Assembly: GCF_013002705.1 (NCBI RefSeq)
Contig: NZ_JABEND010000001.1
Location: 310,001-374,000 of the forward strand
Direction of reading: 5' to 3'
Source: Nakamurella aerolata
Lineage (GTDB): Bacteria > Actinomycetota > Actinomycetes > Mycobacteriales > Nakamurellaceae
Length of the DNA: 64,000 nt
The notes below the pieces were generated by a model. That model made no database searches. It was given only the letters and a program-made list of their open reading frames with translations, and was not told the DNA's origin. Positions 1 through 64,000 of this stretch are shown here, piece after piece. Every line of letters starts with the position of its first letter. Positions within the stretch are counted from its first letter, which is position 1. The translations under genes were made by a program, and so were the position numbers.

Positions 1-17
1 GACGGCGGCTTCTGCGC

Positions 18-2417
18 CTATTCCGACGGCACCAGCAGCGCGACCGGTAGCCGCTCCAGTACCGTGCTCACCCGCGTGGTTCCCGGGGCAAAGCTGTTGC
101 CGGTCAACGCATCGCGCCACTGACCGCCCGCAGGCTCACCGGGGAGCTCAACAGTGGTGTCCGCCCAGCCGCCGCGGGCTCGCAGGCCCACCGACAGTCG
201 GGTGGCGAGCACGATGGCAGCGCCGCGGTCGAACCCGATCAGGTGCTCGGCGGCCGGACCACCGGCTGTCAGCGGCCGATATCCGGTGAACAGGTCAGGA
301 CGGTCGCGACGCAGCCGCAATGCCCGCGAGGTCACCAACAGCTTGGCATCACCGGAAGCGTCGATGTCCGGTGTCAGACCAGACGCCGCCCGTCGGTCCA
401 GATCGGCCAGCTGCCGGTCCAAACCGTCGAGATCGACACTGCGCCGGTTGTCCGGATCGACCAGGCTGTTCTCCCAGATCTCGGTGCCCTGGTACACGTC
501 GGGAACGCCGACGCCGGCCAGAGTGATCAGCTTGGCGGACAGCGAGTTCGACCAGCCCGGCGGGGTGAGCCGGGCCGCCAGCTCGGTGAACTCTCGATGC
601 AGCTGCGGATGGTCGTACAACGCATCGACGAAGGCGGACATCTGGGCCTCGAAAGCGTCGTTCACCGCGGTCCAGCTGGTGCTGACCTGTGCTTCCCTTG
701 CTGCCTTGACGGCATACTCCTGCAGGCGGTCCCGCTCGATCGGCCAGGCGCCGATGGCGGTCTGCAGCAACAGGTTGGCCAGCGGGCCGTCGGACAGCGG
801 CGCCAGCTGCAGCCAGCGGGGCACCGCCAGCGCCCACTGGTCGCTGATCTCCGACAACACCGCCACCCTGGCTCTGACATCTTCGCCGCGCTTGGTGTCG
901 TGGGTGGACTGGTTCACCATGCTGTGCGGCCAGTCGGCCAACCGCTGTTGCTGGGTTTGGTGGAATTCGCTGGGGGACAGCGCGAAGATCGACGGATCGG
1001 CGCCCACCTCGGTCAGGCTGACCAGCCGCGGCCAGCGGTAGAACGCGCAGTCCTCAACGCCTTTCGCCATCACCATGCCGGACGTCTGCTGGAACCGCCG
1101 GCTCAGTTCGGTGTCGGTCTCGAGCAGCCGGCGGTGCAGGAGCACCAGCACCTCGGCCAGGTCAGGGCGACGCGCGACGGCAGTGTCGACGGCCTCGGCC
1201 AGGTACCCGGCGCCGTACTGCGGCAGATAGCTGCGATACACCGGGAAACAGGTCAACAGCTCGGCGATGGCGTCGTCGGCCCTGTCGATCTGAAGAACCA
1301 ACCGGGCCAGCCGCAACACCTCCGAATGCAAAATCCCGTCAGCCACTTCACGTTTGGCTTGATGCACCAGATCGGGCCAGACCGCGGGCGCGCCGCGCAG
1401 GGTGGTGTCGAGCGCGTCGAGGGCGGGTTGCCCGGCCGGGTCGGTGAGCAGCCTGTCCAGCACGGCAAGGGCGTCGTACCCGGTGGTGCCGGCACAGGCC
1501 CAGCGGTCCGGCAACTGTTCGCCTGGCTCCAGAATCTTCTCCACCAGGACGTACCGGCCGTCGGTCAGTGCAGCAAGGCTCTGCAGGTATCCGCCGGGGT
1601 CGGCGAGGCCGTCAGGGTGGTCGACCCGCAGTCCGTCCACCGCACCTGCACCGATCCACCTGGCGATCTCGGCGTGGGAGTCGGTGAACACCTCGGGCCG
1701 CTCGACGGTGATCGCTGCCAGTGAGTTCACCGCGAAGAACCGCCGGTAGTTCAGCTCGGCGTCGGCGCGCTGCCAGTTCACCAGCCGGTAGTGCTGGCTG
1801 TCGTGAACCTGTTGCGGGGTGCCGCTTTCGGTCCCGGGAGCGATCGGGTATTCGTTGTCGTAGTACGCCAGAACCCCGTCCCGCAGTTCCAGCCTGTCGA
1901 GTTCGGCCGCCTCGGTTTCCGGCTCGCCGCCGAGTACCGGGATGCGGAGCTTGCCGTCACCGGCGGCCCAGTCGACATCGAAATAGTTTGCGTAGGGCGA
2001 ACTCCGGCCCTCCCGCAGCAACTGCCACCACCACACCGACTCCCGCGGCACAGCGACCCCGACGTGGTTGGGCACGATGTCCGCCAGCACCCCCATACCG
2101 TTGGCGTGGGCGGCATCGGCCAGCGTCGCCAGGCCCTTGGCGCCGCCCCTGACCTCGTCGGTGCGGTGGTGATCGACCACGTCGTAGCCGTGGTCGGAGC
2201 CCTCGGCCGATTGCAGCAGCGGCGACAGGTACACCCAGTCGGCGCCGAGCCGGTGCAGGTAGCCGATTGACTCAGCGGCAGCGCCGAGGGGCCGGCGAGC
2301 GTTGATCTGGACCCGGTAGGTGGATGCCGGCTCGCGGCTGCGCGCTCCGGACGGCTTGGCCGCCCCGGACGGCACTACCGCCCGGTCGGTAGCCGGGGAC
2401 GGCTGGGTGGTGCTCAT
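18..2417 (-). CDS. treY: Malto-oligosyltrehalose synthase
   Basis: GH13-family intramolecular transglucosidase (799 aa). It converts the reducing-end alpha-1,4 linkage of maltodextrins to the alpha,alpha-1,1 linkage of maltooligosyl trehalose in the TreY/TreZ route. After a Pro/Ser-rich N-terminus, a TIM barrel begins around residue 33 (TYRVQ), with typical TreY signatures: DHGYDVVDH, ADIVPNHVG near residue 115, the nucleophile-region motif GLRVDHPDGL near residue 260, and VEKILEPGE, whose Glu is the likely acid/base. The ATG is preceded by an AAAGGA ribosome site. The gene lies 49 nt downstream of glgX on the same strand, so the two are probably co-transcribed. Its stop codon is 17 nt from the window edge; treZ, if present, would lie beyond. 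Family assignment is firm. Confidence 0.95.
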   Translation of the reverse strand: MSTTQPSPATDRAVVPSGAAKPSGARSREPASTYRVQINARRPLGAAAESIGYLHRLGADWVYLSPLLQSAEGSDHGYDVVDHHRTDEVRGGAKGLATLADAAHANGMGVLADIVPNHVGVAVPRESVWWWQLLREGRSSPYANYFDVDWAAGDGKLRIPVLGGEPETEAAELDRLELRDGVLAYYDNEYPIAPGTESGTPQQVHDSQHYRLVNWQRADAELNYRRFFAVNSLAAITVERPEVFTDSHAEIARWIGAGAVDGLRVDHPDGLADPGGYLQSLAALTDGRYVLVEKILEPGEQLPDRWACAGTTGYDALAVLDRLLTDPAGQPALDALDTTLRGAPAVWPDLVHQAKREVADGILHSEVLRLARLVLQIDRADDAIAELLTCFPVYRSYLPQYGAGYLAEAVDTAVARRPDLAEVLVLLHRRLLETDTELSRRFQQTSGMVMAKGVEDCAFYRWPRLVSLTEVGADPSIFALSPSEFHQTQQQRLADWPHSMVNQSTHDTKRGEDVRARVAVLSEISDQWALAVPRWLQLAPLSDGPLANLLLQTAIGAWPIERDRLQEYAVKAAREAQVSTSWTAVNDAFEAQMSAFVDALYDHPQLHREFTELAARLTPPGWSNSLSAKLITLAGVGVPDVYQGTEIWENSLVDPDNRRSVDLDGLDRQLADLDRRAASGLTPDIDASGDAKLLVTSRALRLRRDRPDLFTGYRPLTAGGPAAEHLIGFDRGAAIVLATRLSVGLRARGGWADTTVELPGEPAGGQWRDALTGNSFAPGTTRVSTVLERLPVALLVPSE

Positions 2418-2466
2418 CGGCGTCCTTTCGGAATGGATGGACGTGCGGGGAGCAGGGACCGCCCGG

Positions 2467-4695
<2,229 letters not shown>

Positions 4696-4824
4696 GCACG
4701 CTCACTTTCCCGGGGGCATGCGCGCCGGGCGCCGGCTGCGCCCGGGCCGCAATGCCGCCCAGCCAGCGTAGCCAACGCCGGCGACTCCGACGTCCGACGG
4801 CAGCCCGACGTCGGCCCCGGCGAC

Positions 4825-4830
4825 TACCCT
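4825..4830 (+). promoter_or_regulatory. Candidate leaderless -10 box of uvrC
   Basis: TACCCT followed by 7 nt and then the GTG start at 4838. This places the predicted transcription start at or next to the start codon. No Shine-Dalgarno sequence is visible. It is one of a set of such arrangements in the window. Confidence 0.5.
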
Positions 4831-4837
4831 CGCGGCT

Positions 4838-7057
4838 GTGCCGCACCCGTCCACCTACCGACCCGCCCCCGGCACCATTCCGGATTCCCCGGGGGTGTAC
4901 CGCTTCCGCGACCCCGACGGGCGGGTCATCTATGTGGGCAAGGCGAAGAGCCTGCGGCAGCGGCTGAACTCCTATTTCGCCGACCCGGCTTCGCTGCACC
5001 CGCGGACGTACAAGATGGTGACCACCGCGGCCGCCGTGCAGTGGACGGTGGTGTCCACCGAGGTCGAAGCGCTGCAGCTGGAATACAACTGGATCAAGGA
5101 GTTCGACCCGCGGTTCAACGTCCGCTATCGCGACGACAAGAGCTATCCGGAGCTCGCGGTGACGCTGAACGAGGAGTACCCGCGGCTGATGGTCACCCGC
5201 GGCCCGCACCGCAAGGGCGTGCGCTACTTCGGGCCGTACGCGCACGCCTGGGCCATCCGCGAAACCCTCGACCTGCTGCTGCGGGTGTTCCCGGCCCGCA
5301 CCTGCTCCAACGGTGTGTTCAAACGCTCGGCGCAGATCGGCCGGCCCTGTCTGCTGGGCTACATCGGCAAATGCTCTGCACCCTGCGTCGGGCGGGTCAC
5401 CGCCGAGCAACACCGGGAGATCGTCGACGATTTCTGCGATTTCATGGCGGGCAAGGCCGACCCGCTGATCCGCCGGCTGGAGAAGGAGATGACGGCCGCC
5501 GCTGACGATCTCGACTTCGAGAAGGCGGCCAGGCTGCGGGACGATCTCGGTGCGGTGCGGCGCGCGGTGGAGAAGCAGGCGGTGGTGTTCGGCGACGGCA
5601 CCGACGCCGACGTCGTCGGGATCTCCGCCGACGAGCTGCTCGCCGCCGTGCAGGTGTTCCACGTCCGCGGCGGCCGGGTGCGCGGCCAGCGCGGCTGGAT
5701 CGTCGACGTCGACGCCGACAACCCCGACGCCGCCGACGCGGGGGCGGCGGGGGCGGCTGCCGACACCGAAGAGGCGATCACCCAGCGCCGGCTGCGCGCA
5801 CTGACGGCCGACTTTCTGCTGCAGTACTACGGCGCGCGGGCCGATGAGCAGGCCGCGGTCGACCGGGCTGCGGACCCGGCCGTCGTCGACCCTGCGGCGA
5901 TTCCCCGGGACATCCTGGTGCCGGTGCTGCCGGACGACATCGACAACATCACGGCATGGCTGACCGAGCGGCGCGGCGCAAAGGTGAACATCCGGGTGGC
6001 GCAGCGGGGCGACAAGCGGGCGCTGGCAGAGACCGTGCACCGCAACGCGATCGAGGCGCTCACCCAGCATCGACTCAAACGGGCCAGCGACCTCACCGCC
6101 CGGTCGGAGGCGCTCGCCGAGTTGGGCGAACTGCTCGACATGCCGACGGCCCCGCTGCGCATCGAATGCATCGACGTCTCGCACGTGCAGGGCACCAATG
6201 TGGTGGCCTCACTGGTGGTGTTCGAAGACGGCATGCCGAAGAAGAGCGACTACCGGCGGTTCATCATCCGCGACCGCCCCGGAGACGATGTCGCCTCCAT
6301 CGCCGAGGTCGTGCGCCGTCGGTTCAGCCCGCACAACTACGGACCGAACGGGGAAGCATCGGCCGAGCCGAACGGGGAGGGCGCGCCCCGGCCGGAGCTG
6401 ACCAGCGGGGCCGTCACGGCCGACGATCCTGGCGGCAGGCCGGGCATCGATCCGGAGACCGGCAGGCCGCGGCGATTCGCCTATCCGCCACAGCTTTTGG
6501 TGGTGGACGGGGGCGCCCCGCAGGTCAACGCGGCGGCTGAGGTGCTCGCCGAGCTCGGCATCGACGACGTCAAGGTCTGCGGGTTGGCCAAGCGGCTGGA
6601 GGAGGTGTGGGTGCCGGCCAGGGGCGACGAGCCCGCGGAACCACTGATCTTCCCGCGAACCAGCGAGGCGCTGTACCTACTGCAGCGACTGCGGGACGAG
6701 GCCCACCGGTTTGCCATCACCTTCCACCGGGCGCGGCGCTCCAAGGCGATGACCAGCTCGGCCCTGGAATCGGTCCCTGGGCTGGGGGAGACCCGTCGCA
6801 AGGCGCTGCTGCGGCACTTCGGCTCGGTCAAGCGGGTGCGCGCGGCCAGCGCCGCGGAGCTCACCGAGGTGCCGGGCATCGGCGCCGCGACCGCCGATGC
6901 CATCGTGGCAGCGCTCGCCGCGGGCTCGGAGAACGCCAACGGCCCGGAGAACGCAGCCGGTCCCGATACCGCCGCCGGTCCCGATACCGCTGCTGCTACC
7001 GCCGCTGGATCCGATACCGCCGCAGAGTCAAGCACCGTGATCGGCGGCAAGCCTTAG
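4838..7057 (+). CDS. uvrC: UvrABC excinuclease subunit C
   Basis: Nucleotide excision repair nuclease (739 aa) that makes both incisions around a lesion after UvrAB recognition. Visible domains: GIY-YIG nuclease at residues 10-95 ([22 protein letters not shown]), a UVR/UvrB-binding motif near residues 210-245 ([13 protein letters not shown]), an RNase H-like nuclease domain ([28 protein letters not shown]), and a C-terminal double helix-hairpin-helix ([30 protein letters not shown]). The protein is longer than many UvrC proteins, owing to an insertion near residues 505-545 and a low-complexity tail containing repeated GPDTAA units. The GTG start at 4838 is favoured because it fits the leaderless promoter register. 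rapZ follows after about 115 nt. Confidence 0.96.
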
Positions 7058-7171
7058 GCACTGCCGCGGACCACTACGCTGGGCGGGCGGACCCGACTCG
7101 AAGTTCCCTGGGTCGGGGCAACCCAGGCGGGCGGCCCGCCGGAACCGATTCGCGCACGTCCAGGAGCACTC

Positions 7172-8125
7172 ATGACGCAGGCACCGCCGGCCGACACCGA
7201 TCAGCTGCCGCCCGACGGGGAGGTCACTGGCATCGAGGTGGCGGTGGTGTCCGGGCTGTCCGGCGCCGGCCGCTCGACCGCCGCCAAGTGCCTGGAAGAT
7301 CTCGGCTGGTTCGTTGTCGACAATCTGCCTCCCGAGCTGATCGCCACCATGGTCGATCTGGGGGCAAGGGCAAGAGGCGAACTCACCAAGATCGCCGTGG
7401 TGCTTGACGTCCGGTCCCGGGCATTCACCGAAGACCTTGCCGAGGTGATCCGTGATCTGGACAGCAAGGGTTATCCGGTGCGGCTGCTGTACCTGGAGGC
7501 CAGCGACGCGGCGTTGATCCGGCGCTACGAGGCGAACCGGAGGCAGCACCCGCTGCAGGCCGGCGGACGCATTTCCGACGGGCTGGCCGCCGAGCGCAGC
7601 CTGCTCGGCCCGCTGCGCGACGAAGCCGACGTGATCATCGACACCAGCGACATCTCGGTACACGAACTCCGCGATCGCATCGAGGAGGAGTTCACCGCTG
7701 GCCCGCGCAGCTCGACCCTGACGCTGCTGTCGTTCGGCTACAAGTACGGGCTGCCGTTGGACGCAGATCTGGTGGTGGACATGCGTTTTCTGCCGAATCC
7801 GTTCTGGATCCCCGAGCTGCGCGACAAGACCGGCCTCGACCCCGAGGTGCGCGACTACGTGCTCACCCAAGAGGGCGCAGCGGAGTTCCTCGACCAGTAC
7901 ATCGGCCTGCTCGATCTGGTGGGCGCCGGCTACCAGCGGGAAGGTAAGCGCTACCTGACGGTGGCTATCGGCTGTACCGGCGGCAAGCACCGCAGTGTCG
8001 CCATCGCCGAGGAGCTCGGTCGCCGGCTGCGGGACAACCGGCTCAGCGCAGGACGGCCGTCCGGCGGGCACCCTGATGTGCAGCTGGACGTGCAGGTGGC
8101 CCACCGAGACCTGGGGCGCGAGTGA
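7172..8125 (+). CDS. rapZ: RNase adapter protein RapZ, P-loop family
   Basis: Cytosolic P-loop protein of the RapZ/YvcJ family (317 aa). In E. coli RapZ steers RNase E to the small RNA GlmZ to control glucosamine-6-phosphate synthesis; in actinobacteria the role is less clear. Visible features: a Walker A variant GLSGAGRST near residue 30 (Arg in place of the usual Lys), the following CLEDLGWFVVDNLPP motif, SFGYKYGLP, DMRFLPNP, and the C-terminal GCTGGKHRSVAIAE signature. The ATG at 7172 has an AGGAG ribosome site 5 nt upstream. The stop overlaps the GTG of yvcK by 4 nt, implying translational coupling. The order uvrC-rapZ-yvcK-whiA is the conserved actinobacterial arrangement. Confidence 0.93.
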   Translation: MTQAPPADTDQLPPDGEVTGIEVAVVSGLSGAGRSTAAKCLEDLGWFVVDNLPPELIATMVDLGARARGELTKIAVVLDVRSRAFTEDLAEVIRDLDSKGYPVRLLYLEASDAALIRRYEANRRQHPLQAGGRISDGLAAERSLLGPLRDEADVIIDTSDISVHELRDRIEEEFTAGPRSSTLTLLSFGYKYGLPLDADLVVDMRFLPNPFWIPELRDKTGLDPEVRDYVLTQEGAAEFLDQYIGLLDLVGAGYQREGKRYLTVAIGCTGGKHRSVAIAEELGRRLRDNRLSAGRPSGGHPDVQLDVQVAHRDLGRE

Positions 8126-9129
8126 CGTCCCGCTCGGTCGTCACCCTTGGTGGAGGCCACGGCCTTTACGCGATGCTGCGCGCGCTGCGGACGTTGGCCC
8201 GGCGGGCCGAGGTCGACGTGACGGCGGTGGTGACGGTCGCCGACGACGGCGGCTCGTCAGGGCGGTTACGGCGCGACAACCCGGGCATCCTGCCACCGGG
8301 TGACCTGCGGATGGCGCTGGCCGCGCTGGCCGACGACGGCCCGGACGGGACGTTGTGGGCCAACACTTTTCAGCACCGGTTCTCCGGTGAGGGCGCGCTG
8401 GCCGGGCATCCGGTCGGCAACCTGGTGCTCGCCGGGCTCGGCGAGGTGCTGGGTGATCCGATCGCCACCCTCGATGCCGCGGGCAGGATGCTCGGCTGCC
8501 GAGGCCGGGTGCTGCCGATGAGCTGCCAGCCGCTGACGATCGTGGGTGAGGTGGCCGGACTGGATGACCAGCCGGACACCGTGCGGCGCATCCGCGGCCA
8601 GGTCGCGGTGGCCGCCACCCCGGGGCAGGTGCGCTCGGTCTCGTTGGAACCGGCCGATGCAGTGGGCTGTGACGAGGCCGTGCAGGCGATCTCCACGGCC
8701 GACCTGGTGATCTTGGGTCCGGGGTCGTGGTTCACCTCGGTGCTGCCGCATCTGCTGGTCCCCGGCCTGCGCGAAGCCCTGATCGGGACCGCTGCGCACA
8801 GGCTGCTGGTCTTGAACCTGGTGCCGCAACCCGGTGAGACCGAAGGGTTTTCACCCGAGCAACACCTCGACGTGATCTCCGAGCACGCCCCGGATTTCCG
8901 AGCGGATACCGTCCTGGCCGACCCTGCTGCGGTTCCGAACCGCAGCAGGTTGACCTCGGCCGTCCGGCACTGGAACGGTGAGCTATGGACGCGGACGGTC
9001 GCCGCTGAGGGCAAGCCGGAACAGCACGACCCGGACGCCCTGGCCAACGTCCTTGACGAACTGCTGACCGCACTGCCGCCCGGCGGCCGGACCCGGAGCG
9101 GCAACCCCACGTCGGCCACCACCGGGTAG
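8122..9129 (+). CDS. yvcK: YvcK/CofD-like gluconeogenesis factor
   Basis: CofD-like Rossmann protein (335 aa) of the YvcK (GlmR) family, which binds UDP-GlcNAc and influences gluconeogenic growth and cell-wall precursor supply in Bacillus and mycobacteria. Diagnostic motifs are [16 protein letters not shown] at the N-terminus, [12 protein letters not shown] near residue 45, [13 protein letters not shown], and [19 protein letters not shown] near residue 200. The GTG start overlaps the rapZ TGA as GTGA. It is co-directional with whiA, 104 nt downstream. Length is typical. Confidence 0.93.
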
Positions 9130-9188
9130 TCAGCAGCCGACAACGCAAAAGCATTACCAGCACAGCACTTCCAGCAACGCAATACCCC

Positions 9189-9216
9189 ACAAGCAGTACC
9201 CGACAAGCAGCACCCG
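9189..9216. repeat. Tandem 14-bp repeat upstream of whiA
   Basis: Two adjacent 14-bp units (ACAAGCAGTACCCG and ACAAGCAGCACCCG) differing by one base. They sit directly before the AAGGAGAG ribosome site of whiA. Confidence 0.7.
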
Positions 9217-9233
9217 AAGGAGAGCCACTCCCG

Positions 9234-10277
9234 ATGGCCATGACCGCCGACGTCAAGGACGAGCTCAGTCGCATCAACGGCGTCTTCGACCGCAGACTCG
9301 GCAAGCAGCGGCAACTGAACACCGCTGAACGCCGGGCCGAGGTGTCGTCCATGCTGCGGTTCGCCGGCGGTCTGCACATTGTCGGCGGCCGAGTGGTGGT
9401 GGAGGCGGAACTGGACACCGGCGCGGCCGCGCGCCGGCTGCGCAGCGAGATCGCCGAGCTGTACGGGCAGGACGCCGAGTTCCAGGTGCTGTCGCCCTCC
9501 GGCATCCGCAAGAGCACCCGGTACATCGTGCGGGTGGTGGCCGGCGGCGACGCGCTGGCCAGGCAGACCGGACTGCTCGACAACCGCGGCCGGCCGGTCA
9601 GGGGGCTGCCGCCGGCCGTGGTGTCCGGCACCGCGGGCGACGCGGTCGCCGCCTGGCGCGGAGCATTCCTGGTGCACGGATCGCTGACCGAGCCCGGCCG
9701 GTCGGCGTCGCTGGAGGTGACCTGCCCGGGACCGGAGGCCGCGCTGGCACTGGTCGGGCTGACTCGGCGGATCGCCGCCGCCGTCCCGACCGATCCACCC
9801 ACCACCATCCCGGCCAAGGCCAGGGAGGTGCGCGGAGCAGACCGGGTCGTGATCCGCGACGGCGACGCCATCTCATTGCTGCTGCGCGAGATGGGTGCCA
9901 GCTCATGCGTCGTCACCTGGGAGGAGCGCCGCACCCGCCGCGAGCACCGGGCCTCGGCGAACCGGCTCGCCAACTTCGATGACGCCAACTTGCGCCGCTC
10001 GGCCAGGGCCGCGGTGGCCGCCGCCGCCAGGGTGCAGCGAGCGTTGGAGATCCTCGGGCCGGAGGCCCCCGACCACCTGACCGTTGCCGGCCGGCTGCGC
10101 ATCGAGCACGGCCAGGCCTCGCTGGAGGAACTCGGCCAACTCGCCGACCCGCCGCTCACCAAAGACGCTATCGCCGGCCGGATCCGCCGGTTGCTCACCA
10201 TGGCCGACAAGAAGGCCCAGGATCTGGACATCCCGGACACCGAATCGGCCGTCACCGCCGACATGCTCGACGGCTGA
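9234..10277 (+). CDS. whiA: Sporulation/cell-division regulator WhiA
   Basis: DNA-binding protein WhiA (347 aa), which acts with WhiB on developmental and division genes in Streptomyces and is kept in non-sporulating actinobacteria and Firmicutes. The N-terminal half is the degenerate LAGLIDADG homing-endonuclease-like fold ([32 protein letters not shown]). The C-terminal part holds the helix-turn-helix ([33 protein letters not shown]). The start is supported by AAGGAGAG 9 nt upstream; two in-frame ATGs (9234 and 9240) are possible. Gap follows after a 192-nt spacer with its own promoter candidate. Confidence 0.95.
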
Positions 10278-10346
10278 GCAGCGGATTCCCGACGACGGCC
10301 ACACGGCACCAACCGGGGGCGGCGCGGCCGCCGCAAGCGCTCCGTC

Positions 10347-10352
10347 TAGAGT
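10347..10352 (+). promoter_or_regulatory. Candidate -10 box upstream of gap
   Basis: TAGAGT about 118 nt before the gap start, in the whiA-gap spacer. No convincing -35 element is seen. If real, it gives a 5' leader of about 110 nt ending in the AAAGGGG ribosome site. Confidence 0.3.
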
Positions 10353-10391
10353 GGAACTGTCACCCCCAGGGCTGTGGGTGTCGTCACTTAA

Positions 10392-11477
<1,086 letters not shown>

Positions 11478-11488
11478 CCCCGGCACTG

Positions 11489-11548
11489 CTGCCGCGGTCC
11501 TATCTGCCGCGGTCCTTTCTGCCGCGGTGCTATCTGCCACGGCACACG
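11489..11548. repeat. 15-bp tandem repeat between gap and pgk
   Basis: Four consecutive 15-bp units with consensus CTGCCGCGGTCCTAT, the last one degenerate, fill most of the 103-nt gap-pgk spacer. They end 32 nt before the pgk start. Unit starts are 11489, 11504, 11519 and 11534. Confidence 0.8.
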
Positions 11549-11580
11549 CACCCCGAATTCCCTGCACCCCAGGAGCTTTC

Positions 11581-12831
11581 GTGAACACCTTGGACGATCT
11601 GCTCGGCGGTGGCGCCGGCCAGCCCGGCTCGCTGACCGGCACCACCGTGCTGCTGCGGTCCGATCTGAACGTGCCGCTGGACGGCGACACGATCACCGAC
11701 GACGGCCGCATCAAGGCCAGCCTGCCCACTATCAAGGCGCTGACCGACGCCGGTGCCAAGGTGGTCGTCACCGCGCATCTCGGCCGGCCGGACGGCAAAC
11801 CGGACCCGAAGTTTTCGCTGGCTCCGGTGGCCGCCCGGCTGGGCGAGCTGCTCGGCGCCGACGTCGTCCTCGCCTCGGATGTGGTGGGGGACAGCGCGAA
11901 AGCCACCGTCGCCGGCCTACAGGACGGGCAGGTGGCGCTGTTGGAGAACGTGCGGTTCGACCCACGCGAGACCAGCAAGGACGACGCCGAGCGGGGTGCG
12001 CTGGCCGCCGAGTTGGCGGGGCTGGCTGCCGGGGCCGGCGGCCGCGCCGTTTTCGTCTCCGACGGGTTCGGGGTGGTGCACCGCAAGCAGGCGTCGGTGT
12101 ACGACGTGGCAAAGCTGTTGCCGCACTACGCCGGCTACCTGGTGTCGGAAGAGACGGCGGTGCTGCGCAAGCTCACCACCGAGCCGGAACGGCCGTACGT
12201 CGTCGTCCTCGGCGGGTCCAAGGTGTCGGACAAGCTCGGGGTGATCAAGGCACTGCTGGAGCAGGTGGATCAGGTGCTGATCGGCGGCGGGATGGCGTAC
12301 ACCTTCCTGGCCGCCGAGGGCAAGGACGTCGGAAAGTCGTTGCTGCAGCAGGACATGGTCGACACCTGCGGGCAACTGCTGAACGAGTACGGCAGCAAGA
12401 TCGTGCTGCCCAACGATGTGGTGGTCGCCGACAGCTTCTCGCCCGACGCGAAGACCGAGGTGGTGTTCGCCGGCGAGATCCCTTCCGACTGGCAGGGGCT
12501 GGACATCGGCCCCGACACCAGGGCCACCTTCCGGCGCATCCTGGGCGAGGCCAGGACGGTGTTCTGGAACGGCCCGGTCGGCGTCTTCGAGATGGCGCCG
12601 TTCGCCGGCGGCACCAAGGCGATCGCAGAGGCGATCGCAGACTCGTCGGCGTTCTCGGTGGTCGGTGGCGGCGACTCCGCCGCCGCTGTCCGGCAGCTGG
12701 GGGTCGACGAAGCCGGCTTCACGCACATCTCCACCGGTGGCGGAGCGTCGTTGGAATACCTTGAGGGCAAAGAACTTCCGGGACTTGCCGTGCTCGACGA
12801 GCCGCAGCCAGAGAATGGAGCAGGCCAGTGA
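11581..12831 (+). CDS. pgk: Phosphoglycerate kinase
   Basis: Transfers the acyl phosphate of 1,3-bisphosphoglycerate to ADP (416 aa). Motifs: [10 protein letters not shown] near residue 25, TAHLGRPDG, the hinge-region [15 protein letters not shown] near residue 205, and the C-terminal nucleotide site [10 protein letters not shown] with GGGDSAAAV. The frame is open further upstream, but the GTG at 11581 is chosen because AGGAGC lies 5 nt before it and the protein then begins where the family does. The TGA overlaps the tpiA GTG by 4 nt. Confidence 0.96.
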
Positions 12832-13649
12832 GCGCCGCCAAGAAGTCGGCAGCCGCCGAGAAGCCGGTCGGGCGCCAGCTGTTGATCGCCGGCAACTGGA
12901 AGATGAACCTCAACCACCTTGAGGCCATCGCCGCCGTGCAGAAGCTGGCATTCACGCTGCCGGACAAGTACTACGCCAAAGAAGAGGTGGCGGTACTGCC
13001 GCCGTTCACCGACTTGCGCAGCGTGCAGACCCTGGTGGACGGCGACAAGCTCAAGATCAAGTACGGCGCGCAGGACATCTCGCCGTACGACAACGGCGCG
13101 TACACCGGCGACATCTCCGGGCCGATGCTGGCCAAGCTCGGCTGCACCTTCGTCGTTGTCGGGCATTCGGAACGCCGTGAGCACCACGACGAGAGCGACC
13201 AGGTGGTGGCCAGCAAGGTGGCCGCGGCGCTGCGCAACGGGCTGGTGCCGATCCTCTGCGTCGGTGAGGGCCTTGAGCTCCGCGAGGCCGGCGGTCAGGT
13301 GAACCACTGCACCCAGCAGCTGCTGGCTGCGATGGAGGGCGTCGACGCCGAGCAGGCCGCCACCGTTGTGTTGGCGTACGAGCCGATCTGGGCCATCGGC
13401 ACCGGCCGGGTGGCCACCGCCGCCGATGCCCAAGAGGTGTGCGCCGCGCTGCGCGCCACCCTCGCCGACACGTACGGGCCGGAGGTCGCCGGCGCGGTGC
13501 GGATCCTCTACGGCGGCAGCGTGAAGTCCGGCAACGTCAACGAGATCGTCAGCCAGCCCGACGTTGACGGCGCGCTGGTCGGCGGGGCCAGCCTGGACCC
13601 GACCGAGTTCGCGACCCTGTGCGCCAACGCGGTGGGTGTGCTGACCTGA
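12828..13649 (+). CDS. tpiA: Triosephosphate isomerase
   Basis: Interconverts dihydroxyacetone phosphate and glyceraldehyde 3-phosphate (273 aa). Signatures: GNWKMN near residue 24, the electrophilic His in VVGHSERRE near residue 110, the catalytic Glu in [11 protein letters not shown] near residue 180, and the phosphate-binding [11 protein letters not shown]. The roughly 15-residue Ala/Lys-rich N-terminal extension is slightly longer than usual. The GTG overlaps the pgk stop. Confidence 0.96.
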
Positions 13650-13775
13650 GCGGATGCTCGGGTTAAACTGACCCTGCCGTCGCGGCCAGCGTCGCGGCTG
13701 CCGCTTGACCATCCGGACCAGCCGTATTGGTTCTAACCGCTCAGCGCCATCCGGCGCACCGACCGCAAGGCGATC

Positions 13776-14018
13776 ATGGAACTGTTCCTGGACATCCTGC
13801 TGGTGATCACCAGCCTGGCGCTGATCGGCCTGGTGCTGCTGCACAAGGGCAAGGGCGGTGGCCTGTCGTCCATGTTCGGCGGCAGCATGCAATCGTCGCT
13901 GTCCGGATCGTCCGTGGTGGAGCGCAACCTCGACAGGCTGACCTTGTTCGTTGCCGCGATCTGGGTGATCTCGATCGTCGGCGTCGGGCTGATCCTCAAG
14001 GTGAACCACGTCCCGTAG
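13776..14018 (+). CDS. secG: Preprotein translocase subunit SecG
   Basis: Small membrane subunit of the SecYEG channel (80 aa). Two transmembrane helices (residues 3-21 and 55-75) flank the conserved cytoplasmic loop LLHKGKGGGLSSMFGGS. Position after tpiA is typical of actinobacteria. The stop codon directly abuts the stop of the convergent acetyltransferase gene, with no room for a terminator hairpin between them. Confidence 0.93.
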   Translation: MELFLDILLVITSLALIGLVLLHKGKGGGLSSMFGGSMQSSLSGSSVVERNLDRLTLFVAAIWVISIVGVGLILKVNHVP

Positions 14019-14576
14019 TCAGAGCTGCTTGAGCATCCTGGTGTTGCCCAAGGTGTTCGGCTTCACGTACGGCAGGTCGAGAAACTCCGCCACGCCACGG
14101 TCATAGCTGGAGCGCAGCTCGGCCAGTGCGTCCGGCCCAAGGTCGAGTTCGCCGATCCGCCGAAACCCCAACGCGGAGAAGAACATCACCTCGAAGGTGA
14201 GCACGAACAGCCGCGTCAGGCCGAGGTTTCTGGCCTGTTCGATCAACTCGAGGCAGAGCGTCCGGCCGATGCGTCGACCGCGGCACTGCGGGTCGGTGGC
14301 GATGGTGCGCAACTCGCCAAGGTCCTCCCACAGCACGTGCAACGCCCCGCAGCCCACCACCCTTGGGGTCGGCCCACCGTCGGGATCGGGGATCTCCGCC
14401 ACCCAGAACTCGGTGACGTCCTCATAGAGGTTCACCAGTGACTTTTCCAGCAGAATGTCCGGTGCATACTGATCAATCAGTTCTTTGATGCGGCGTACGT
14501 CGCCGACCTTGGCCCGGCGGACGGTGGGTGACGCGTTCGACACCGGTTCCCGTTGGGCTGGTTCTTGCTTCGCCAC
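14019..14576 (-). CDS. argA: GNAT amino-acid N-acetyltransferase, ArgA-like
   Basis: 185-aa GNAT protein resembling the stand-alone actinobacterial N-acetylglutamate synthase (M. tuberculosis Rv2747 type), which acetylates glutamate or glutamine at the start of arginine synthesis. Seen: N-terminal [16 protein letters not shown], the central strand [21 protein letters not shown], and the acetyl-CoA loop [12 protein letters not shown]. Rv2747 also lies next to pgsA and clgR homologues, so the context agrees. The GTG start is preceded by a TACGCT box in leaderless register. Substrate is inferred from similarity and neighbourhood. Confidence 0.75.
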
Positions 14577-14582
14577 CCGGGC

Positions 14583-14588
14583 AGCGTA
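14583..14588 (-). promoter_or_regulatory. Candidate leaderless -10 box of argA-like gene
   Basis: Reads TACGCT on the minus strand, 6 nt before the GTG start at 14576. It is back-to-back with the rimO promoter candidate about 55 nt away. Confidence 0.45.
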
Positions 14589-14640
14589 GCCAGCAGGTCC
14601 GCGCCGCAGCTCAGCGGCCCGGCACGGGGCGCGGCTCCGT

Positions 14641-14646
14641 TAGGCT
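14641..14646 (+). promoter_or_regulatory. Candidate leaderless -10 box of rimO
   Basis: TAGGCT followed by 7 nt and then GTG at 14654. The only purine-rich stretch is too close to the start to be a ribosome site, which favours leaderless translation. Confidence 0.5.
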
Positions 14647-14653
14647 GAGGTAT

Positions 14654-16204
14654 GTGAGCAATGCACCCACCGTGTCGATCGTGACGCTGGGGTGCGCGCG
14701 CAACGACGTCGACTCCTCGGAGATCGCGGGCCGCTTGGCCGCCGGCGGCTACCGACTGCTGGACGAGCCGGACACCGCCGCCAATGCGCCGGAGGAGCCC
14801 GCCGACGTGGTGGTGGTGAACACCTGCGCTTTCGTCGCCAGTGCCAAGAAGGATTCCATCGACACGCTGCTGGCGGCCGCCGATTCCGGATCCAAGGTGG
14901 TGGCTGTCGGTTGCCTCGCCGAGCGGTACGGCGCGGAGCTGGCCCAGGCGCTGCCGGAAGCCGACGCGGTGCTCGGGTTCGACGCCTATCCGGAGCTCGG
15001 CGCTCTGCTCGGTGACGTGCTGGACGGGCACCGGCCGGCGGCGCACACCCCGCAGGATCGCCGCACCCTTCTGCCGATCACCCCGGTGGCCAGACCCGAT
15101 GCCGCACAGTCGGTCTCGGTGCCGGGCCATGCGCACACCGCGTCGGCGGCGGCGCCCGGTGGGCTGGCGGCCGGCCCGCAGCTGGTGCGCAAGCTACTGC
15201 ATGCCGGACCGGTCGCACCGCTGAAGATCGCCTCAGGCTGCGACCGACGTTGCACCTTCTGCGCGATCCCGTCGTTCCGCGGGTCGTTCGTCTCCCGGCA
15301 CCCGGACGAGGTGGTCGCCGAGGCGCAGTGGCTGGCCGGGCAGGGCGTCCGGGAGATCGTGCTTGTCAGCGAGAACTCGACGTCCTACGGCAAGGATCTG
15401 CCGGGACGCGATCAGCTGGAAACCCTGTTGACCCGACTGGCTGCGGTGCCGGGCATCGTCAGGGTACGGCTCAGCTATTTGCAACCGGCGGAGACCAAAC
15501 CCTCACTGCTGCAGGCAATCTCGGCAACCACCGGGGTTGCTGACTATTTCGACATGTCGTTCCAGCATGCTTCGGAGCCGGTACTGCGCCGGATGCGCCG
15601 GTTCGGTTCTGTCGCCGGCTTTCTCGACCTCACCCGCCGCATCAGGGCGGCGGCGCCCGAGGCCGGGATCCGCTCCAATGTGATTGTTGGTTTCCCCGGC
15701 GAGACCGAGCGAGACGTGCAGGCGCTTGAGGAGTTCCTGATCGGCGCCAGGATGGACGCCGTCGGAGTGTTCGGCTACTCGGACGAGGACGGCACCGCGG
15801 CGCTGGAGCTACCGGACAAGGTCGACGAGGACGAGATCGCCGCGCGGGTGGAGCGGATCACCGCGCTCGCCGACGAGCTCGCCGCACAGCGGGCCGAAGA
15901 TCGGGTCGACACCGAGATCGTGGTGCTGGTCGACGATGTGACTCCCGACAGCGAGAGCGGCAGCACCGACGGCACCGTTGTCGGCCGCGGCGAGCACCAG
16001 GCGCCGGAGGTCGACGGCACCACGACGCTGACCGGTGCCGACGGCATTGAACTGGGCGACCTGGTGCTGGCACGGGTGGTCGGCACCGACGGCATCGACC
16101 TGATCGCGGAGCCGCTGCGGGTGCTGCCGCGCCCGGAGCCGGCGGACCCAGATGTGTTGCGGCCCAAAGCATCGGCACCAGCGGCGGAGGCGACAGGGTC
16201 GTGA
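14654..16204 (+). CDS. rimO: Ribosomal protein S12 methylthiotransferase RimO
   Basis: Radical-SAM enzyme that methylthiolates an aspartate of ribosomal protein S12. Visible: the UPF0004 domain with [16 protein letters not shown] and NTCAF, the radical-SAM motif [15 protein letters not shown] near residue 195, SYLQPAE, and a C-terminal TRAM-like region. At 516 aa it is longer than E. coli RimO (about 440), with an extra stretch near residues 125-165 between the two iron-sulfur domains. The frame is open upstream to 14528, but GTG at 14654 starts right before the conserved domain and fits the promoter. The stop overlaps pgsA by 4 nt. Confidence 0.93.
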
Positions 16205-16869
16205 GCGCAACGGTGCCCCCGTCCCGCCCGCCGACTCCGGCGGGCAATCCCGCCGAGCCCCCACACCGGGGACAGCAGGACGGGCCGGGGGAGTTGCCGC
16301 ACGCCTACGTGCCCGCCTCGCTGATCAACCTGCCGAACGCTCTGACGGTGCTGCGGCTGATCTTGGTGCCGGTCTTCCTGTTGTGTCTGTTCAACCTCGG
16401 CGGGCACGACGCCACCTGGCGCTGGATCGCGGCCGGAGTCTTCGCCGTCGCCGCCATCACCGACCGGTACGACGGGCGGATCGCCCGCAGCCGCGGCCAG
16501 GTCACCGACTTCGGCAAGATCGCCGATCCGATTGCGGACAAGGCACTCACCGGTTCGGCGCTGCTGGGGCTGTCGATGCTGGGCAACCTGCCGTGGTGGG
16601 TCACCGTGGTGATCCTGGTCCGCGAGGTCGGCATCACGCTGCTGCGCTTCGCCATCCTCCGCTACGGCGTCATCTCGGCGAGCCCTGGCGGCAAGGCCAA
16701 GACCCTGGTGCAGGTGGTGGCCATCGGGCTGTACGTGATGCCGCTGCCGGACCAGCTTGAGTGGCTGCGCTTCGGGCTGATGCTGGTGGCGGTGGCGCTG
16801 ACGGTCGGCACCGGCATCGACTATCTGGTCAGGGCGACCGCGTTGGTCACCCGCTCCCGCCGACCCTGA
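16201..16869 (+). CDS. pgsA: CDP-diacylglycerol-glycerol-3-phosphate 3-phosphatidyltransferase
   Basis: Membrane CDP-alcohol phosphatidyltransferase (222 aa) making phosphatidylglycerol phosphate. The family motif D-x2-DG-x2-AR-x8-G-x3-D-x3-D is complete in [10 protein letters not shown]...[11 protein letters not shown] near residues 97-123. About five hydrophobic segments follow [17 protein letters not shown] hydrophilic N-terminus of roughly 38 residues precedes the first helix. The GTG overlaps the rimO stop, and cinA starts 14 nt downstream. Confidence 0.9.
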
Positions 16870-16883
16870 GCATCCGCGGTGCG

Positions 16884-17447
16884 ATGACGGAGATGGACGA
16901 GTTTCTCGAACTGCGGTCCGGCCGGCTCGCCGCCGTTGTCGTTGGGCTGCGCCGGGCCGGGCTGACGGTGGCCACCGCGGAGTCGCTGACCGGTGGACTG
17001 CTCGGGGCGGCGTTGTCGTCGGTACCGGGATCGTCTGCGGTGCTGCGCGGCGGGCTGATCGTCTACGCGACCGACCTCAAGCACACGCTGGCAGGCGTTC
17101 CGGCCGAGTTGCTGGCGGCTCGCGGCCCGGTGGATCCGGACGTTGCGGTGGCCCTCGCCGCCGGTGCCAGGGAACGCTGCGGCGCCGATCTCGGCGTCGG
17201 GCTGACCGGGGTGGCCGGGCCCGACCCGCAGGACGGCCATCCGCCCGGCACCTGGTTCGTCGCGGTCACCGGGCCGGACCTGGCCGATTCGGGAACCGCG
17301 GTGGTGACCACGCGAACCGGACACCCGGTGCCGGACGTCAACCCGGACCACCACGAGCCGCAGCGGCAACGGCACCGGATCCGTCTGCAGGTGGTGAGCG
17401 CCGCGCTGGATCTGCTGGCCGAGCGCTGCACAGCGTCAGGCCGATGA
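16884..17447 (+). CDS. cinA: CinA-family nicotinamide-nucleotide amidohydrolase
   Basis: 187-aa stand-alone CinA C-terminal domain (PncC type), which deamidates NMN to nicotinate mononucleotide in pyridine nucleotide recycling. Motifs: VATAESLTGGLLGAALSSVPGSS near residue 30, GGLIVYATDLKHTLAGVP, and GVGLTGVAGPDPQDG with GTWFVAV. The N-terminal MoCF-like domain of long CinA proteins is absent, as is common in actinobacteria. The frame is open into pgsA, but the ATG at 16884 lies after the pgsA stop and gives the normal domain length. Confidence 0.88.
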   Translation: MTEMDEFLELRSGRLAAVVVGLRRAGLTVATAESLTGGLLGAALSSVPGSSAVLRGGLIVYATDLKHTLAGVPAELLAARGPVDPDVAVALAAGARERCGADLGVGLTGVAGPDPQDGHPPGTWFVAVTGPDLADSGTAVVTTRTGHPVPDVNPDHHEPQRQRHRIRLQVVSAALDLLAERCTASGR

Positions 17448-17507
17448 ACTCAAGCCGGCGGCTGGTGCGATTCACCGGCGTCCGCCATGCAATGTTCACG
17501 TGACTCC

Positions 17508-17536
17508 GGGAACAACTGCCGGATGCACCGGCGTTG
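17508..17536 (+). promoter_or_regulatory. Candidate ECF-sigma promoter of clgR
   Basis: GGGAAC (17508-17513), an 18-nt spacer and CGTTG (17532-17536). This resembles the SigE/SigH-type stress promoter consensus of actinobacteria and lies about 110 nt before clgR, whose mycobacterial homologue is controlled by an ECF sigma factor. Confidence 0.5.
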
Positions 17537-17647
17537 ACCGGGTAGGTTGGCGGGACACCCGGACCAGCCACGCGACCGGAGTTTCCGCCGGCGCAGACCA
17601 GAGCTGTCGAGGCTGTGAAAGTCCGGCGCCGGAACAGGAGGTGGCAC

Positions 17648-18130
17648 GTGTTGCTGCGAGATGCATTGGGCGAAACTCTTCGCGATGCCCGGACCAGCCA
17701 GAACCGGACGCTGCGTGATGTCTCCACGGCCGCCAACGTGTCGCTCGGATACCTGTCCGAGGTGGAGCGCGGCCGCAAGGAGGCGTCCAGCGAGCTGCTG
17801 GCGTCCATCTGCGTCGCCCTCGAGCTGGAACTTTCCGACGTGCTCACCACGGTCAGCGAGGCCATCCGCACCGACGATCAGGCCAAGCGCGCCGTCGCGG
17901 TGAACAAGGCCGAGCAGCTGGCCCAGCAGGCCAACGTCAGCCGCGGTTTCCAGGCCGTCCCCGCGAACGGCTACCCACGCCGCCCGGTCGCCAGCTTGGA
18001 CAAGACCAACGCCCCGAAGGCCGGCAGCAAGCCGGTACCGACCAGGCCGGAACCGGCGCGCGCCGCCGCCCGTCCCGAGCGGCCGTTGCGGATCGTGGTG
18101 CCGTTCAGCCCCGCGCCGCAGACCAACTGA
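17648..18130 (+). CDS. clgR: ClgR-type XRE transcriptional activator
   Basis: Helix-turn-helix regulator (160 aa). In Streptomyces, Corynebacterium and Mycobacterium, ClgR activates clp protease and stress genes and is itself degraded by Clp. The XRE domain occupies residues 7-65 ([45 protein letters not shown], split here only by reading). The C-terminal 85 residues are Ala/Pro/Arg-rich. The start is GTG 17648, because a perfect AGGAGG lies 5 nt upstream. Its last 30 nt, including the stop, recur exactly at 19170-19199, downstream of the inserted methyltransferase gene. Confidence 0.85.
18101..18130 (+). repeat. 30-bp direct repeat, left copy (clgR 3' end)
   Basis: Exact 30-bp sequence covering the last nine sense codons of clgR and its TGA. 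The identical sequence is at 19170-19199. Together they bracket the rlmA-like gene. Confidence 0.95.
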
Positions 18131-18280
18131 TCATGTGGTGACCTGCCGTAAAGGGGCTCGGCGTCGCAGCCGTCCCGGCGTCCCAGGACGAGGTCGCCTT
18201 GCCAGTTCGTTTCGTGGCCCCGGGGTCACCAGCGAGGCCGGACTCGACCGTTTGCTCGACACCGTCGGGGATCGTGTCCC

Positions 18281-19120
18281 ATGACGGCGGAACACCTCGC
18301 CGCAGTCTTTCGCTGCCCCGTCTGCGACGGCGCCTTCTCACCCCGTGCGGGACGCACGCTGGCGTGCCCATTGGGTCACGCGTTGGACGTCGCGAGGGAG
18401 GGGTACGTCAACCTGGTCACCGCGCAGGCCAAGAAGTCGAAGGACCCTGGCTACAACGTCCAGCTGATGCAGTCCCGCCACGCGTTCTTCGGCACTGGAG
18501 GCTACGAGCCGGCTGCTCGGGCGATCGCCGAGCTCATGTCTACGGCGCTCCCCGCCGGCGGACGTGTCCTGGACGCCGGCTGCGGCGAGGGGTACTACTT
18601 GCGCGTCCTCCGCGAGGTGGCCCCAGGGCTCGACATTGTCGGGACCGATCTGTCCCGCTCAGGGATGCGGATGGCGGCACGGCTCGACCCAGCGGGGGCA
18701 TAAGCCGTGGCGAACTCGTACCACCTTCCGATGGACGTGAACTCGCTCGACGGGGTCGTCAGTCAGTTCTCTCCGAACCCGGTCGAGGAGTTCGCCCGTG
18801 TGCTCCGGCCAGGCGGAACGATGCTGATCGGTAGCCCAGGAGCTGATCATCTGTTCTCGATGAAGGCCGCCGTTTACGACTCCCCGCGTCGTCATGATGA
18901 GGAGAACCACCGGGTCGTCGACGCCAGGTTCGTCCAGACCAATCGGCGGGTGGTCCGATACCCACTGGTCATCAATGACGTGGCGGCGCTCAAGGCCCTG
19001 TTCAGCATGACCCCGTACAGCTACGGGGCGAACGACGCAGCGCGGCTACTCAACAGCGAGGCCTCGACGTTCACGACCGAGGTGCACATGCTGCTCGACA
19101 CATACCGCTACGACCCCTGA
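18281..19120 (+). pseudogene. RlmA-type 23S rRNA guanine-N1 methyltransferase, in-frame stop
   Basis: Two abutting reading frames in the same phase make up one 279-codon RlmA-family gene. Members methylate G745/G748 of 23S rRNA, and the Gram-positive type gives resistance to tylosin-like macrolides. The first part has the zinc-binding head CPVCDGAF...CPLGHALD and the SAM motif VLDAGCGEGYYL. A TAA at 18701-18703 interrupts, and the second part resumes with AVANSYHLP, VLRPGGTMLIGSPGADHL and a normal C-terminus. Homologues carry an aromatic residue here, so TAC to TAA is the likely change. The gene sits in a 1,069-bp segment delimited by the 30-bp repeats. Alternatives are a sequencing error or readthrough. 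Confidence 0.8.
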
Positions 19121-19169
19121 ACCGCTTCCCAGGCCGGTGCAGCGCCGCCAGTCCCAGCACGGTCCCACA

Positions 19170-19199
19170 CCGTTCAGCCCCGCGCCGCAGACCAACTGA
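19170..19199 (+). repeat. 30-bp direct repeat, right copy
   Basis: Exact copy of 18101-18130, located 49 nt after the rlmA-like gene and 21 nt before the end of the convergent ABC permease gene. It is not attached to any reading frame here. Confidence 0.95.
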
Positions 19200-19220
19200 C
19201 TGCACGGTTGAACCGGGTTC

Positions 19221-20111
19221 TCAGTTGCCGGGACTGGTGTACCAGCGGCTCATCCTGGTGAAGAACGCGATGCCGCCCGCCAAGATGATCGGGCCGGCGA
19301 GCGGCGAGAGCCACGCCACGATCGGCGGCACCAGCAGATCGTCGGTATGGCCAAGGATCACGGCCGCCGGCAGGTAGGCCATGAACGCCAGCGGCAACAG
19401 CACGGTGAGCAGCCAGGTGCCGATGGTGCCGAAGATCGTCATCGGGTAGGCGCCGAAGTCGGTGAGCACGCGGTCGACAGTGACCTTGACCCTGGAGGTG
19501 GGGCCCATTCGAAAGTCCAGCCCGGAGATGCCGATCTGCAGGCCGGCCTCGACCAGGCCGCCGCCGATTGCCGCGGCCACCACGTACAGCACCAGCCAGG
19601 GCGTCCAGTGCACATCGACCCTGGTGGCTGCGGTTATCAGGATGACGCTGCCCAGCACCAGGTCGCCCAGGGTGCCAGGGTTGACGAAACGCGTGAGCAG
19701 CTGCATCAGCGGGCCGGCCGGCCGCAGCAGGTAGCGGTCCCATTCGCCGTTGCGGACCGCCCACGCACTGGCGCTGTGCTGTCCGAAATTGATGGTGCAG
19801 ACTCCGTGAGCGGTGAGCCGCAGACCGTAGAGGAAGGCGACGTCCGCGACGTCCCAGCCGGCGATCGCCCCGAACGCGCCGAGCAGCACCCCGATGAACG
19901 CGAGTTGTGTGCCCTGCATGGCCACCGACCCAAGCGCGGTGAGAACCAGGTTGACCCGGTGCACCCGCAGGTCGCGCCACGCCGCGCCCATCAGAATCAG
20001 GTACGTCCGCCAACGGGGGACGGGCCGGGCCAGACTGCCGCGCCCGTCGGCAATGCTGCTGTCAAGGGCAGTTCCGGTGTCACGGTTCGAGCGCGTCTCG
20101 GTCTCAGCCAC
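19221..20111 (-). CDS. ABC-2 family exporter permease
   Basis: 296-aa integral membrane protein with about six hydrophobic segments, of the ABC-2-like permease family that occurs as a pair next to a COG4586-type ATPase. Visible: the amphipathic LILMGAAWRDLRVHRVNLVL before the first helix, the conserved VRNGEWDRYLLRPAGPLMQLL loop, and GISGLDFRMGPTSRVK. The GTG start overlaps the stop of the upstream permease gene by 8 nt. It is the last gene of a three-gene minus-strand operon. Substrate unknown. Confidence 0.8.
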   Translation of the reverse strand: MAETETRSNRDTGTALDSSIADGRGSLARPVPRWRTYLILMGAAWRDLRVHRVNLVLTALGSVAMQGTQLAFIGVLLGAFGAIAGWDVADVAFLYGLRLTAHGVCTINFGQHSASAWAVRNGEWDRYLLRPAGPLMQLLTRFVNPGTLGDLVLGSVILITAATRVDVHWTPWLVLYVVAAAIGGGLVEAGLQIGISGLDFRMGPTSRVKVTVDRVLTDFGAYPMTIFGTIGTWLLTVLLPLAFMAYLPAAVILGHTDDLLVPPIVAWLSPLAGPIILAGGIAFFTRMSRWYTSPGN

Positions 20112-20958
20112 CGAACACCACCAGCCGTCGGATCGCCCGGCGCCAGATCAGCACTCCGAGCGCGATCAGCACGCCGATCCAGAGCAGTTGCAGGCCGATC
20201 GCCCTGGCGGTGTGCCAGCCTGGATCGGTGTCGACGTAGATCGATAGCGGCACGAATACCTGGGCGGAGAACGGCAGCGCGGTCAACGTCCCGGACAGCC
20301 ATCCAGGCATGAACCACAGCGGGATCAGCGCACCGGACGAGAACTGGGCCAGCATCCGATAGATCAGGAAAACGCCGCCGACCTCGAGGGTCCAGAACCC
20401 GATCAGGCCGACGGTGAAGTTCATGATCAGCGCGATCCCGAACCCCAGCACGATCGACACCGCAAAGGCGAAGCCGGAGATCACCGATCCCGGCGGGTCG
20501 ATCGCACCGAACGTCAATCCCGCCACCAAGCCTGCCGCGGCGGCGGGCAGCTGTGCGGCGGCAGCACCGACCTGCTGGGCCAGCGCCAGCGGCACCGCCG
20601 AGACGGGCCGCATCACGTCGAAGGCGATGGCACCCGTCCGCAGCCGACCGTAGAGCGTGTCGAAAGTGAACGGCTGGAACACGATGTTGACCAGCACCCC
20701 GAGCACCGCGTACGTGATGGCGTCGCGCTGGTTGACGCCGGCCACCTCGGTCCGGGCGCCGTAGACGGCGGTCCACACCAGGTAGACCAGCACCACCTGC
20801 AGTACGCAGCCGATGATGCCGGTCCACGTGGAGGCGCGGAAGGCGAACTGTGCCATCGCACCCTGCCGCATCGACGCGGCCATGCCGCCAAGGGCGAATC
20901 GAAACGGCAGTCGCTGGGTGCGGCCAGACCTGTCGCGGGCCACCGGCGGCGCGGTCAC
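20104..20958 (-). CDS. ABC-2 family exporter permease
   Basis: 284-aa membrane protein, partner of the adjacent permease. Seen: FRASTWTGIIGCVLQVVLVYLVW as the first helix, then VFQPFTFDTLYGRLRTGAIAFDVMRPV, which corresponds to the conserved loop of this permease type, and a C-terminal helix ending in an Arg-rich tail. The GTG overlaps the ATPase gene stop by 4 nt (GTGA). Substrate not predictable. Confidence 0.8.
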   Translation of the reverse strand: MTAPPVARDRSGRTQRLPFRFALGGMAASMRQGAMAQFAFRASTWTGIIGCVLQVVLVYLVWTAVYGARTEVAGVNQRDAITYAVLGVLVNIVFQPFTFDTLYGRLRTGAIAFDVMRPVSAVPLALAQQVGAAAAQLPAAAAGLVAGLTFGAIDPPGSVISGFAFAVSIVLGFGIALIMNFTVGLIGFWTLEVGGVFLIYRMLAQFSSGALIPLWFMPGWLSGTLTALPFSAQVFVPLSIYVDTDPGWHTARAIGLQLLWIGVLIALGVLIWRRAIRRLVVFGG

Positions 20959-21951
20959 AGCGCAACCTCACGGTCGGTGTAGATCTGCCGGATCACGTCC
21001 TCAACGCCTGGCTCGCTGGACGACAGGTCGGTGATTGCCATCGCGTCGGTCAGCCGGCTGATGGCCGCGGGTGCCGGCAGCTGGGCCGGGTCGAACCGGA
21101 ACGTCGCCTTGACCTGATCACCGGCTTGTTGAACGTTGCGCAGGTCGAGACCGTCGATGCGGAGTTCGGCAGGCACTTCCGTTGCGGTGACGACGATCTC
21201 GCGGAACGCGGGCGTAGCGGGCCTTCAACCGCTGCAGGTCGCCGTCGTAGAGGATGCGTCCCTCGTCGATGATCACCACCCGACGGGCCAGCTGCTCGAT
21301 GTCGGAGATGTCGTGGGTGGTGAGTAGCACGGTGGTTCCCTCCGAGCGATTCTGCTCGGCGATGAAGTCGCGGATCCTGGCCTTGGCCACCACATCGAGC
21401 CCGACGGTCGGCTCGTCGAGGTAGAGCACCGGCGGGCGGTACAACATCGCGGCGACGATGTCGCCGCGCATCCGTTGCCCCAGCGACAGTGACCGCACTG
21501 CGGTGTCCAGCAACGGGCCCATGTTGAGCAGGTCGACGAACGCATCGAGTGAGCGGCGGTAATCGACCGGGTGCAGACCGTACAGCTTGGCTATCAGATC
21601 GAACGAGTCGCGCAGCGGCAGGTCGATCCACAGCTGCGAACGCTGGCCGAACACCGCACCGATGTTCCTGGCGTTGGCGCGCCGGTCTTGCCACGGCACG
21701 ATGCCCTCCACCTCGACGTGCCCGGCGGTGGGCACCAGGATTCCGGTGAGCATCTTGATGGTGGTGGACTTGCCGGCGCCGTTCGGCCCCAGATAGCCGA
21801 CCAGCTCGCCGTCGTCGATGGTGAGCGAGACATCGTCAACGGCGCGGGTCACCACCTTCTTGGTGCTGAAGAACGAGCGCACCCCGGAGAAGCGGCCCTG
21901 CACCCGCTCCGGCCGGCTGAACTCCTTGACCAGTCCCTCTGCCCGGATCAC
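20955..21951 (-). pseudogene. ABC exporter ATP-binding protein with frameshift
   Basis: ATPase of the COG4586 type. The first 240 residues are intact: Walker A GPNGAGKST, Q-loop GQRSQLW, signature LSLGQRMRGD, Walker B LYLDEPTVGLD, H-loop TTHD. Near 21207 the phase changes. In the original frame translation runs into an unrelated Arg-rich tail ending at 21118. One base less restores an expected continuation (ARFREIVVTATEVPAELRIDGL) through to the TGA at 20955, which overlaps the permease start. All catalytic motifs lie before the shift, so a shortened product might still be made. Either a recent indel or a sequencing error. Confidence 0.75.
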
Positions 21952-22073
21952 GCAGCGGTCCCGACCACCAGGTGACCGCGCCCGGCGCGGAACCGGATCC
22001 CCGTGCGGCAGTGCGGCTTTGCAGCCCGGTCGCGGACGAGCCTGGCGAACGGCGCAGGGGTAGCTAGCACGGC

Positions 22074-22126
22074 GGGAGCATCAACCACTGAGGGAGCATC
22101 AACCACTGAGGGAGCATCAACACTGA
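22074..22126. repeat. 18-bp tandem repeat
   Basis: Two exact copies and one 17-bp copy of GGGAGCATCAACCACTGA at 22074, 22092 and 22110, in the 284-nt divergent spacer between the ABC operon and the M20 gene. I see no gene in the spacer. Confidence 0.85.
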
Positions 22127-22235
22127 GGCGCACCGGCTCACCGTGTCACGTCCAGCCGCGGCGAGCGAGGCGTTAACCGGCCACGCGTGTCGTCACCACG
22201 GTTCGATCACTCCTGGCCCGTGACAGGATGGATGC

Positions 22236-23444
22236 ATGCCGCTGATCGATGACGCCAAGGCCATGTCCGACGAGCTGAGCACCCTGCGCCGCAAGCTGCA
22301 CGCGGTGCCGGAGGTCGGGCTGGATCTGCCTGTCACCCAAAAGATCCTGCTGGACGAGCTCGCCGACCTCGGCCTCGAGGTGAGCACCGGCAAAGACCTC
22401 ACCTCGATCACCGCGGTGCTGCGCGGTGGAAAGCACACCGACAACAGCCCTGTGGTGCTGCTGCGCGCCGACATGGATGCCCTGCCGGTGGTGGAGCAGT
22501 CGGGGGAAAGCTTCGCCCCGGCAGCGGATTCGCCGCACCATCAGGCCATGCACGCCTGCGGGCACGACATGCACATGGCTGGCCTGATCGGTGCGATTCG
22601 GCTGCTGGTGCAGCGCCGCGACGAGCTTCCCGGTGACGTGGTGTTCATGCTGCAGCCGGGGGAGGAGGGTATGGACGGTGCCCGCTACATGATCGACGAG
22701 GGGGTGCTCGACGCCGCCGGCCGCCGTGTCGACGCCGCATACGGGCTGCACGTGTTCTCCGGCTACTTCGAGAAGGGCACGATCGCCGCCAGGCCCGGAG
22801 CGCTGATGGCGGCATCGGCGGGATTGAAGGTCGTGGTGCACGGCCGCGGCGGACACGGTTCGGCACCGCACATGTCGGCCGACCCGGTGCCGGCCGCCGC
22901 CGAGATGGTGACCGCGCTGCAGACCGCCGTTACCCGGCAGTTCAACGTCTTCGACCCCGTCGTCGTCACCGTCGGCACCTTCCACGCCGGCACCAGGCGG
23001 AACATCATCCCGGACGACGCCGAATTCGAGGCCACCATCAGGGCGTTCTCGCCGGAGGCGATGCAGAAGGCCGGCGAGGTCACCACCACGGTGTGCAAGG
23101 AGATTGCCGCCGCTCACGGACTGACCGCCGATGTCACCTTCACCGGCGAGTACCCGTTGACGGCCAACAACGCCGACGAGTTCGAGTTTGTCGCCGACAC
23201 CGCCCGGGACCTGTTGGGCGACAAACGATTTCTGCAGATGGCGGACCCGATTACCGGATCCGAAGACTTCTCCAGGGTGCTCGATGAGGTGCCCGGCTGC
23301 TACTTCTTCGTCGGTGCCGGACGCGACCCGCTCGCCAAGGCCGGCTCCAACCACTCGCCGATCGCCGCCTTCGACGACTCGCTGTTGCCGGACTGCTCCG
23401 CGCTGCTCGCCGAGCTGGCGATCCGGCGGCTCAACCGGGCCTGA
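22236..23444 (+). CDS. M20 family amidohydrolase
   Basis: 402-aa metal-dependent hydrolase of the M20D group (hippurate, N-acyl-amino-acid or IAA-conjugate hydrolase type). Metal-binding and catalytic motifs: LRADMDALPVVE near residue 80, HACGHDMHMAGLIG near residue 105, MLQPGEEGMDGARYMI near residue 140, and GSEDFS near residue 345. The dimerisation domain lies between residues 185 and 300 (GRGGHGSAPH). A CAGGAT hexamer 6 nt before the ATG resembles the leaderless boxes seen elsewhere, with C in the first position. Exact substrate cannot be read from sequence. Confidence 0.87.
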   Translation: MPLIDDAKAMSDELSTLRRKLHAVPEVGLDLPVTQKILLDELADLGLEVSTGKDLTSITAVLRGGKHTDNSPVVLLRADMDALPVVEQSGESFAPAADSPHHQAMHACGHDMHMAGLIGAIRLLVQRRDELPGDVVFMLQPGEEGMDGARYMIDEGVLDAAGRRVDAAYGLHVFSGYFEKGTIAARPGALMAASAGLKVVVHGRGGHGSAPHMSADPVPAAAEMVTALQTAVTRQFNVFDPVVVTVGTFHAGTRRNIIPDDAEFEATIRAFSPEAMQKAGEVTTTVCKEIAAAHGLTADVTFTGEYPLTANNADEFEFVADTARDLLGDKRFLQMADPITGSEDFSRVLDEVPGCYFFVGAGRDPLAKAGSNHSPIAAFDDSLLPDCSALLAELAIRRLNRA

Positions 23445-23494
23445 GTCCGGCCAGCGGCTGCATCCGCCGGCGGGGATTCAGCGCACGGCCGGTC

Positions 23495-24298
23495 TCAGAC
23501 CGCGATGGGCGCCAGGATGCCCTTGTCGTGCACATAGTCGTGCACCGTGATGTCGTCCAGGGTGAGCGTTTTCAGGTCGTCAAGGCTGCGGACGTGGTCG
23601 GCAATGGTCAATCGCGGCAAGGGTTTCGGGGTGCGCTGCAGCTGCCGGCCGACCTGCTCGAAGTGGTTGTGGTAGATGTGCGCGTCACCGAAGGTGTGCA
23701 CGAAATCGCCTACCTGCAGACCGGTCACCTGCGCGACCAGATGCACCAGCAGCGCGTAGGAGGCGATGTTGAACGGCACCCCGAGGAAGGCGTCGGCGCT
23801 GCGCTGGTACAGCTGGCAGGAGAGTTTCCCGTCGGCGACGTAGAACTGGAACATGGTGTGGCACGGCGGCAATGCCATGTTGTTGACCTCTGCGACGTTC
23901 CAGGCCGAGACGATGTGCCGGCGGGAGTCCGGCTTGTTCTTGATGGACTCGACCACCTGGGCGATCTGGTCGACGCTGGCACCGTCGGCGGTCGGCCAGC
24001 TGCGCCACTGGTGGCCGTAGACCGGGCCGAGTTCACCCTCGGCGTCGGCCCACTCGTCCCAGATGTGCACGTCGTTGTCGTGCAGGTAACCGATGTTGGT
24101 GTCGCCGCGCAGAAACCACAGCAGCTCGACGATCACCGAACGCAGGTGGATCTTCTTGGTGGTGACCACCGGGAAGCCCTCGGACAGGTCGAAGCGCATC
24201 TGGTGCCCGAAAATGCTTCTGGTGCCGGTGCCGGTGCGATCCGGCCGGTCGGTGCCCTCGGTCATGATCCGCTGCAGGAAGTCGAGGTATTGCTGCAT
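23495..24298 (-). CDS. thyA: Thymidylate synthase
   Basis: Folate-dependent methylation of dUMP to dTMP (267 aa). All signatures are present: [12 protein letters not shown], the catalytic Cys in [12 protein letters not shown] near residue 147, [20 protein letters not shown], and HIYHNH. No dihydrofolate reductase gene follows; the next gene downstream is on the other side of the window order (yeast-like pairing absent). A TAGGCT box lies 7 nt before the ATG. Confidence 0.97.
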
Positions 24299-24305
24299 GC
24301 TGTCG

Positions 24306-24311
24306 AGCCTA
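24306..24311 (-). promoter_or_regulatory. Candidate leaderless -10 box of thyA
   Basis: Reads TAGGCT on the minus strand, 7 nt before the ATG at 24298, with no ribosome site between. Confidence 0.5.
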
Positions 24312-24339
24312 CGGCGGCCGTGGCAGGCATCGTCGGCGG

Positions 24340-24373
24340 CTCGCCTACCCGCCCAGCTCGCCTACCCGCCCGG
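24340..24373. repeat. 17-bp tandem repeat
   Basis: Two adjacent 17-bp units, CTCGCCTACCCGCCCAG and CTCGCCTACCCGCCCGG, lie between thyA and the antiporter gene. Confidence 0.7.
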
Positions 24374-24387
24374 GTGGCCGGTGCCGC

Positions 24388-26256
24388 TCAGCCGATCTGC
24401 TCGTCGAGGTAGCACCAACGCCAGGTCTCGTTCGGCTCGAAGCTGCGCATCACCGGGTGCTCGGTCTGGTGCGAGTGACGTTCGGCATGCCGGCCGACCG
24501 AGGAGTCGCAGCAGCCGACGTTGCCGCAGGCCAGGCACATCCGCAGGTGTACGGGCACGGTGCCCTCCCGGTCGCAGTCGAGACAGTGGTCGCTGGTCGG
24601 TTCGGTGCGCCGGCTGGCCGCGCGCAAATGCTCGCACTCCGGCGGGGCCAGCCGGTCGGCGTGCACCTCGTCGCCGGTGTGCCGCTCGGACTGCCCGCCA
24701 GCGACGGTCAGCATCGACTCCTCGACATCCAACGCGGACAGCACCGAGCTGAGCACGGTCTGGTCGACGTTGCCATGGCTGCGCATGTCCACCACCGCCT
24801 GCCGTTCCACCCCAAGGGTGTAAAGCCGCACCCTGCGGTACTCATCCGACGGAGTGGCGGAACCGCCGCCGCCGAGCTTCTCCCAGATCTGATCGGTGCG
24901 CCGCCGGATCCGGTCGGTGACAACGGCCCTGGTCTCGTCGGACACCTCATCGAGCTGGTCGAGCGCCGAGATGGCTTCCCGCCCAGCGGTTTCCAGCACC
25001 GTCGCCGCCGCCAGCGCGTCCTGCCGCGGGTCGGGTCCACGGACGTCGAGCCGGCGCACCAGCCACGGCAGCGTCGTGCCCTGGATCAACAGCGTGCCCG
25101 CCGTCACCACCAGGGCGGACAACAGCAGCAGCTGCCGGTGCGGCACGTCCTCCGGGATCAGGAACGCCACCGCTAGGGTGACGACGCCGCGCATCCCGGC
25201 CCAGCCGACGATCACCGCCCACGACACCGGCGACCGCTCGTCACTGCCGGGCAGCTTGCGGAACAACAGCACCCGACCGAGCAACACCCACAGCATCCGC
25301 ACCACCACGACGGTGCCGAACACGGCGGCGCAGAAGCCGATCACAGTCCCGATGCCGGCGCCGTCGCGGCCCACCTCCTGGATGATCCACCTGGTCTGCA
25401 GCCCGATCAGCAGGAACACCGCGTTCTCCAGCAGGAACTGGATGGTCGACCAGTTGGTGCGCTCGGCCATCCTGGACTGCGCGGTCTGAATCAGCGGCGC
25501 CTTGTGACCAAGAATCAGCCCGCAGGTGACAACGGCGATCACGCCGGACGACCCGATCGCCCCGAAGTGCAGTTCTTCCGCCGGCAGGTACGCCGCCCAC
25601 GGCATCACGAACGAGATGGCGGTGTCGGTGACGGCGTCGGTGAGCCGCCTGCGGACCCACACCGCGACGGCGGCCACCACGGTGCCGATCAGCGCGCCGC
25701 CGACCAGGGCGAGCAGGAACGATTCACCGACCGTCCAAACCGTCGCGACCCCGCCGATCGCCATGATCGCGGTGCGAAGGCAGGTGATAGCGCTGGCGTC
25801 GTTCACCAGCGACTCGCCCTCCAGGATCGACACCAGCGGCCGCGGCAACCCGACCTTGCGGGCCACCGCGGTCGCCGCCACCGCATCCGGCGGGGCCACC
25901 ACCGCGCCGAGCGCGAAGGCGACGGCGAACGGCAGATCCAGCACCGCCCAGGCGACCACGCCGACGGCCAGCGCCGTCACCCCCACCAGCAGCACCGACA
26001 GGTAGCCGATCACCCTGATGTTGACCCGGAAGTCGACAACGGAGGTGCGGATAGCCGTCGAATACAACAGCGGCGGCAGCAATCCGAGCAGCACCATCTC
26101 CTCGGTCAGCCGCACCTCGGGAATGAACGGCAGAAACGAGGCGACGATGCCGACCAGCATCAGCACAAGGGGAGCGGACAGGCCCAGCCGATGCGCCACC
26201 CGGTCGAACAGGATCACGGCGAGCGCGAGCGCGCCGATGCCCAACGCAACGTTCAC
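24388..26256 (-). CDS. Na+/H+ antiporter with C-terminal UBP-type zinc finger
   Basis: 622-aa protein of the CPA1 (NhaP/YjcE) monovalent cation:proton antiporter family. The first 400 residues form about twelve hydrophobic segments with FALGAVVAPPDAVAATAVAR-like and ESLVNDASA motifs typical of CPA1. A hydrophilic region (about 410-520) is predicted helical. Residues about 530-615 carry a zinc-finger pattern of the ubiquitin-hydrolase (UBP/BUZ) type: CEHL, CLDC, CLACGNVGCC, then spaced His residues ending in HPVMRSF and WRWCYLDE. The GTG start is 6 nt after GACGAT, a weak match to the leaderless box. The role of the finger is unknown, as bacteria lack canonical ubiquitin. Confidence 0.88.
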   Translation of the reverse strand: MNVALGIGALALAVILFDRVAHRLGLSAPLVLMLVGIVASFLPFIPEVRLTEEMVLLGLLPPLLYSTAIRTSVVDFRVNIRVIGYLSVLLVGVTALAVGVVAWAVLDLPFAVAFALGAVVAPPDAVAATAVARKVGLPRPLVSILEGESLVNDASAITCLRTAIMAIGGVATVWTVGESFLLALVGGALIGTVVAAVAVWVRRRLTDAVTDTAISFVMPWAAYLPAEELHFGAIGSSGVIAVVTCGLILGHKAPLIQTAQSRMAERTNWSTIQFLLENAVFLLIGLQTRWIIQEVGRDGAGIGTVIGFCAAVFGTVVVVRMLWVLLGRVLLFRKLPGSDERSPVSWAVIVGWAGMRGVVTLAVAFLIPEDVPHRQLLLLSALVVTAGTLLIQGTTLPWLVRRLDVRGPDPRQDALAAATVLETAGREAISALDQLDEVSDETRAVVTDRIRRRTDQIWEKLGGGGSATPSDEYRRVRLYTLGVERQAVVDMRSHGNVDQTVLSSVLSALDVEESMLTVAGGQSERHTGDEVHADRLAPPECEHLRAASRRTEPTSDHCLDCDREGTVPVHLRMCLACGNVGCCDSSVGRHAERHSHQTEHPVMRSFEPNETWRWCYLDEQIG

Positions 26257-26328
26257 CGCGACATCGTCACACGCAACGGCGTCGGCCGGCGGCGTGGTTC
26301 GCCCGCCGCGGTCACCGAGCGGTCCCGG

Positions 26329-27519
26329 CTACAGCACGCGCAGCCGGATAGTCTCCGGCATCGCCGACAGCTCCTCGATCAGATGCTCCGGCAGTTTGGC
26401 GACGTCCGTCACCACATAGCCGTTCTGTCCCAGGGTGTTCAGCACCTGGCCCTCGATGTTGACGCCGTGATCGCCGAGCAGTCCGTTGATCTTGGCGAGC
26501 ACACCGGGGGAGTTGACGTGGAAGTGCACGATGCGCCGGTCGCCAGGGCGCTGCGGAAGCGACAGCGACGGCAGGTTGACGCTCAACGTTGTGGTCCCGA
26601 GACCGAGGTAGTCGCGCAGCTTGGTGGCGACGAACCGGCCGATGTCCTCCTGCGCCTCCTCGGTGGACCCGCCGATGTGCGGGGTGAGGATCACGTTGGG
26701 AATGCCCTGCAGCGGCGAGCCGAAGGCATCACCGCGGGATTTGGGTTCGTCCGGGAAGACGTCGACGGCGGCGCCTGCGACGTGACCGGACCGCAGGTTG
26801 TCGGCCAGCGCCTGGTAGTCGACGACGAATCCGCGGCACAGGTTCAGGAACAGCGAGCGCGGTCGCATCCTGGCGAACTGCTCGGCACCGAAGAAGCCGG
26901 CGTTGCCAGGCCGCCCGTCGACATGCAGCGAGACCACTTCGGCGTTGTCCAGCAGCTCGTTCAGCGACGAACAGCGCTGCGCGTTGCCCAGCGCCAGCTT
27001 GTCGTCGGTGTCGTAGAAGAACACCTGCAGGCCGAGTGCCTCGGCCACCACCGAGAGCTGCGAGCCGATGTTGCCGTACCCGACGATGCCCAGCTTTCGC
27101 CCGCGGATCTCGTGGCTGCCGGTGGCCTGCTTGTCCCAGACCCCGTTGTGCAGCGCGGTGTCCTTCTCGGTGAGCCGCCGCGCCAGCATGATGATCTCGG
27201 CGATCACCAGCTCAACGACGGAACGGGTGTTGGAGAACGGCGCGTTGAACACAACGACGCCGCGGCCGGCCGCGGAGAGCAGATCGATCTGGTTGGTGCC
27301 GATGCAGAACGCGCCGATGGCCTGCAGCTCGGGCGCGGCCTGCAGCACCCGGTCGGTCACCTCGGTCTTGGAGCGGATACCGAGCAGCGACACGCCGTCC
27401 AGCGCCGCGATCAGCTCGTCCTCGTCCATCGCACCGGAGCGGGTCTCGACCTCATAGCCGGCCTCGGTGAGCAGATCGACCGCCAGCGGGTGCACATTTT
27501 CCAACAGCAAAGCTTTCAC
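26329..27519 (-). CDS. serA: D-3-phosphoglycerate dehydrogenase, ACT-domain type
   Basis: 396-aa enzyme for the first step of serine synthesis, of the shorter E. coli-like type. Substrate domain (GIRSKTEV, FCIGTNQIDL), NAD-binding GIVGYGNIGSQL near residue 155, catalytic region LNLCRGFVVDYQAL, the His motif LTPHIGGSTEEAQ, and a C-terminal ACT domain (FHVNSPGVLAKINGLLGDHGVNI, split only by position) for serine feedback. The frame is open upstream to 27699, but GTG at 27519 is chosen because the protein begins there (VKALLLENVHPLAVDLL) and the upstream extension is shadow sequence. Divergent from the ABC pair. Confidence 0.92.
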   Translation of the reverse strand: MKALLLENVHPLAVDLLTEAGYEVETRSGAMDEDELIAALDGVSLLGIRSKTEVTDRVLQAAPELQAIGAFCIGTNQIDLLSAAGRGVVVFNAPFSNTRSVVELVIAEIIMLARRLTEKDTALHNGVWDKQATGSHEIRGRKLGIVGYGNIGSQLSVVAEALGLQVFFYDTDDKLALGNAQRCSSLNELLDNAEVVSLHVDGRPGNAGFFGAEQFARMRPRSLFLNLCRGFVVDYQALADNLRSGHVAGAAVDVFPDEPKSRGDAFGSPLQGIPNVILTPHIGGSTEEAQEDIGRFVATKLRDYLGLGTTTLSVNLPSLSLPQRPGDRRIVHFHVNSPGVLAKINGLLGDHGVNIEGQVLNTLGQNGYVVTDVAKLPEHLIEELSAMPETIRLRVL

Positions 27520-27664
27520 CAGTCCATGGTGGCAGGCGCCGCGGCCGGATTCCGCATCGGGTGACCGGCGCGACACTTGCGCCCACGCGGGTTGTGCGGA
27601 CAGATTTGCTCGACCGGCCATGCCGATTCCGGATACCTCCGAGCAATCCGGCACAATCAGCGCC

Positions 27665-28528
27665 ATGACACAAGCCGTGCAGGTGTCGGGGCTTCGCAAG
27701 ACCTACACGACGAAGAAGGTGACGACCGCTGCCGTCGACGGTGTTGATCTGAGCATCAACACCGGCGAGATCTTCGCGCTGCTCGGGCCGAACGGCGCCG
27801 GCAAGAGCACCACCGTCGAGATCCTCGAGGGTTACCGGCACCGCGACGCCGGCGAGGTCTCCGTGCTCGGTGAAGACCCGCAGACCGCCGGCACCAGGTG
27901 GCGGGAACGGATCGGCATCGTCCTGCAGAACACCAAAGACCTTTCGCTGCTGACGGTGCGGGAATCGCTGCGCACGTTCTCGTACTATTACCCGAACGCC
28001 AGGGGAGCGGACGAGTTGATGGAGCTGGTGGGCCTGTCGGGCAAGGCCGACGCCAAGCTCACCGCGCTGTCCGGCGGGCAGCGGCGCCGGATGGACGTTG
28101 CCCTGGGCATCATCGGCCGCCCCGAGCTGCTGTTCCTCGACGAGCCGACCACCGGCTTCGACCCTGAGGCCCGCCGGCAGTTCTGGGACCTCATCCGGCA
28201 ACTGCGCGCCGACGGCACCACCATCCTGCTGACCACGCACTACCTGGACGAGGCTGAGGCCCTCGCCGACCGGGTTGGCGTCATCAACGCCGGCAAGGTG
28301 ATCGAGGTCAACACCCCAGACCGGCTGGGCGGCCGGCACGGCGCCGAAGCCACCGTGCGCTACCGCGATCCGAGCGGCGAGCTGGTCAGCATCGGCACCA
28401 ACACCCCCACCGAGACGGTCAGGGAACTGATGCAGCGCTTCGACAATGCCGAGATCCCGGAGCTGACGGTGGCCCGGCCAAGTCTGGAAGACGTCTACCT
28501 GAAGATGATCGGAGTTCCGGCCGCATGA
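27665..28528 (+). CDS. ABC-2 exporter ATP-binding protein
   Basis: 287-aa ATPase of the drug/antibiotic exporter (DrrA/CcmA) type. Walker A GPNGAGKST near residue 42, Q-loop VLQNTK, signature LSGGQRRRMDVALG, Walker B LLFLDEPTTGFDP, H-loop TTHYLDEAEAL. The ATG at 27665 is chosen over upstream starts because the domain begins there; CACAAT lies 7 nt before it. The stop overlaps the permease ATG (ATGA). Substrate unknown. Confidence 0.88.
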   Translation: MTQAVQVSGLRKTYTTKKVTTAAVDGVDLSINTGEIFALLGPNGAGKSTTVEILEGYRHRDAGEVSVLGEDPQTAGTRWRERIGIVLQNTKDLSLLTVRESLRTFSYYYPNARGADELMELVGLSGKADAKLTALSGGQRRRMDVALGIIGRPELLFLDEPTTGFDPEARRQFWDLIRQLRADGTTILLTTHYLDEAEALADRVGVINAGKVIEVNTPDRLGGRHGAEATVRYRDPSGELVSIGTNTPTETVRELMQRFDNAEIPELTVARPSLEDVYLKMIGVPAA

Positions 28529-29373
28529 GCAGCACCAGCCAGACCAACACCTCGGTACGGGCAGGGTCGGGCCGGCGTATCAGCCTGGCCGCGATGTGCA
28601 GGGCCCGCGCCGTCGCCGAGATCAAAGCCTTTCTGCGCCAGAAGGAGTCGGTGGTCTTCACCCTCGCCTTCCCGGTGATCATGCTGGTCCTTTTCGGGAC
28701 GATCTTCGGCAGCAACAAGGCCGATGGCGGCATCAATTTCGCCACCTACTTCGTCCCCGGGATGATCGGCGCAGGCATTCTGGCGTCCAGCTTCCAGACC
28801 CTGGCAATTCAGATTCCGATCGAACGCGACGACGGCCTGTTGAAGCGGCTGCGGGGCACCCCGATGCCCAAGGCCGCGTACTTCATCGGCAAGGTCGCCA
28901 TGGTGCTGTTCGTGATGCTCCTCGAGATCATCCTGCTCACCGTGGTGGGGATGATCATGTTCGGGCTCAAGCTACCCGTCGACGCCAACCATTGGCTGGT
29001 GCTGATCGCGCTGGTGCTGCTCGGCACCACCACCCTGACGCTACTGGGCATCGCCTTCTCGTCGCTGCCGCGCACCGGCAGCAGCGCGCCGGCCCTGGTC
29101 ACCCCGATAGCGCTTGTGCTGCAGTTCATCTCGGGTGTCTTTTTCCCGTTCTATCAGCTGCCGACCTGGCTGCAGGAAGTGGCGGCGATCTTCCCGCTGA
29201 AGTGGCTCACCCAGGGCTTGCGCTACGCCTTCCTGCCGGACGCGGCCAAGGGCAACGAACCGGCCGGCGCGTGGGAGCTTGGCAAGGTGTTCGGCATGCT
29301 GGGCCTCTGGGCCGTCATCGGAATGGTGCTGTGCCTGTTGACCTTCCGGTGGCGCAGCTCCAACGACGGCTGA
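28525..29373 (+). CDS. ABC-2 exporter permease
   Basis: 282-aa DrrB-like membrane protein with six hydrophobic segments. The ABC-2 signature region is visible (ERDDGLLKRLRGTPMPKAAYFIGK, then GIAFSSLPRTGSSAPALVTPIALVLQFISGVFFP in separate parts). Coupled to the ATPase by a 4-nt overlap. Downstream spacer 29374-29478 contains imperfect 15-bp repeats built on GATGCTGTCC. Confidence 0.87.
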   Translation: MSSTSQTNTSVRAGSGRRISLAAMCRARAVAEIKAFLRQKESVVFTLAFPVIMLVLFGTIFGSNKADGGINFATYFVPGMIGAGILASSFQTLAIQIPIERDDGLLKRLRGTPMPKAAYFIGKVAMVLFVMLLEIILLTVVGMIMFGLKLPVDANHWLVLIALVLLGTTTLTLLGIAFSSLPRTGSSAPALVTPIALVLQFISGVFFPFYQLPTWLQEVAAIFPLKWLTQGLRYAFLPDAAKGNEPAGAWELGKVFGMLGLWAVIGMVLCLLTFRWRSSNDG

Positions 29374-29466
29374 GTTGTCCCGTGATGCTGTTCCCGGGAT
29401 GCTGTCCAGGAAGCTGTCGGAGTGCTGTCCGGGCTTGCAGCCGGGTGGCGTGAGCGGCGGGCGCCC

Positions 29467-29472
29467 TAGACT
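29467..29472 (+). promoter_or_regulatory. Candidate leaderless -10 box of the FAD oxidase gene
   Basis: TAGACT followed by 6 nt and ATG at 29479. Confidence 0.5.
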
Positions 29473-29478
29473 CGCCGG

Positions 29479-30798
29479 ATGAGGCACACCAACTGGGCGG
29501 GCAACTACCGCTATCGCGCCGCGGCCCTCGCCGAGCCGACAACGGCGGCCCAGCTGCGGGACCTGCTTGCCGACACCGGACCGGCAGCCGGCCGGCTGCG
29601 GGTGGCGGCCACCGGCCACACCTTCAACGATCTGCCCGACACCACCGGGACGCTGCTGACGTTGCGTTCGCTGCCGCGGGTGTGCGAGGTCGACACCGCG
29701 GCCCGCACCGTGCGGATCGACGGCGGCGCCAGCTACGGCGAGATCGCGCCTGCGGTGCAGGCCGCAGGGTTGGCTCTGCCGAATCTCGCGTCGCTGCCGC
29801 ACATCTCGGTGGCGGGAGCGATCGCCACCGGAACCCACGGCTCTGGGGTGGGCAACAAGATGCTGGCCGACGCGGTGGTCGGGTTCGAGGTGCTCACCGC
29901 GGACGGCGAACTGCGCCAGGTGGGCCGCGACGACGATCCCGACTTCCCGGCGTTGGCAACGCATCTCGGCGCGTTCGGGGTGATCACCGCGCTGACCCTG
30001 CGACTGGAACCGACCTTTGACGTCGCCACCACCGTTTACCTCGGGTTGCCCTGGGATCGGCTCACCACCGAGTTCGCCCAGATCGCCGCGGGCGGCTACT
30101 CGGTCAGCGTGTTGCCGCAATGGACCCAGGACGGCGCTGCCCCCGAGTCCATGGCCTTCGTCAAGCGCCGCTTCCCGGCGGTCGCAAGGGAGGAAACTCC
30201 GCGGGGGGTAACGGATTCGGCCGCAGCCGCAAGCACCCCCGACTTCTTCGGCGGCCGACCGGCCGATCGGATGATGCACCTGACGCCGGGGGTGGACCCG
30301 AGCGCGTGCACGCCCCAGCTCGGCGACGTAGGGCCATGGCATCTGCGGCTGGCGCATTTCCGGCTGGAGGCAACTCCGAGTTCCGGTGACGAACTGCAGA
30401 CCGAGTATCTGATGCCCATCGGCAATGCCGCGGCGGCGTTGGAGCAGCTGCGGCAGCTGGGCGGCCGGCTGCCGGCACTGGCCACCACGACGGAGGTCCG
30501 GACCGTCGCCGCCGACGATTTCTGGTTGTCCCCGGCCTACCAGACCGACTCCGTTGCCGTGCACTTCACCTGGAAACCGGATCAACCGGGAGTGCAGGCG
30601 CTGCTGCCGGAATTGGAGGCAAGGCTCGGCCCACTGGGCGCCCGGCCGCACTGGGGCAAACTGTTCGCCACGCCGGCGGACCGGCTCAACCAGCTCTACC
30701 CGCGGTTCGGCGACGCCGCGGACGCGGTGCAGCGCTGGGACCCGAACGGCAGGTTCAGCAACGACTTCCTGCGTCGGGTGGGTCTGCGGATCGACTGA
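29479..30798 (+). CDS. FAD-linked alditol/aldonolactone oxidase
   Basis: 439-aa VAO-family flavoenzyme closest in motif pattern to alditol (xylitol) oxidase and D-arabinono-lactone oxidase, which oxidise sugar alcohols or sugar lactones with O2, making H2O2. NWAGNYRY at the N-terminus is typical of alditol oxidase. The His in AATGHTFND near residue 46 aligns with the residue carrying covalent FAD. FAD-binding VRIDGGASYGEI and SVAGAIATGTHGSG follow, then the C-terminal substrate domain ending HWGKLF...DPNGRFSNDFLRRVG. Substrate is inferred from family only. Confidence 0.82.
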   Translation: MRHTNWAGNYRYRAAALAEPTTAAQLRDLLADTGPAAGRLRVAATGHTFNDLPDTTGTLLTLRSLPRVCEVDTAARTVRIDGGASYGEIAPAVQAAGLALPNLASLPHISVAGAIATGTHGSGVGNKMLADAVVGFEVLTADGELRQVGRDDDPDFPALATHLGAFGVITALTLRLEPTFDVATTVYLGLPWDRLTTEFAQIAAGGYSVSVLPQWTQDGAAPESMAFVKRRFPAVAREETPRGVTDSAAAASTPDFFGGRPADRMMHLTPGVDPSACTPQLGDVGPWHLRLAHFRLEATPSSGDELQTEYLMPIGNAAAALEQLRQLGGRLPALATTTEVRTVAADDFWLSPAYQTDSVAVHFTWKPDQPGVQALLPELEARLGPLGARPHWGKLFATPADRLNQLYPRFGDAADAVQRWDPNGRFSNDFLRRVGLRID

Positions 30799-31026
30799 GC
30801 GGCATTGGTGCTGCCGGTCAGGCCGCGACTCATACCTCGACGCGGCGACCGTCGAGCGCTGCCAGCGCCACCTCGGTGTCGTCCTCAGGTCCGGTGGGCC
30901 GCCGAGTTCGACACCAGGGTGCCGCACTGGTTCGGCGCGGCCGGCCCCGGGCCGGTAGAACTGTTGGTGTTGTTCGGTCCACAGGGCGAACGCATGCACA
31001 TGCGGGCCACGCCGAAGCAGCGCTGA
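30799..31026 (+). pseudogene. Possible decayed small gene
   Basis: In one frame residues YLDAATVERCQRHLGVVL look coding; near 30890 the phase changes, and a second frame gives RWAAEFDTRVPHWFGAAG, VELLVLFGPQGERMHMRA and a stop at 31026. The two pieces together suggest one short gene with a frameshift and no clear start. I do not recognise the family. The stretch could also be random open frame in GC-rich DNA. Confidence 0.25.
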
Positions 31027-31059
31027 CGAGCCTCCAGCCAACCGGAAGGGAACTCACCG

Positions 31060-31713
31060 ATGAGCCAGTCCAGTCCCAAGACCCAGCCGGAGCCGGTCCG
31101 TGATCCGGCCACCGACCACCTGCTCACCCCGCAGAACTGCATCGTCGCGCTGATCGACTATCAGCCGGAGCAGTACTCGACGGTCACCTCCAGCACGCCG
31201 GAGGAGATAGACCTGAACGTCCTCGCCGTGGCGAAACTCGCGACGGCGTACCAGGTTCCGGTGGTGCTGTCCACGGTCGGGGTCGACATGGGCAAGAACA
31301 AGGGCACCAACAAGGCGATCCTTGATGAGCTACCCGGGGTCAAGGAGATCGACCGTTCCGGTGTGAACGCCTGGGAAGACCCGGACTTCCGGGCCGCGAT
31401 CGAGACGTCTGGACGGCGAAACGTGGTGATCGGCGGTCTGTGGACCGAGGTCTGCCTGACTTTCCCGACGCTGGACATGCTGGCCGAGGGCTATCGGGTG
31501 TTTCCGGTGGCCGACGCCGTCGGCGGGATCAGCCAGGTCTCGCACGACCGGGCCTTCGACCGGATGATTGCCGCTGGGGCACAACCGATCACCGCCATCT
31601 CGTTCGGCGCCGAGCTGATGCGCAACTGGGCCCGCTCCGACGCGGACAAGCTCCGCCAGGTGATGAACTGGTATTTCCCGAAGAAGCAGCAGTTGGACGC
31701 CAAACGCGGTTAG
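31060..31713 (+). CDS. Isochorismatase-family cysteine hydrolase
   Basis: 217-aa hydrolase of the YcaC/nicotinamidase-like group. Seen: the Asp of VALIDYQPEQY near residue 33 and the conserved PVVLSTVGVDMGKNKG. The second half carries NVVIGGLWTEVCLTFPTLDMLAEGYRVFPVADAVGG, whose Cys near residue 131 is the likely nucleophile. An AAGGGAA ribosome site precedes the ATG by 8 nt. The last 4 nt overlap the convergent rlmC gene. Substrate unknown. Confidence 0.82.
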   Translation: MSQSSPKTQPEPVRDPATDHLLTPQNCIVALIDYQPEQYSTVTSSTPEEIDLNVLAVAKLATAYQVPVVLSTVGVDMGKNKGTNKAILDELPGVKEIDRSGVNAWEDPDFRAAIETSGRRNVVIGGLWTEVCLTFPTLDMLAEGYRVFPVADAVGGISQVSHDRAFDRMIAAGAQPITAISFGAELMRNWARSDADKLRQVMNWYFPKKQQLDAKRG

Positions 31714-32837
31714 CCGCCGGCACGTTCCAGCAGCACCAACACCTCGCTGTGCCGGGTCTGCGGGAACATGTCGAACAGCCGCGCCGACCGCACCCGCAGC
31801 GCCGGCATGGCTGCCAGATCCTTTGCCAGTGAATCCACGTTGCAGCTGGAGTACAGCACGTGCGCCGCCGGCGAGGCGTTCAGGGCGTGCGCCAGTTCGG
31901 TACCGATGCCGCGCCTGGGCGGATTGACGATCACCAGGTCGGCGGCCGTGTCCACGGCGGCGGCGTCACCTCCGGCGAAGGTGAACCGCTCGGGCCCGGG
32001 TCGGTCGCCCGCGCTCTGCCTGGCCCCGGCGACGGCCTCATCGGAGATTTCCACACCGCGGATGCTGGTGGCGGAGCGGGGAGCGCAGTGCAGTGCGAAA
32101 CCGCCGACGCCGCAATACATGTCGAGCACCGACGTGGGTTGCAGCTCGTCGGCCCAGGCGCCGGCCTGGCGGTAGAGGCCGGCAGCGACGGCGCTGTTGG
32201 TCTGGAAGAAGCCCTGCGGTCGCAGCTGCAGGGTAATGCCGTTGAGCGTCATCGGCAGGGTCTGTTGCTCGGTGAGGATCACCTCGTCGCTCCCCTCGAG
32301 TACCGCCTTGTGTTCCGGATGGATGTTGACGCTCGCCACTCGAAGCTGCGGCAGGGCCTGTCGCAGCGCCGGTAGCCGTTCGGCGATCGGGGCAACGTCG
32401 GCGCGGGCGCGCACCACGAACCGCACCATCAATTCGCCGGCAGGGGAGACGGTGATGATGAGGTTCTTCAGCTCGCCGGTGCGGCGCGGCACGTTGTACG
32501 GCGGCAGGCCGGTGCCGCCGACAAAGTCGGCGAGTGGCCCGAACGACTCACGCAATCGCGGCTCGCAGATGCCGCAGTGCCGCAGATCGGTGACCCGCCC
32601 GCTGCCATCGAGGATGCCGATGGTCGGCTCGGTGGGCCTGCCACCGATCACCCACTTCGCCTTGTTCCGGTACCCGCTCGGCGGGCTGGAAAATGGCTCA
32701 AGCCAGGAGCTTTCGTTGAAGGCAGCGGCCAGGGCGGTGGCCGCTGCGCGCTGCTTCTCCGCGAGCTGCCGCTGGTACGGCACGCCCATCAGGGTGCACG
32801 AGGCACACCTGCCGTCAGAGAAGTAGTCACACTGCAT
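31710..32837 (-). CDS. rlmC: 23S rRNA (uracil-C5)-methyltransferase RlmC
   Basis: SAM-dependent m5U methyltransferase (375 aa) of the RumB/RlmC type, acting on U747 of 23S rRNA. The iron-sulfur cysteines are visible in CDYFSDGRCASCTLMG at the N-terminus and CGIC near residue 90. The Rossmann domain shows VLDMYCGVGGFALHCA near residue 240, VNPPRRGIG and the catalytic-Cys loop YSSCNVDSLAKDL. TAGGCT lies 9 nt before the ATG, giving at most a very short leader. Divergently arranged from nothing; the MFS gene upstream is on the same strand 12 nt away. Confidence 0.88.
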   Translation of the reverse strand: MQCDYFSDGRCASCTLMGVPYQRQLAEKQRAAATALAAAFNESSWLEPFSSPPSGYRNKAKWVIGGRPTEPTIGILDGSGRVTDLRHCGICEPRLRESFGPLADFVGGTGLPPYNVPRRTGELKNLIITVSPAGELMVRFVVRARADVAPIAERLPALRQALPQLRVASVNIHPEHKAVLEGSDEVILTEQQTLPMTLNGITLQLRPQGFFQTNSAVAAGLYRQAGAWADELQPTSVLDMYCGVGGFALHCAPRSATSIRGVEISDEAVAGARQSAGDRPGPERFTFAGGDAAAVDTAADLVIVNPPRRGIGTELAHALNASPAAHVLYSSCNVDSLAKDLAAMPALRVRSARLFDMFPQTRHSEVLVLLERAGG

Positions 32838-32849
32838 CGCCGCGCCAGC

Positions 32850-34244
32850 CTACTGGCAGCGACCCAGGTGGCGAGCGCTGCGGGCCGTCAGCACTGCCAC
32901 CGCGACCGCGCCGACCACCGAAATCCCGGCGCCGAGTGCCGCGACCAACCGCCAGCCCGCGACGGCGCCGGCCTGGGGGTGAGCCAGAACGCTGATCACG
33001 GTGACTCCGATGGAGGCGCCGAGGTAGCGGACGGTGTTGTTGGCCGCTGCTCCCATCGCCGTCCGGTCGGCGGGGACCGTCGCCACCGATTGCGCGGCAA
33101 GCGAGCCGTTCAGCACGCCGGTGGCAGCTCCCGTCACCAGCAGACCCGGTAGTAGCTCCGCGGGCGACACTGGCGCGAAGACGTTGAGCAGCAACAGCAA
33201 TCCGGCACTGACACCGACGAGCCCAACGATCAACCGCCCGGGACCTACGCTGCCCGAGCGGCGCCCGGAAACAATCGCGGTGAGGGCGCTGGTGCCCGAC
33301 CACACGGCCAGCACCAGACCGGCTTGCAGCGAACTCAACGAGAGTTCGGTGATCAAAAAGGTGCAGCAGAACGACATCAGCGCAATGACGCCGGCACCGG
33401 TGGCAAAGCCCGCCACCGTCACGCCGATGAAGGGGCGGTGCCGAAACAGCGCAACGTCGAGCAGCGTGACCGTGCGCCGCAGCTGCGAGGCCACCAGACC
33501 CGCACCGAACAACGCCGCAGCAATGAACAGGACCCACGCAACGCCGCCCCCGGCGCCGCGGAGTTCCACCAGGCCGGTCAACAGGGACGTCAGCGTGGCC
33601 AGCAGCAACCCAAAACCGAGCAGATCCGGGCGGCGCGGTCGGGTATCGGGCTCCGCGGAGAACACCCGGTTACCCGCAGCCGCGACGAGCAGCGCGGCAA
33701 CGGCAAGTCCGGCGTAGAACAACCGCCAGGCACTCGCCAGATCGAGCACCCCGGTCAGCACTGGGCCGACAGCGATGCCGGCGCCCATGGTGGCACCCCA
33801 CCACCGCGCCGTCCGGGCCGGCTGGGGGTTCCCGGCTCCGGCCGCGTTGATCAGCGGGACGGCGGTGGCGATCAGCCCGGCGGCGCCCGCGCCTTGCACT
33901 ACCCGCCCGACGACGAACATCAGCACATCCGTCGCTGCCGCAGCGAGCACGGCACCGATGGCGAAAACCACCGCGCCCCAGCGGAAAACCCGGCGCCTGC
34001 CGTAGTCGTCGGCGAGGATCCCCACCACCAGCAGGCTGGCCGCGAGGCCGGCGCTCATCGCGCTGAGGATCCAGATGGCACCCTGCGGGCCGGCAGCCAA
34101 CTCCCGGTCCAACACCACCGCATTACCCAGCGGGCCGGCATAGGCGAGCATCGCCACGAACGTCGCGAGGCAGCCGAGAATGAGCGCGGCGCGATAGCGG
34201 TGGGCCGTCGATCGCGCGGTCGGCAGGCCAAGCAGTCTGGTCAC
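32850..34244 (-). CDS. MFS drug:H+ antiporter (DHA2-like)
   Basis: 464-aa major facilitator protein with about 14 hydrophobic segments, suggestive of the DHA2 drug efflux group. MFS loop motif GILADDYGRRRVFRWG near residue 75; motif C-like GATMGAGIAVGPVLTGVL near residue 150. GTG at 34244 is chosen because upstream codons run across the intergenic operator region. Its start codon lies inside the left of two dyad operators and the divergent neighbour is an HxlR regulator, so repression by that protein is likely. Confidence 0.83.
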   Translation of the reverse strand: MTRLLGLPTARSTAHRYRAALILGCLATFVAMLAYAGPLGNAVVLDRELAAGPQGAIWILSAMSAGLAASLLVVGILADDYGRRRVFRWGAVVFAIGAVLAAAATDVLMFVVGRVVQGAGAAGLIATAVPLINAAGAGNPQPARTARWWGATMGAGIAVGPVLTGVLDLASAWRLFYAGLAVAALLVAAAGNRVFSAEPDTRPRRPDLLGFGLLLATLTSLLTGLVELRGAGGGVAWVLFIAAALFGAGLVASQLRRTVTLLDVALFRHRPFIGVTVAGFATGAGVIALMSFCCTFLITELSLSSLQAGLVLAVWSGTSALTAIVSGRRSGSVGPGRLIVGLVGVSAGLLLLLNVFAPVSPAELLPGLLVTGAATGVLNGSLAAQSVATVPADRTAMGAAANNTVRYLGASIGVTVISVLAHPQAGAVAGWRLVAALGAGISVVGAVAVAVLTARSARHLGRCQ

Positions 34245-34249
34245 AAGAC
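34235..34249. promoter_or_regulatory. Dyad operator site 1 (HxlR/MFS)
   Basis: GTCTGGTCACAAGAC, an imperfect palindrome (GTCT-N-GT-N-AC-N-AGAC) covering the MFS start codon. A near-identical site lies 34 bp away. Confidence 0.6.
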
Positions 34250-34268
34250 CGATACTGCTGCATCTCGA

Positions 34269-34283
34269 GTCTGGTGACAAGAC
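34269..34283. promoter_or_regulatory. Dyad operator site 2 (HxlR/MFS)
   Basis: GTCTGGTGACAAGAC, differing from site 1 only in the central base. It sits just upstream of the hxlR -10 box. The 34-bp centre spacing is about three helical turns, so both dimers would bind the same face. Confidence 0.6.
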
Positions 34284-34294
34284 TTGACTGACGC

Positions 34295-34300
34295 TAGATT
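34295..34300 (+). promoter_or_regulatory. Candidate leaderless -10 box of hxlR-type gene
   Basis: TAGATT followed by 7 nt and ATG at 34308; 11 nt downstream of operator site 2. Confidence 0.5.
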
Positions 34301-34307
34301 GATATTC

Positions 34308-34820
34308 ATGGCACTGGGCAACGACTACCGTGAGCAGAACTGTTTCCTGGCCAGGGCGCTGGAGGTGGTGGGGGAGCGCTGGACCCTGATGATCCTGCGC
34401 GACTGTTGCTACGGTGTGCGTCACTTCTCCGACCTGTTGGCGCACCTGGACATCTCGCGCGCAGTGCTGGCCGAGCGTCTCGACACCCTGGTGGACAACG
34501 GGCTACTGACCCGCTCGCGGACCGGCCGGCAGGTCGAGTACCAGCTGACCGTAGCCGGAAAGGCGCTGTGGCCGACCATCTTCGGCCTGATGAGCTGGGG
34601 GCAGAAATATCTGCCGGCCGATCATCCGCCGCGTCGATTCCGGCATGTCACCTGTGCTGCGGATCTGGACGACAGTGGCCGCTGTCCCGACTGCGGCCGC
34701 GTCCCCGAGGTCGCCGACGTGGAGACCCGGCCGGCCGTCCGTCGCAGAGCCATCGATCGGGACGATCCGGTGGCCAAGGCGCTACGGGAGCCGCATCGGA
34801 TGCTCACACCGGTGCCCTGA
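34308..34820 (+). CDS. HxlR-family transcriptional regulator
   Basis: 170-aa winged-helix regulator. HxlR signature: NCFLARALEVVGERWTLMILRD near residue 8, RHFSDLLAHLDISRAVLAERLDTLVDNGLL, and the wing RTGRQVEYQLTVAGKALWP. The C-terminal 55 residues add a possible zinc ribbon (CAADLDDSGRCPDCGR). Divergent from the MFS exporter with two dyad operators in the shared 63-nt spacer, so it most likely represses both. An upstream TTG in frame at 34284 is rejected because it overlaps the operator. Confidence 0.85.
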   Translation: MALGNDYREQNCFLARALEVVGERWTLMILRDCCYGVRHFSDLLAHLDISRAVLAERLDTLVDNGLLTRSRTGRQVEYQLTVAGKALWPTIFGLMSWGQKYLPADHPPRRFRHVTCAADLDDSGRCPDCGRVPEVADVETRPAVRRRAIDRDDPVAKALREPHRMLTPVP

Positions 34821-34941
34821 GACACGCTCGTCGACCGCCGATGTGCCGCGTTGACCGAACAGCCCGACCTCGGCACCACCGGCCAGGCGCGCCACCACCT
34901 GCGGCCGCTACTGGCCGCCGCCACAGCGCAGGGTGGTGGCG

Positions 34942-37422
<2,481 letters not shown>

Positions 37423-37467
37423 GCGCGCGTGAGGTCCTTCTTCTTGGGCGGTCGGTGGTACCGGCGG

Positions 37468-37884
37468 TCACAGCTGTTGCAGGCGGATCAGGTTGCCGGC
37501 CGGGTCGCGGAACGAGCAGTCGCGGATACCGTAGGGCTGATCGGTCGGCTCCTGAACCACCTCGGCACCGGCGGCCTGCACCTGGTCGAACGCGGCATCG
37601 ACGTCCTTGCTGGCGAGATTGATGCTGGCATAGGTGCCCTTGGCCATCATCTCGGTGATCATGGCGCGTTCGTCGTCGGTGAGACCGGGGGTGGCGGCCA
37701 CCGGGTACAGCACGATGGCGGTATCGGGCTGTTGGGGTGAGCCGACGGTCAGCCAGTGCATGCCGTTGTATTCGACGTCATTGCGAACCTGGAAACCGAG
37801 GGCGTCGCGGTAGAAGCCGAGTGAGGCGTCGTTGTCGTTGTGCGGAAGCATGGTCTGAGCAATGGTGATGTCCATGTCGATCAC
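37468..37884 (-). CDS. VOC/glyoxalase-superfamily protein
   Basis: 138-aa single vicinal-oxygen-chelate domain of the kind found in glyoxalase I and bleomycin/fosfomycin resistance proteins. Seen: QTMLPHNDNDASLGFYRDALGFQVRND (in two parts), then INLASKDVDAAFDQVQAAGAEVVQEP and the closing FRDPAGNLIRLQQL, the last with the usual metal-ligand-like pattern. GTG at 37884 overlaps the AraC stop (GTGA); an ATG three codons later is an alternative. Coupled to AraC and 45 nt upstream of the UvrA-like gene. Confidence 0.8.
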   Translation of the reverse strand: MIDMDITIAQTMLPHNDNDASLGFYRDALGFQVRNDVEYNGMHWLTVGSPQQPDTAIVLYPVAATPGLTDDERAMITEMMAKGTYASINLASKDVDAAFDQVQAAGAEVVQEPTDQPYGIRDCSFRDPAGNLIRLQQL

Positions 37885-38375
37885 CGTACGAGCGGCGGCG
37901 CCGGCCGCGCTTCTTGATTCCTGATCGGTCTGCTGACCTGCTTGGCCACGCAGGCCGGCATGCCACCGAGGGCGCCGTCACCCTGCTGCCGGTACCCGCT
38001 GGGGGACACCCCGACGAGTTCGGTGAACCGGGTGCTGAAGGTTCCGAGTGACGAGCAGCCGACGGCAAAGCACACCTCGGTGACGGTGGCATCGCCCTTG
38101 CGCAGCAACGCCATCGCCCGTTCGATCCGCCTTGTCATCAGATACGCATACGGCGACTCGCCGTAGGCCTTCTTGAACGCGCGGCTGAAATGGCCTGGTG
38201 ACATCAGCGCGTCACGGGCCAACGCGTCGACGTTGAGCGGCTGGGCGTACTCGCGATCGATGCGGTCACGCACCCGGCGCAGTCGGACCAGGTCGGCCAG
38301 CTGATCGGCGTTGGAATGAGGTTCCCGCGGGTCCACGAGGGTCATCCTGCCAGCCCCCGGCGTCAACACGCTCAT
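37881..38375 (-). CDS. AraC-family transcriptional regulator (short)
   Basis: 164-aa protein consisting mainly of the two-helix-turn-helix AraC DNA-binding domain (residues 33-130): LNVDALARDALMSPGHFSRAFKKAYGESPYAYL, and the second motif VTEVCFAVGCSSLGTFSTRFTELVGVSPSGYR. There is no separate ligand-binding domain; a basic tail of 30 residues follows. It heads the operon with the VOC and UvrA-like genes, so it probably controls them. A downstream ATG (MTLVDP) is an alternative start. Confidence 0.83.
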   Translation of the reverse strand: MSVLTPGAGRMTLVDPREPHSNADQLADLVRLRRVRDRIDREYAQPLNVDALARDALMSPGHFSRAFKKAYGESPYAYLMTRRIERAMALLRKGDATVTEVCFAVGCSSLGTFSTRFTELVGVSPSGYRQQGDGALGGMPACVAKQVSRPIRNQEARPAPPLVR

Positions 38376-38497
38376 ACCGAACGGGGCGGGTGCGCGGCTA
38401 CCCCCGGCGCCGTCCGTTCCGTGCCACCCGTTTCGCGCTGCCCGCGAGCGCTGTCCCGTGCCTGTGAAATCGGTTGGATCGACCGCGTGGCCGGGTC

Positions 38498-38503
38498 TAC
38501 GGT
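38498..38503 (+). promoter_or_regulatory. Candidate leaderless -10 box of VOC gene
   Basis: TACGGT followed by 6 nt and ATG at 38510. Confidence 0.5.
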
Positions 38504-38509
38504 GGCCGG

Positions 38510-39220
38510 ATGGGCGTGCAGCTGATCAGCACCGTCTTCGAAGCCCGCGATCCAGACCGCTTGGGGCAGTTCTGGAGTGAGCTGCTGGACGTGACACCGG
38601 TGCGCGACAACGCCGGCACCCTGCTGCCGGGCGACCGGACCCGCGCGGGCCTACGATTCGCTCCGGGAGTGGGTCGCGCGCCCGATCCCAACCCGACGCA
38701 TCTGCACCTGGTGACCGACTCGGTCGACGACCAGCAGGTGACAGTGGCCGCGGCGCTCGCGCGCGGCGCTGTTCCGGCCGACGTCGGCCAGGGTCCTGAC
38801 GCCGATTTCGTGGTCCTCGCCGATCCGGAGGGCAACGAGTTCTGTGTGCTGCTGCGCAACAACTACCTGGTGGGGACCGGATTCTTCGGTGAGATCGCCG
38901 GCACCGGAAGCAGATCGGTCGGGTTATTCTGGAGCCAGGCTCTGAGCTGGCCGCTGGTCTGGGACCGCGACGGTGAAACCGTTGTGCAGTCACCGCACGG
39001 GGGTACCAAGGTCGCCTGGAGCGGTACGCCGGCGACCCGCCACGGTCCGCGGCCGCAGCATCTCGAGGCCGCGACCGACCAGCCGCTGGGTGCCGAGATC
39101 GATCGGTTGCTGGCGTTGGGTGCCGCCGTCGTCGACCAGCCGCGCGCGGACAGCGCGGGTACCGAATCGGTGAGGCTGGCCGACCCCGACGGCTACCCCT
39201 TCGTGCTACGGGTGGGTTGA
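38510..39220 (+). CDS. Two-domain VOC family protein
   Basis: 236-aa protein with two glyoxalase-like halves (residues 1-118 and 122-236). First half: LISTVFEARDPDRLGQFWSELL, HLHLVTDSVDD, VVLADPEGNEFCVL. Second half: GSRSVGLFWSQAL, LHL-equivalent QHLEAATDQ, and VRLADPDGYPFVLRVG. This is the actinobacterial glyoxalase-like arrangement of unknown substrate. The end overlaps the convergent TetR gene by 28 nt. Confidence 0.8.
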   Translation: MGVQLISTVFEARDPDRLGQFWSELLDVTPVRDNAGTLLPGDRTRAGLRFAPGVGRAPDPNPTHLHLVTDSVDDQQVTVAAALARGAVPADVGQGPDADFVVLADPEGNEFCVLLRNNYLVGTGFFGEIAGTGSRSVGLFWSQALSWPLVWDRDGETVVQSPHGGTKVAWSGTPATRHGPRPQHLEAATDQPLGAEIDRLLALGAAVVDQPRADSAGTESVRLADPDGYPFVLRVG

Positions 39221-39810
39221 GCGGCCGGCGCTCGACCCGGCTGGTTCCCGGCAAGCACCGCTCGGGCGCCCTTTTTGGCCCTGGCATAGGCGGCGTGGTC
39301 GCCGAGCGTGCTCGCGATCACCTGAGCGCCCTCGTACAGCAACTGCAGGTGATCGGCCTTCGCCTTGCTCGACACCAGGCTACGAAAGAGCTGGCGCATC
39401 CAGCGTTTCTCGTCGCAGACCACGGCGGCCACCGGATGCGCGGTGTTCCCGAACTCGGCCCAGGCGTTGACGAATGCGCAGCCACGTGGGTTCTGCTCGG
39501 CCCAGCGCGCGGCGGCGTCGTACACCACGAGCGGTCGCTCTTCGTCGCGCGTGAGCGACAGGGTGTCGAGCAGCAGCGCCTGCCAGTGGTGGGCGCGGCG
39601 CTGCAGGTATGCGCACGCCAGCTCGCTCTTGGAGCCGAACCGTTGGTAGAGAGTTCGTTTGGTGACGCCGGCGGTCTCCGCCACCAGGTCGACGCCCACC
39701 GCACCGATGCCGCGCCAATAGAAAAGGTCTTCGGCCGCGTCGAGCAGTCGCTCGCCGGCACCGGTGGTGACCGGCAGTGGAACCGGTTGCAGGGTCAGTA
39801 CGCTGCGCAT
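39193..39810 (-). CDS. TetR-family transcriptional regulator
   Basis: 205-aa repressor. The TetR helix-turn-helix is visible near residues 15-60 (AAEDLFYWRGIGAVGVDLVAETAGVTKRTLYQRFGSK in parts). The C-terminal ligand domain is typical (CAFVNAWAEFG, VCDEKRWMRQLFRSLV). ATG 39810 is chosen; upstream codons cross the intergenic operator and run into the divergent transporter gene. A perfect palindrome lies in the shared spacer, so it likely represses the EamA transporter and itself. Confidence 0.85.
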   Translation of the reverse strand: MRSVLTLQPVPLPVTTGAGERLLDAAEDLFYWRGIGAVGVDLVAETAGVTKRTLYQRFGSKSELACAYLQRRAHHWQALLLDTLSLTRDEERPLVVYDAAARWAEQNPRGCAFVNAWAEFGNTAHPVAAVVCDEKRWMRQLFRSLVSSKAKADHLQLLYEGAQVIASTLGDHAAYARAKKGARAVLAGNQPGRAPAAQPTRSTKG

Positions 39811-39856
39811 GGCGAGTCCGTTCAGCAGGGCGTGAAGTGGGGCGTGCACTGCGAGT

Positions 39857-39870
39857 ATACCGACCGGTAT
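39857..39870. promoter_or_regulatory. TetR operator palindrome
   Basis: ATACCGACCGGTAT, perfect 6-bp arms around AC, in the 75-nt tetR/eamA spacer. Its right arm overlaps a TATGGT (39868-39873) that could be the transporter -10 box, 12 nt before the ATG. Confidence 0.65.
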
Positions 39871-39885
39871 GGTTACCTCGACGCC

Positions 39886-40830
39886 ATGACGGGAGATCGG
39901 CGATCGCTCGGCTGGAGTATCGGCTTCGTGCTGTGCTGGTCGTCCGGTTTTGTCGGCGCGGTGTTGGCCGAACCAGCCGGATCGACGGCCGGAGTGTTGG
40001 CGTGGCGCTACCTGGTGACGGCCGTCCTGCTGCTCGCCGTCACCATGGGCCGGTGGCATCGCTTGTCTCGCACGGAACTCCTGCGCCAAGCCGTTATCGG
40101 GCTGCTCGCCCACGTGGTGTTTCTGGGCGGGGTGTTCGCCGCGACGGCCGGGGGAGTCAGTGCGGGCGCGGTCGCCCTGGTGTGCGGGCTGCAACCCATG
40201 CTGGTGCTCCTGGCGGGCCGAATCGGCTGGGGGGACGCGGTTTCCGCGCGTCAGGTTATCGGCCTCGGACTCGGCTTCGGTGCCGTCGCCATCGCGGTCG
40301 GTGGCGACGCTTCGGGTTCGGCGGGTTTGCTGGTGCTCCCGGTCGCGAGCGTGCTCGCCCTGTCCGGGGCCGCGCTACTGGAGCGGCGGTGGCGTCCGCA
40401 GCTGGACGCGCCGACGGCGCTGACCGTGCAGGTCACCGTGTCGGCAGTGGTGTTCGCGGGGTTCGCCATGGTCACGCACCGGTTATCGGTCGCGCTCAGC
40501 TGGCAGTTGATCGGAGCACTCAGCTGGTTGGTGCTGCTGTCCGGCATCGGCGGCTATCTCTGCTTCGTCATGTGTCTGCGCCGGTTGGGCAGTACCGGTA
40601 CCAGCCTGCTGCTGTATCTGACGCCGGCGGTGACGACGATGTGGGTGTGGCTGATGCTGGGCCAGCCACCGACTCTCTGGCAATGGCTTGGCCTCGGCAT
40701 TGGCGCCCTGGCGGTTGCCCTGGCCTGGCCACGCCCGACAGCGGCCGCCCAGCAACCGGAACCGCCCGACGGTGACCAGCCGGCCCGGTCGAACCGCGGT
40801 GTCGACCCGGGGCTGCCACCAGTTCGGTGA
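39886..40830 (+). CDS. EamA/DMT-superfamily transporter
   Basis: 314-aa membrane protein with ten hydrophobic segments in two EamA repeats (WSIGFVLCWSSGFVGAVLAEP near the start; LVLLSGIGGYLCFVMCLRRLGSTGTSLLLYLTPAVT in parts in the second repeat). Likely a metabolite or drug exporter. ATG 39886 follows the TetR operator. A hydrophilic tail of about 30 residues ends the protein. The frame is open much further upstream, antisense to tetR, but that part is shadow. Confidence 0.85.
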   Translation: MTGDRRSLGWSIGFVLCWSSGFVGAVLAEPAGSTAGVLAWRYLVTAVLLLAVTMGRWHRLSRTELLRQAVIGLLAHVVFLGGVFAATAGGVSAGAVALVCGLQPMLVLLAGRIGWGDAVSARQVIGLGLGFGAVAIAVGGDASGSAGLLVLPVASVLALSGAALLERRWRPQLDAPTALTVQVTVSAVVFAGFAMVTHRLSVALSWQLIGALSWLVLLSGIGGYLCFVMCLRRLGSTGTSLLLYLTPAVTTMWVWLMLGQPPTLWQWLGLGIGALAVALAWPRPTAAAQQPEPPDGDQPARSNRGVDPGLPPVR

Positions 40831-40843
40831 CCCCGCGATCGTG

Positions 40844-41239
40844 TCAGACCGCAGGGAGTCGGGCCTTCAACAGGCAGAACGCATTACCCTCGGGATCGGC
40901 GAGTACGTGCCATTGCTCATCACCGGTCTGGCCGACATCGGCGGGGCGCGCGCCGAGCGCCAGCAGCCGCTCCAGTTCGGCGTCCTGATCGCGGTCGGTG
41001 GCGTTGACGTCGATGTGCAGGCGCGGCTTCGCCGTTGCCGGATCGTCGTTCCGGCTCAGAATGATGGTCGGCTGCCGGCCGCCGAATCCGTCGGCGGCGC
41101 CGATCTCCACCTCCCCGACGGTGCCATCCGGTTGCAGCTCCCGATCGAGAACGACGAAATCCAAGACGTTGCACCAGAACTGCGCCAGCAGCTCCGGGTC
41201 GCGGCATTCCAGCACCAGCTCACTGATTCGGCAGGCCAT
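40844..41239 (-). CDS. VOC/glyoxalase-superfamily protein
   Basis: 131-aa single-domain protein: ISELVLECRDPELLAQFWCNVLDF, PRLHIDVNATDRDQDAELERLLALGARPADVGQ (in parts) and WHVLADPEGNAFCLLKARL. The DPEGNxFC end is typical of a group related to the neighbouring two-domain VOC. Convergent with the EamA gene, 13 nt apart. It has its own TAGGTT box. Confidence 0.82.
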   Translation of the reverse strand: MACRISELVLECRDPELLAQFWCNVLDFVVLDRELQPDGTVGEVEIGAADGFGGRQPTIILSRNDDPATAKPRLHIDVNATDRDQDAELERLLALGARPADVGQTGDEQWHVLADPEGNAFCLLKARLPAV

Positions 41240-41245
41240 CCGTCG

Positions 41246-41251
41246 AACCTA
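41246..41251 (-). promoter_or_regulatory. Candidate leaderless -10 box of VOC gene
   Basis: Reads TAGGTT on the minus strand, 6 nt before the ATG at 41239. Confidence 0.5.
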
Positions 41252-41513
41252 CCTACCGGCGGCCCGCTCGATTGGGGCGCGGGAATGATCTGCCGCCGGC
41301 GGCGGTTACACCTGTCGACGGTCCTGGACATGCCCCGGGCCCCAACCTATTGCCGCTACGAGCGGCCACTCGCCGAGAGGCGCACTGGCAGGGCCGTCCC
41401 ACCGCTGAGCCGCCCGCGACCGCAAGGTCCGGGCGGCTTTGTGGCATTCGAGGCAGAGTCGGCGCAGGCTGTGAGGCAGTAGGGCAGGCGAGGCGAAGGG
41501 CGGTGAGGTGCCG

Positions 41514-41933
41514 ATGACGGGCTCGCTCGGCTGGGATCTGCTGATTGGGCTGGGCGCCGCACTACTGCTGGCCTGGATCGCCCTGATCATCGTCCTGGTC
41601 ATCGTGCGGCCACGCCGCGGCTTGTTGCCGGAGGCACTTCGGTTGCTGCCCGACGTGCTGCGCCTGGTGCGCCGACTCGCCGCGGACAAGACCCTGCCGC
41701 GCGGGGTGCGGATCCGGCTGGGGTTGCTGCTGGTGTATCTGGCGTCGCCGATCGACCTCGTGCCTGACTTCATCCCGGTGCTGGGCTACGCCGACGACGC
41801 CATCGTGGTGACAGCGGTGCTCCGCGGCGTCGTCCGGCGGGCGGGTCTGGCGGCCGTGCGCGCGCACTGGCCGGGCACCGACGACGGCTTCGCCGCCGTC
41901 GTCCGGCTCGCCGGCCTTGATCGCCGGAGCTGA
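41514..41933 (+). CDS. YkvA-like DUF1232 membrane protein
   Basis: 139-aa protein with one N-terminal transmembrane helix (residues 8-30) and a C-terminal DUF1232 domain: LPRGVRIRLGLLLVYLASPIDLVPDFIPVLGYADDAIVV (in parts), where SPIDLVPDFIPVLGYADD is the family hallmark. Function unknown in the family. ATG 41514 has GGTGAGG 6 nt upstream; a GTG two codons earlier is possible. Confidence 0.83.
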   Translation: MTGSLGWDLLIGLGAALLLAWIALIIVLVIVRPRRGLLPEALRLLPDVLRLVRRLAADKTLPRGVRIRLGLLLVYLASPIDLVPDFIPVLGYADDAIVVTAVLRGVVRRAGLAAVRAHWPGTDDGFAAVVRLAGLDRRS

Positions 41934-42253
41934 CTGCGTCTCGCCGGTAGTCCGGGTCGCGCTCGGTACATCAACTGCGCCCTGCCTGGACCATTCCAGA
42001 CATCCCTCGACACATCATTTGCTGATGAATGGTTTCGCACGATCGGTCCGGTCGGCACCGAAACGCGACGGGCCACCCGGGCTGGGTCGTGGCGCGCCGG
42101 AAAGAAGTGACAAAGTGGATGGACTTGCCCAGCGCAGATCGCTACGGTGTGCAAGGTGTTGCCTGCCCGCCCGGAATCCGCGAGTGCGTACGGGCACGTC
42201 GAACCCGCGGCGGGGGCTGTGATTTGCCTCCCGCAGCGCACCGGTGGCGTCCG
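41934..42253. other. 320-nt spacer before ROK gene
   Basis: No convincing gene on either strand. It contains CATCATTTGCTGATG (5-bp inverted arms around TTTGC) near 42014-42028, a possible operator, and no clear promoter hexamer pair. Confidence 0.4.
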
Positions 42254-43489
42254 ATGACGTTCGCATCCCGCGGCGCAAACATGCCGAGGCTGGCCGACTT
42301 CAACCAACGCGTCGTTCTTGAGACGATCCGGCGTCAGGCCGGGGATGTGAGTCGCACCGAGCTCGCCGAGCTGACAGGCCTGTCGCCGCAGACGGTTTCG
42401 AACGTGACGCGGCGCCTCCTCGATTCCAATCTGATCCGCGAGACCGGGCGGGCGGCCACCGGGCCGGGCAAGCCGAGGACGATGCTCCGGCTCAACGCCG
42501 GCGGGGGATTCGCGGTCGGGGTGCATCTGGATCCGCTCGTCATCGACTTCGTCGTTGTCGACGTCAGCGGCGCGATGGTCGCCCGGGGCGCGCGCACCAC
42601 GCCGACGGTCGGCAGCCCGCGGCATGTGCTGTCGGCCATTGCCACGTCGATCAAGCAGATTCTCCGGAAAGCGGGCGCCGACCATACGGCGGTGATGGGC
42701 GTTGGGGTGGGCGCCCCCGGACCGATCGATCATGCCAACGGAGTGGTGCTGGACCCCCCGTTGCTGACCGGTTGGCGCAATGTTCCGGTGGTTGCCGACC
42801 TGGGCCAGCGGCTCGGCCTGCCGGTGATGCTCGAGAAGGACGTGGTGGCCGCAACAATCGGCGAGAACTGGGCAAGGCTGTCGGACGAGACAGCCAGCTT
42901 CCTGTACTTCTACCTGGGCACCGGCGTGGGGATCGGTGCCGTCCTTGATGGCCAGGTGTTGCGCGGCGCCAGCCAAAACTTCGGCGAGGTCGGACATTTG
43001 GTGGTCGCACACGACGGCCCCCGCTGCACCCGCTGCGGCCGGGTGGGGGAGTTGGGACCACTCCTGGAGCCGACCAGCGTGGTGGCCGACGGTGTCGCCG
43101 CCGGTGTTGTCGCGCCTCCGGCGTCCGCCGCGGTGGACGACGTGGATGCACGCTTCCGGGAGATCTGGGACGCCGCCGAGAACGACTCCGCTGCCGGCAA
43201 CATCGTCGAGAACTACATCAGCCGACTCGCGGTCGGTGTCGCCAGAGTGACTGACCTGCTTGATGTTCGAGAAGTCGTGTTCGGGGGACCGTACTGGTCG
43301 ATGATGGCCGAGCGCGTGCTCGCCGGAATGCCGGCGACCCTCGCCACCGAAGCCGTGCTCCGCTCGGTCGGCAGCGTCCGGCTCAGCGCCTCCCGATTTG
43401 CCGACACCGGCGGTGCCATGGGCGCCGCCTCGTTGGTGCTCGACCACGCCTTGTCGGTGCGCCCGGACTTTCTGAGCCTGCGGCCCTGA
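42254..43489 (+). CDS. ROK-family transcriptional repressor
   Basis: 411-aa NagC/XylR-type regulator. The N-terminal winged helix (RADVSRTEL-like: GDVSRTELAELTGLSPQTVSNVTRRLLDSNLI, in parts, near residues 32-65) precedes a ROK sugar-kinase-like domain with VGVGAPGPID, the GTGVGIGAVLDGQVLRGA loop and the zinc motif near residue 255 (CTRCGRVGELG). The third Cys of the usual CxCGxxGC is absent. ATG 42254 is preferred; upstream frame is non-conserved. It is immediately upstream of a complete ABC importer and probably senses the imported sugar. Confidence 0.85.
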   Translation: MTFASRGANMPRLADFNQRVVLETIRRQAGDVSRTELAELTGLSPQTVSNVTRRLLDSNLIRETGRAATGPGKPRTMLRLNAGGGFAVGVHLDPLVIDFVVVDVSGAMVARGARTTPTVGSPRHVLSAIATSIKQILRKAGADHTAVMGVGVGAPGPIDHANGVVLDPPLLTGWRNVPVVADLGQRLGLPVMLEKDVVAATIGENWARLSDETASFLYFYLGTGVGIGAVLDGQVLRGASQNFGEVGHLVVAHDGPRCTRCGRVGELGPLLEPTSVVADGVAAGVVAPPASAAVDDVDARFREIWDAAENDSAAGNIVENYISRLAVGVARVTDLLDVREVVFGGPYWSMMAERVLAGMPATLATEAVLRSVGSVRLSASRFADTGGAMGAASLVLDHALSVRPDFLSLRP

Positions 43490-43752
43490 CCAGCGGCGTC
43501 CGCGCGCGCGTGCAGCCCCGACGGCGGTGCGGGCCGGTCCGACTCCGAGCTGGCTGTGCCGGCACCCGTCATGACGCTCAACCTGGCATTCCTCGAATGT
43601 CCATACGGTGGAGTAACTCGTCCGCCAGCACAGGTCCGGCGCACGCCGAGGCAGCCGTCTGACCTGGCGATATTTACTGCAGGACAACGGGAACGGCGCG
43701 CCGTCATGCGGTTGATCCTGGGTACGTCAGCTACGGCCGCCGTTCAGCGGGG

Positions 43753-43773
43753 TTTATCCAAGTTATTGACAAG
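43753..43773 (+). promoter_or_regulatory. AT-rich promoter/operator candidate of the ABC importer
   Basis: An AT-rich island in an otherwise GC-rich 346-nt spacer (43490-43835). It contains TTGACA at 43766-43771, a possible -35, and CAAG repeats around it that could be a ROK site. A GTGTG/CACAC inverted repeat lies at about 43785-43802. No gene is seen in the rest of the spacer. Confidence 0.4.
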
Positions 43774-43835
43774 CGGCCGCTCGCGTGTGAATGTGCACAC
43801 ACACAATGCCGTGCGCCGACGATGAGGAGCCCGCC

Positions 43836-45698
43836 GTGGATCGCGATCCGCTGACCGTTGACGTGAACGATTTCCTACTCCATCGACTGGGTCGGCGCGC
43901 GCTGTTCGGTTCGGCCGCAGCGCTGGCCGGTGGGCTGCTGGTCGGTTGCGGCTCCGGCGACGACAAGTCATACGTCGGCGGTGAGAGCAGTGGCGCCGCC
44001 GGCGCCGGCGGTTCCGGTGGTGCGTCCCGTCCCAAACCGACCGGCACCATCCAGCCTGGCAAGGCCAACATTCCGACGCCGCGGGACCAGACGGTGATCA
44101 TCGGTCAGGTCGACATGACCACCTTCGACAACTGGAACTCGATGGTGCCCAACGGTGCTGCACTGGGCTCGGGGTTCTTCACGGTCGCCAAGGAGTACAT
44201 GTTCTACCTGAACCTGGCGACCGGCGAGCTGCTGCCGTGGCTGGCGACGGGCTACAAGTACAACGACGCATCGGACCAGCTGACCATCACCTTCGATCCC
44301 AAGGTGACCTGGAGCGACCGAAAGCCGATGACGGCCAACGACTTCGCGTTCACCCTGCTGCTCAAACGGGACAACCCAGAGCTGATCGGAGGCGGCGGTG
44401 ATCTCAAGACCTACGTCAAAGACGTGAAGGTCACCGATCCGCAGACCGCGGTGATCAGCATGAGCAAGCCGAATCCGCGCCTGCACTACATGTTCATCGC
44501 GACCATCGTCGACGGGTTCGACATTCTGCCCCAGCACATCTGGAAGGGGCAGGACCCGCTGAAGTTCAAGGATCCCAAGGCGATCCGCACCGGCAGCTAC
44601 AAGCTCAAGCAGGTGATCCCGTCCCAGAAGATGTTCGTCTGGGAGCGGAACCCGCAGTACTGGAACACCGCCAAGCTCAACCCGAAACCCCAGTACGTGG
44701 TGTACACCAGCATCAACGAGCAGGCGGATGCGGCGTCGCTGGCCTTCGAGCGGGCTCAGTTCGATGTCGGCTCACTGGACGATCCGCACGCGCAAGCATT
44801 GATGAGCAAGGGCTATCCGGCAATCGCCGAAGCGCAGTTCCGCGACCCGTGCCCGCGTGGGTTCTGGGTGAACTGCGATCCGGCCCGCGGCATCATCGGC
44901 GAACCCAAGGTGCGGCAGGCGCTTGCGCTGCTCGTCAACCGCGAGAAGATCGGCTCACAGGTGGTCACCACTCCGGCGCCGCCTGCGCAGTGGCCGTGGG
45001 CGGACTACAAGAGCAACAAGACCTTCGAGACTGCCTCCATCGCCAAAGAGCACCCGATGCGGTACGACCCGGCGGCCGCGGCCAAACTGCTTGATGAGGT
45101 CGCGCCGAAGGGCGCGGATGGCAAGCGCATGTACAAGGGCAAGCCGGCCAGCATCGACATCACCACCCCGGTGCCCGTCACCGATCCGGTGTTCATCTTC
45201 GGTGATCTGCTCAAGGCCGAGCTGGTGGCGCAGGGCATCGAGTCCACCTGTCGTGCACTGACTCCCGCGGTGTTCGACCAACAGTTCCAGGCCGGGCAGT
45301 TCGACGTCGCCTCGCAGTGGTCGTGCGACGTCAAGATGGATCCGGTCGAGATGTTCACCAACCTGCGCTCGGACTTCGCCAAGCCGATCGGGCAGCGATC
45401 AGCCAGCAAGAACCCGGTGCGATTGAAGAACCCCGAGGTGGACAAGCTGGTCGACCAGCTCACCGCGATTCCGCCGGATTCACCCCAGGCACCGGCGCTG
45501 CGAAACCAGCTGCTCGAGCTGTACTACACCGAGATGCCCTTCATCCCGATCGTGCAACAGGTGGCCCCGCAGTACTTCAACACAGCATTCTGGACCGGGT
45601 GGGCGGCCGGGGACAACATCTACCAGATTCCGCTGAACTGGTGGGGTGCCTTCGTCTTCGTCATCGGCAAGCTGCAGCCCACCGGGCTCAAGGGATAG
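43836..45698 (+). CDS. Family 5 ABC substrate-binding lipoprotein
   Basis: 620-aa extracellular solute-binding protein of the peptide/oligosaccharide (SBP_bac_5) family. A twin-arginine signal (LGRRALFGSAAALAGG) ends in the lipobox LLVGC near residue 41, so it is probably Tat-exported and lipid-anchored. A Gly/Ser-rich linker of about 25 residues follows. Mature-domain features: AIRTGSYKLKQV, VRQALALLVNREKIG near residue 375 and MPFIPIVQQVAPQYF. GTG 43836 has GAGGAG 7 nt upstream; an ATG 10 codons earlier is less likely. First gene of a five-gene importer operon. Ligand unknown; the ROK neighbour suggests an oligosaccharide. Confidence 0.87.
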   Translation: MDRDPLTVDVNDFLLHRLGRRALFGSAAALAGGLLVGCGSGDDKSYVGGESSGAAGAGGSGGASRPKPTGTIQPGKANIPTPRDQTVIIGQVDMTTFDNWNSMVPNGAALGSGFFTVAKEYMFYLNLATGELLPWLATGYKYNDASDQLTITFDPKVTWSDRKPMTANDFAFTLLLKRDNPELIGGGGDLKTYVKDVKVTDPQTAVISMSKPNPRLHYMFIATIVDGFDILPQHIWKGQDPLKFKDPKAIRTGSYKLKQVIPSQKMFVWERNPQYWNTAKLNPKPQYVVYTSINEQADAASLAFERAQFDVGSLDDPHAQALMSKGYPAIAEAQFRDPCPRGFWVNCDPARGIIGEPKVRQALALLVNREKIGSQVVTTPAPPAQWPWADYKSNKTFETASIAKEHPMRYDPAAAAKLLDEVAPKGADGKRMYKGKPASIDITTPVPVTDPVFIFGDLLKAELVAQGIESTCRALTPAVFDQQFQAGQFDVASQWSCDVKMDPVEMFTNLRSDFAKPIGQRSASKNPVRLKNPEVDKLVDQLTAIPPDSPQAPALRNQLLELYYTEMPFIPIVQQVAPQYFNTAFWTGWAAGDNIYQIPLNWWGAFVFVIGKLQPTGLKG

Positions 45699-45700
45699 CG

Positions 45701-46801
45701 GTGTCGTTCCCCCTCGCCGGCGGAACGAGCACCGAGCCGGCGCTGGAGCCGGGCGCCCCGCCACCGGAAGAGCGGTCATCGTTGTGGGAGCGCAGGCCGT
45801 GGTTCCGTTACGCGCTCCGCTGTTTCCTGCTCTACCTCGCGTCGCTGTGGGGTGCCCTAACGATCGCGTTCTTCTTCTTCCGGATGCTGCCAGGCGACCC
45901 GGTGTCGACGGTGTTGCAGTCGATGCAGCAGCAGTACGGCACCACCGTGCAAGCCAGCGGTGACCTGGTCGCCAGGTACCGCACCGAGTTCGGCCTTGAC
46001 GGCAGCGTCATCGAGCAGTACCTGCGGTTCATGAAGAACCTGGTGCTGCACCAGGATTTCGGACCGTCGCTGCTGTCGTATCCGACGCCGGCGCAGGACG
46101 TGATCGGTGCGGCGCTGCCGTGGACCATCGGCCTGATGGGAATCACCGCGGTGCTGTCGTGGGTGATCGGGGTGGCCGCCGGGGCGATCGCCGGTTGGCG
46201 ACGCGGCAGGCTGGGTGCCGAAGTCACGGCGAACGTGGCGATCGCGTTCTCGCAGATGCCGTTCTACTTCGTGGCGCTGGTGCTGGTGTACGTGTTCTCG
46301 TACCTGCTCGGGGTGTTGCCGAACCGCTCCGCGTACGATTCCCAGCTCACGCCGGGCTGGAACCTCGAGTTCATCGGCAGCGTGCTGCAGCACGGGATTC
46401 TGCCCGCGGTGTCGATCGTGGTGATCGGTTCGCTGGGCTGGTTGCTGTCGACGCGGATGCTCATCGTGCCGCTGCTGGGGGAGGACTTCTTGAGCTACGC
46501 AGAGGCGAAAGGCCTTCGCCCCTCGGTGATTCTGCGCAAGTACGCGCTGCGCAACTGCTACTTGCCGCAGGTCACCGCGTTCGGGCTCGGACTCGGCTTC
46601 ATCTTCAACGGCAATGTGTTGGTCGAGCAGTTGTTCAGCTATCCGGGCCTTGGCTCGACGCTGGTCGCCGCCATCAAGTTGCAAGACCTGAACACCATCA
46701 TGGGCATCACCAGTCTGGCCATCTTCGCGGTGCTGACGGCCAACTTCGTCCTTGAGTTGGTGCTGCCGTTGCTCGACCCGCGGATTAAGGGGTGGCGATG
46801 A
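45701..46801 (+). CDS. ABC importer permease, DppB type
   Basis: 366-aa inner-membrane permease with six helices. The first helix region LGAL..FFFFRMLPGDPV is typical of DppB/OppB, and the EAA loop is near EAKGLRPSVILRKYALRNCYLPQVT (in parts). GTG 45701 starts two nt after the SBP stop. It has a 35-residue hydrophilic N-terminus. The stop overlaps the next ATG by 4 nt. Confidence 0.88.
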   Translation: MSFPLAGGTSTEPALEPGAPPPEERSSLWERRPWFRYALRCFLLYLASLWGALTIAFFFFRMLPGDPVSTVLQSMQQQYGTTVQASGDLVARYRTEFGLDGSVIEQYLRFMKNLVLHQDFGPSLLSYPTPAQDVIGAALPWTIGLMGITAVLSWVIGVAAGAIAGWRRGRLGAEVTANVAIAFSQMPFYFVALVLVYVFSYLLGVLPNRSAYDSQLTPGWNLEFIGSVLQHGILPAVSIVVIGSLGWLLSTRMLIVPLLGEDFLSYAEAKGLRPSVILRKYALRNCYLPQVTAFGLGLGFIFNGNVLVEQLFSYPGLGSTLVAAIKLQDLNTIMGITSLAIFAVLTANFVLELVLPLLDPRIKGWR

Positions 46802-47694
46802 CGACGACGCTGAGCGCCCCCAAGCGAACCGCCGGTCGCTTGTCACTGCTGCGCCGCAGCCCGAAGCTGACCATCGGCATCCTGCTCATCCTGCTGCTGG
46901 TCGCCATCGGCTTGTCCGCACCGCTGGTGGCCCAGGCGATCGGCGGCGGGCAGGACCCCACCGAAACGGCCGCCTTCCCGCGGTGGCTGAAACCCTCGGG
47001 CGCGCACCCGCTAGGCACCGATCAGTACGGCCGAGACATTCTCGTCATGGTGTGCAGGGGTGTGCTGGTGTCGCTTCAGATCGGGGCGATCGCGGGGCTG
47101 GTCTCCACGGTGATCGGCGTCATCGTGGCGTTCGTCGGCGGTTACCTCGGCGGTTTCGTCGACACCGTGCTGTCGTTCTTCACCTCGATTCTGCTGGTGG
47201 TGCCGACGTTCCCGCTGCTGATCACTTTGTCGGCCTATGCGAAGGAGGTCACCCTGTTCGAGGTCGGGTTGATGCTGTCGATCTTCAGCTGGCCGTTCGC
47301 TGCCCGCACCATCCGCTCGCAGGTGCTGACGTTGCGGACCAGGGCGTACGTCGACCTGGCCAAGACCACCAACTCCCGCGACCTTGAGATCATCTTCAAA
47401 GAGCTGCTGCCGAATCTGTTGCCGTACGTGATGGTGGGGTTCGCCACCTCGGCGCTCGGATCCATCTTCGGTCTGATCGGGTTGGAGGTGATCGGTCTGG
47501 GCCCGGCCGGCGTGATCGATCTCGGGCACCTCATTTTCGTGGCAATCAGCACCGGTGCGTTGACGTTGGGAGCGTGGCCGTTGTTCGTCGTTCCGATCAT
47601 TCTGCTGACGGCGCTGTTCGCCGGGCTCAACCTCATCAACATCGGGTTGGAAGAGGTCTACAACCCGCGGCTGCGGAGCGTCTCCGGTGTCTGA
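46798..47694 (+). CDS. ABC importer permease, DppC type
   Basis: 298-aa permease partner. Signature LGTDQYGRDILVMVCRGVLVSLQIG near residue 65 (in parts) is the OppC/DppC N-terminal motif; the EAA-like loop lies near AYVDLAKTTNSRDLEIIFKELLPNL. ATG 46798 overlaps the upstream stop and follows AAGGGG. The gene end overlaps the ATPase start by 8 nt. Confidence 0.88.
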   Translation: MTTTLSAPKRTAGRLSLLRRSPKLTIGILLILLLVAIGLSAPLVAQAIGGGQDPTETAAFPRWLKPSGAHPLGTDQYGRDILVMVCRGVLVSLQIGAIAGLVSTVIGVIVAFVGGYLGGFVDTVLSFFTSILLVVPTFPLLITLSAYAKEVTLFEVGLMLSIFSWPFAARTIRSQVLTLRTRAYVDLAKTTNSRDLEIIFKELLPNLLPYVMVGFATSALGSIFGLIGLEVIGLGPAGVIDLGHLIFVAISTGALTLGAWPLFVVPIILLTALFAGLNLINIGLEEVYNPRLRSVSGV

Positions 47695-48634
47695 CGCGCT
47701 GACCACGACAGCCGCGGCGAGCGTTTCGGACGGCGTCGCAACTGGAACGACCGATCCGGCCGGCGCAGGCCGCGACCTGGACGTCATCCTCGACATCGCC
47801 GACCTGTCGGTGGCATATGCCACGGGCTCCGGCGATCTGGTCGCGGTGAAAGACGTCAACCTGCAGGTGCGCAGGGGTGAGATTCTCGGCATCGCAGGCG
47901 AATCCGGCAGCGGCAAGACGACGATGGCGGCCACCCTGTTGCGACTGCTGAAGAAGCCGGGACGGGTCAGCGGCGGCACCGCGCAGTTCTTTCCCGGCAG
48001 TGCACCGGAAGGCGTTGACCTGCTTGCCATTACCGGTAACCGGCTGCGCCGGTTGCGCTGGTCGTCGTTGTCATACCTACCGCAGGGTTCGATGAATTCA
48101 CTGAACCCGGTGGCCAGGATCGAGCGGCAGTTCGCCGACGTGATTCTCGAGCACGCCCCGAAGCGCAAAGCCGAGCTACCGACGCTGATTCCGCGTCTGC
48201 TGCAGCAGGTTGGTCTTGATCCGTCGGTGGCCCGGTCTTACCCGCACGAGTTGTCCGGCGGCATGCGGCAACGGGTGCTGATGGCCATCGCCATCTCGTT
48301 GGAACCGGATCTGATCGTCGCCGACGAGCCCACAACGGCGCTGGACGTCACCGTGCAGCGGGTGATCCTGCAGACGCTGGCCGACCTGAGCCGGGACTCC
48401 GGGGTCACCATCATCCTGATCTCACACGACATGGGCGTGCATGCGCAGCTGGCCGACCGAGTCGCCGTGATGCTGGACGGCGCCGTGGTCGAGGTGGGGG
48501 AGGTGCGTCAGGTGTTCCACCAGCCGCAGCACGAGTACACCAGGCGGCTGATCGAGTCGATTCCCAAGCTGGCCGGGGCCGCGGTCGGCGTCAACGCGGG
48601 CCACCCGGTCGCCACCGGGGAGGACGACCGATGA
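47687..48634 (+). CDS. ABC importer ATP-binding protein, DppD type
   Basis: 315-aa ATPase. Walker A GESGSGKTT near residue 67, signature LSGGMRQRVLMAIAI, Walker B LIVADEPTTALDV, H-loop ISHDMGV. The N-terminal 35 residues are a low-complexity leader. The start is GTG. The stop overlaps the next ATPase by 4 nt. Confidence 0.9.
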   Translation: MSDALTTTAAASVSDGVATGTTDPAGAGRDLDVILDIADLSVAYATGSGDLVAVKDVNLQVRRGEILGIAGESGSGKTTMAATLLRLLKKPGRVSGGTAQFFPGSAPEGVDLLAITGNRLRRLRWSSLSYLPQGSMNSLNPVARIERQFADVILEHAPKRKAELPTLIPRLLQQVGLDPSVARSYPHELSGGMRQRVLMAIAISLEPDLIVADEPTTALDVTVQRVILQTLADLSRDSGVTIILISHDMGVHAQLADRVAVMLDGAVVEVGEVRQVFHQPQHEYTRRLIESIPKLAGAAVGVNAGHPVATGEDDR

Positions 48635-49527
48635 CGGAACCGGCCGACGCCAAAGCAGTAAGGGCCGCCGAGACTGCCGTAGCCGCCGAGGCGCCCGACG
48701 GGGCAGGAGCCTCGATCAGGGCCGAGCACCTGGTGCAGCGCTTCGGCTCCGGGCGCGGGGCGGTGCTGGCCGTTGACGACGTCTCGTTCGAGCTGGACCG
48801 CGAGCCGGCCCGCATCGTCAGCCTGGTCGGCCAGAGTGGATCGGGTAAGAGCACCATCGCCCGGCAGGTACTAGGGCTGCAACGCCCCACCAGCGGCGCG
48901 GTGACCTACGGTGGTAAAGATGTTCTGCGCCTGAATCGCAAGCAGCGCAGCGAGTTCCGGCGCAATGTGCAGCCGGTGTTCCAAGACCCCTATGCCATCT
49001 TCAACCCGTTCTACCGGGTTGACCGGGTGTTCTGGACCGCGGTCCGTAAGTTGACCGACCTACCGAACAAGCGGGCGGCGGACGAGGCGATCAGGGACTC
49101 GTTGCGGGCCGTCAAACTGCAACCCGAGTCGGTGCTGGGCCGTTACCCACACCAGCTTTCCGGTGGCCAGCGTCAGCGGATCATGCTCGCCCGGATCCAT
49201 CTGCTGCGGCCACAGTTCGTGATCGCCGACGAGCCGACGTCGATGCTGGATGCTCAGACCCGCAGGGGATTTCTCGACATCCTGCAAGACTTTCGCGTCA
49301 GGTACGGAATCACCACCCTGTTCATCACCCACGATCTCTCGTCTGTGCACTACCTTGGCGGTGACATCATGGTGATCAACAAGGGCCGCATCGTCGAACA
49401 GGGCGCCGTCGCCGAGGTGATGGCGGCCCCCTCGCACGACTACACCCGCCTGCTGCTGGCCTCGGTGCCGGCGCCGGATCCCGACCAACGCTGGACCGAG
49501 CGCATCGACATCGGCCAAATCAGATGA
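48631..49527 (+). CDS. ABC importer ATP-binding protein, DppF type
   Basis: 298-aa ATPase partner. Walker A GQSGSGKST near residue 66, NVQPVFQDPYAIFNPFY Q-loop, LSGGQRQRIMLARI, VIADEPTSMLDA, THDLSSV. Closes the importer operon. Its end overlaps the convergent GNAT gene by 8 nt. Confidence 0.9.
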   Translation: MTEPADAKAVRAAETAVAAEAPDGAGASIRAEHLVQRFGSGRGAVLAVDDVSFELDREPARIVSLVGQSGSGKSTIARQVLGLQRPTSGAVTYGGKDVLRLNRKQRSEFRRNVQPVFQDPYAIFNPFYRVDRVFWTAVRKLTDLPNKRAADEAIRDSLRAVKLQPESVLGRYPHQLSGGQRQRIMLARIHLLRPQFVIADEPTSMLDAQTRRGFLDILQDFRVRYGITTLFITHDLSSVHYLGGDIMVINKGRIVEQGAVAEVMAAPSHDYTRLLLASVPAPDPDQRWTERIDIGQIR

Positions 49528-50017
49528 GCGGCGAGGCGCTACCAAGGCGCTTTCGCAGATAATCGACCGCCTCGGTAGCCGCTTGGCGGACGCCCTGGTT
49601 GTCGATGTAGTGGTACGAGAATGTTTCCGAACGACCCGTGGGGGCATATCCGAGGCGCTCGTAGAGTCTCCTCGCAGCGGGATTGTCCTGTCCCACGCCG
49701 ATTTCCATCGCTTCTGCAGCGGCCGACTGCTGCTCTGCTGCTCCGATGAGCGCGGTGCCGATGCGACGGCCGCGCCAGCGTTCAGCCACCCGAAGGTTCT
49801 TCAGCTCCGGAACTGCGCTCCACTCCAGTTCACCGGATCCGACGGGGGTGGTACCCAACCAGGCAACGAGCAGGACGCACTCGCCATGCTCCTGGCGGCG
49901 AAAGGTGCTGCGAGCATAGTTCTTTCCGGCTGGTTCCAACGCCGCCAACAGTTCAACATCCGCTGCCGTGCAGGCACGGATCGTTGCCGCGCCGCCAGTT
50001 GCTGGCCCGGTGTTCAC
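49520..50017 (-). CDS. GNAT N-acetyltransferase
   Basis: 165-aa acetyltransferase. Acetyl-CoA motif region LRVAERWRGRRIGTALIGAAEQQSAA near residue 80 (in parts), preceded by VAWLGTTPVGSGELEW and followed by NPAARRLYERLGYAPTG. The start is GTG with TACCCT 6 nt upstream. Substrate unknown. Confidence 0.82.
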   Translation of the reverse strand: MNTGPATGGAATIRACTAADVELLAALEPAGKNYARSTFRRQEHGECVLLVAWLGTTPVGSGELEWSAVPELKNLRVAERWRGRRIGTALIGAAEQQSAAAEAMEIGVGQDNPAARRLYERLGYAPTGRSETFSYHYIDNQGVRQAATEAVDYLRKRLGSASPLI

Positions 50018-50023
50018 TCCGCG

Positions 50024-50029
50024 AGGGTA
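50024..50029 (-). promoter_or_regulatory. Candidate leaderless -10 box of GNAT gene
   Basis: Reads TACCCT on the minus strand, 6 nt before the GTG at 50017. Confidence 0.5.
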
Positions 50030-50102
50030 TCCCGTGGGGGCCGGCGCCCGATGAGTTCGTGTGCCGGTGGGCGGGTGAACGACCTGAGCAGTGCATGGCC
50101 CG

Positions 50103-50108
50103 TACGAT
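50103..50108 (+). promoter_or_regulatory. Candidate leaderless -10 box of nucleotidyltransferase gene
   Basis: TACGAT followed by 7 nt and GTG at 50116. This register decides the start over the ATG at 50095. Confidence 0.5.
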
Positions 50109-50115
50109 CCGTCGG

Positions 50116-50724
50116 GTGGACCACGACGAGATCGTCCGGCTGTACGGGCCGTGGGTGCAGCGTGGACCTGACGATGTTGCCGACCTGTTCGCTGGATACG
50201 ACGGGCTTTGGTGGATCGCCGGCGGCTGGGCCATTGAAGCGTTCGCCGGCCCGCATCGGTCGCACGACGATATCGATCCGAGCATTCCTCAGCGGGACAT
50301 CCCTGCGTTGCGCGCCCACCTGGCTGGCCGCTACGACATCTGGCAGGCGGACGACGGCAGTTTGCGGCCGCTCGTCAGCGAAACCGATCCGGTCTCGGAC
50401 ACCTGCGAAAACCTGTGGTTGCGCCGCAGCGGAGCCGATCCGTGGGAATACGACTTCATCCTGATGGATGCCTCGTCGACCACGTGGACCTTCAAACGAG
50501 ACGCCCGCATCCGTCGGTCGCTGCCTGACATCGTCTGGGAACGTGCGGGAATCCCATATCTACGCCCAGAAGTGCAGCTGCTGCACAAGGCTCAGGGTCT
50601 CAGACCCAAGGACCAACTCGACTTCGATGCATGTCGTCCGCTACTGAACACTGACTCACGCGACTGGCTGCGCTGGGCGCTGGGGCTTGCGCATCCTGCT
50701 CATCCCTGGCTGAAAATGCTGTGA
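50116..50724 (+). CDS. Aminoglycoside-nucleotidyltransferase-like protein
   Basis: 202-aa nucleotidyltransferase-fold protein. The active-site pattern WWIAGGWAIEAFAGPHRSHDDIDPSI near residue 35 (in parts) matches the GGW...HDDxD of the ANT(2'')-like family, with the two catalytic Asp. EVQLLHKAQGLRPKDQLDFDAC near residue 160 matches the C-terminal helix of the same group. Many chromosomal members have no proven drug substrate. GTG 50116 preferred. Confidence 0.75.
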   Translation: MDHDEIVRLYGPWVQRGPDDVADLFAGYDGLWWIAGGWAIEAFAGPHRSHDDIDPSIPQRDIPALRAHLAGRYDIWQADDGSLRPLVSETDPVSDTCENLWLRRSGADPWEYDFILMDASSTTWTFKRDARIRRSLPDIVWERAGIPYLRPEVQLLHKAQGLRPKDQLDFDACRPLLNTDSRDWLRWALGLAHPAHPWLKML

Positions 50725-50743
50725 TACCAGCGGCTTCCACGGA

Positions 50744-50749
50744 TAGTGT
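50744..50749 (+). promoter_or_regulatory. Candidate leaderless -10 box of GNAT gene
   Basis: TAGTGT followed by 6 nt and ATG at 50756. Confidence 0.5.
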
Positions 50750-50755
50750 CGGAGC

Positions 50756-51154
50756 ATGGTGACCATGGCATGGCGGGGCGCGTTCGGCAACGACGAAGTG
50801 AATCGGTTGCACGCCAACGCGTTTCAGCACGGTCCGATCCGAGACGACTGGACCGCGAAGCTGGAGCGATACAGCCTCGGCTGGGTCACCGCCCGCGCGG
50901 ACGACGGCGCGCTCGTCGGGTTCGTCAATGTCGCGTGGGACGGCGGCGTGCACGCCTTCATCCTCGACACCATGGTCGACCCGACGCGTGGCCGAGCGGG
51001 CATCGGTACCGACCTGGTGCGCATGGCCGCCGAAAACGCCAGCAACTCCGGCTGCGAATGGCTGCATGTCGACTTCGAACCGCATCTGCGCTCGTTCTAT
51101 CTCGACGCGTGCGGCTTTACTCCGACGGCGGCCGGACTCATCCGGCTGCGGTAG
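50756..51154 (+). CDS. GNAT N-acetyltransferase
   Basis: 132-aa acetyltransferase. Seen: ADDGALVGFVNVAWDGGVHAFILDTMVDPTRGRAGIG (in parts), where the V-D-P-x-x-R-G-x-G-I-G stretch is the acetyl-CoA-binding P-loop, followed by LHVDFEPHLRSFYLDACGF. Substrate unknown. Its neighbours are a GNAT and a nucleotidyltransferase. Confidence 0.82.
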   Translation: MVTMAWRGAFGNDEVNRLHANAFQHGPIRDDWTAKLERYSLGWVTARADDGALVGFVNVAWDGGVHAFILDTMVDPTRGRAGIGTDLVRMAAENASNSGCEWLHVDFEPHLRSFYLDACGFTPTAAGLIRLR

Positions 51155-51623
51155 TCGTACGGAGAGACGGGGAACTGGCTTTCGGACAACAAGTTCGCGA
51201 ACCGGCTGCGGATTGCCCGGTGATGTTCCAGCATTGGACGATGAGCGTCAGCGGAAGGCGCGGTCACCTGCTGGGGGATCGGCGTGCTCGTCCGGGCCCG
51301 CGTTCTCTGGCCGGCGCGCTCGCAGTGGGACTTGCAGCGTCGATGCTGGCGGGCTGTTCGCCTAAAGTGGTCGGGCTCATCGGCATCGCGAAGGATCCCC
51401 AGGGGAACCTTGTCGCCGTCACCGACGGGTGTGGTGAGGTGCTCGACTATGTCCGACTCACCGCGACTCGCGATGGTGGCCCGACGGCGACCGCTGCCAA
51501 CGGACAACTGCAGTACGACCGGTCGGAGCTGGGCCGGTTCGAGCTGCCGGGTGATGGCGCTTACCTGAATCTCCCCAGTCCTGCTCACTGAAATTCCCCA
51601 CCTGCGTGGCTCCCGCACATGCG

Positions 51624-51684
51624 GCGGGGCCCCTTCGATGCTGGCGGTCTCTGACCACCTGCCAGCTGACCGAAGGGGCCCCGC
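51624..51684. promoter_or_regulatory. Long inverted repeat before istA (copy 1)
   Basis: Perfect 14-bp arms GCGGGGCCCCTTCG (51624-51637) and CGAAGGGGCCCCGC (51671-51684) with a 33-nt loop, ending 3 nt before the istA ATG. It could form a hairpin that blocks translation of read-through transcripts. Confidence 0.6.
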
Positions 51685-51687
51685 TTC

Positions 51688-53034
51688 ATGCTCACACAGG
51701 AGGACGACGTGGACATCCATGCACTACGAAGACGGGGCTGGTCGATCTCGGCGATCGCCCGGCATGTGGGCCGGGACCGTAAGACGGTCCGGGCCTACCT
51801 CAACGGCGTCCGGCAGGTCGGTCAGCGTGCCCCGGCCGGCGAGGACGCGTTCGCCCGGTTCGTCGACTACGTCGCCGCCCGGCTGGCTGAGGACCCGCAT
51901 CTGTGGGCCACCGCCCTGTTCGATGAGGTCCGCCGGTTGGGCTACGACCGCTCGTATCCCTCGTTCACCCGGGCGCTGCGCCTGCGTGGGCTGCGGCCGC
52001 CGTGCGAGCGGTGTCGGCCGGCGACCGGGCGCCCGGTCGCGGTCATCGAGCATCCGGCGGGTGAGGAAACCCAGTGGGACTGGGTCGAGCTACCCGACCC
52101 GCCGCCGGGCTGGGACGGCTACGGCCGCAAGGCCTGCCTACTGGTCGGCGCGTTGGCCCACTCCGGGAAGTGGCGCGGCGAACTGTGTGAAGCCATGGAC
52201 CAGGCGCAGCTGGCCGCCGCGCAACACAAGATCGCGACCAAACTCGGTGGGGTGACGCAGGATTGGCGGTTCGACCGGATGGCCACCGTCGTCCACCCCA
52301 GCAGTGCGAAGGTCACCGCCAGCTACGCCGCGATCGCGAAACACTTCGGTGTCCGGGTCACGGTGTGTCCGCCGCGGCGCGGGAACCGTAAAGGCGTGGT
52401 CGAAAAGGCCAACCACACTGCGGCGCAACGCTGGTGGCGCAGCCTGCCCGACGACATTACTGCTGCGGCAGCGCAGGCATCGCTGGACGACTTCTGTGAA
52501 CAGGTCACCGACCAACGCGGCCGCATCGATCCGGACGGAAACCGGTGCACCGTAGCCGACCTCGCCGCCCATGAGCCGCTACGGCCGGTCCCCGCTGCAC
52601 CGCCGGTCGCGGTGATCACCGTGGCCAGGAAGGCCTCCGCGCAGGCGTTGGTGTCCTACCGCGGCAACACCTACTCCGTCCCACCGGCCCAGGCTGGCCA
52701 ACTCGTGACCGTGAGCCATCGGCTCGATGCGGCCACTCTGTCGATCACCACCAACGCTGGTGTCACCGTCGTGGTCCACCACCGGCGGCCCGACGGCGCA
52801 GGCGCAGTGGTCCGTACCGAGCAGCATGTCACCGCGTTGAACACCGCCGCGATGACCGCCACCACCCCGGCGGCGCCGCACCGGTCCAAACAACGGATCC
52901 CACCCGGCCCGGCAGCGCGAGCCGCCGCCGACACCCTCCGCGGCAGGACCCCGACACCAGCGGCCTCAGCCGCGGTGATCGACCTGAACCAATACGCCCA
53001 AGCCGCCGCCCGCCGCCGCACCCTGCCCCAATGA
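51688..53034 (+). CDS. istA: IS21 transposase IstA, copy 1
   Basis: 448-aa DDE transposase. N-terminal helix-turn-helix WSISAIARHVGRDRKTVRAYLNG (in parts) near residue 17; catalytic core with ETQWDWVELP near residue 130 and the Glu in RKGVVEKANHTAAQRWW near residue 245; C-terminal beta domain with SYRGNTYSVPP. ATG 51688 follows the hairpin; an AGGAGG at 51700 precedes a GTG at 51709, which could be a second start. istB follows after 46 nt. Confidence 0.95.
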   Translation: MLTQEDDVDIHALRRRGWSISAIARHVGRDRKTVRAYLNGVRQVGQRAPAGEDAFARFVDYVAARLAEDPHLWATALFDEVRRLGYDRSYPSFTRALRLRGLRPPCERCRPATGRPVAVIEHPAGEETQWDWVELPDPPPGWDGYGRKACLLVGALAHSGKWRGELCEAMDQAQLAAAQHKIATKLGGVTQDWRFDRMATVVHPSSAKVTASYAAIAKHFGVRVTVCPPRRGNRKGVVEKANHTAAQRWWRSLPDDITAAAAQASLDDFCEQVTDQRGRIDPDGNRCTVADLAAHEPLRPVPAAPPVAVITVARKASAQALVSYRGNTYSVPPAQAGQLVTVSHRLDAATLSITTNAGVTVVVHHRRPDGAGAVVRTEQHVTALNTAAMTATTPAAPHRSKQRIPPGPAARAAADTLRGRTPTPAASAAVIDLNQYAQAAARRRTLPQ

Positions 53035-53080
53035 ACAAGCACACCACAACACCCGAACATGTTGGAAGGAAACCACTCTC

Positions 53081-53911
53081 ATGACAACCACCTCCGAGGC
53101 CAGCCGCTACCAGCAGCTCCGCGACCACCTGACCTACCTCCGACTGGCCGACGCCGCCGAAGCCCTCCCGGCCGTCCTGGACGAAGCGAAAGCAGGCCAG
53201 CACAGCATCACTGCGACACTGGAACAGCTGCTGCGGATCGAGGTGCAGGCCACCGAAACCCGCCGACTGGCCGGCCGGCTCCGCTTCGCGAACCTGCCCA
53301 CCCCAGCCACCCTGGAAGACTTCGACTACGACGCCCAACCCGGCATCGACCCCGACCTGATCCGCGACCTCGCCTCCGGCCGCTACCTCGACACCGCCAC
53401 GAACATCCTGCTGATCGGGCCGCCCGGCGTCGGCAAAACCATGCTCGCCGTCGGCCTGGCCCGCAAAGTCGCCGAAGCCGGCCACCGCACCTACTTCACC
53501 AACGCCGCCGACCTCGTCGCCCGCTGCCACCGCGCCGCCATCGAGGGCCGCTGGGCCACCACCATGCGCTTCTACGCCGGCCCCGCCGCCCTGGTCATCG
53601 ACGAACTTGGCTACCTGCCGCTGCCCGCCGAAGCCGCCTCATCACTGTTCCAAGTCGTCAACCAGCGGTACCTGAAGTCCTCGATCATCCTGACCACCAA
53701 CAGACCGGTCACCGAATGGGGCCAAGTCCTCGGCGATAACACCGTCGCCGCAGCACTCTTAGACCGCCTACTCCACCGATCAGTTGTCATCGACATCACC
53801 GGCGACAGCTACCGCCTCCGCGACCACCAAGCCCGCACCGACAACCTCCGACGCGCCACCCAACCCAGCTCCGCTACGATCCCACGGTCACCAGATGGCC
53901 AATTTCGATGA
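53081..53911 (+). CDS. istB: IS21 helper ATPase IstB, copy 1
   Basis: 276-aa AAA+ ATPase that helps IstA choose target DNA. Walker A GPPGVGKT near residue 112, Walker B ALVIDELGYLPL near residue 170, sensor TTNRPVTEW. ATG is preceded by GGAAGGAAA. Ends 32 nt before the element's right terminus. Confidence 0.95.
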   Translation: MTTTSEASRYQQLRDHLTYLRLADAAEALPAVLDEAKAGQHSITATLEQLLRIEVQATETRRLAGRLRFANLPTPATLEDFDYDAQPGIDPDLIRDLASGRYLDTATNILLIGPPGVGKTMLAVGLARKVAEAGHRTYFTNAADLVARCHRAAIEGRWATTMRFYAGPAALVIDELGYLPLPAEAASSLFQVVNQRYLKSSIILTTNRPVTEWGQVLGDNTVAAALLDRLLHRSVVIDITGDSYRLRDHQARTDNLRRATQPSSATIPRSPDGQFR

Positions 53912-54219
53912 GCAACCCTGGGGATTTTCGGTAAGCGTCATCACCGGGCGGTCCACAGGCGACCCGGCTCGGGCCAACAGCCGAATTCACCGCGGGTTTC
54001 ACCTACAACGTGGGTGCCTGGAATGACAGCCAGTCGGTAGGCGCTGGCATCATCAGCTTCCGCGTCGATGAACTCACTCGGCTCCCGGTCGATCGCGTGT
54101 ATCGCGGAAAGTCGGGAATTGGGGGTCCATCGGACCGCACGACGCCGCAGTTGACGGTCAATGATTGGCTCGCTGCCACCTGCGACGACAAGCGCTGACT
54201 CGCGCCGCCGCTCCCGTTC

Positions 54220-54458
54220 GTGACGACTTGCCGTTTGTCCCGGCTGCCGATCCGCCGGCCGGCGGTGTCCCAGCATCTCCGGGTGCTGACGGGTGCCGGG
54301 CTTGCCGGCGATCAAGCGGCCGGCACCCGGCGGATCCACGCGCTGGATCCGCCGGTCTGGACGACATCAGGTCATTCGTGTCGACGTTCTGACACGACGA
54401 TCTTGCGCACTTCGCCGACTGCATTGAGCAAGAGACCAGGACCGGGGGAGCGGCGTGA
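54220..54458 (+). pseudogene. ArsR-family regulator remnant
   Basis: Recognisable pieces of an ArsR winged helix in changing phase: RRPAVSQHLRVLTGAGLAGDQAAGTRRIHALDP in one frame (quoted in parts), then AGLDDIRSFVSTF, TGA at 54390-54392 where homologues have Trp, and HDDLAHFADCIEQET to a TGA at 54456. The N-terminal third is missing. At least one frameshift and one nonsense change, so non-functional. The stretch 54459-54603 holds nothing I can assign. Confidence 0.6.
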
Positions 54459-54603
54459 ACACCCTGCATGCCAACAGTTTTGAGTGTGCGCCCGCCGCGT
54501 CGGCTGACCCTTGCCTGGATGGTCAACGCGCGGGCGAGGGACTGAGCGTGAGTAGAGCTGCAGCCGCCGTGCCCATCGGGACGGTGTCCTCGATCGGCTT
54601 CGC

Positions 54604-55038
54604 TCAGCCGGCTGGCTCGGTGTTTCGGTGTTGGCGCAGGCGCACAACGATGAACAGCGTCACCGCCGCGACGATCGCGACGATGACAACCTTCTGCAGG
54701 ACGTCGGTGTAGCGCTCGACGAGGTGCCAGTTCTGGCCGAGCTGGTAGCCGGCGGTGACGAAGATGGCGTTCCACGCCAGGCTTCCGAGGGTGGTGAGGA
54801 TGAGGAACCGCAGCAGATTCATCCGTTCGACACCGGCGGGGAGGGAGATGAAGCTCCTGACCAGCGGCACCATCCGGCCGAAGAGCACCGCCTTACCGCC
54901 ATGTCTGCTGAACCACGTCTCGGCGCGGTCCACGTCCGTGACCTTCACCAGCGGAATCCGGTCAGCGAGTCTTCTTACCCGATCCCGACCCAACAGGGCG
55001 CCCAGCGCGTAGACGATGACCGCACCGGCGACCGACCC
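54604..55038 (-). pseudogene. DedA-family membrane protein, 5' truncated
   Basis: About 145 C-terminal residues of a DedA/SNARE-associated protein: GSVAGAVIVYALGALLGRDR, then FSRHGGKAVLFGRMVPLVRSFISLPAGVERMN (in parts) and a final helix. A full DedA has some 60 more N-terminal residues with a transmembrane segment; upstream of 55038 the frame holds unrelated Arg/Ser-rich sequence. 55039-55394 contains no gene I can support. Confidence 0.65.
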
Positions 55039-55394
55039 TGGTCGGTCCTCGAACGCCGTCGAATCGAACGACGAGCGCCTAGCTGTACGAGGCCAGGTCG
55101 GTTCTGATCCACATGCCGGACTGCCGGCATCCCAGGTCCCGCAGGCACCAGCCATGGGGGTGCTGGCCGGGCGCTAGGGGGGATGCGCCCGACCAGGGTG
55201 CCGGCACGGAGCTGTACGCCTCGGTGCCGGCGGTTCGGGAACAACACCCGCGGCGAGATACTGCTTGACCGTCTCGGATCATGCTGACCAACGGCCCACC
55301 CCACATGCCGTGACCTGCTACTGGACAACCTGCGTATCAAGTTCGTGCGTATTGGTGTCCGGAGATGGTGATTCGTATCAGACGCGACCAGGTC

Positions 55395-56690
55395 TCAGAA
55401 GCCGAAAGAGTTGTGGGGCAACGGGTCGATGCTGAAGAGTCGCGAGATCCGGTCGACGGCGTCGAGACTGTTGGCTTTGATTTGGCCGGCGTAGGCCAGG
55501 TCATGAGCCGAGACGCCACCGAAGAAGAGTGAGCTGATGGCCTGGATGCTCAGAACTGCGTCAGGAACGCGGTCGACGGGCACGCATGTTGGCCGCTGGC
55601 CGCGGGTCTTGAGTTCCCATGTGCCGACGTTCTGTGGGCACATCGGGTCGTCGGGAATCCGAAGAGTGATCGATTCCTCGTTGGCGTAGGCGCGTCCCGC
55701 CAGCGCGGTCGGCACGTCGAGGAGCCTGGCCCACAAATTGTCAGACTGCCGCGTGACCCGAACGGCGCGTGGATTGGTGAGCATCCACGTGAGAGGCTCC
55801 TGCCGTGGTCGTCCCGGCGCAACAACGGTACGAGTGAGATCGAAGTCGAGCAGCAACTGCCACAACGCGCGGTAGGCCTGAGAGTCTGTCGCCTCTAGCG
55901 CCTCAATAATTAGCGTTCCTGCGTCGCGCTCGGTGGCCGACCAGGGCAGACGAAAATTGGCGATGCCGTCGGCCACGCCCTCAGCGGAGCGATGGATGAG
56001 GAATCTCAGTGGCCCACTAGTCCCTGCGGCGCTGTCCGAGAGACTGCTCCAATGACTAGCCAGAGGTCTGAGCTCGCCGACGCGGTTGGCGCGAACAGGT
56101 CTGTGGACTTCAGGCCATACTGAGCGCGCTACGGTCGCGTCGACGAGCTCGAGCGAGCCTGTGTCGGCGGGGGCCGGAAGGAATTCTGCTTCGTGGCGGC
56201 CGATCTCAAGTCGAGAACGGTAGGTCGCCACGGAGAACCCGAATCGACCGTAGATACTCCCCTCGCTGGCGCTGAGCATCGCCAGCGGTTCAGATCGTTC
56301 TAACGCGCTGACGAACATCGCCTGCATCATTCGGCGGAGATGTCCGCGGCGTCTGTGCGTCGCAATGACGCCGGTTGCCGTCACACCGGCCATGGGCATT
56401 GTTCGGCCACCCGGGACGGTCACGTCGAAAGAGATTGTCGCGGACGCACCAACGCATTGGCCATCGACGAACGCAGCCATGGGATGAAAGGCTGAATCCT
56501 CGATGTCAGCTGCAGCCCACTCATCCAACTGCGTGTCCGCAGCAGGACTGTTCGGCGGTGGCCACGGCTCGCTGCCACCATGCCAAGCTGCATTCGCCGG
56601 CTCCCAGTTCGGTAGGCCGTTCGCGAAGGGCAAGGCGCGGTAGTAGGCGCGCATCTCGTTTGGTTCCGGTGGCCTCGTTGAGTCGTTCAC
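55395..56690 (-). CDS. Eis-type N-acetyltransferase
   Basis: 431-aa protein with the Eis layout: N-terminal GNAT domain, a degenerate second GNAT domain and a C-terminal sterol-carrier-like domain. Seen: MAGVTATGVIATHRRRGHLRRMMQAMF near residue 95-120 (in parts; acetyl-CoA loop), SEGSIYGRFGFSVATYRSRLEI with the Eis Tyr/Phe motif, and a free C-terminal Phe, whose carboxylate is catalytic in Eis. Family members acetylate amines of aminoglycosides or protein lysines. GTG 56690 is preferred over a TTG at 56720; ATG 56654 is also possible. Confidence 0.8.
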   Translation of the reverse strand: MNDSTRPPEPNEMRAYYRALPFANGLPNWEPANAAWHGGSEPWPPPNSPAADTQLDEWAAADIEDSAFHPMAAFVDGQCVGASATISFDVTVPGGRTMPMAGVTATGVIATHRRRGHLRRMMQAMFVSALERSEPLAMLSASEGSIYGRFGFSVATYRSRLEIGRHEAEFLPAPADTGSLELVDATVARSVWPEVHRPVRANRVGELRPLASHWSSLSDSAAGTSGPLRFLIHRSAEGVADGIANFRLPWSATERDAGTLIIEALEATDSQAYRALWQLLLDFDLTRTVVAPGRPRQEPLTWMLTNPRAVRVTRQSDNLWARLLDVPTALAGRAYANEESITLRIPDDPMCPQNVGTWELKTRGQRPTCVPVDRVPDAVLSIQAISSLFFGGVSAHDLAYAGQIKANSLDAVDRISRLFSIDPLPHNSFGF

Positions 56691-56780
56691 GACAGGTATT
56701 CCACACCAGTTGGATCGCAATCACTACCTAATAACCCAGGCAGGGTCGTGGAGGAGATCAGCGACCATCCGGTGGGTCTG

Positions 56781-56809
56781 TCACGGCGACCTGATTGCGC
56801 GTCCTGCGT
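56781..56809 (-). other. Displaced 3' tail of the recombinase-like gene
   Basis: Minus-strand codons GRAIRSP plus TGA. Joining this to the gene at 59199-60683 across IS21 copy 2 (removing the IS and one TGCGT) restores ...WARYAGRAIRSP and the original stop at 56781. These bases are now on the far side of the IS. Confidence 0.75.
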
Positions 56810-56881
56810 TGATGGCGCTTACCTGAATCTCCCCAGTCCTGCTCACTGAAATTCCCCACCTGCGTGGCTCCCGCACATGCG

Positions 56882-56942
56882 GCGGGGCCCCTTCGATGCT
56901 GGCGGTCTCTGACCACCTGCCAGCTGACCGAAGGGGCCCCGC
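56882..56942. promoter_or_regulatory. Long inverted repeat before istA (copy 2)
   Basis: Same 14-bp arms and 33-nt loop as at 51624-51684, ending 3 nt before istA. Confidence 0.6.
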
Positions 56943-56945
56943 TTC

Positions 56946-58292
56946 ATGCTCACACAGGAGGACGACGTGGACATCCATGCACTACGAAGACGGGGCTGGT
57001 CGATCTCGGCGATCGCCCGGCATGTGGGCCGGGACCGTAAGACGGTCCGGGCCTACCTCAACGGCGTCCGGCAGGTCGGTCAGCGTGCCCCGGCCGGCGA
57101 GGACGCGTTCGCCCGGTTCGTCGACTACGTCGCCGCCCGGCTGGCTGAGGACCCGCATCTGTGGGCCACCGCCCTGTTCGATGAGGTCCGCCGGTTGGGC
57201 TACGACCGCTCGTATCCCTCGTTCACCCGGGCGCTGCGCCTGCGTGGGCTGCGGCCGCCGTGCGAGCGGTGTCGGCCGGCGACCGGGCGCCCGGTCGCGG
57301 TCATCGAGCATCCGGCGGGTGAGGAAACCCAGTGGGACTGGGTCGAGCTACCCGACCCGCCGCCGGGCTGGGACGGCTACGGCCGCAAGGCCTGCCTACT
57401 GGTCGGCGCGTTGGCCCACTCCGGGAAGTGGCGCGGCGAACTGTGTGAAGCCATGGACCAGGCGCAGCTGGCCGCCGCGCAACACAAGATCGCGACCAAA
57501 CTCGGTGGGGTGACGCAGGATTGGCGGTTCGACCGGATGGCCACCGTCGTCCACCCCAGCAGTGCGAAGGTCACCGCCAGCTACGCCGCGATCGCGAAAC
57601 ACTTCGGTGTCCGGGTCACGGTGTGTCCGCCGCGGCGCGGGAACCGTAAAGGCGTGGTCGAAAAGGCCAACCACACTGCGGCGCAACGCTGGTGGCGCAG
57701 CCTGCCCGACGACATTACTGCTGCGGCAGCGCAGGCATCGCTGGACGACTTCTGTGAACAGGTCACCGACCAACGCGGCCGCATCGATCCGGACGGAAAC
57801 CGGTGCACCGTAGCCGACCTCGCCGCCCATGAGCCGCTACGGCCGGTCCCCGCTGCACCGCCGGTCGCGGTGATCACCGTGGCCAGGAAGGCCTCCGCGC
57901 AGGCGTTGGTGTCCTACCGCGGCAACACCTACTCCGTCCCACCGGCCCAGGCTGGCCAACTCGTGACCGTGAGCCATCGGCTCGATGCGGCCACTCTGTC
58001 GATCACCACCAACGCTGGTGTCACCGTCGTGGTCCACCACCGGCGGCCCGACGGCGCAGGCGCAGTGGTCCGTACCGAGCAGCATGTCACCGCGTTGAAC
58101 ACCGCCGCGATGACCGCCACCACCCCGGCGGCGCCGCACCGGTCCAAACAACGGATCCCACCCGGCCCGGCAGCGCGAGCCGCCGCCGACACCCTCCGCG
58201 GCAGGACCCCGACACCAGCGGCCTCAGCCGCGGTGATCGACCTGAACCAATACGCCCAAGCCGCCGCCCGCCGCCGCACCCTGCCCCAATGA
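56946..58292 (+). CDS. istA: IS21 transposase IstA, copy 2
   Basis: 448 aa, identical in translation to copy 1 (helix-turn-helix, DDE core and C-terminal beta domain all intact). Both copies therefore look transposition-competent. Confidence 0.95.
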   Translation: MLTQEDDVDIHALRRRGWSISAIARHVGRDRKTVRAYLNGVRQVGQRAPAGEDAFARFVDYVAARLAEDPHLWATALFDEVRRLGYDRSYPSFTRALRLRGLRPPCERCRPATGRPVAVIEHPAGEETQWDWVELPDPPPGWDGYGRKACLLVGALAHSGKWRGELCEAMDQAQLAAAQHKIATKLGGVTQDWRFDRMATVVHPSSAKVTASYAAIAKHFGVRVTVCPPRRGNRKGVVEKANHTAAQRWWRSLPDDITAAAAQASLDDFCEQVTDQRGRIDPDGNRCTVADLAAHEPLRPVPAAPPVAVITVARKASAQALVSYRGNTYSVPPAQAGQLVTVSHRLDAATLSITTNAGVTVVVHHRRPDGAGAVVRTEQHVTALNTAAMTATTPAAPHRSKQRIPPGPAARAAADTLRGRTPTPAASAAVIDLNQYAQAAARRRTLPQ

Positions 58293-58338
58293 ACAAGCAC
58301 ACCACAACACCCGAACATGTTGGAAGGAAACCACTCTC

Positions 58339-59169
58339 ATGACAACCACCTCCGAGGCCAGCCGCTACCAGCAGCTCCGCGACCACCTGACCTACCTCCG
58401 ACTGGCCGACGCCGCCGAAGCCCTCCCGGCCGTCCTGGACGAAGCGAAAGCAGGCCAGCACAGCATCACTGCGACACTGGAACAGCTGCTGCGGATCGAG
58501 GTGCAGGCCACCGAAACCCGCCGACTGGCCGGCCGGCTCCGCTTCGCGAACCTGCCCACCCCAGCCACCCTGGAAGACTTCGACTACGACGCCCAACCCG
58601 GCATCGACCCCGACCTGATCCGCGACCTCGCCTCCGGCCGCTACCTCGACACCGCCACGAACATCCTGCTGATCGGGCCGCCCGGCGTCGGCAAAACCAT
58701 GCTCGCCGTCGGCCTGGCCCGCAAAGTCGCCGAAGCCGGCCACCGCACCTACTTCACCAACGCCGCCGACCTCGTCGCCCGCTGCCACCGCGCCGCCATC
58801 GAGGGCCGCTGGGCCACCACCATGCGCTTCTACGCCGGCCCCGCCGCCCTGGTCATCGACGAACTTGGCTACCTGCCGCTGCCCGCCGAAGCCGCCTCAT
58901 CACTGTTCCAAGTCGTCAACCAGCGGTACCTGAAGTCCTCGATCATCCTGACCACCAACAGACCGGTCACCGAATGGGGCCAAGTCCTCGGCGATAACAC
59001 CGTCGCCGCAGCACTCTTAGACCGCCTACTCCACCGATCAGTTGTCATCGACATCACCGGCGACAGCTACCGCCTCCGCGACCACCAAGCCCGCACCGAC
59101 AACCTCCGACGCGCCACCCAACCCAGCTCCGCTACGATCCCACGGTCACCAGATGGCCAATTTCGATGA
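58339..59169 (+). CDS. istB: IS21 helper ATPase IstB, copy 2
   Basis: 276 aa, identical in translation to copy 1, with intact Walker A and B motifs. Confidence 0.95.
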   Translation: MTTTSEASRYQQLRDHLTYLRLADAAEALPAVLDEAKAGQHSITATLEQLLRIEVQATETRRLAGRLRFANLPTPATLEDFDYDAQPGIDPDLIRDLASGRYLDTATNILLIGPPGVGKTMLAVGLARKVAEAGHRTYFTNAADLVARCHRAAIEGRWATTMRFYAGPAALVIDELGYLPLPAEAASSLFQVVNQRYLKSSIILTTNRPVTEWGQVLGDNTVAAALLDRLLHRSVVIDITGDSYRLRDHQARTDNLRRATQPSSATIPRSPDGQFR

Positions 59170-59198
59170 GCAACCCTGGGGATTTTCGGTAAGCGTCA

Positions 59199-60683
59199 TC
59201 ATGCGTAGCGGGCCCATGGCTCAGCGGCCTTGCTCGCGTGAAGAAACGCGACTTGGTGGCTGTACCCGAGCGCGTCGGCGACGAGTGATGGCGGGCATTC
59301 CAGGACGAGCTCCCCGATGGCTCTGTTCCGGGCGCCGCGAAGGTTGATTCCGAGGTTTCGGAGTCGGATCATCACGGTGTTGGGGTGTAGGTGCTGCCCG
59401 GCGGCGTATCCGGGGAAGAGCCAGGGGCTGTCCGGACCGGTGGAGGTTCGCAGGTTGGGTCGTGCGGCGATGTGACTGCGAAGGACACCGGCGAACGGCT
59501 CTGGTACGGCAACAGGCTTCTCGCCGAACCGAATGGTCATGCCGATGTCGGTGTCTCTGATGATGTTGGTTTCGAACGTGACGACTCTGACCAGTGGCTG
59601 CGCGTATAGCAGCAGAAGCATGCCGGCCGTACGGTAGGGAAGCGATTCGCTTGTGCCGGTGAGTAATTCGTGGATCCAGGCGAGCCGCTGGTCCTGGCTG
59701 AGTGATGGGCTCGCTTTGGCCGATCGATGTTGGATTGTCACGGCCGTGTTGAGTTGTGCTCGTTTGGTGACGACGAAGAAGGTTCTGATCGCGCTGCGTG
59801 TTGTCGGCCCGCCGGCAAGCCACTCGTCGGCGTCCGGCTGCGTGCAGGTCTCCGCGGTCCGTTCGTACGTTTCGTGGAGCCACACCAGGAACTTGAGTGT
59901 TTCGGTGATCTCCTGCTTGGCCGAGTGCACGGGTCCACGGGTGGAGCTACCTGCCGCCGCCTTTGCGCGGATGCGGCGCAGGTGGTGCCAGGTGGCAAAT
60001 TGCCGCACCGGCTGGCTGACTTCGTCGGGCAGCCCGTCGAGCTTGGCGTCAATCCACTGCTCGAAGCGAGGAAGGTACTGGTCGCGCTGGGGGAGTAGCC
60101 CGTGATGTTGCAGGATCGCGCGCAGGTGCTCGGTCGGCTTGCCGGGCACCGTGTCGAGCCCTTCGTGGGTAGCGGGAATGGTGCCGTCACCGAGCGCGCG
60201 CAGTAGCTGTTGAACTTTCGCGGAGCGTTTCCAGACGATGATCGATTCGGGTCGGTCGGCGGCACACAGTGCGTCGACGAGTCCGACGAGGGCTGGGTCG
60301 GTTGGTTCGCCGCCGAGGATGCGGTGCAGGTCGTCGCGCAGCGCGCACCGAGCGCATAGCCGACCGCGGTGGTGTCCGGCTTCAATGTCGCACCGTTCGC
60401 AGTGGAAGTCGTAAGGGATATCAGCGCAGGTCGAGCAGATCGGGTCGCCGTCGGCGCTGGGCGGTCCGGGCAGGAGTCGCTCTTGCAAGCACTCAGGGCA
60501 GGTTCCGCGGGTGTGGACGGCGTCGAAGTAGCAGGTGAAACACAGCCGGCCTTCGGGCCAGATGGCGGCCAGTCGAGGGATGTTGCGACCGCAGCGCGCG
60601 CACGGGTCGTGACGGTCGCTGGTGGTGCGTGGGCGTCCGCGGATGGTGCGGCGAGGGGAGAGGCCGACAGGTTGCGGATCCAT
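59199..60683 (-). CDS. Zinc-knuckle protein with tyrosine-recombinase-like C-terminus
   Basis: 494-aa protein. Residues 28-118 contain six CxxC pairs (CARC, CFTC, CPEC, CSTC, CERC, CARC), enough for three structural zinc sites. The C-terminal half resembles a tyrosine recombinase: RTAGMLLLLYAQPLVRVV (box I-like Arg), HPNTVMIRLRNLGI, RNRAIGELVLECPPSLVADALGYSH (in parts; LGHS-like motif) and a final WARYA. The catalytic Tyr position after LGYSH is not occupied, so it may be inactive or use the Tyr of WARYA. The stop TGA is formed by the IS21 terminus; the native tail is at 56781-56809. Partner recombinase genes are not seen nearby. Confidence 0.6.
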   Translation of the reverse strand: MDPQPVGLSPRRTIRGRPRTTSDRHDPCARCGRNIPRLAAIWPEGRLCFTCYFDAVHTRGTCPECLQERLLPGPPSADGDPICSTCADIPYDFHCERCDIEAGHHRGRLCARCALRDDLHRILGGEPTDPALVGLVDALCAADRPESIIVWKRSAKVQQLLRALGDGTIPATHEGLDTVPGKPTEHLRAILQHHGLLPQRDQYLPRFEQWIDAKLDGLPDEVSQPVRQFATWHHLRRIRAKAAAGSSTRGPVHSAKQEITETLKFLVWLHETYERTAETCTQPDADEWLAGGPTTRSAIRTFFVVTKRAQLNTAVTIQHRSAKASPSLSQDQRLAWIHELLTGTSESLPYRTAGMLLLLYAQPLVRVVTFETNIIRDTDIGMTIRFGEKPVAVPEPFAGVLRSHIAARPNLRTSTGPDSPWLFPGYAAGQHLHPNTVMIRLRNLGINLRGARNRAIGELVLECPPSLVADALGYSHQVAFLHASKAAEPWARYA

Positions 60684-60754
60684 CGCTACGCCAGTCCTAT
60701 TCGTCGAGGATGTTGGCCCTGCGTGGCCGGACGCTGCGGTCCAATTGCACGACG

Positions 60755-61006
60755 TTAGGAGCCGCCGCGGTGCCGGTCTTTACACGAAAGGTCTGCCAGC
60801 AGCAGCAGCTGGTCGTCGTCGGCCATTTGGGCACGTGTCGCGCACACGATCTCAGTGCCGCCGGAGATCAGGGTTACCCATGCGGTGTCCGGGCGGTGCA
60901 CGAGCGCCCGGGCCACAGCCCGCGCAGATCCCTGAGAGGCACCGTCGTGCCGTGTGAGGTGTCGGAAAGCTGCATGATTGCTGTCTATCACGTCGCTTTC
61001 AGCCAC
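60755..61006 (-). pseudogene. Possible AsnC/Lrp-type regulator fragment
   Basis: 83-codon frame whose middle (ARALVHRPDTAWVTLISGGTEIVCATRAQ, in parts) resembles the ligand-binding RAM region of actinobacterial AsnC proteins. No helix-turn-helix precedes it and the C-terminus is cut. 60684-60754 contains no gene I can assign. Weak call. Confidence 0.25.
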
Positions 61007-61039
61007 TTTTGGGCCGAGCGCAACGCATCTGTCGTCGAT

Positions 61040-61228
61040 CTAGATGTACTGATCGGGGACGTTGATCAATCGTGAGAAGGGCGGCTGGTTGCCGCAGGCT
61101 GTGTGGGGCCGGTGATGGTTGTAGTAGTGCAGCCACCCGTCGAGTTCCCCTCGCCGCTCGGTCTCGCTCGTGTAGCAGCGGGCGTAGGCCCAGCCGTCGG
61201 CCAGCGTGCGATGGAATCTCTCGATCTT
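61040..61228 (-). mobile_element. IS481-family transposase, 3' remnant
   Basis: About 63 C-terminal residues of an integrase-core transposase: KIERFHRTLADGWAYARCYT, then WLHYYNHHRPHTACGNQPPFSRL, the IS481/IS3-type end, with the catalytic Glu in IERFHRT. Sequence upstream of 61228 is unrelated, so the element is truncated. 61229-61545 shows only an 8-bp inverted repeat (TCGAGCCG at 61247, CGGCTCGA at 61264) and GTCGAT-rich sequence. Confidence 0.7.
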
Positions 61229-61545
61229 GTCGGGCACGAACGTAGTTCGAGCCGAGCGAGTCACGGCTCGAGCTTGTGAGAGGCTCACCTGCAGGGAGGT
61301 AAGAGTGACGCTCCACGCAACGGACGGCGTGCATCTCGTCGCGCTTGGCCGACCAGGAAAGACGTCGATTGGTCGATTGGGGTCGTTGAACGGTCGATCG
61401 ACGTCGTCGACCGGCTTCGCTCACCAGCTGCACCGACGGTGAGCACAGACGAGAATTCGAAATGACCAAAGAGCGGCCCGATGGAAAGTCCCGCCGCCCA
61501 GCTCCCGACCGCCCGCGCTAGTGCCGGCCACCCAAGCCCGTCCGT

Positions 61546-61586
61546 AGGGAAGGCCCGACGTGCACGAGGCACAGCGGGCCTTCCCT
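61546..61586 (-). terminator. Terminator-like hairpin after ohyA
   Basis: Perfect 12-bp arms AGGGAAGGCCCG (61546-61557) and CGGGCCTTCCCT (61575-61586) with a 17-nt loop, about 60 nt past the ohyA stop. It lacks a T-run, as is common in high-GC actinobacteria. Confidence 0.65.
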
Positions 61587-61644
61587 GCGTCCCTCTGGGG
61601 CCTGCACCTGAGGGCTGGGGAGGGTGCAGGTCCCGGGGCGGGAG

Positions 61645-63426
61645 TCAGTTCTGGATGAGTCCGAACTCTTCCAGCAGCTCTCCGATCTGGTTGTCTTCGA
61701 GCTTGTTGAGCAGGAGCTTGCGGGCCAGCGGCCCGCCGGGGATCTTGATCTCCTTGCCGTCGCGCAGGCGGCTGGTGGCCGCCAGCAGCTTGCGGATGTC
61801 GTAGGTGGAGTTGTAGACCTCGGGGACGCCTCGTTCGATGTTCAGGAGGGTGTAGACGGCTTCCATAGGGGTTCGGACCGAGTACTCGGTGGTGAAGATG
61901 CAGTCGCGCTCGGCGGATTCGGAGAACTGGCCGATGAATGCGAAGTTCACCGAGCCTGCCGGGACGACGTCGGGGCGGTCGCCGGCCTGTCGGGGCATGA
62001 AGAATCCGGTGACGTAGGGCATCATCACCGGGACGGTCTTCGCACCGTTCGCGGCGAGCTCGTCGATCTGGTCGACTGGCACGCCGAGGTGGTAGAGCCA
62101 TTCGCGGGCGATCTCCTCGCCGGTGGACTCCTGGATCGTCTTGCCGGTGTAGTCGCCGGGGACGTCGGAGAACAGGGCGTAGACCCAGATGACGATCTCG
62201 TCGGGCTTCTGCTGCTTGAAGTGCGGCTGCCGGTTGACCGTCCAGGACAGCAGCCAGGTGGAGTCCGTGGCGGTGACGATCCCGCCGGTGACGACCTTGC
62301 CGCTGAACGGGTCGCGCTTGGCGATCTTCTCGATATACGCGGGTATGCGCTCGTCGAGGGTGGTGACGGTGGCGGACTCCCACTTGGTCTCGGGGATGTG
62401 GTCGGCGAACACGCCGGGGCGGCCGAACGCGGAGTCCTTTTCCGCGATGCGCCGCCAGAGGTCCCATGCGGGTGCGGGGCCTTCGTTGAGCTTCGCGGGG
62501 GTGTGCTGGTCGCCCTCGTCGGAGTTCTCCGTCAGCGACCCGATCGTGACGAACAGCAGATCGTTCTCCGTCAGGTCGACGCCGTCGCCGGGTGCTCCGC
62601 CCTCCCGGGAATCCCAGTGGATGCGGGTGGCTTGCTTCCGGCCGCCGGCCTTATCGATGTCGAAGTCGACGTCGGTGACGGTGGTGGAGAAGTGGAACAC
62701 GACGCCCTGGTCCAGCAGCCACGTGTACAGGGGCAGCACGAGCGATTCGTACTGGTTGTACTTGGTGAACTTCAGCGCGGAGAAGTCGGGGAGCCCGCCG
62801 ATGTGGTGGATGAAGCGGTGCAGGTAGAGCTTCATCTCCAGTGCCGAGTGCCACTCCTCGAAGGCGAACATGGTACGCCAGTACATCCAGAAGTTGCTCT
62901 TCAGAAACTCCTGCGAGAACACCTCGTTGATGCGCTTGTTCTCCATCTCCTCGCGGGTGGCGAGGAAGACCTTCACGACCTCCTTCTGCGCCTTCTCCGA
63001 CAGCGTGAACAGCCCGTCGGTGTGTGCGTCCTCGCCGCGGTTCACGGTCGCGCGCTGCAGGGAGTAGTTCGGGTCGTCGCGGTTGAGCCAGTAGAACTCG
63101 TCGAGCACGCTCGCGCCCTCGATCTCCAGCGACGGGATCGAGCGGAACAAGTCCCACAAGGTCTCGAAGTGGTCCTCCATCTCCCGGCCGCCGCGGATCA
63201 CGAAGCCCTTCTTCGGCTCCTTGATGCCGTCCAGCGCACCCCCCGGGAGTTTCAGCTCCTCGAGGATGGTGATCTTGTTGCCGGGCATCTGCCCGTCGCG
63301 GATGAGGAAGGCGGCGCCGGCGAGCGAGGCGAGCCCCGCCCCCACGAACCACGCCGACTTGTCATCGACGCCTTCCGGCTTGCGAGGGCGCGCGAACGCC
63401 TCGTAGTTGCCTGCGGTGTAACGCAT
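61645..63426 (-). CDS. ohyA: Oleate hydratase
   Basis: 593-aa FAD-dependent fatty acid hydratase (myosin-cross-reactive antigen family), adding water to the cis-9 double bond of oleate to give 10-hydroxystearate. Seen: the FAD fingerprint WFVGAGLASLAGAAFLIRDG near residue 27, EELKLPGGALDG, FVIRGGREMEDHFETLWDL near residue 75, and FAFEEWHSALEMKLYLHRFIHHIGGL near residue 190, both typical of the family (quoted in parts). Length is normal. The ATG lies 36 nt after the dehydrogenase stop, so the two genes form an operon. Confidence 0.93.
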   Translation of the reverse strand: MRYTAGNYEAFARPRKPEGVDDKSAWFVGAGLASLAGAAFLIRDGQMPGNKITILEELKLPGGALDGIKEPKKGFVIRGGREMEDHFETLWDLFRSIPSLEIEGASVLDEFYWLNRDDPNYSLQRATVNRGEDAHTDGLFTLSEKAQKEVVKVFLATREEMENKRINEVFSQEFLKSNFWMYWRTMFAFEEWHSALEMKLYLHRFIHHIGGLPDFSALKFTKYNQYESLVLPLYTWLLDQGVVFHFSTTVTDVDFDIDKAGGRKQATRIHWDSREGGAPGDGVDLTENDLLFVTIGSLTENSDEGDQHTPAKLNEGPAPAWDLWRRIAEKDSAFGRPGVFADHIPETKWESATVTTLDERIPAYIEKIAKRDPFSGKVVTGGIVTATDSTWLLSWTVNRQPHFKQQKPDEIVIWVYALFSDVPGDYTGKTIQESTGEEIAREWLYHLGVPVDQIDELAANGAKTVPVMMPYVTGFFMPRQAGDRPDVVPAGSVNFAFIGQFSESAERDCIFTTEYSVRTPMEAVYTLLNIERGVPEVYNSTYDIRKLLAATSRLRDGKEIKIPGGPLARKLLLNKLEDNQIGELLEEFGLIQN

Positions 63427-63462
63427 GAGAGTGCTCCTTGTCGTGTCCTGCTGCGGTGATGG

Positions 63463-64000
63463 TTACTTGCTGGTGTCGTAGCTGTAGAAGCCCTCGCCGG
63501 TGGCGACGCCGAGCTTGCCCTTGTCGATGTAATTCGTCTTGATCCAGTCCGCGAGCGGCTTCGCCTCGGCGCCGGCGTTGGACAGGATGTTGTACGGCGT
63601 CGTGAGGCCGATGATGTCGGTGATCTGGAAGGGTCCCATCGGCGCCCCGGTGGCGATGCGCCACACGTTGTCGATGTCCTTCGGCTCGGCGTAGCCGCCC
63701 GCGGCGAGTGCATATCCGGCGTTGAGGAAGGGGACCAGCAGAGAATTGAGCACATAGCCCGCCTTCTCCTTGTGGATCGGGATCGGCACCATGCCGATTT
63801 CGCCCGCGAATGCGACGACCTCGTCGAACACCGCCGGGTCGGTGTCGGCGGTGCCCATCACCTCGGCGGTGTTGAACTTCCACACCTGGTTCGCGAAGTG
63901 CAGCGCGAGGAACTTCGCGGGGCGGCCGGTGAAGTCCTTCAGATCGCTCGGCAGCAGCGTCGACGAGTTCGTCGCGAAGATGGTCTTCGCAGGGGCCACC
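63463..64000 (-). CDS. 3-hydroxyacyl-CoA dehydrogenase (partial)
   Basis: C-terminal about 178 residues of a 3-hydroxybutyryl/3-hydroxyacyl-CoA dehydrogenase; the frame runs off the window edge. Seen: TIFATNSSTLLPSDL, LHFANQVWKFNTAEVMG with the catalytic-His segment, AGYVLNSLLVPFLNAGYALAAGGYA (in parts) and GPFQITDIIGL. The N-terminal NAD-binding domain must lie beyond 64000. Cotranscribed with ohyA, it may oxidise hydroxy-fatty acyl-CoA. Confidence 0.88.
   Translation of the reverse strand, partial: VAPAKTIFATNSSTLLPSDLKDFTGRPAKFLALHFANQVWKFNTAEVMGTADTDPAVFDEVVAFAGEIGMVPIPIHKEKAGYVLNSLLVPFLNAGYALAAGGYAEPKDIDNVWRIATGAPMGPFQITDIIGLTTPYNILSNAGAEAKPLADWIKTNYIDKGKLGVATGEGFYSYDTSK

Follow-up and report, generated by a model that had tools for sequence, protein, structure and literature searches.

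A cysteine-rich recombinase-like protein lacking the catalytic tyrosine is probably the third gene of actinomycete elements that dock beside dif

The window analysed here, a stretch of 64,000 nucleotides from Nakamurella aerolata, encodes a protein of 494 residues in which paired cysteines precede a domain resembling tyrosine recombinases but lacking their catalytic tyrosine, raising the question of what such a protein does and to what kind of system it belongs. In our reading, it is probably the third gene (gene 3) of a decayed element whose relatives, equipped with a live integrase (Int) and this dead partner, dock beside dif, with gene 3 acting as a non-cleaving subunit. The features of this locus, in window coordinates, are as follows.

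59199-60683, minus strand: gene 3 (P0001), 494 aa, zinc-rich and tyrosine-recombinase-like, without the catalytic tyrosine
60697-60780, minus strand: remnant of gene 2, encoding a helix-turn-helix (HTH) protein; the final 27 codons with the stop codon survive and match residues 84-110 of the L018 HTH protein at 89% identity
56810-59201, plus strand: insertion sequence of 2392 bp with istA/istB-like ORFs, presumably of the IS21 family, lying within the 3' end of gene 3
55395-56720, minus strand: cargo gene for an Eis-like GNAT acetyltransferase with an SCP2-like domain (PF13527, PF17668, PF13530)
55319-55340, minus strand: right end of the element, TTGATACGCAGGTTGTCCAGTA, with 2 mismatches to the family consensus
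61040-61288, minus strand: C-terminal transposase fragment, which we take from its motif to be IS3/IS481-like, located where the left side of the element is broken off
65092-65111 on the window scale, minus strand: the only exact dif match of the genome, 1.1 kb past the window end

The initial annotation described six CxxC pairs followed by a recombinase-like domain without the expected tyrosine, and both observations hold well beyond this one protein, which has a single match in its own 4.35-Mb genome (E <= 0.001). The cysteine pairs of P0001 (C28/31, C48/51, C62/65, C83/86, C95/98, and C110/113) all lie within residues 1-113. All 12 cysteines are invariant across the 16 rows of a first gene-3 alignment, and in a more diverse alignment of 16 rows, with identities down to about 26%, 15 rows keep them all (L071 has a tyrosine for C83). 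The third pair reads CxC in L005b (both alignments) and in L078 (diverse alignment), and long forms of gene 3 with extra or repeated N-terminal cysteine modules (806-828 aa) occur in four of ten distant plasmid regions (L069, L070, L076, and L077). In the C-terminal half, the box-II arginine (R452) is found in 16/16 rows of each alignment, and a tyrosine at the nucleophile column in none of them (0/16 in each); P0001 carries A483 there, and H482 and A483 are invariant in the first alignment. Neither the box-I arginine nor the box-II histidine is conserved, and the catalytic R-K-H-R-H/W-Y set of tyrosine recombinases is incomplete in gene 3.

The stop codon of P0001 is supplied by the inserted IS21-family copy. 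Loss of the tyrosine as an artefact of this truncation was considered and rejected, because the 15 other rows of the first alignment extend 5-11 residues beyond the end of P0001 and these relatives with full C-termini have no tyrosine either. Gene 3 might still cleave DNA through a displaced residue, such as Y493 near the C-terminus, which is present in 16/16 rows of the first alignment and in 15/16 diverse rows. However, L075 has a phenylalanine at this position, Y493 stands 10 residues beyond the usual place, and the box-I arginine and box-II histidine are not conserved, leaving this explanation only a very slim chance.

How far gene 3 is a recombinase in fold was approached with domain scans and structure prediction. 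P0001 has no match in Pfam and NCBIfam and one chance-like match in PHROGs. Among the 13 gene-3 proteins scanned with Pfam, three reach PF00589, all under the curated cut-off (L078, E 7.8e-6; L005b, E 0.0047; L073, E 0.0071), and the remaining 10 show no PF00589 match. AlphaFold2 on the shallow alignment of 16 rows gives gene 3 a pLDDT of 68.9 and a pTM of 0.36 (47.8 for Int, likewise from a shallow alignment), with good confidence for residues of about 110-310 and low confidence for the catalytic half. A Foldseek search of this model against the PDB returned nothing at E <= 0.001, a PDB sequence search with the gene-3 alignment gave one chance-like match, and a profile comparison between gene 3 and Int gave no match (Neff about 2 for both profiles). 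In VIA-align, the core-binding domain (residues 216-324) is most similar to 5vfz (Z 8.7, 91 residues, 3.2 A), followed by 5hxy (Z 7.6, 81 residues, 2.5 A) and lambda Int 1z1g (Z 6.9, 88 residues, 3.0 A), a comparison that bears mainly on residues 199-324 and for which the tool warns that such Z values may reflect a common helical arrangement. Integrases and Xer proteins rank at the top, with unrelated helical proteins after them (Z 5-6.6). The structural check proposed in the initial annotation thus gives a divided answer, as the core-binding domain best matches tyrosine recombinases whereas the catalytic half is predicted at low confidence. The recombinase reading of gene 3 draws on this domain, the weak PF00589 matches in 3/13 proteins, and the aligned box-II arginine, which leaves a catalytic fold of the C-terminal half putative.

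Homologues of gene 3 were found in 244 plasmid records (183 with at least 80% of the query) and at 27 genome loci; among the matches listed, they come from actinomycetes throughout and are often labelled recombinase XerD. Their operon has a constant order, with a live tyrosine recombinase (Int, gene 1) followed by a small Cro/C1-type HTH protein (gene 2) and gene 3. This trio is found in order (tblastn) at 28 of the 36 loci L002-L037, some with broken pieces, in a set that was collected via gene 3 and contains near-duplicates (L010-L015, L030/L035, L036/L037). The other eight loci (L002, L017, L020, L023, and L025-L028) are without the full trio owing to contig ends or decay. In the annotated plasmid regions, the three genes are adjacent in 6/7 cases, with an IS256 transposase gene intervening in the seventh, and no further gene beyond the trio is common to the elements in these regions. 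Int carries both the catalytic residues of a tyrosine recombinase (R194, K227, H300, R303, H326, and Y335, invariant in 13/13 rows) and PF00589 (E 5.6e-21), and gene 2 matches HTH_26 in Pfam (E 1.1e-17). The association also holds in the reverse direction: a search from Int finds gene 3 within 0.5 kb in 27 of the first 30 plasmid rows, the exceptions being one row each with a distance of 1.9 kb (IS256 intervening) and of 4.5 kb, and a row with no gene 3 among the 40 records listed. The conserved active recombinase partner that the initial annotation had suggested looking for is therefore present. Its proposal that the protein is an accessory of an integration system is supported by this partner, with binding to DNA and help in integration as presumed functions.

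The cysteine-rich zinc-type domains, the HTH neighbour, and the label 'Fis family transcriptional regulator' on two records among the matches listed (H79 and H80) would also suit a regulator of the operon or plasmid that acts outside the recombination complex. Against such a role stand the core-binding domain match and the weak Phage_integrase matches in 3/13 proteins, as well as the stability of the arrangement: gene 3 immediately follows the HTH gene even in homologues of only about 26% identity, and distant plasmid regions retain both genes in 10/10 cases, with Int ahead in 8/10 (of the two others, L069 starts at the record end and L071 has IS genes there). We therefore regard a purely regulatory function as rather unlikely.

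The gene-3 copies of L010-L015 and L024 are about 73-74% identical to P0001 and apparently near-identical to each other, although they span the genera Tessaracoccus, Agrococcus, Leucobacter, Kocuria, and Gulosibacter. Where the flank is present, their left end is cut by an element that we assume from its motif to be IS6-like, and this looks like recent spread via an IS. Among viruses, P0001 gave no pattern match to viral contigs, the gene-3 alignment gave 39 pattern matches of which none was confirmed, and gene 3 was not found in the phage collection.

The trio itself has been encountered before. The XER modules of Antarctic Arthrobacter plasmids, described as a putative novel type of integrative element, share the recombinase, an XRE-family regulator, a second recombinase-like gene, and variable cargo (PMC6305408). 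This operon is found at the 28 of 36 loci mentioned above, and the window keeps only gene 3 and the gene 2 remnant of it. In contrast to our elements, the genes were named XerD, XRE, and XerC and lie between umuC and umuD, and the passages of that report dealing with the modules do not mention tyrosine loss, cysteine domains, ends, a circle, or dif targeting (PMC6305408). The archetype plasmid pA2H2 (PMC6305408) corresponds to L070; its gene 3, a long form of 828 aa, is 25.8% identical to that of L005b, and no dif was found there.

Where do the trio elements insert? Their left end, CTGCGTATTGCATCAGATGAATCA, occurs at a constant distance after an Xer-site core, CGATAA-N6-TTATGT; the dif of E. 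coli is printed as GGTGCGCATAATGTATATTATGTTAAAT (PMC2731167). In 871,672 bases, both strands counted (L002-L039 and L042-L044, with L001 and L040 left out as duplicates), there are 32 left ends with at most 3 mismatches, three of which are untestable as they lie too close to the record start. Of the testable ends, 24/29 have a dif core (at most 1 mismatch) before them at exactly one spacing, a count that includes L039, L042, and L043 without an observed trio and in which L036/L037 represent one element and L035/L039 one plasmid site. Before the other five stands a sequence resembling the right end of another copy, with 0-5 mismatches in 15 positions, and the weakest of these matches is L035, the certain tandem pair of plasmid pA. 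L010-L015 and L024 do not enter the dif test, since an IS cuts the left end in L010, L013, and L024 and the contigs of the others stop within the element or shortly upstream of it. All 27 dif cores of the scanned loci lie at left ends, except for a single internal sequence shared by L038 and L039, and none lies at an element right end; in L019, the dif core stands beside a variant left end.

A genome-wide view agrees with these counts. The 16 searchable genomes carrying gene 3 contain 17 exact dif matches, one or two each, and 14 of these genomes have a left end at the fixed place after a dif match (13 left ends with at most 1 mismatch, and the L019 variant). In 12 of the 14, this is the fetched locus; in the genome of L017, the contig with the left end also bears the gene 3 remnant, 8.8 kb further on, and in that of L002 the left end lies on a contig other than that of the locus. 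The two exceptions are L025, with a dif but no left end, and L016, where the element sits at a one-mismatch dif and the exact match is empty. In the complete chromosome of Tsukamurella PLM1 (4,391,067 bp), dif is located at 2,252,347, about half way round. The left-end pattern without mismatch was found in only 1/394 genomes of the class, at three places, so the exact left end is rare.

Two plasmids of Paenarthrobacter YJN-5 carry identical elements that agree in the left 6 nt but differ in the right 6 nt and in the dif centre beside them. A dif-like sequence that is part of the element was considered and rejected on this ground: as the dif centres differ between identical copies, dif belongs to the target.

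Several further loci show left ends in other settings. In L081 of Nocardioides speluncae (2215-12001, with L017), an exact left end stands at dif and precedes the gene 3 remnant of that contig by 8.8 kb; an additional left end comes after a right end, so that the elements form an array at one dif. Three exact left ends occur in one genome (L042, L043, and L044), where one contig begins 5 nt before the left end. In Paenarthrobacter AT5 (L038, 1-3061; L039, 2979-6059), the same left end and the same dif-like site accompany a different cargo, comprising CopG, a Doc-like toxin, and an integrase. In strain AT, the left end of that CopG/Doc cargo lies at the record end of a 50.5-kb circular record (pC), suggesting a second, larger excised circle.

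The right end of the elements reads ATACGCNCGAACTTGATACGCAGGCTGTCCASTA and is diverged in the Paenarthrobacter 4.7-kb elements; its terminal part resembles the outer half of the XerD arm (CTGTCCAST vs. ATGTCAAST). Natural empty sites, reached via the right flank of pADNL1, are present in three sister plasmids (L063, L064, and L066) and read TTATGTCAAC|TAAAGT|TGC, where bars set off the 6 nt concerned. In the occupied L029, the left joint is TTATGTCCAC|TACTAG|TCTGCG and the right joint CTGTCCAC|TAAAGT|TGC. Insertion is thus precise and without target duplication, and the comparison places the 6 nt of the target to the right of the element, so that we take the left 6 nt to be the element's own. 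The YJN-5 copies, with shared left and differing right 6 nt, agree with this pattern. Two further sister plasmids, L062 and L065, share the right flank but show no dif-like site. Searches for empty sites from the YJN-5 left flanks returned the strain itself and one partial match only, and the search from the pA left flank found none, yielding L067 and L068 with one- or two-mismatch dif-like sites and a different right side.

In P. ureafaciens AT, plasmid pA contains two identical copies in tandem, and record pD is a circle of 4712 bp consisting of the same unit. The pD joint has 2 nt fewer than the tandem joint and is located at the record ends, for which reason the circle may be an assembly product.

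Not all members of the family lie on the same side of dif. A diverged trio is found on the XerC side, oriented away from dif, in L005, L007 (clipped by the contig end), and L078, and the dif sites of L005 and L007 have one kind of element on each side. L005b and L007b came to light through their position next to a dif already located, so that L078, retrieved as a homologue, is the only independent test of the XerC side. The XerD-side elements make up one clade of the Int tree (support 97/99), whose 18 rows include two untestable for dif, and the XerC-side elements another, of three rows (support 100/100), with seven rows without dif outside both. In the relatives L033, L070, and L073-L076, no dif core was found within 900 bp before int with 3 mismatches allowed, and L077 has only a 3-mismatch core in that interval. 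This position in the tree indicates that dif targeting is a trait of particular clades and not of the family. The XerC-side element of L078 (423-3460) adjoins a Pycsar-like effector and cyclase pair, and such elements may carry or adjoin phage defence genes.

Integration at dif is also a property of the IMEX (CTXphi, TLCphi, and GGI), which rely on host XerCD and a dif-like attP (PMC5357621). By analogy, the trio elements could be passengers that host XerC and XerD integrate at dif, leaving the trio an accessory or excision-only role, and the exact dif spacing at 24 left ends and the resemblance of the right end to the outer XerD arm would fit this. However, the insertion point lies outside the dif centre, away from the XerCD crossover, none of the 27 dif cores lies at a right end and there is no second dif, the elements' own recombinase has all catalytic residues, and the side of dif differs by Int clade. 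Together these points make integration by the host decidedly improbable, and we favour insertion by the elements' own Int outside the XerD or XerC arm.

With the ends and the target defined, the window copy can be interpreted as a relic that keeps the right end, the cargo, gene 3, and the HTH remnant, judging from its sequence. The Int gene and the rest of the HTH gene are missing. The core of this right end matches the genome exactly at a single place, here at 55319-55340. The IS21-family insertion is flanked by a 5-bp duplication (TGCGT), with ORF bases 59199-59201 belonging to the IS, and it is identical over its 2392 bp to a second copy at 51552-53943. About 4.3 kb separate the HTH remnant from the single exact dif match of the 4.35-Mb genome, and between them are the transposase fragment and genes that we take to be oleate-hydratase-like (61645-63426), hydroxyacyl-CoA-dehydrogenase-like, and TetR-like. 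No left end was found near the host dif, which would suit a chance neighbourhood in which an isolated chromosomal gene is unrelated to dif. Yet the right end, the HTH remnant, the cargo between them, and the sole exact dif match only about 4.3 kb off make such a coincidence hardly credible. Original docking of the relic at the host dif is what we infer, given that dif has no left end and that other genes occupy the roughly 4.3 kb in between.

By gene content, the trio element fits none of the SE, GInt, RIT, and Tn554 types, and the tyrosine-recombinase transposons have been counted as five groups (PMC10214605). The closest parallels include SE and GInt, in which a recombinase-fold protein without the tyrosine (Tfp and GinC) is conserved beside live recombinases and insertion is site-specific, the SE passing a 6-bp spacer on at one end (PMC10214605, PMC5385486). 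In contrast, both contain a pair of live recombinases together with a fourth gene, Srap/GinD (PMC10214605, PMC5385486), whereas the trio element has one live recombinase and an HTH protein, cysteine domains, actinomycete hosts, and a dif-adjacent target. Neither the SE order intA-tfp-intB-srap, with one live recombinase present here, nor ginABCD, with a core of three genes only, is found. Tn554 and Tn554-like elements resemble the trio in pairing a short with a long recombinase-type gene, to which some add a small third one, in their occurrence on actinobacterial plasmids, and in the site specificity of Tn554; a potential catalytic motif is reported for the long partner of the actinobacterial forms (611-828 aa) (PMC3414803). 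Judged by gene content, the trio differs from the Tn554 set of catalytic TnpA and TnpB with TnpC, as gene 3 is without the tyrosine and gene 2 encodes a Cro/C1 HTH protein. It likewise differs from the three adjacent catalytic recombinases of RIT, gene 1 being the only catalytic one. The IS1202-family 'dif site hunters' (ISAjo2 type) land 5 bp outside the XerC arm of chromosomal dif and plasmid pdif in one orientation, but they are 1.5-kb ISs of Acinetobacter with a DDE transposase and 5-bp target duplications (PMC10132070). The trio elements instead combine a tyrosine-recombinase trio and cargo with a 6-nt spacer and, in the main clade, the XerD side, and their empty sites reveal no duplication.

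Thus, the trio as XER modules (PMC6305408) and landing at the side of dif by IS1202-type ISs with a different enzyme (PMC10132070) are already described in these sources. New are the insertion of one clade at a constant position beyond the XerD arm of dif and a second clade on the XerC side. In the open-licence papers searched, we found no report of tyrosine-recombinase elements docking outside the dif arms on either side, and none of gene 3 as a dead recombinase.

At the level of sequence, the conservation of the trio, the exact landing point, the ends, the behaviour of the 6 nt, and the tandem copies are established, and they can be joined into a possible mechanism. A circular form would recombine through Int with the half-site adjacent to dif, and dif would stay essentially intact. 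Gene 3 would be a non-cleaving subunit of the Int-DNA complex, a partner role towards which we lean with some reserve; it would hold or choose one half-site via its core-binding and zinc domains, perhaps also recognising dif-bound Xer proteins. With fewer cleaving subunits, one strand pair would be exchanged and replication would finish the process, yielding a copy-out circle as proposed for SEs. A copy-out route has been argued for the SE, in which a recombinase-fold protein without the tyrosine is present (PMC10214605). For the trio elements, one-strand exchange and copy-out are plausible but on balance somewhat doubtful, although they would explain the tandem copies and the copies on multiple plasmids. 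Tentatively, in a reading that we hold to be somewhat less likely than not, the trio elements could represent a sixth kind of prokaryotic tyrosine-recombinase transposon, working through a mixed complex of one cleaving and one obligatory non-cleaving recombinase that exchanges one strand pair and copies the element out, with two clades specialised on opposite dif arms that leave dif intact.

Most circular bacterial chromosomes have a dif site, as do many plasmids. With such sites this common and a recombinase of their own, the elements would find a place to land in nearly every host, and dif-docking elements could move genes between chromosomes and plasmids. A dead recombinase beside a single live one also offers a minimal three-gene system for testing the role of dead subunits. 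If the mixed-complex reading is true, these elements would use the chromosome-separation site as a safe and nearly always present landing pad that is left undestroyed.
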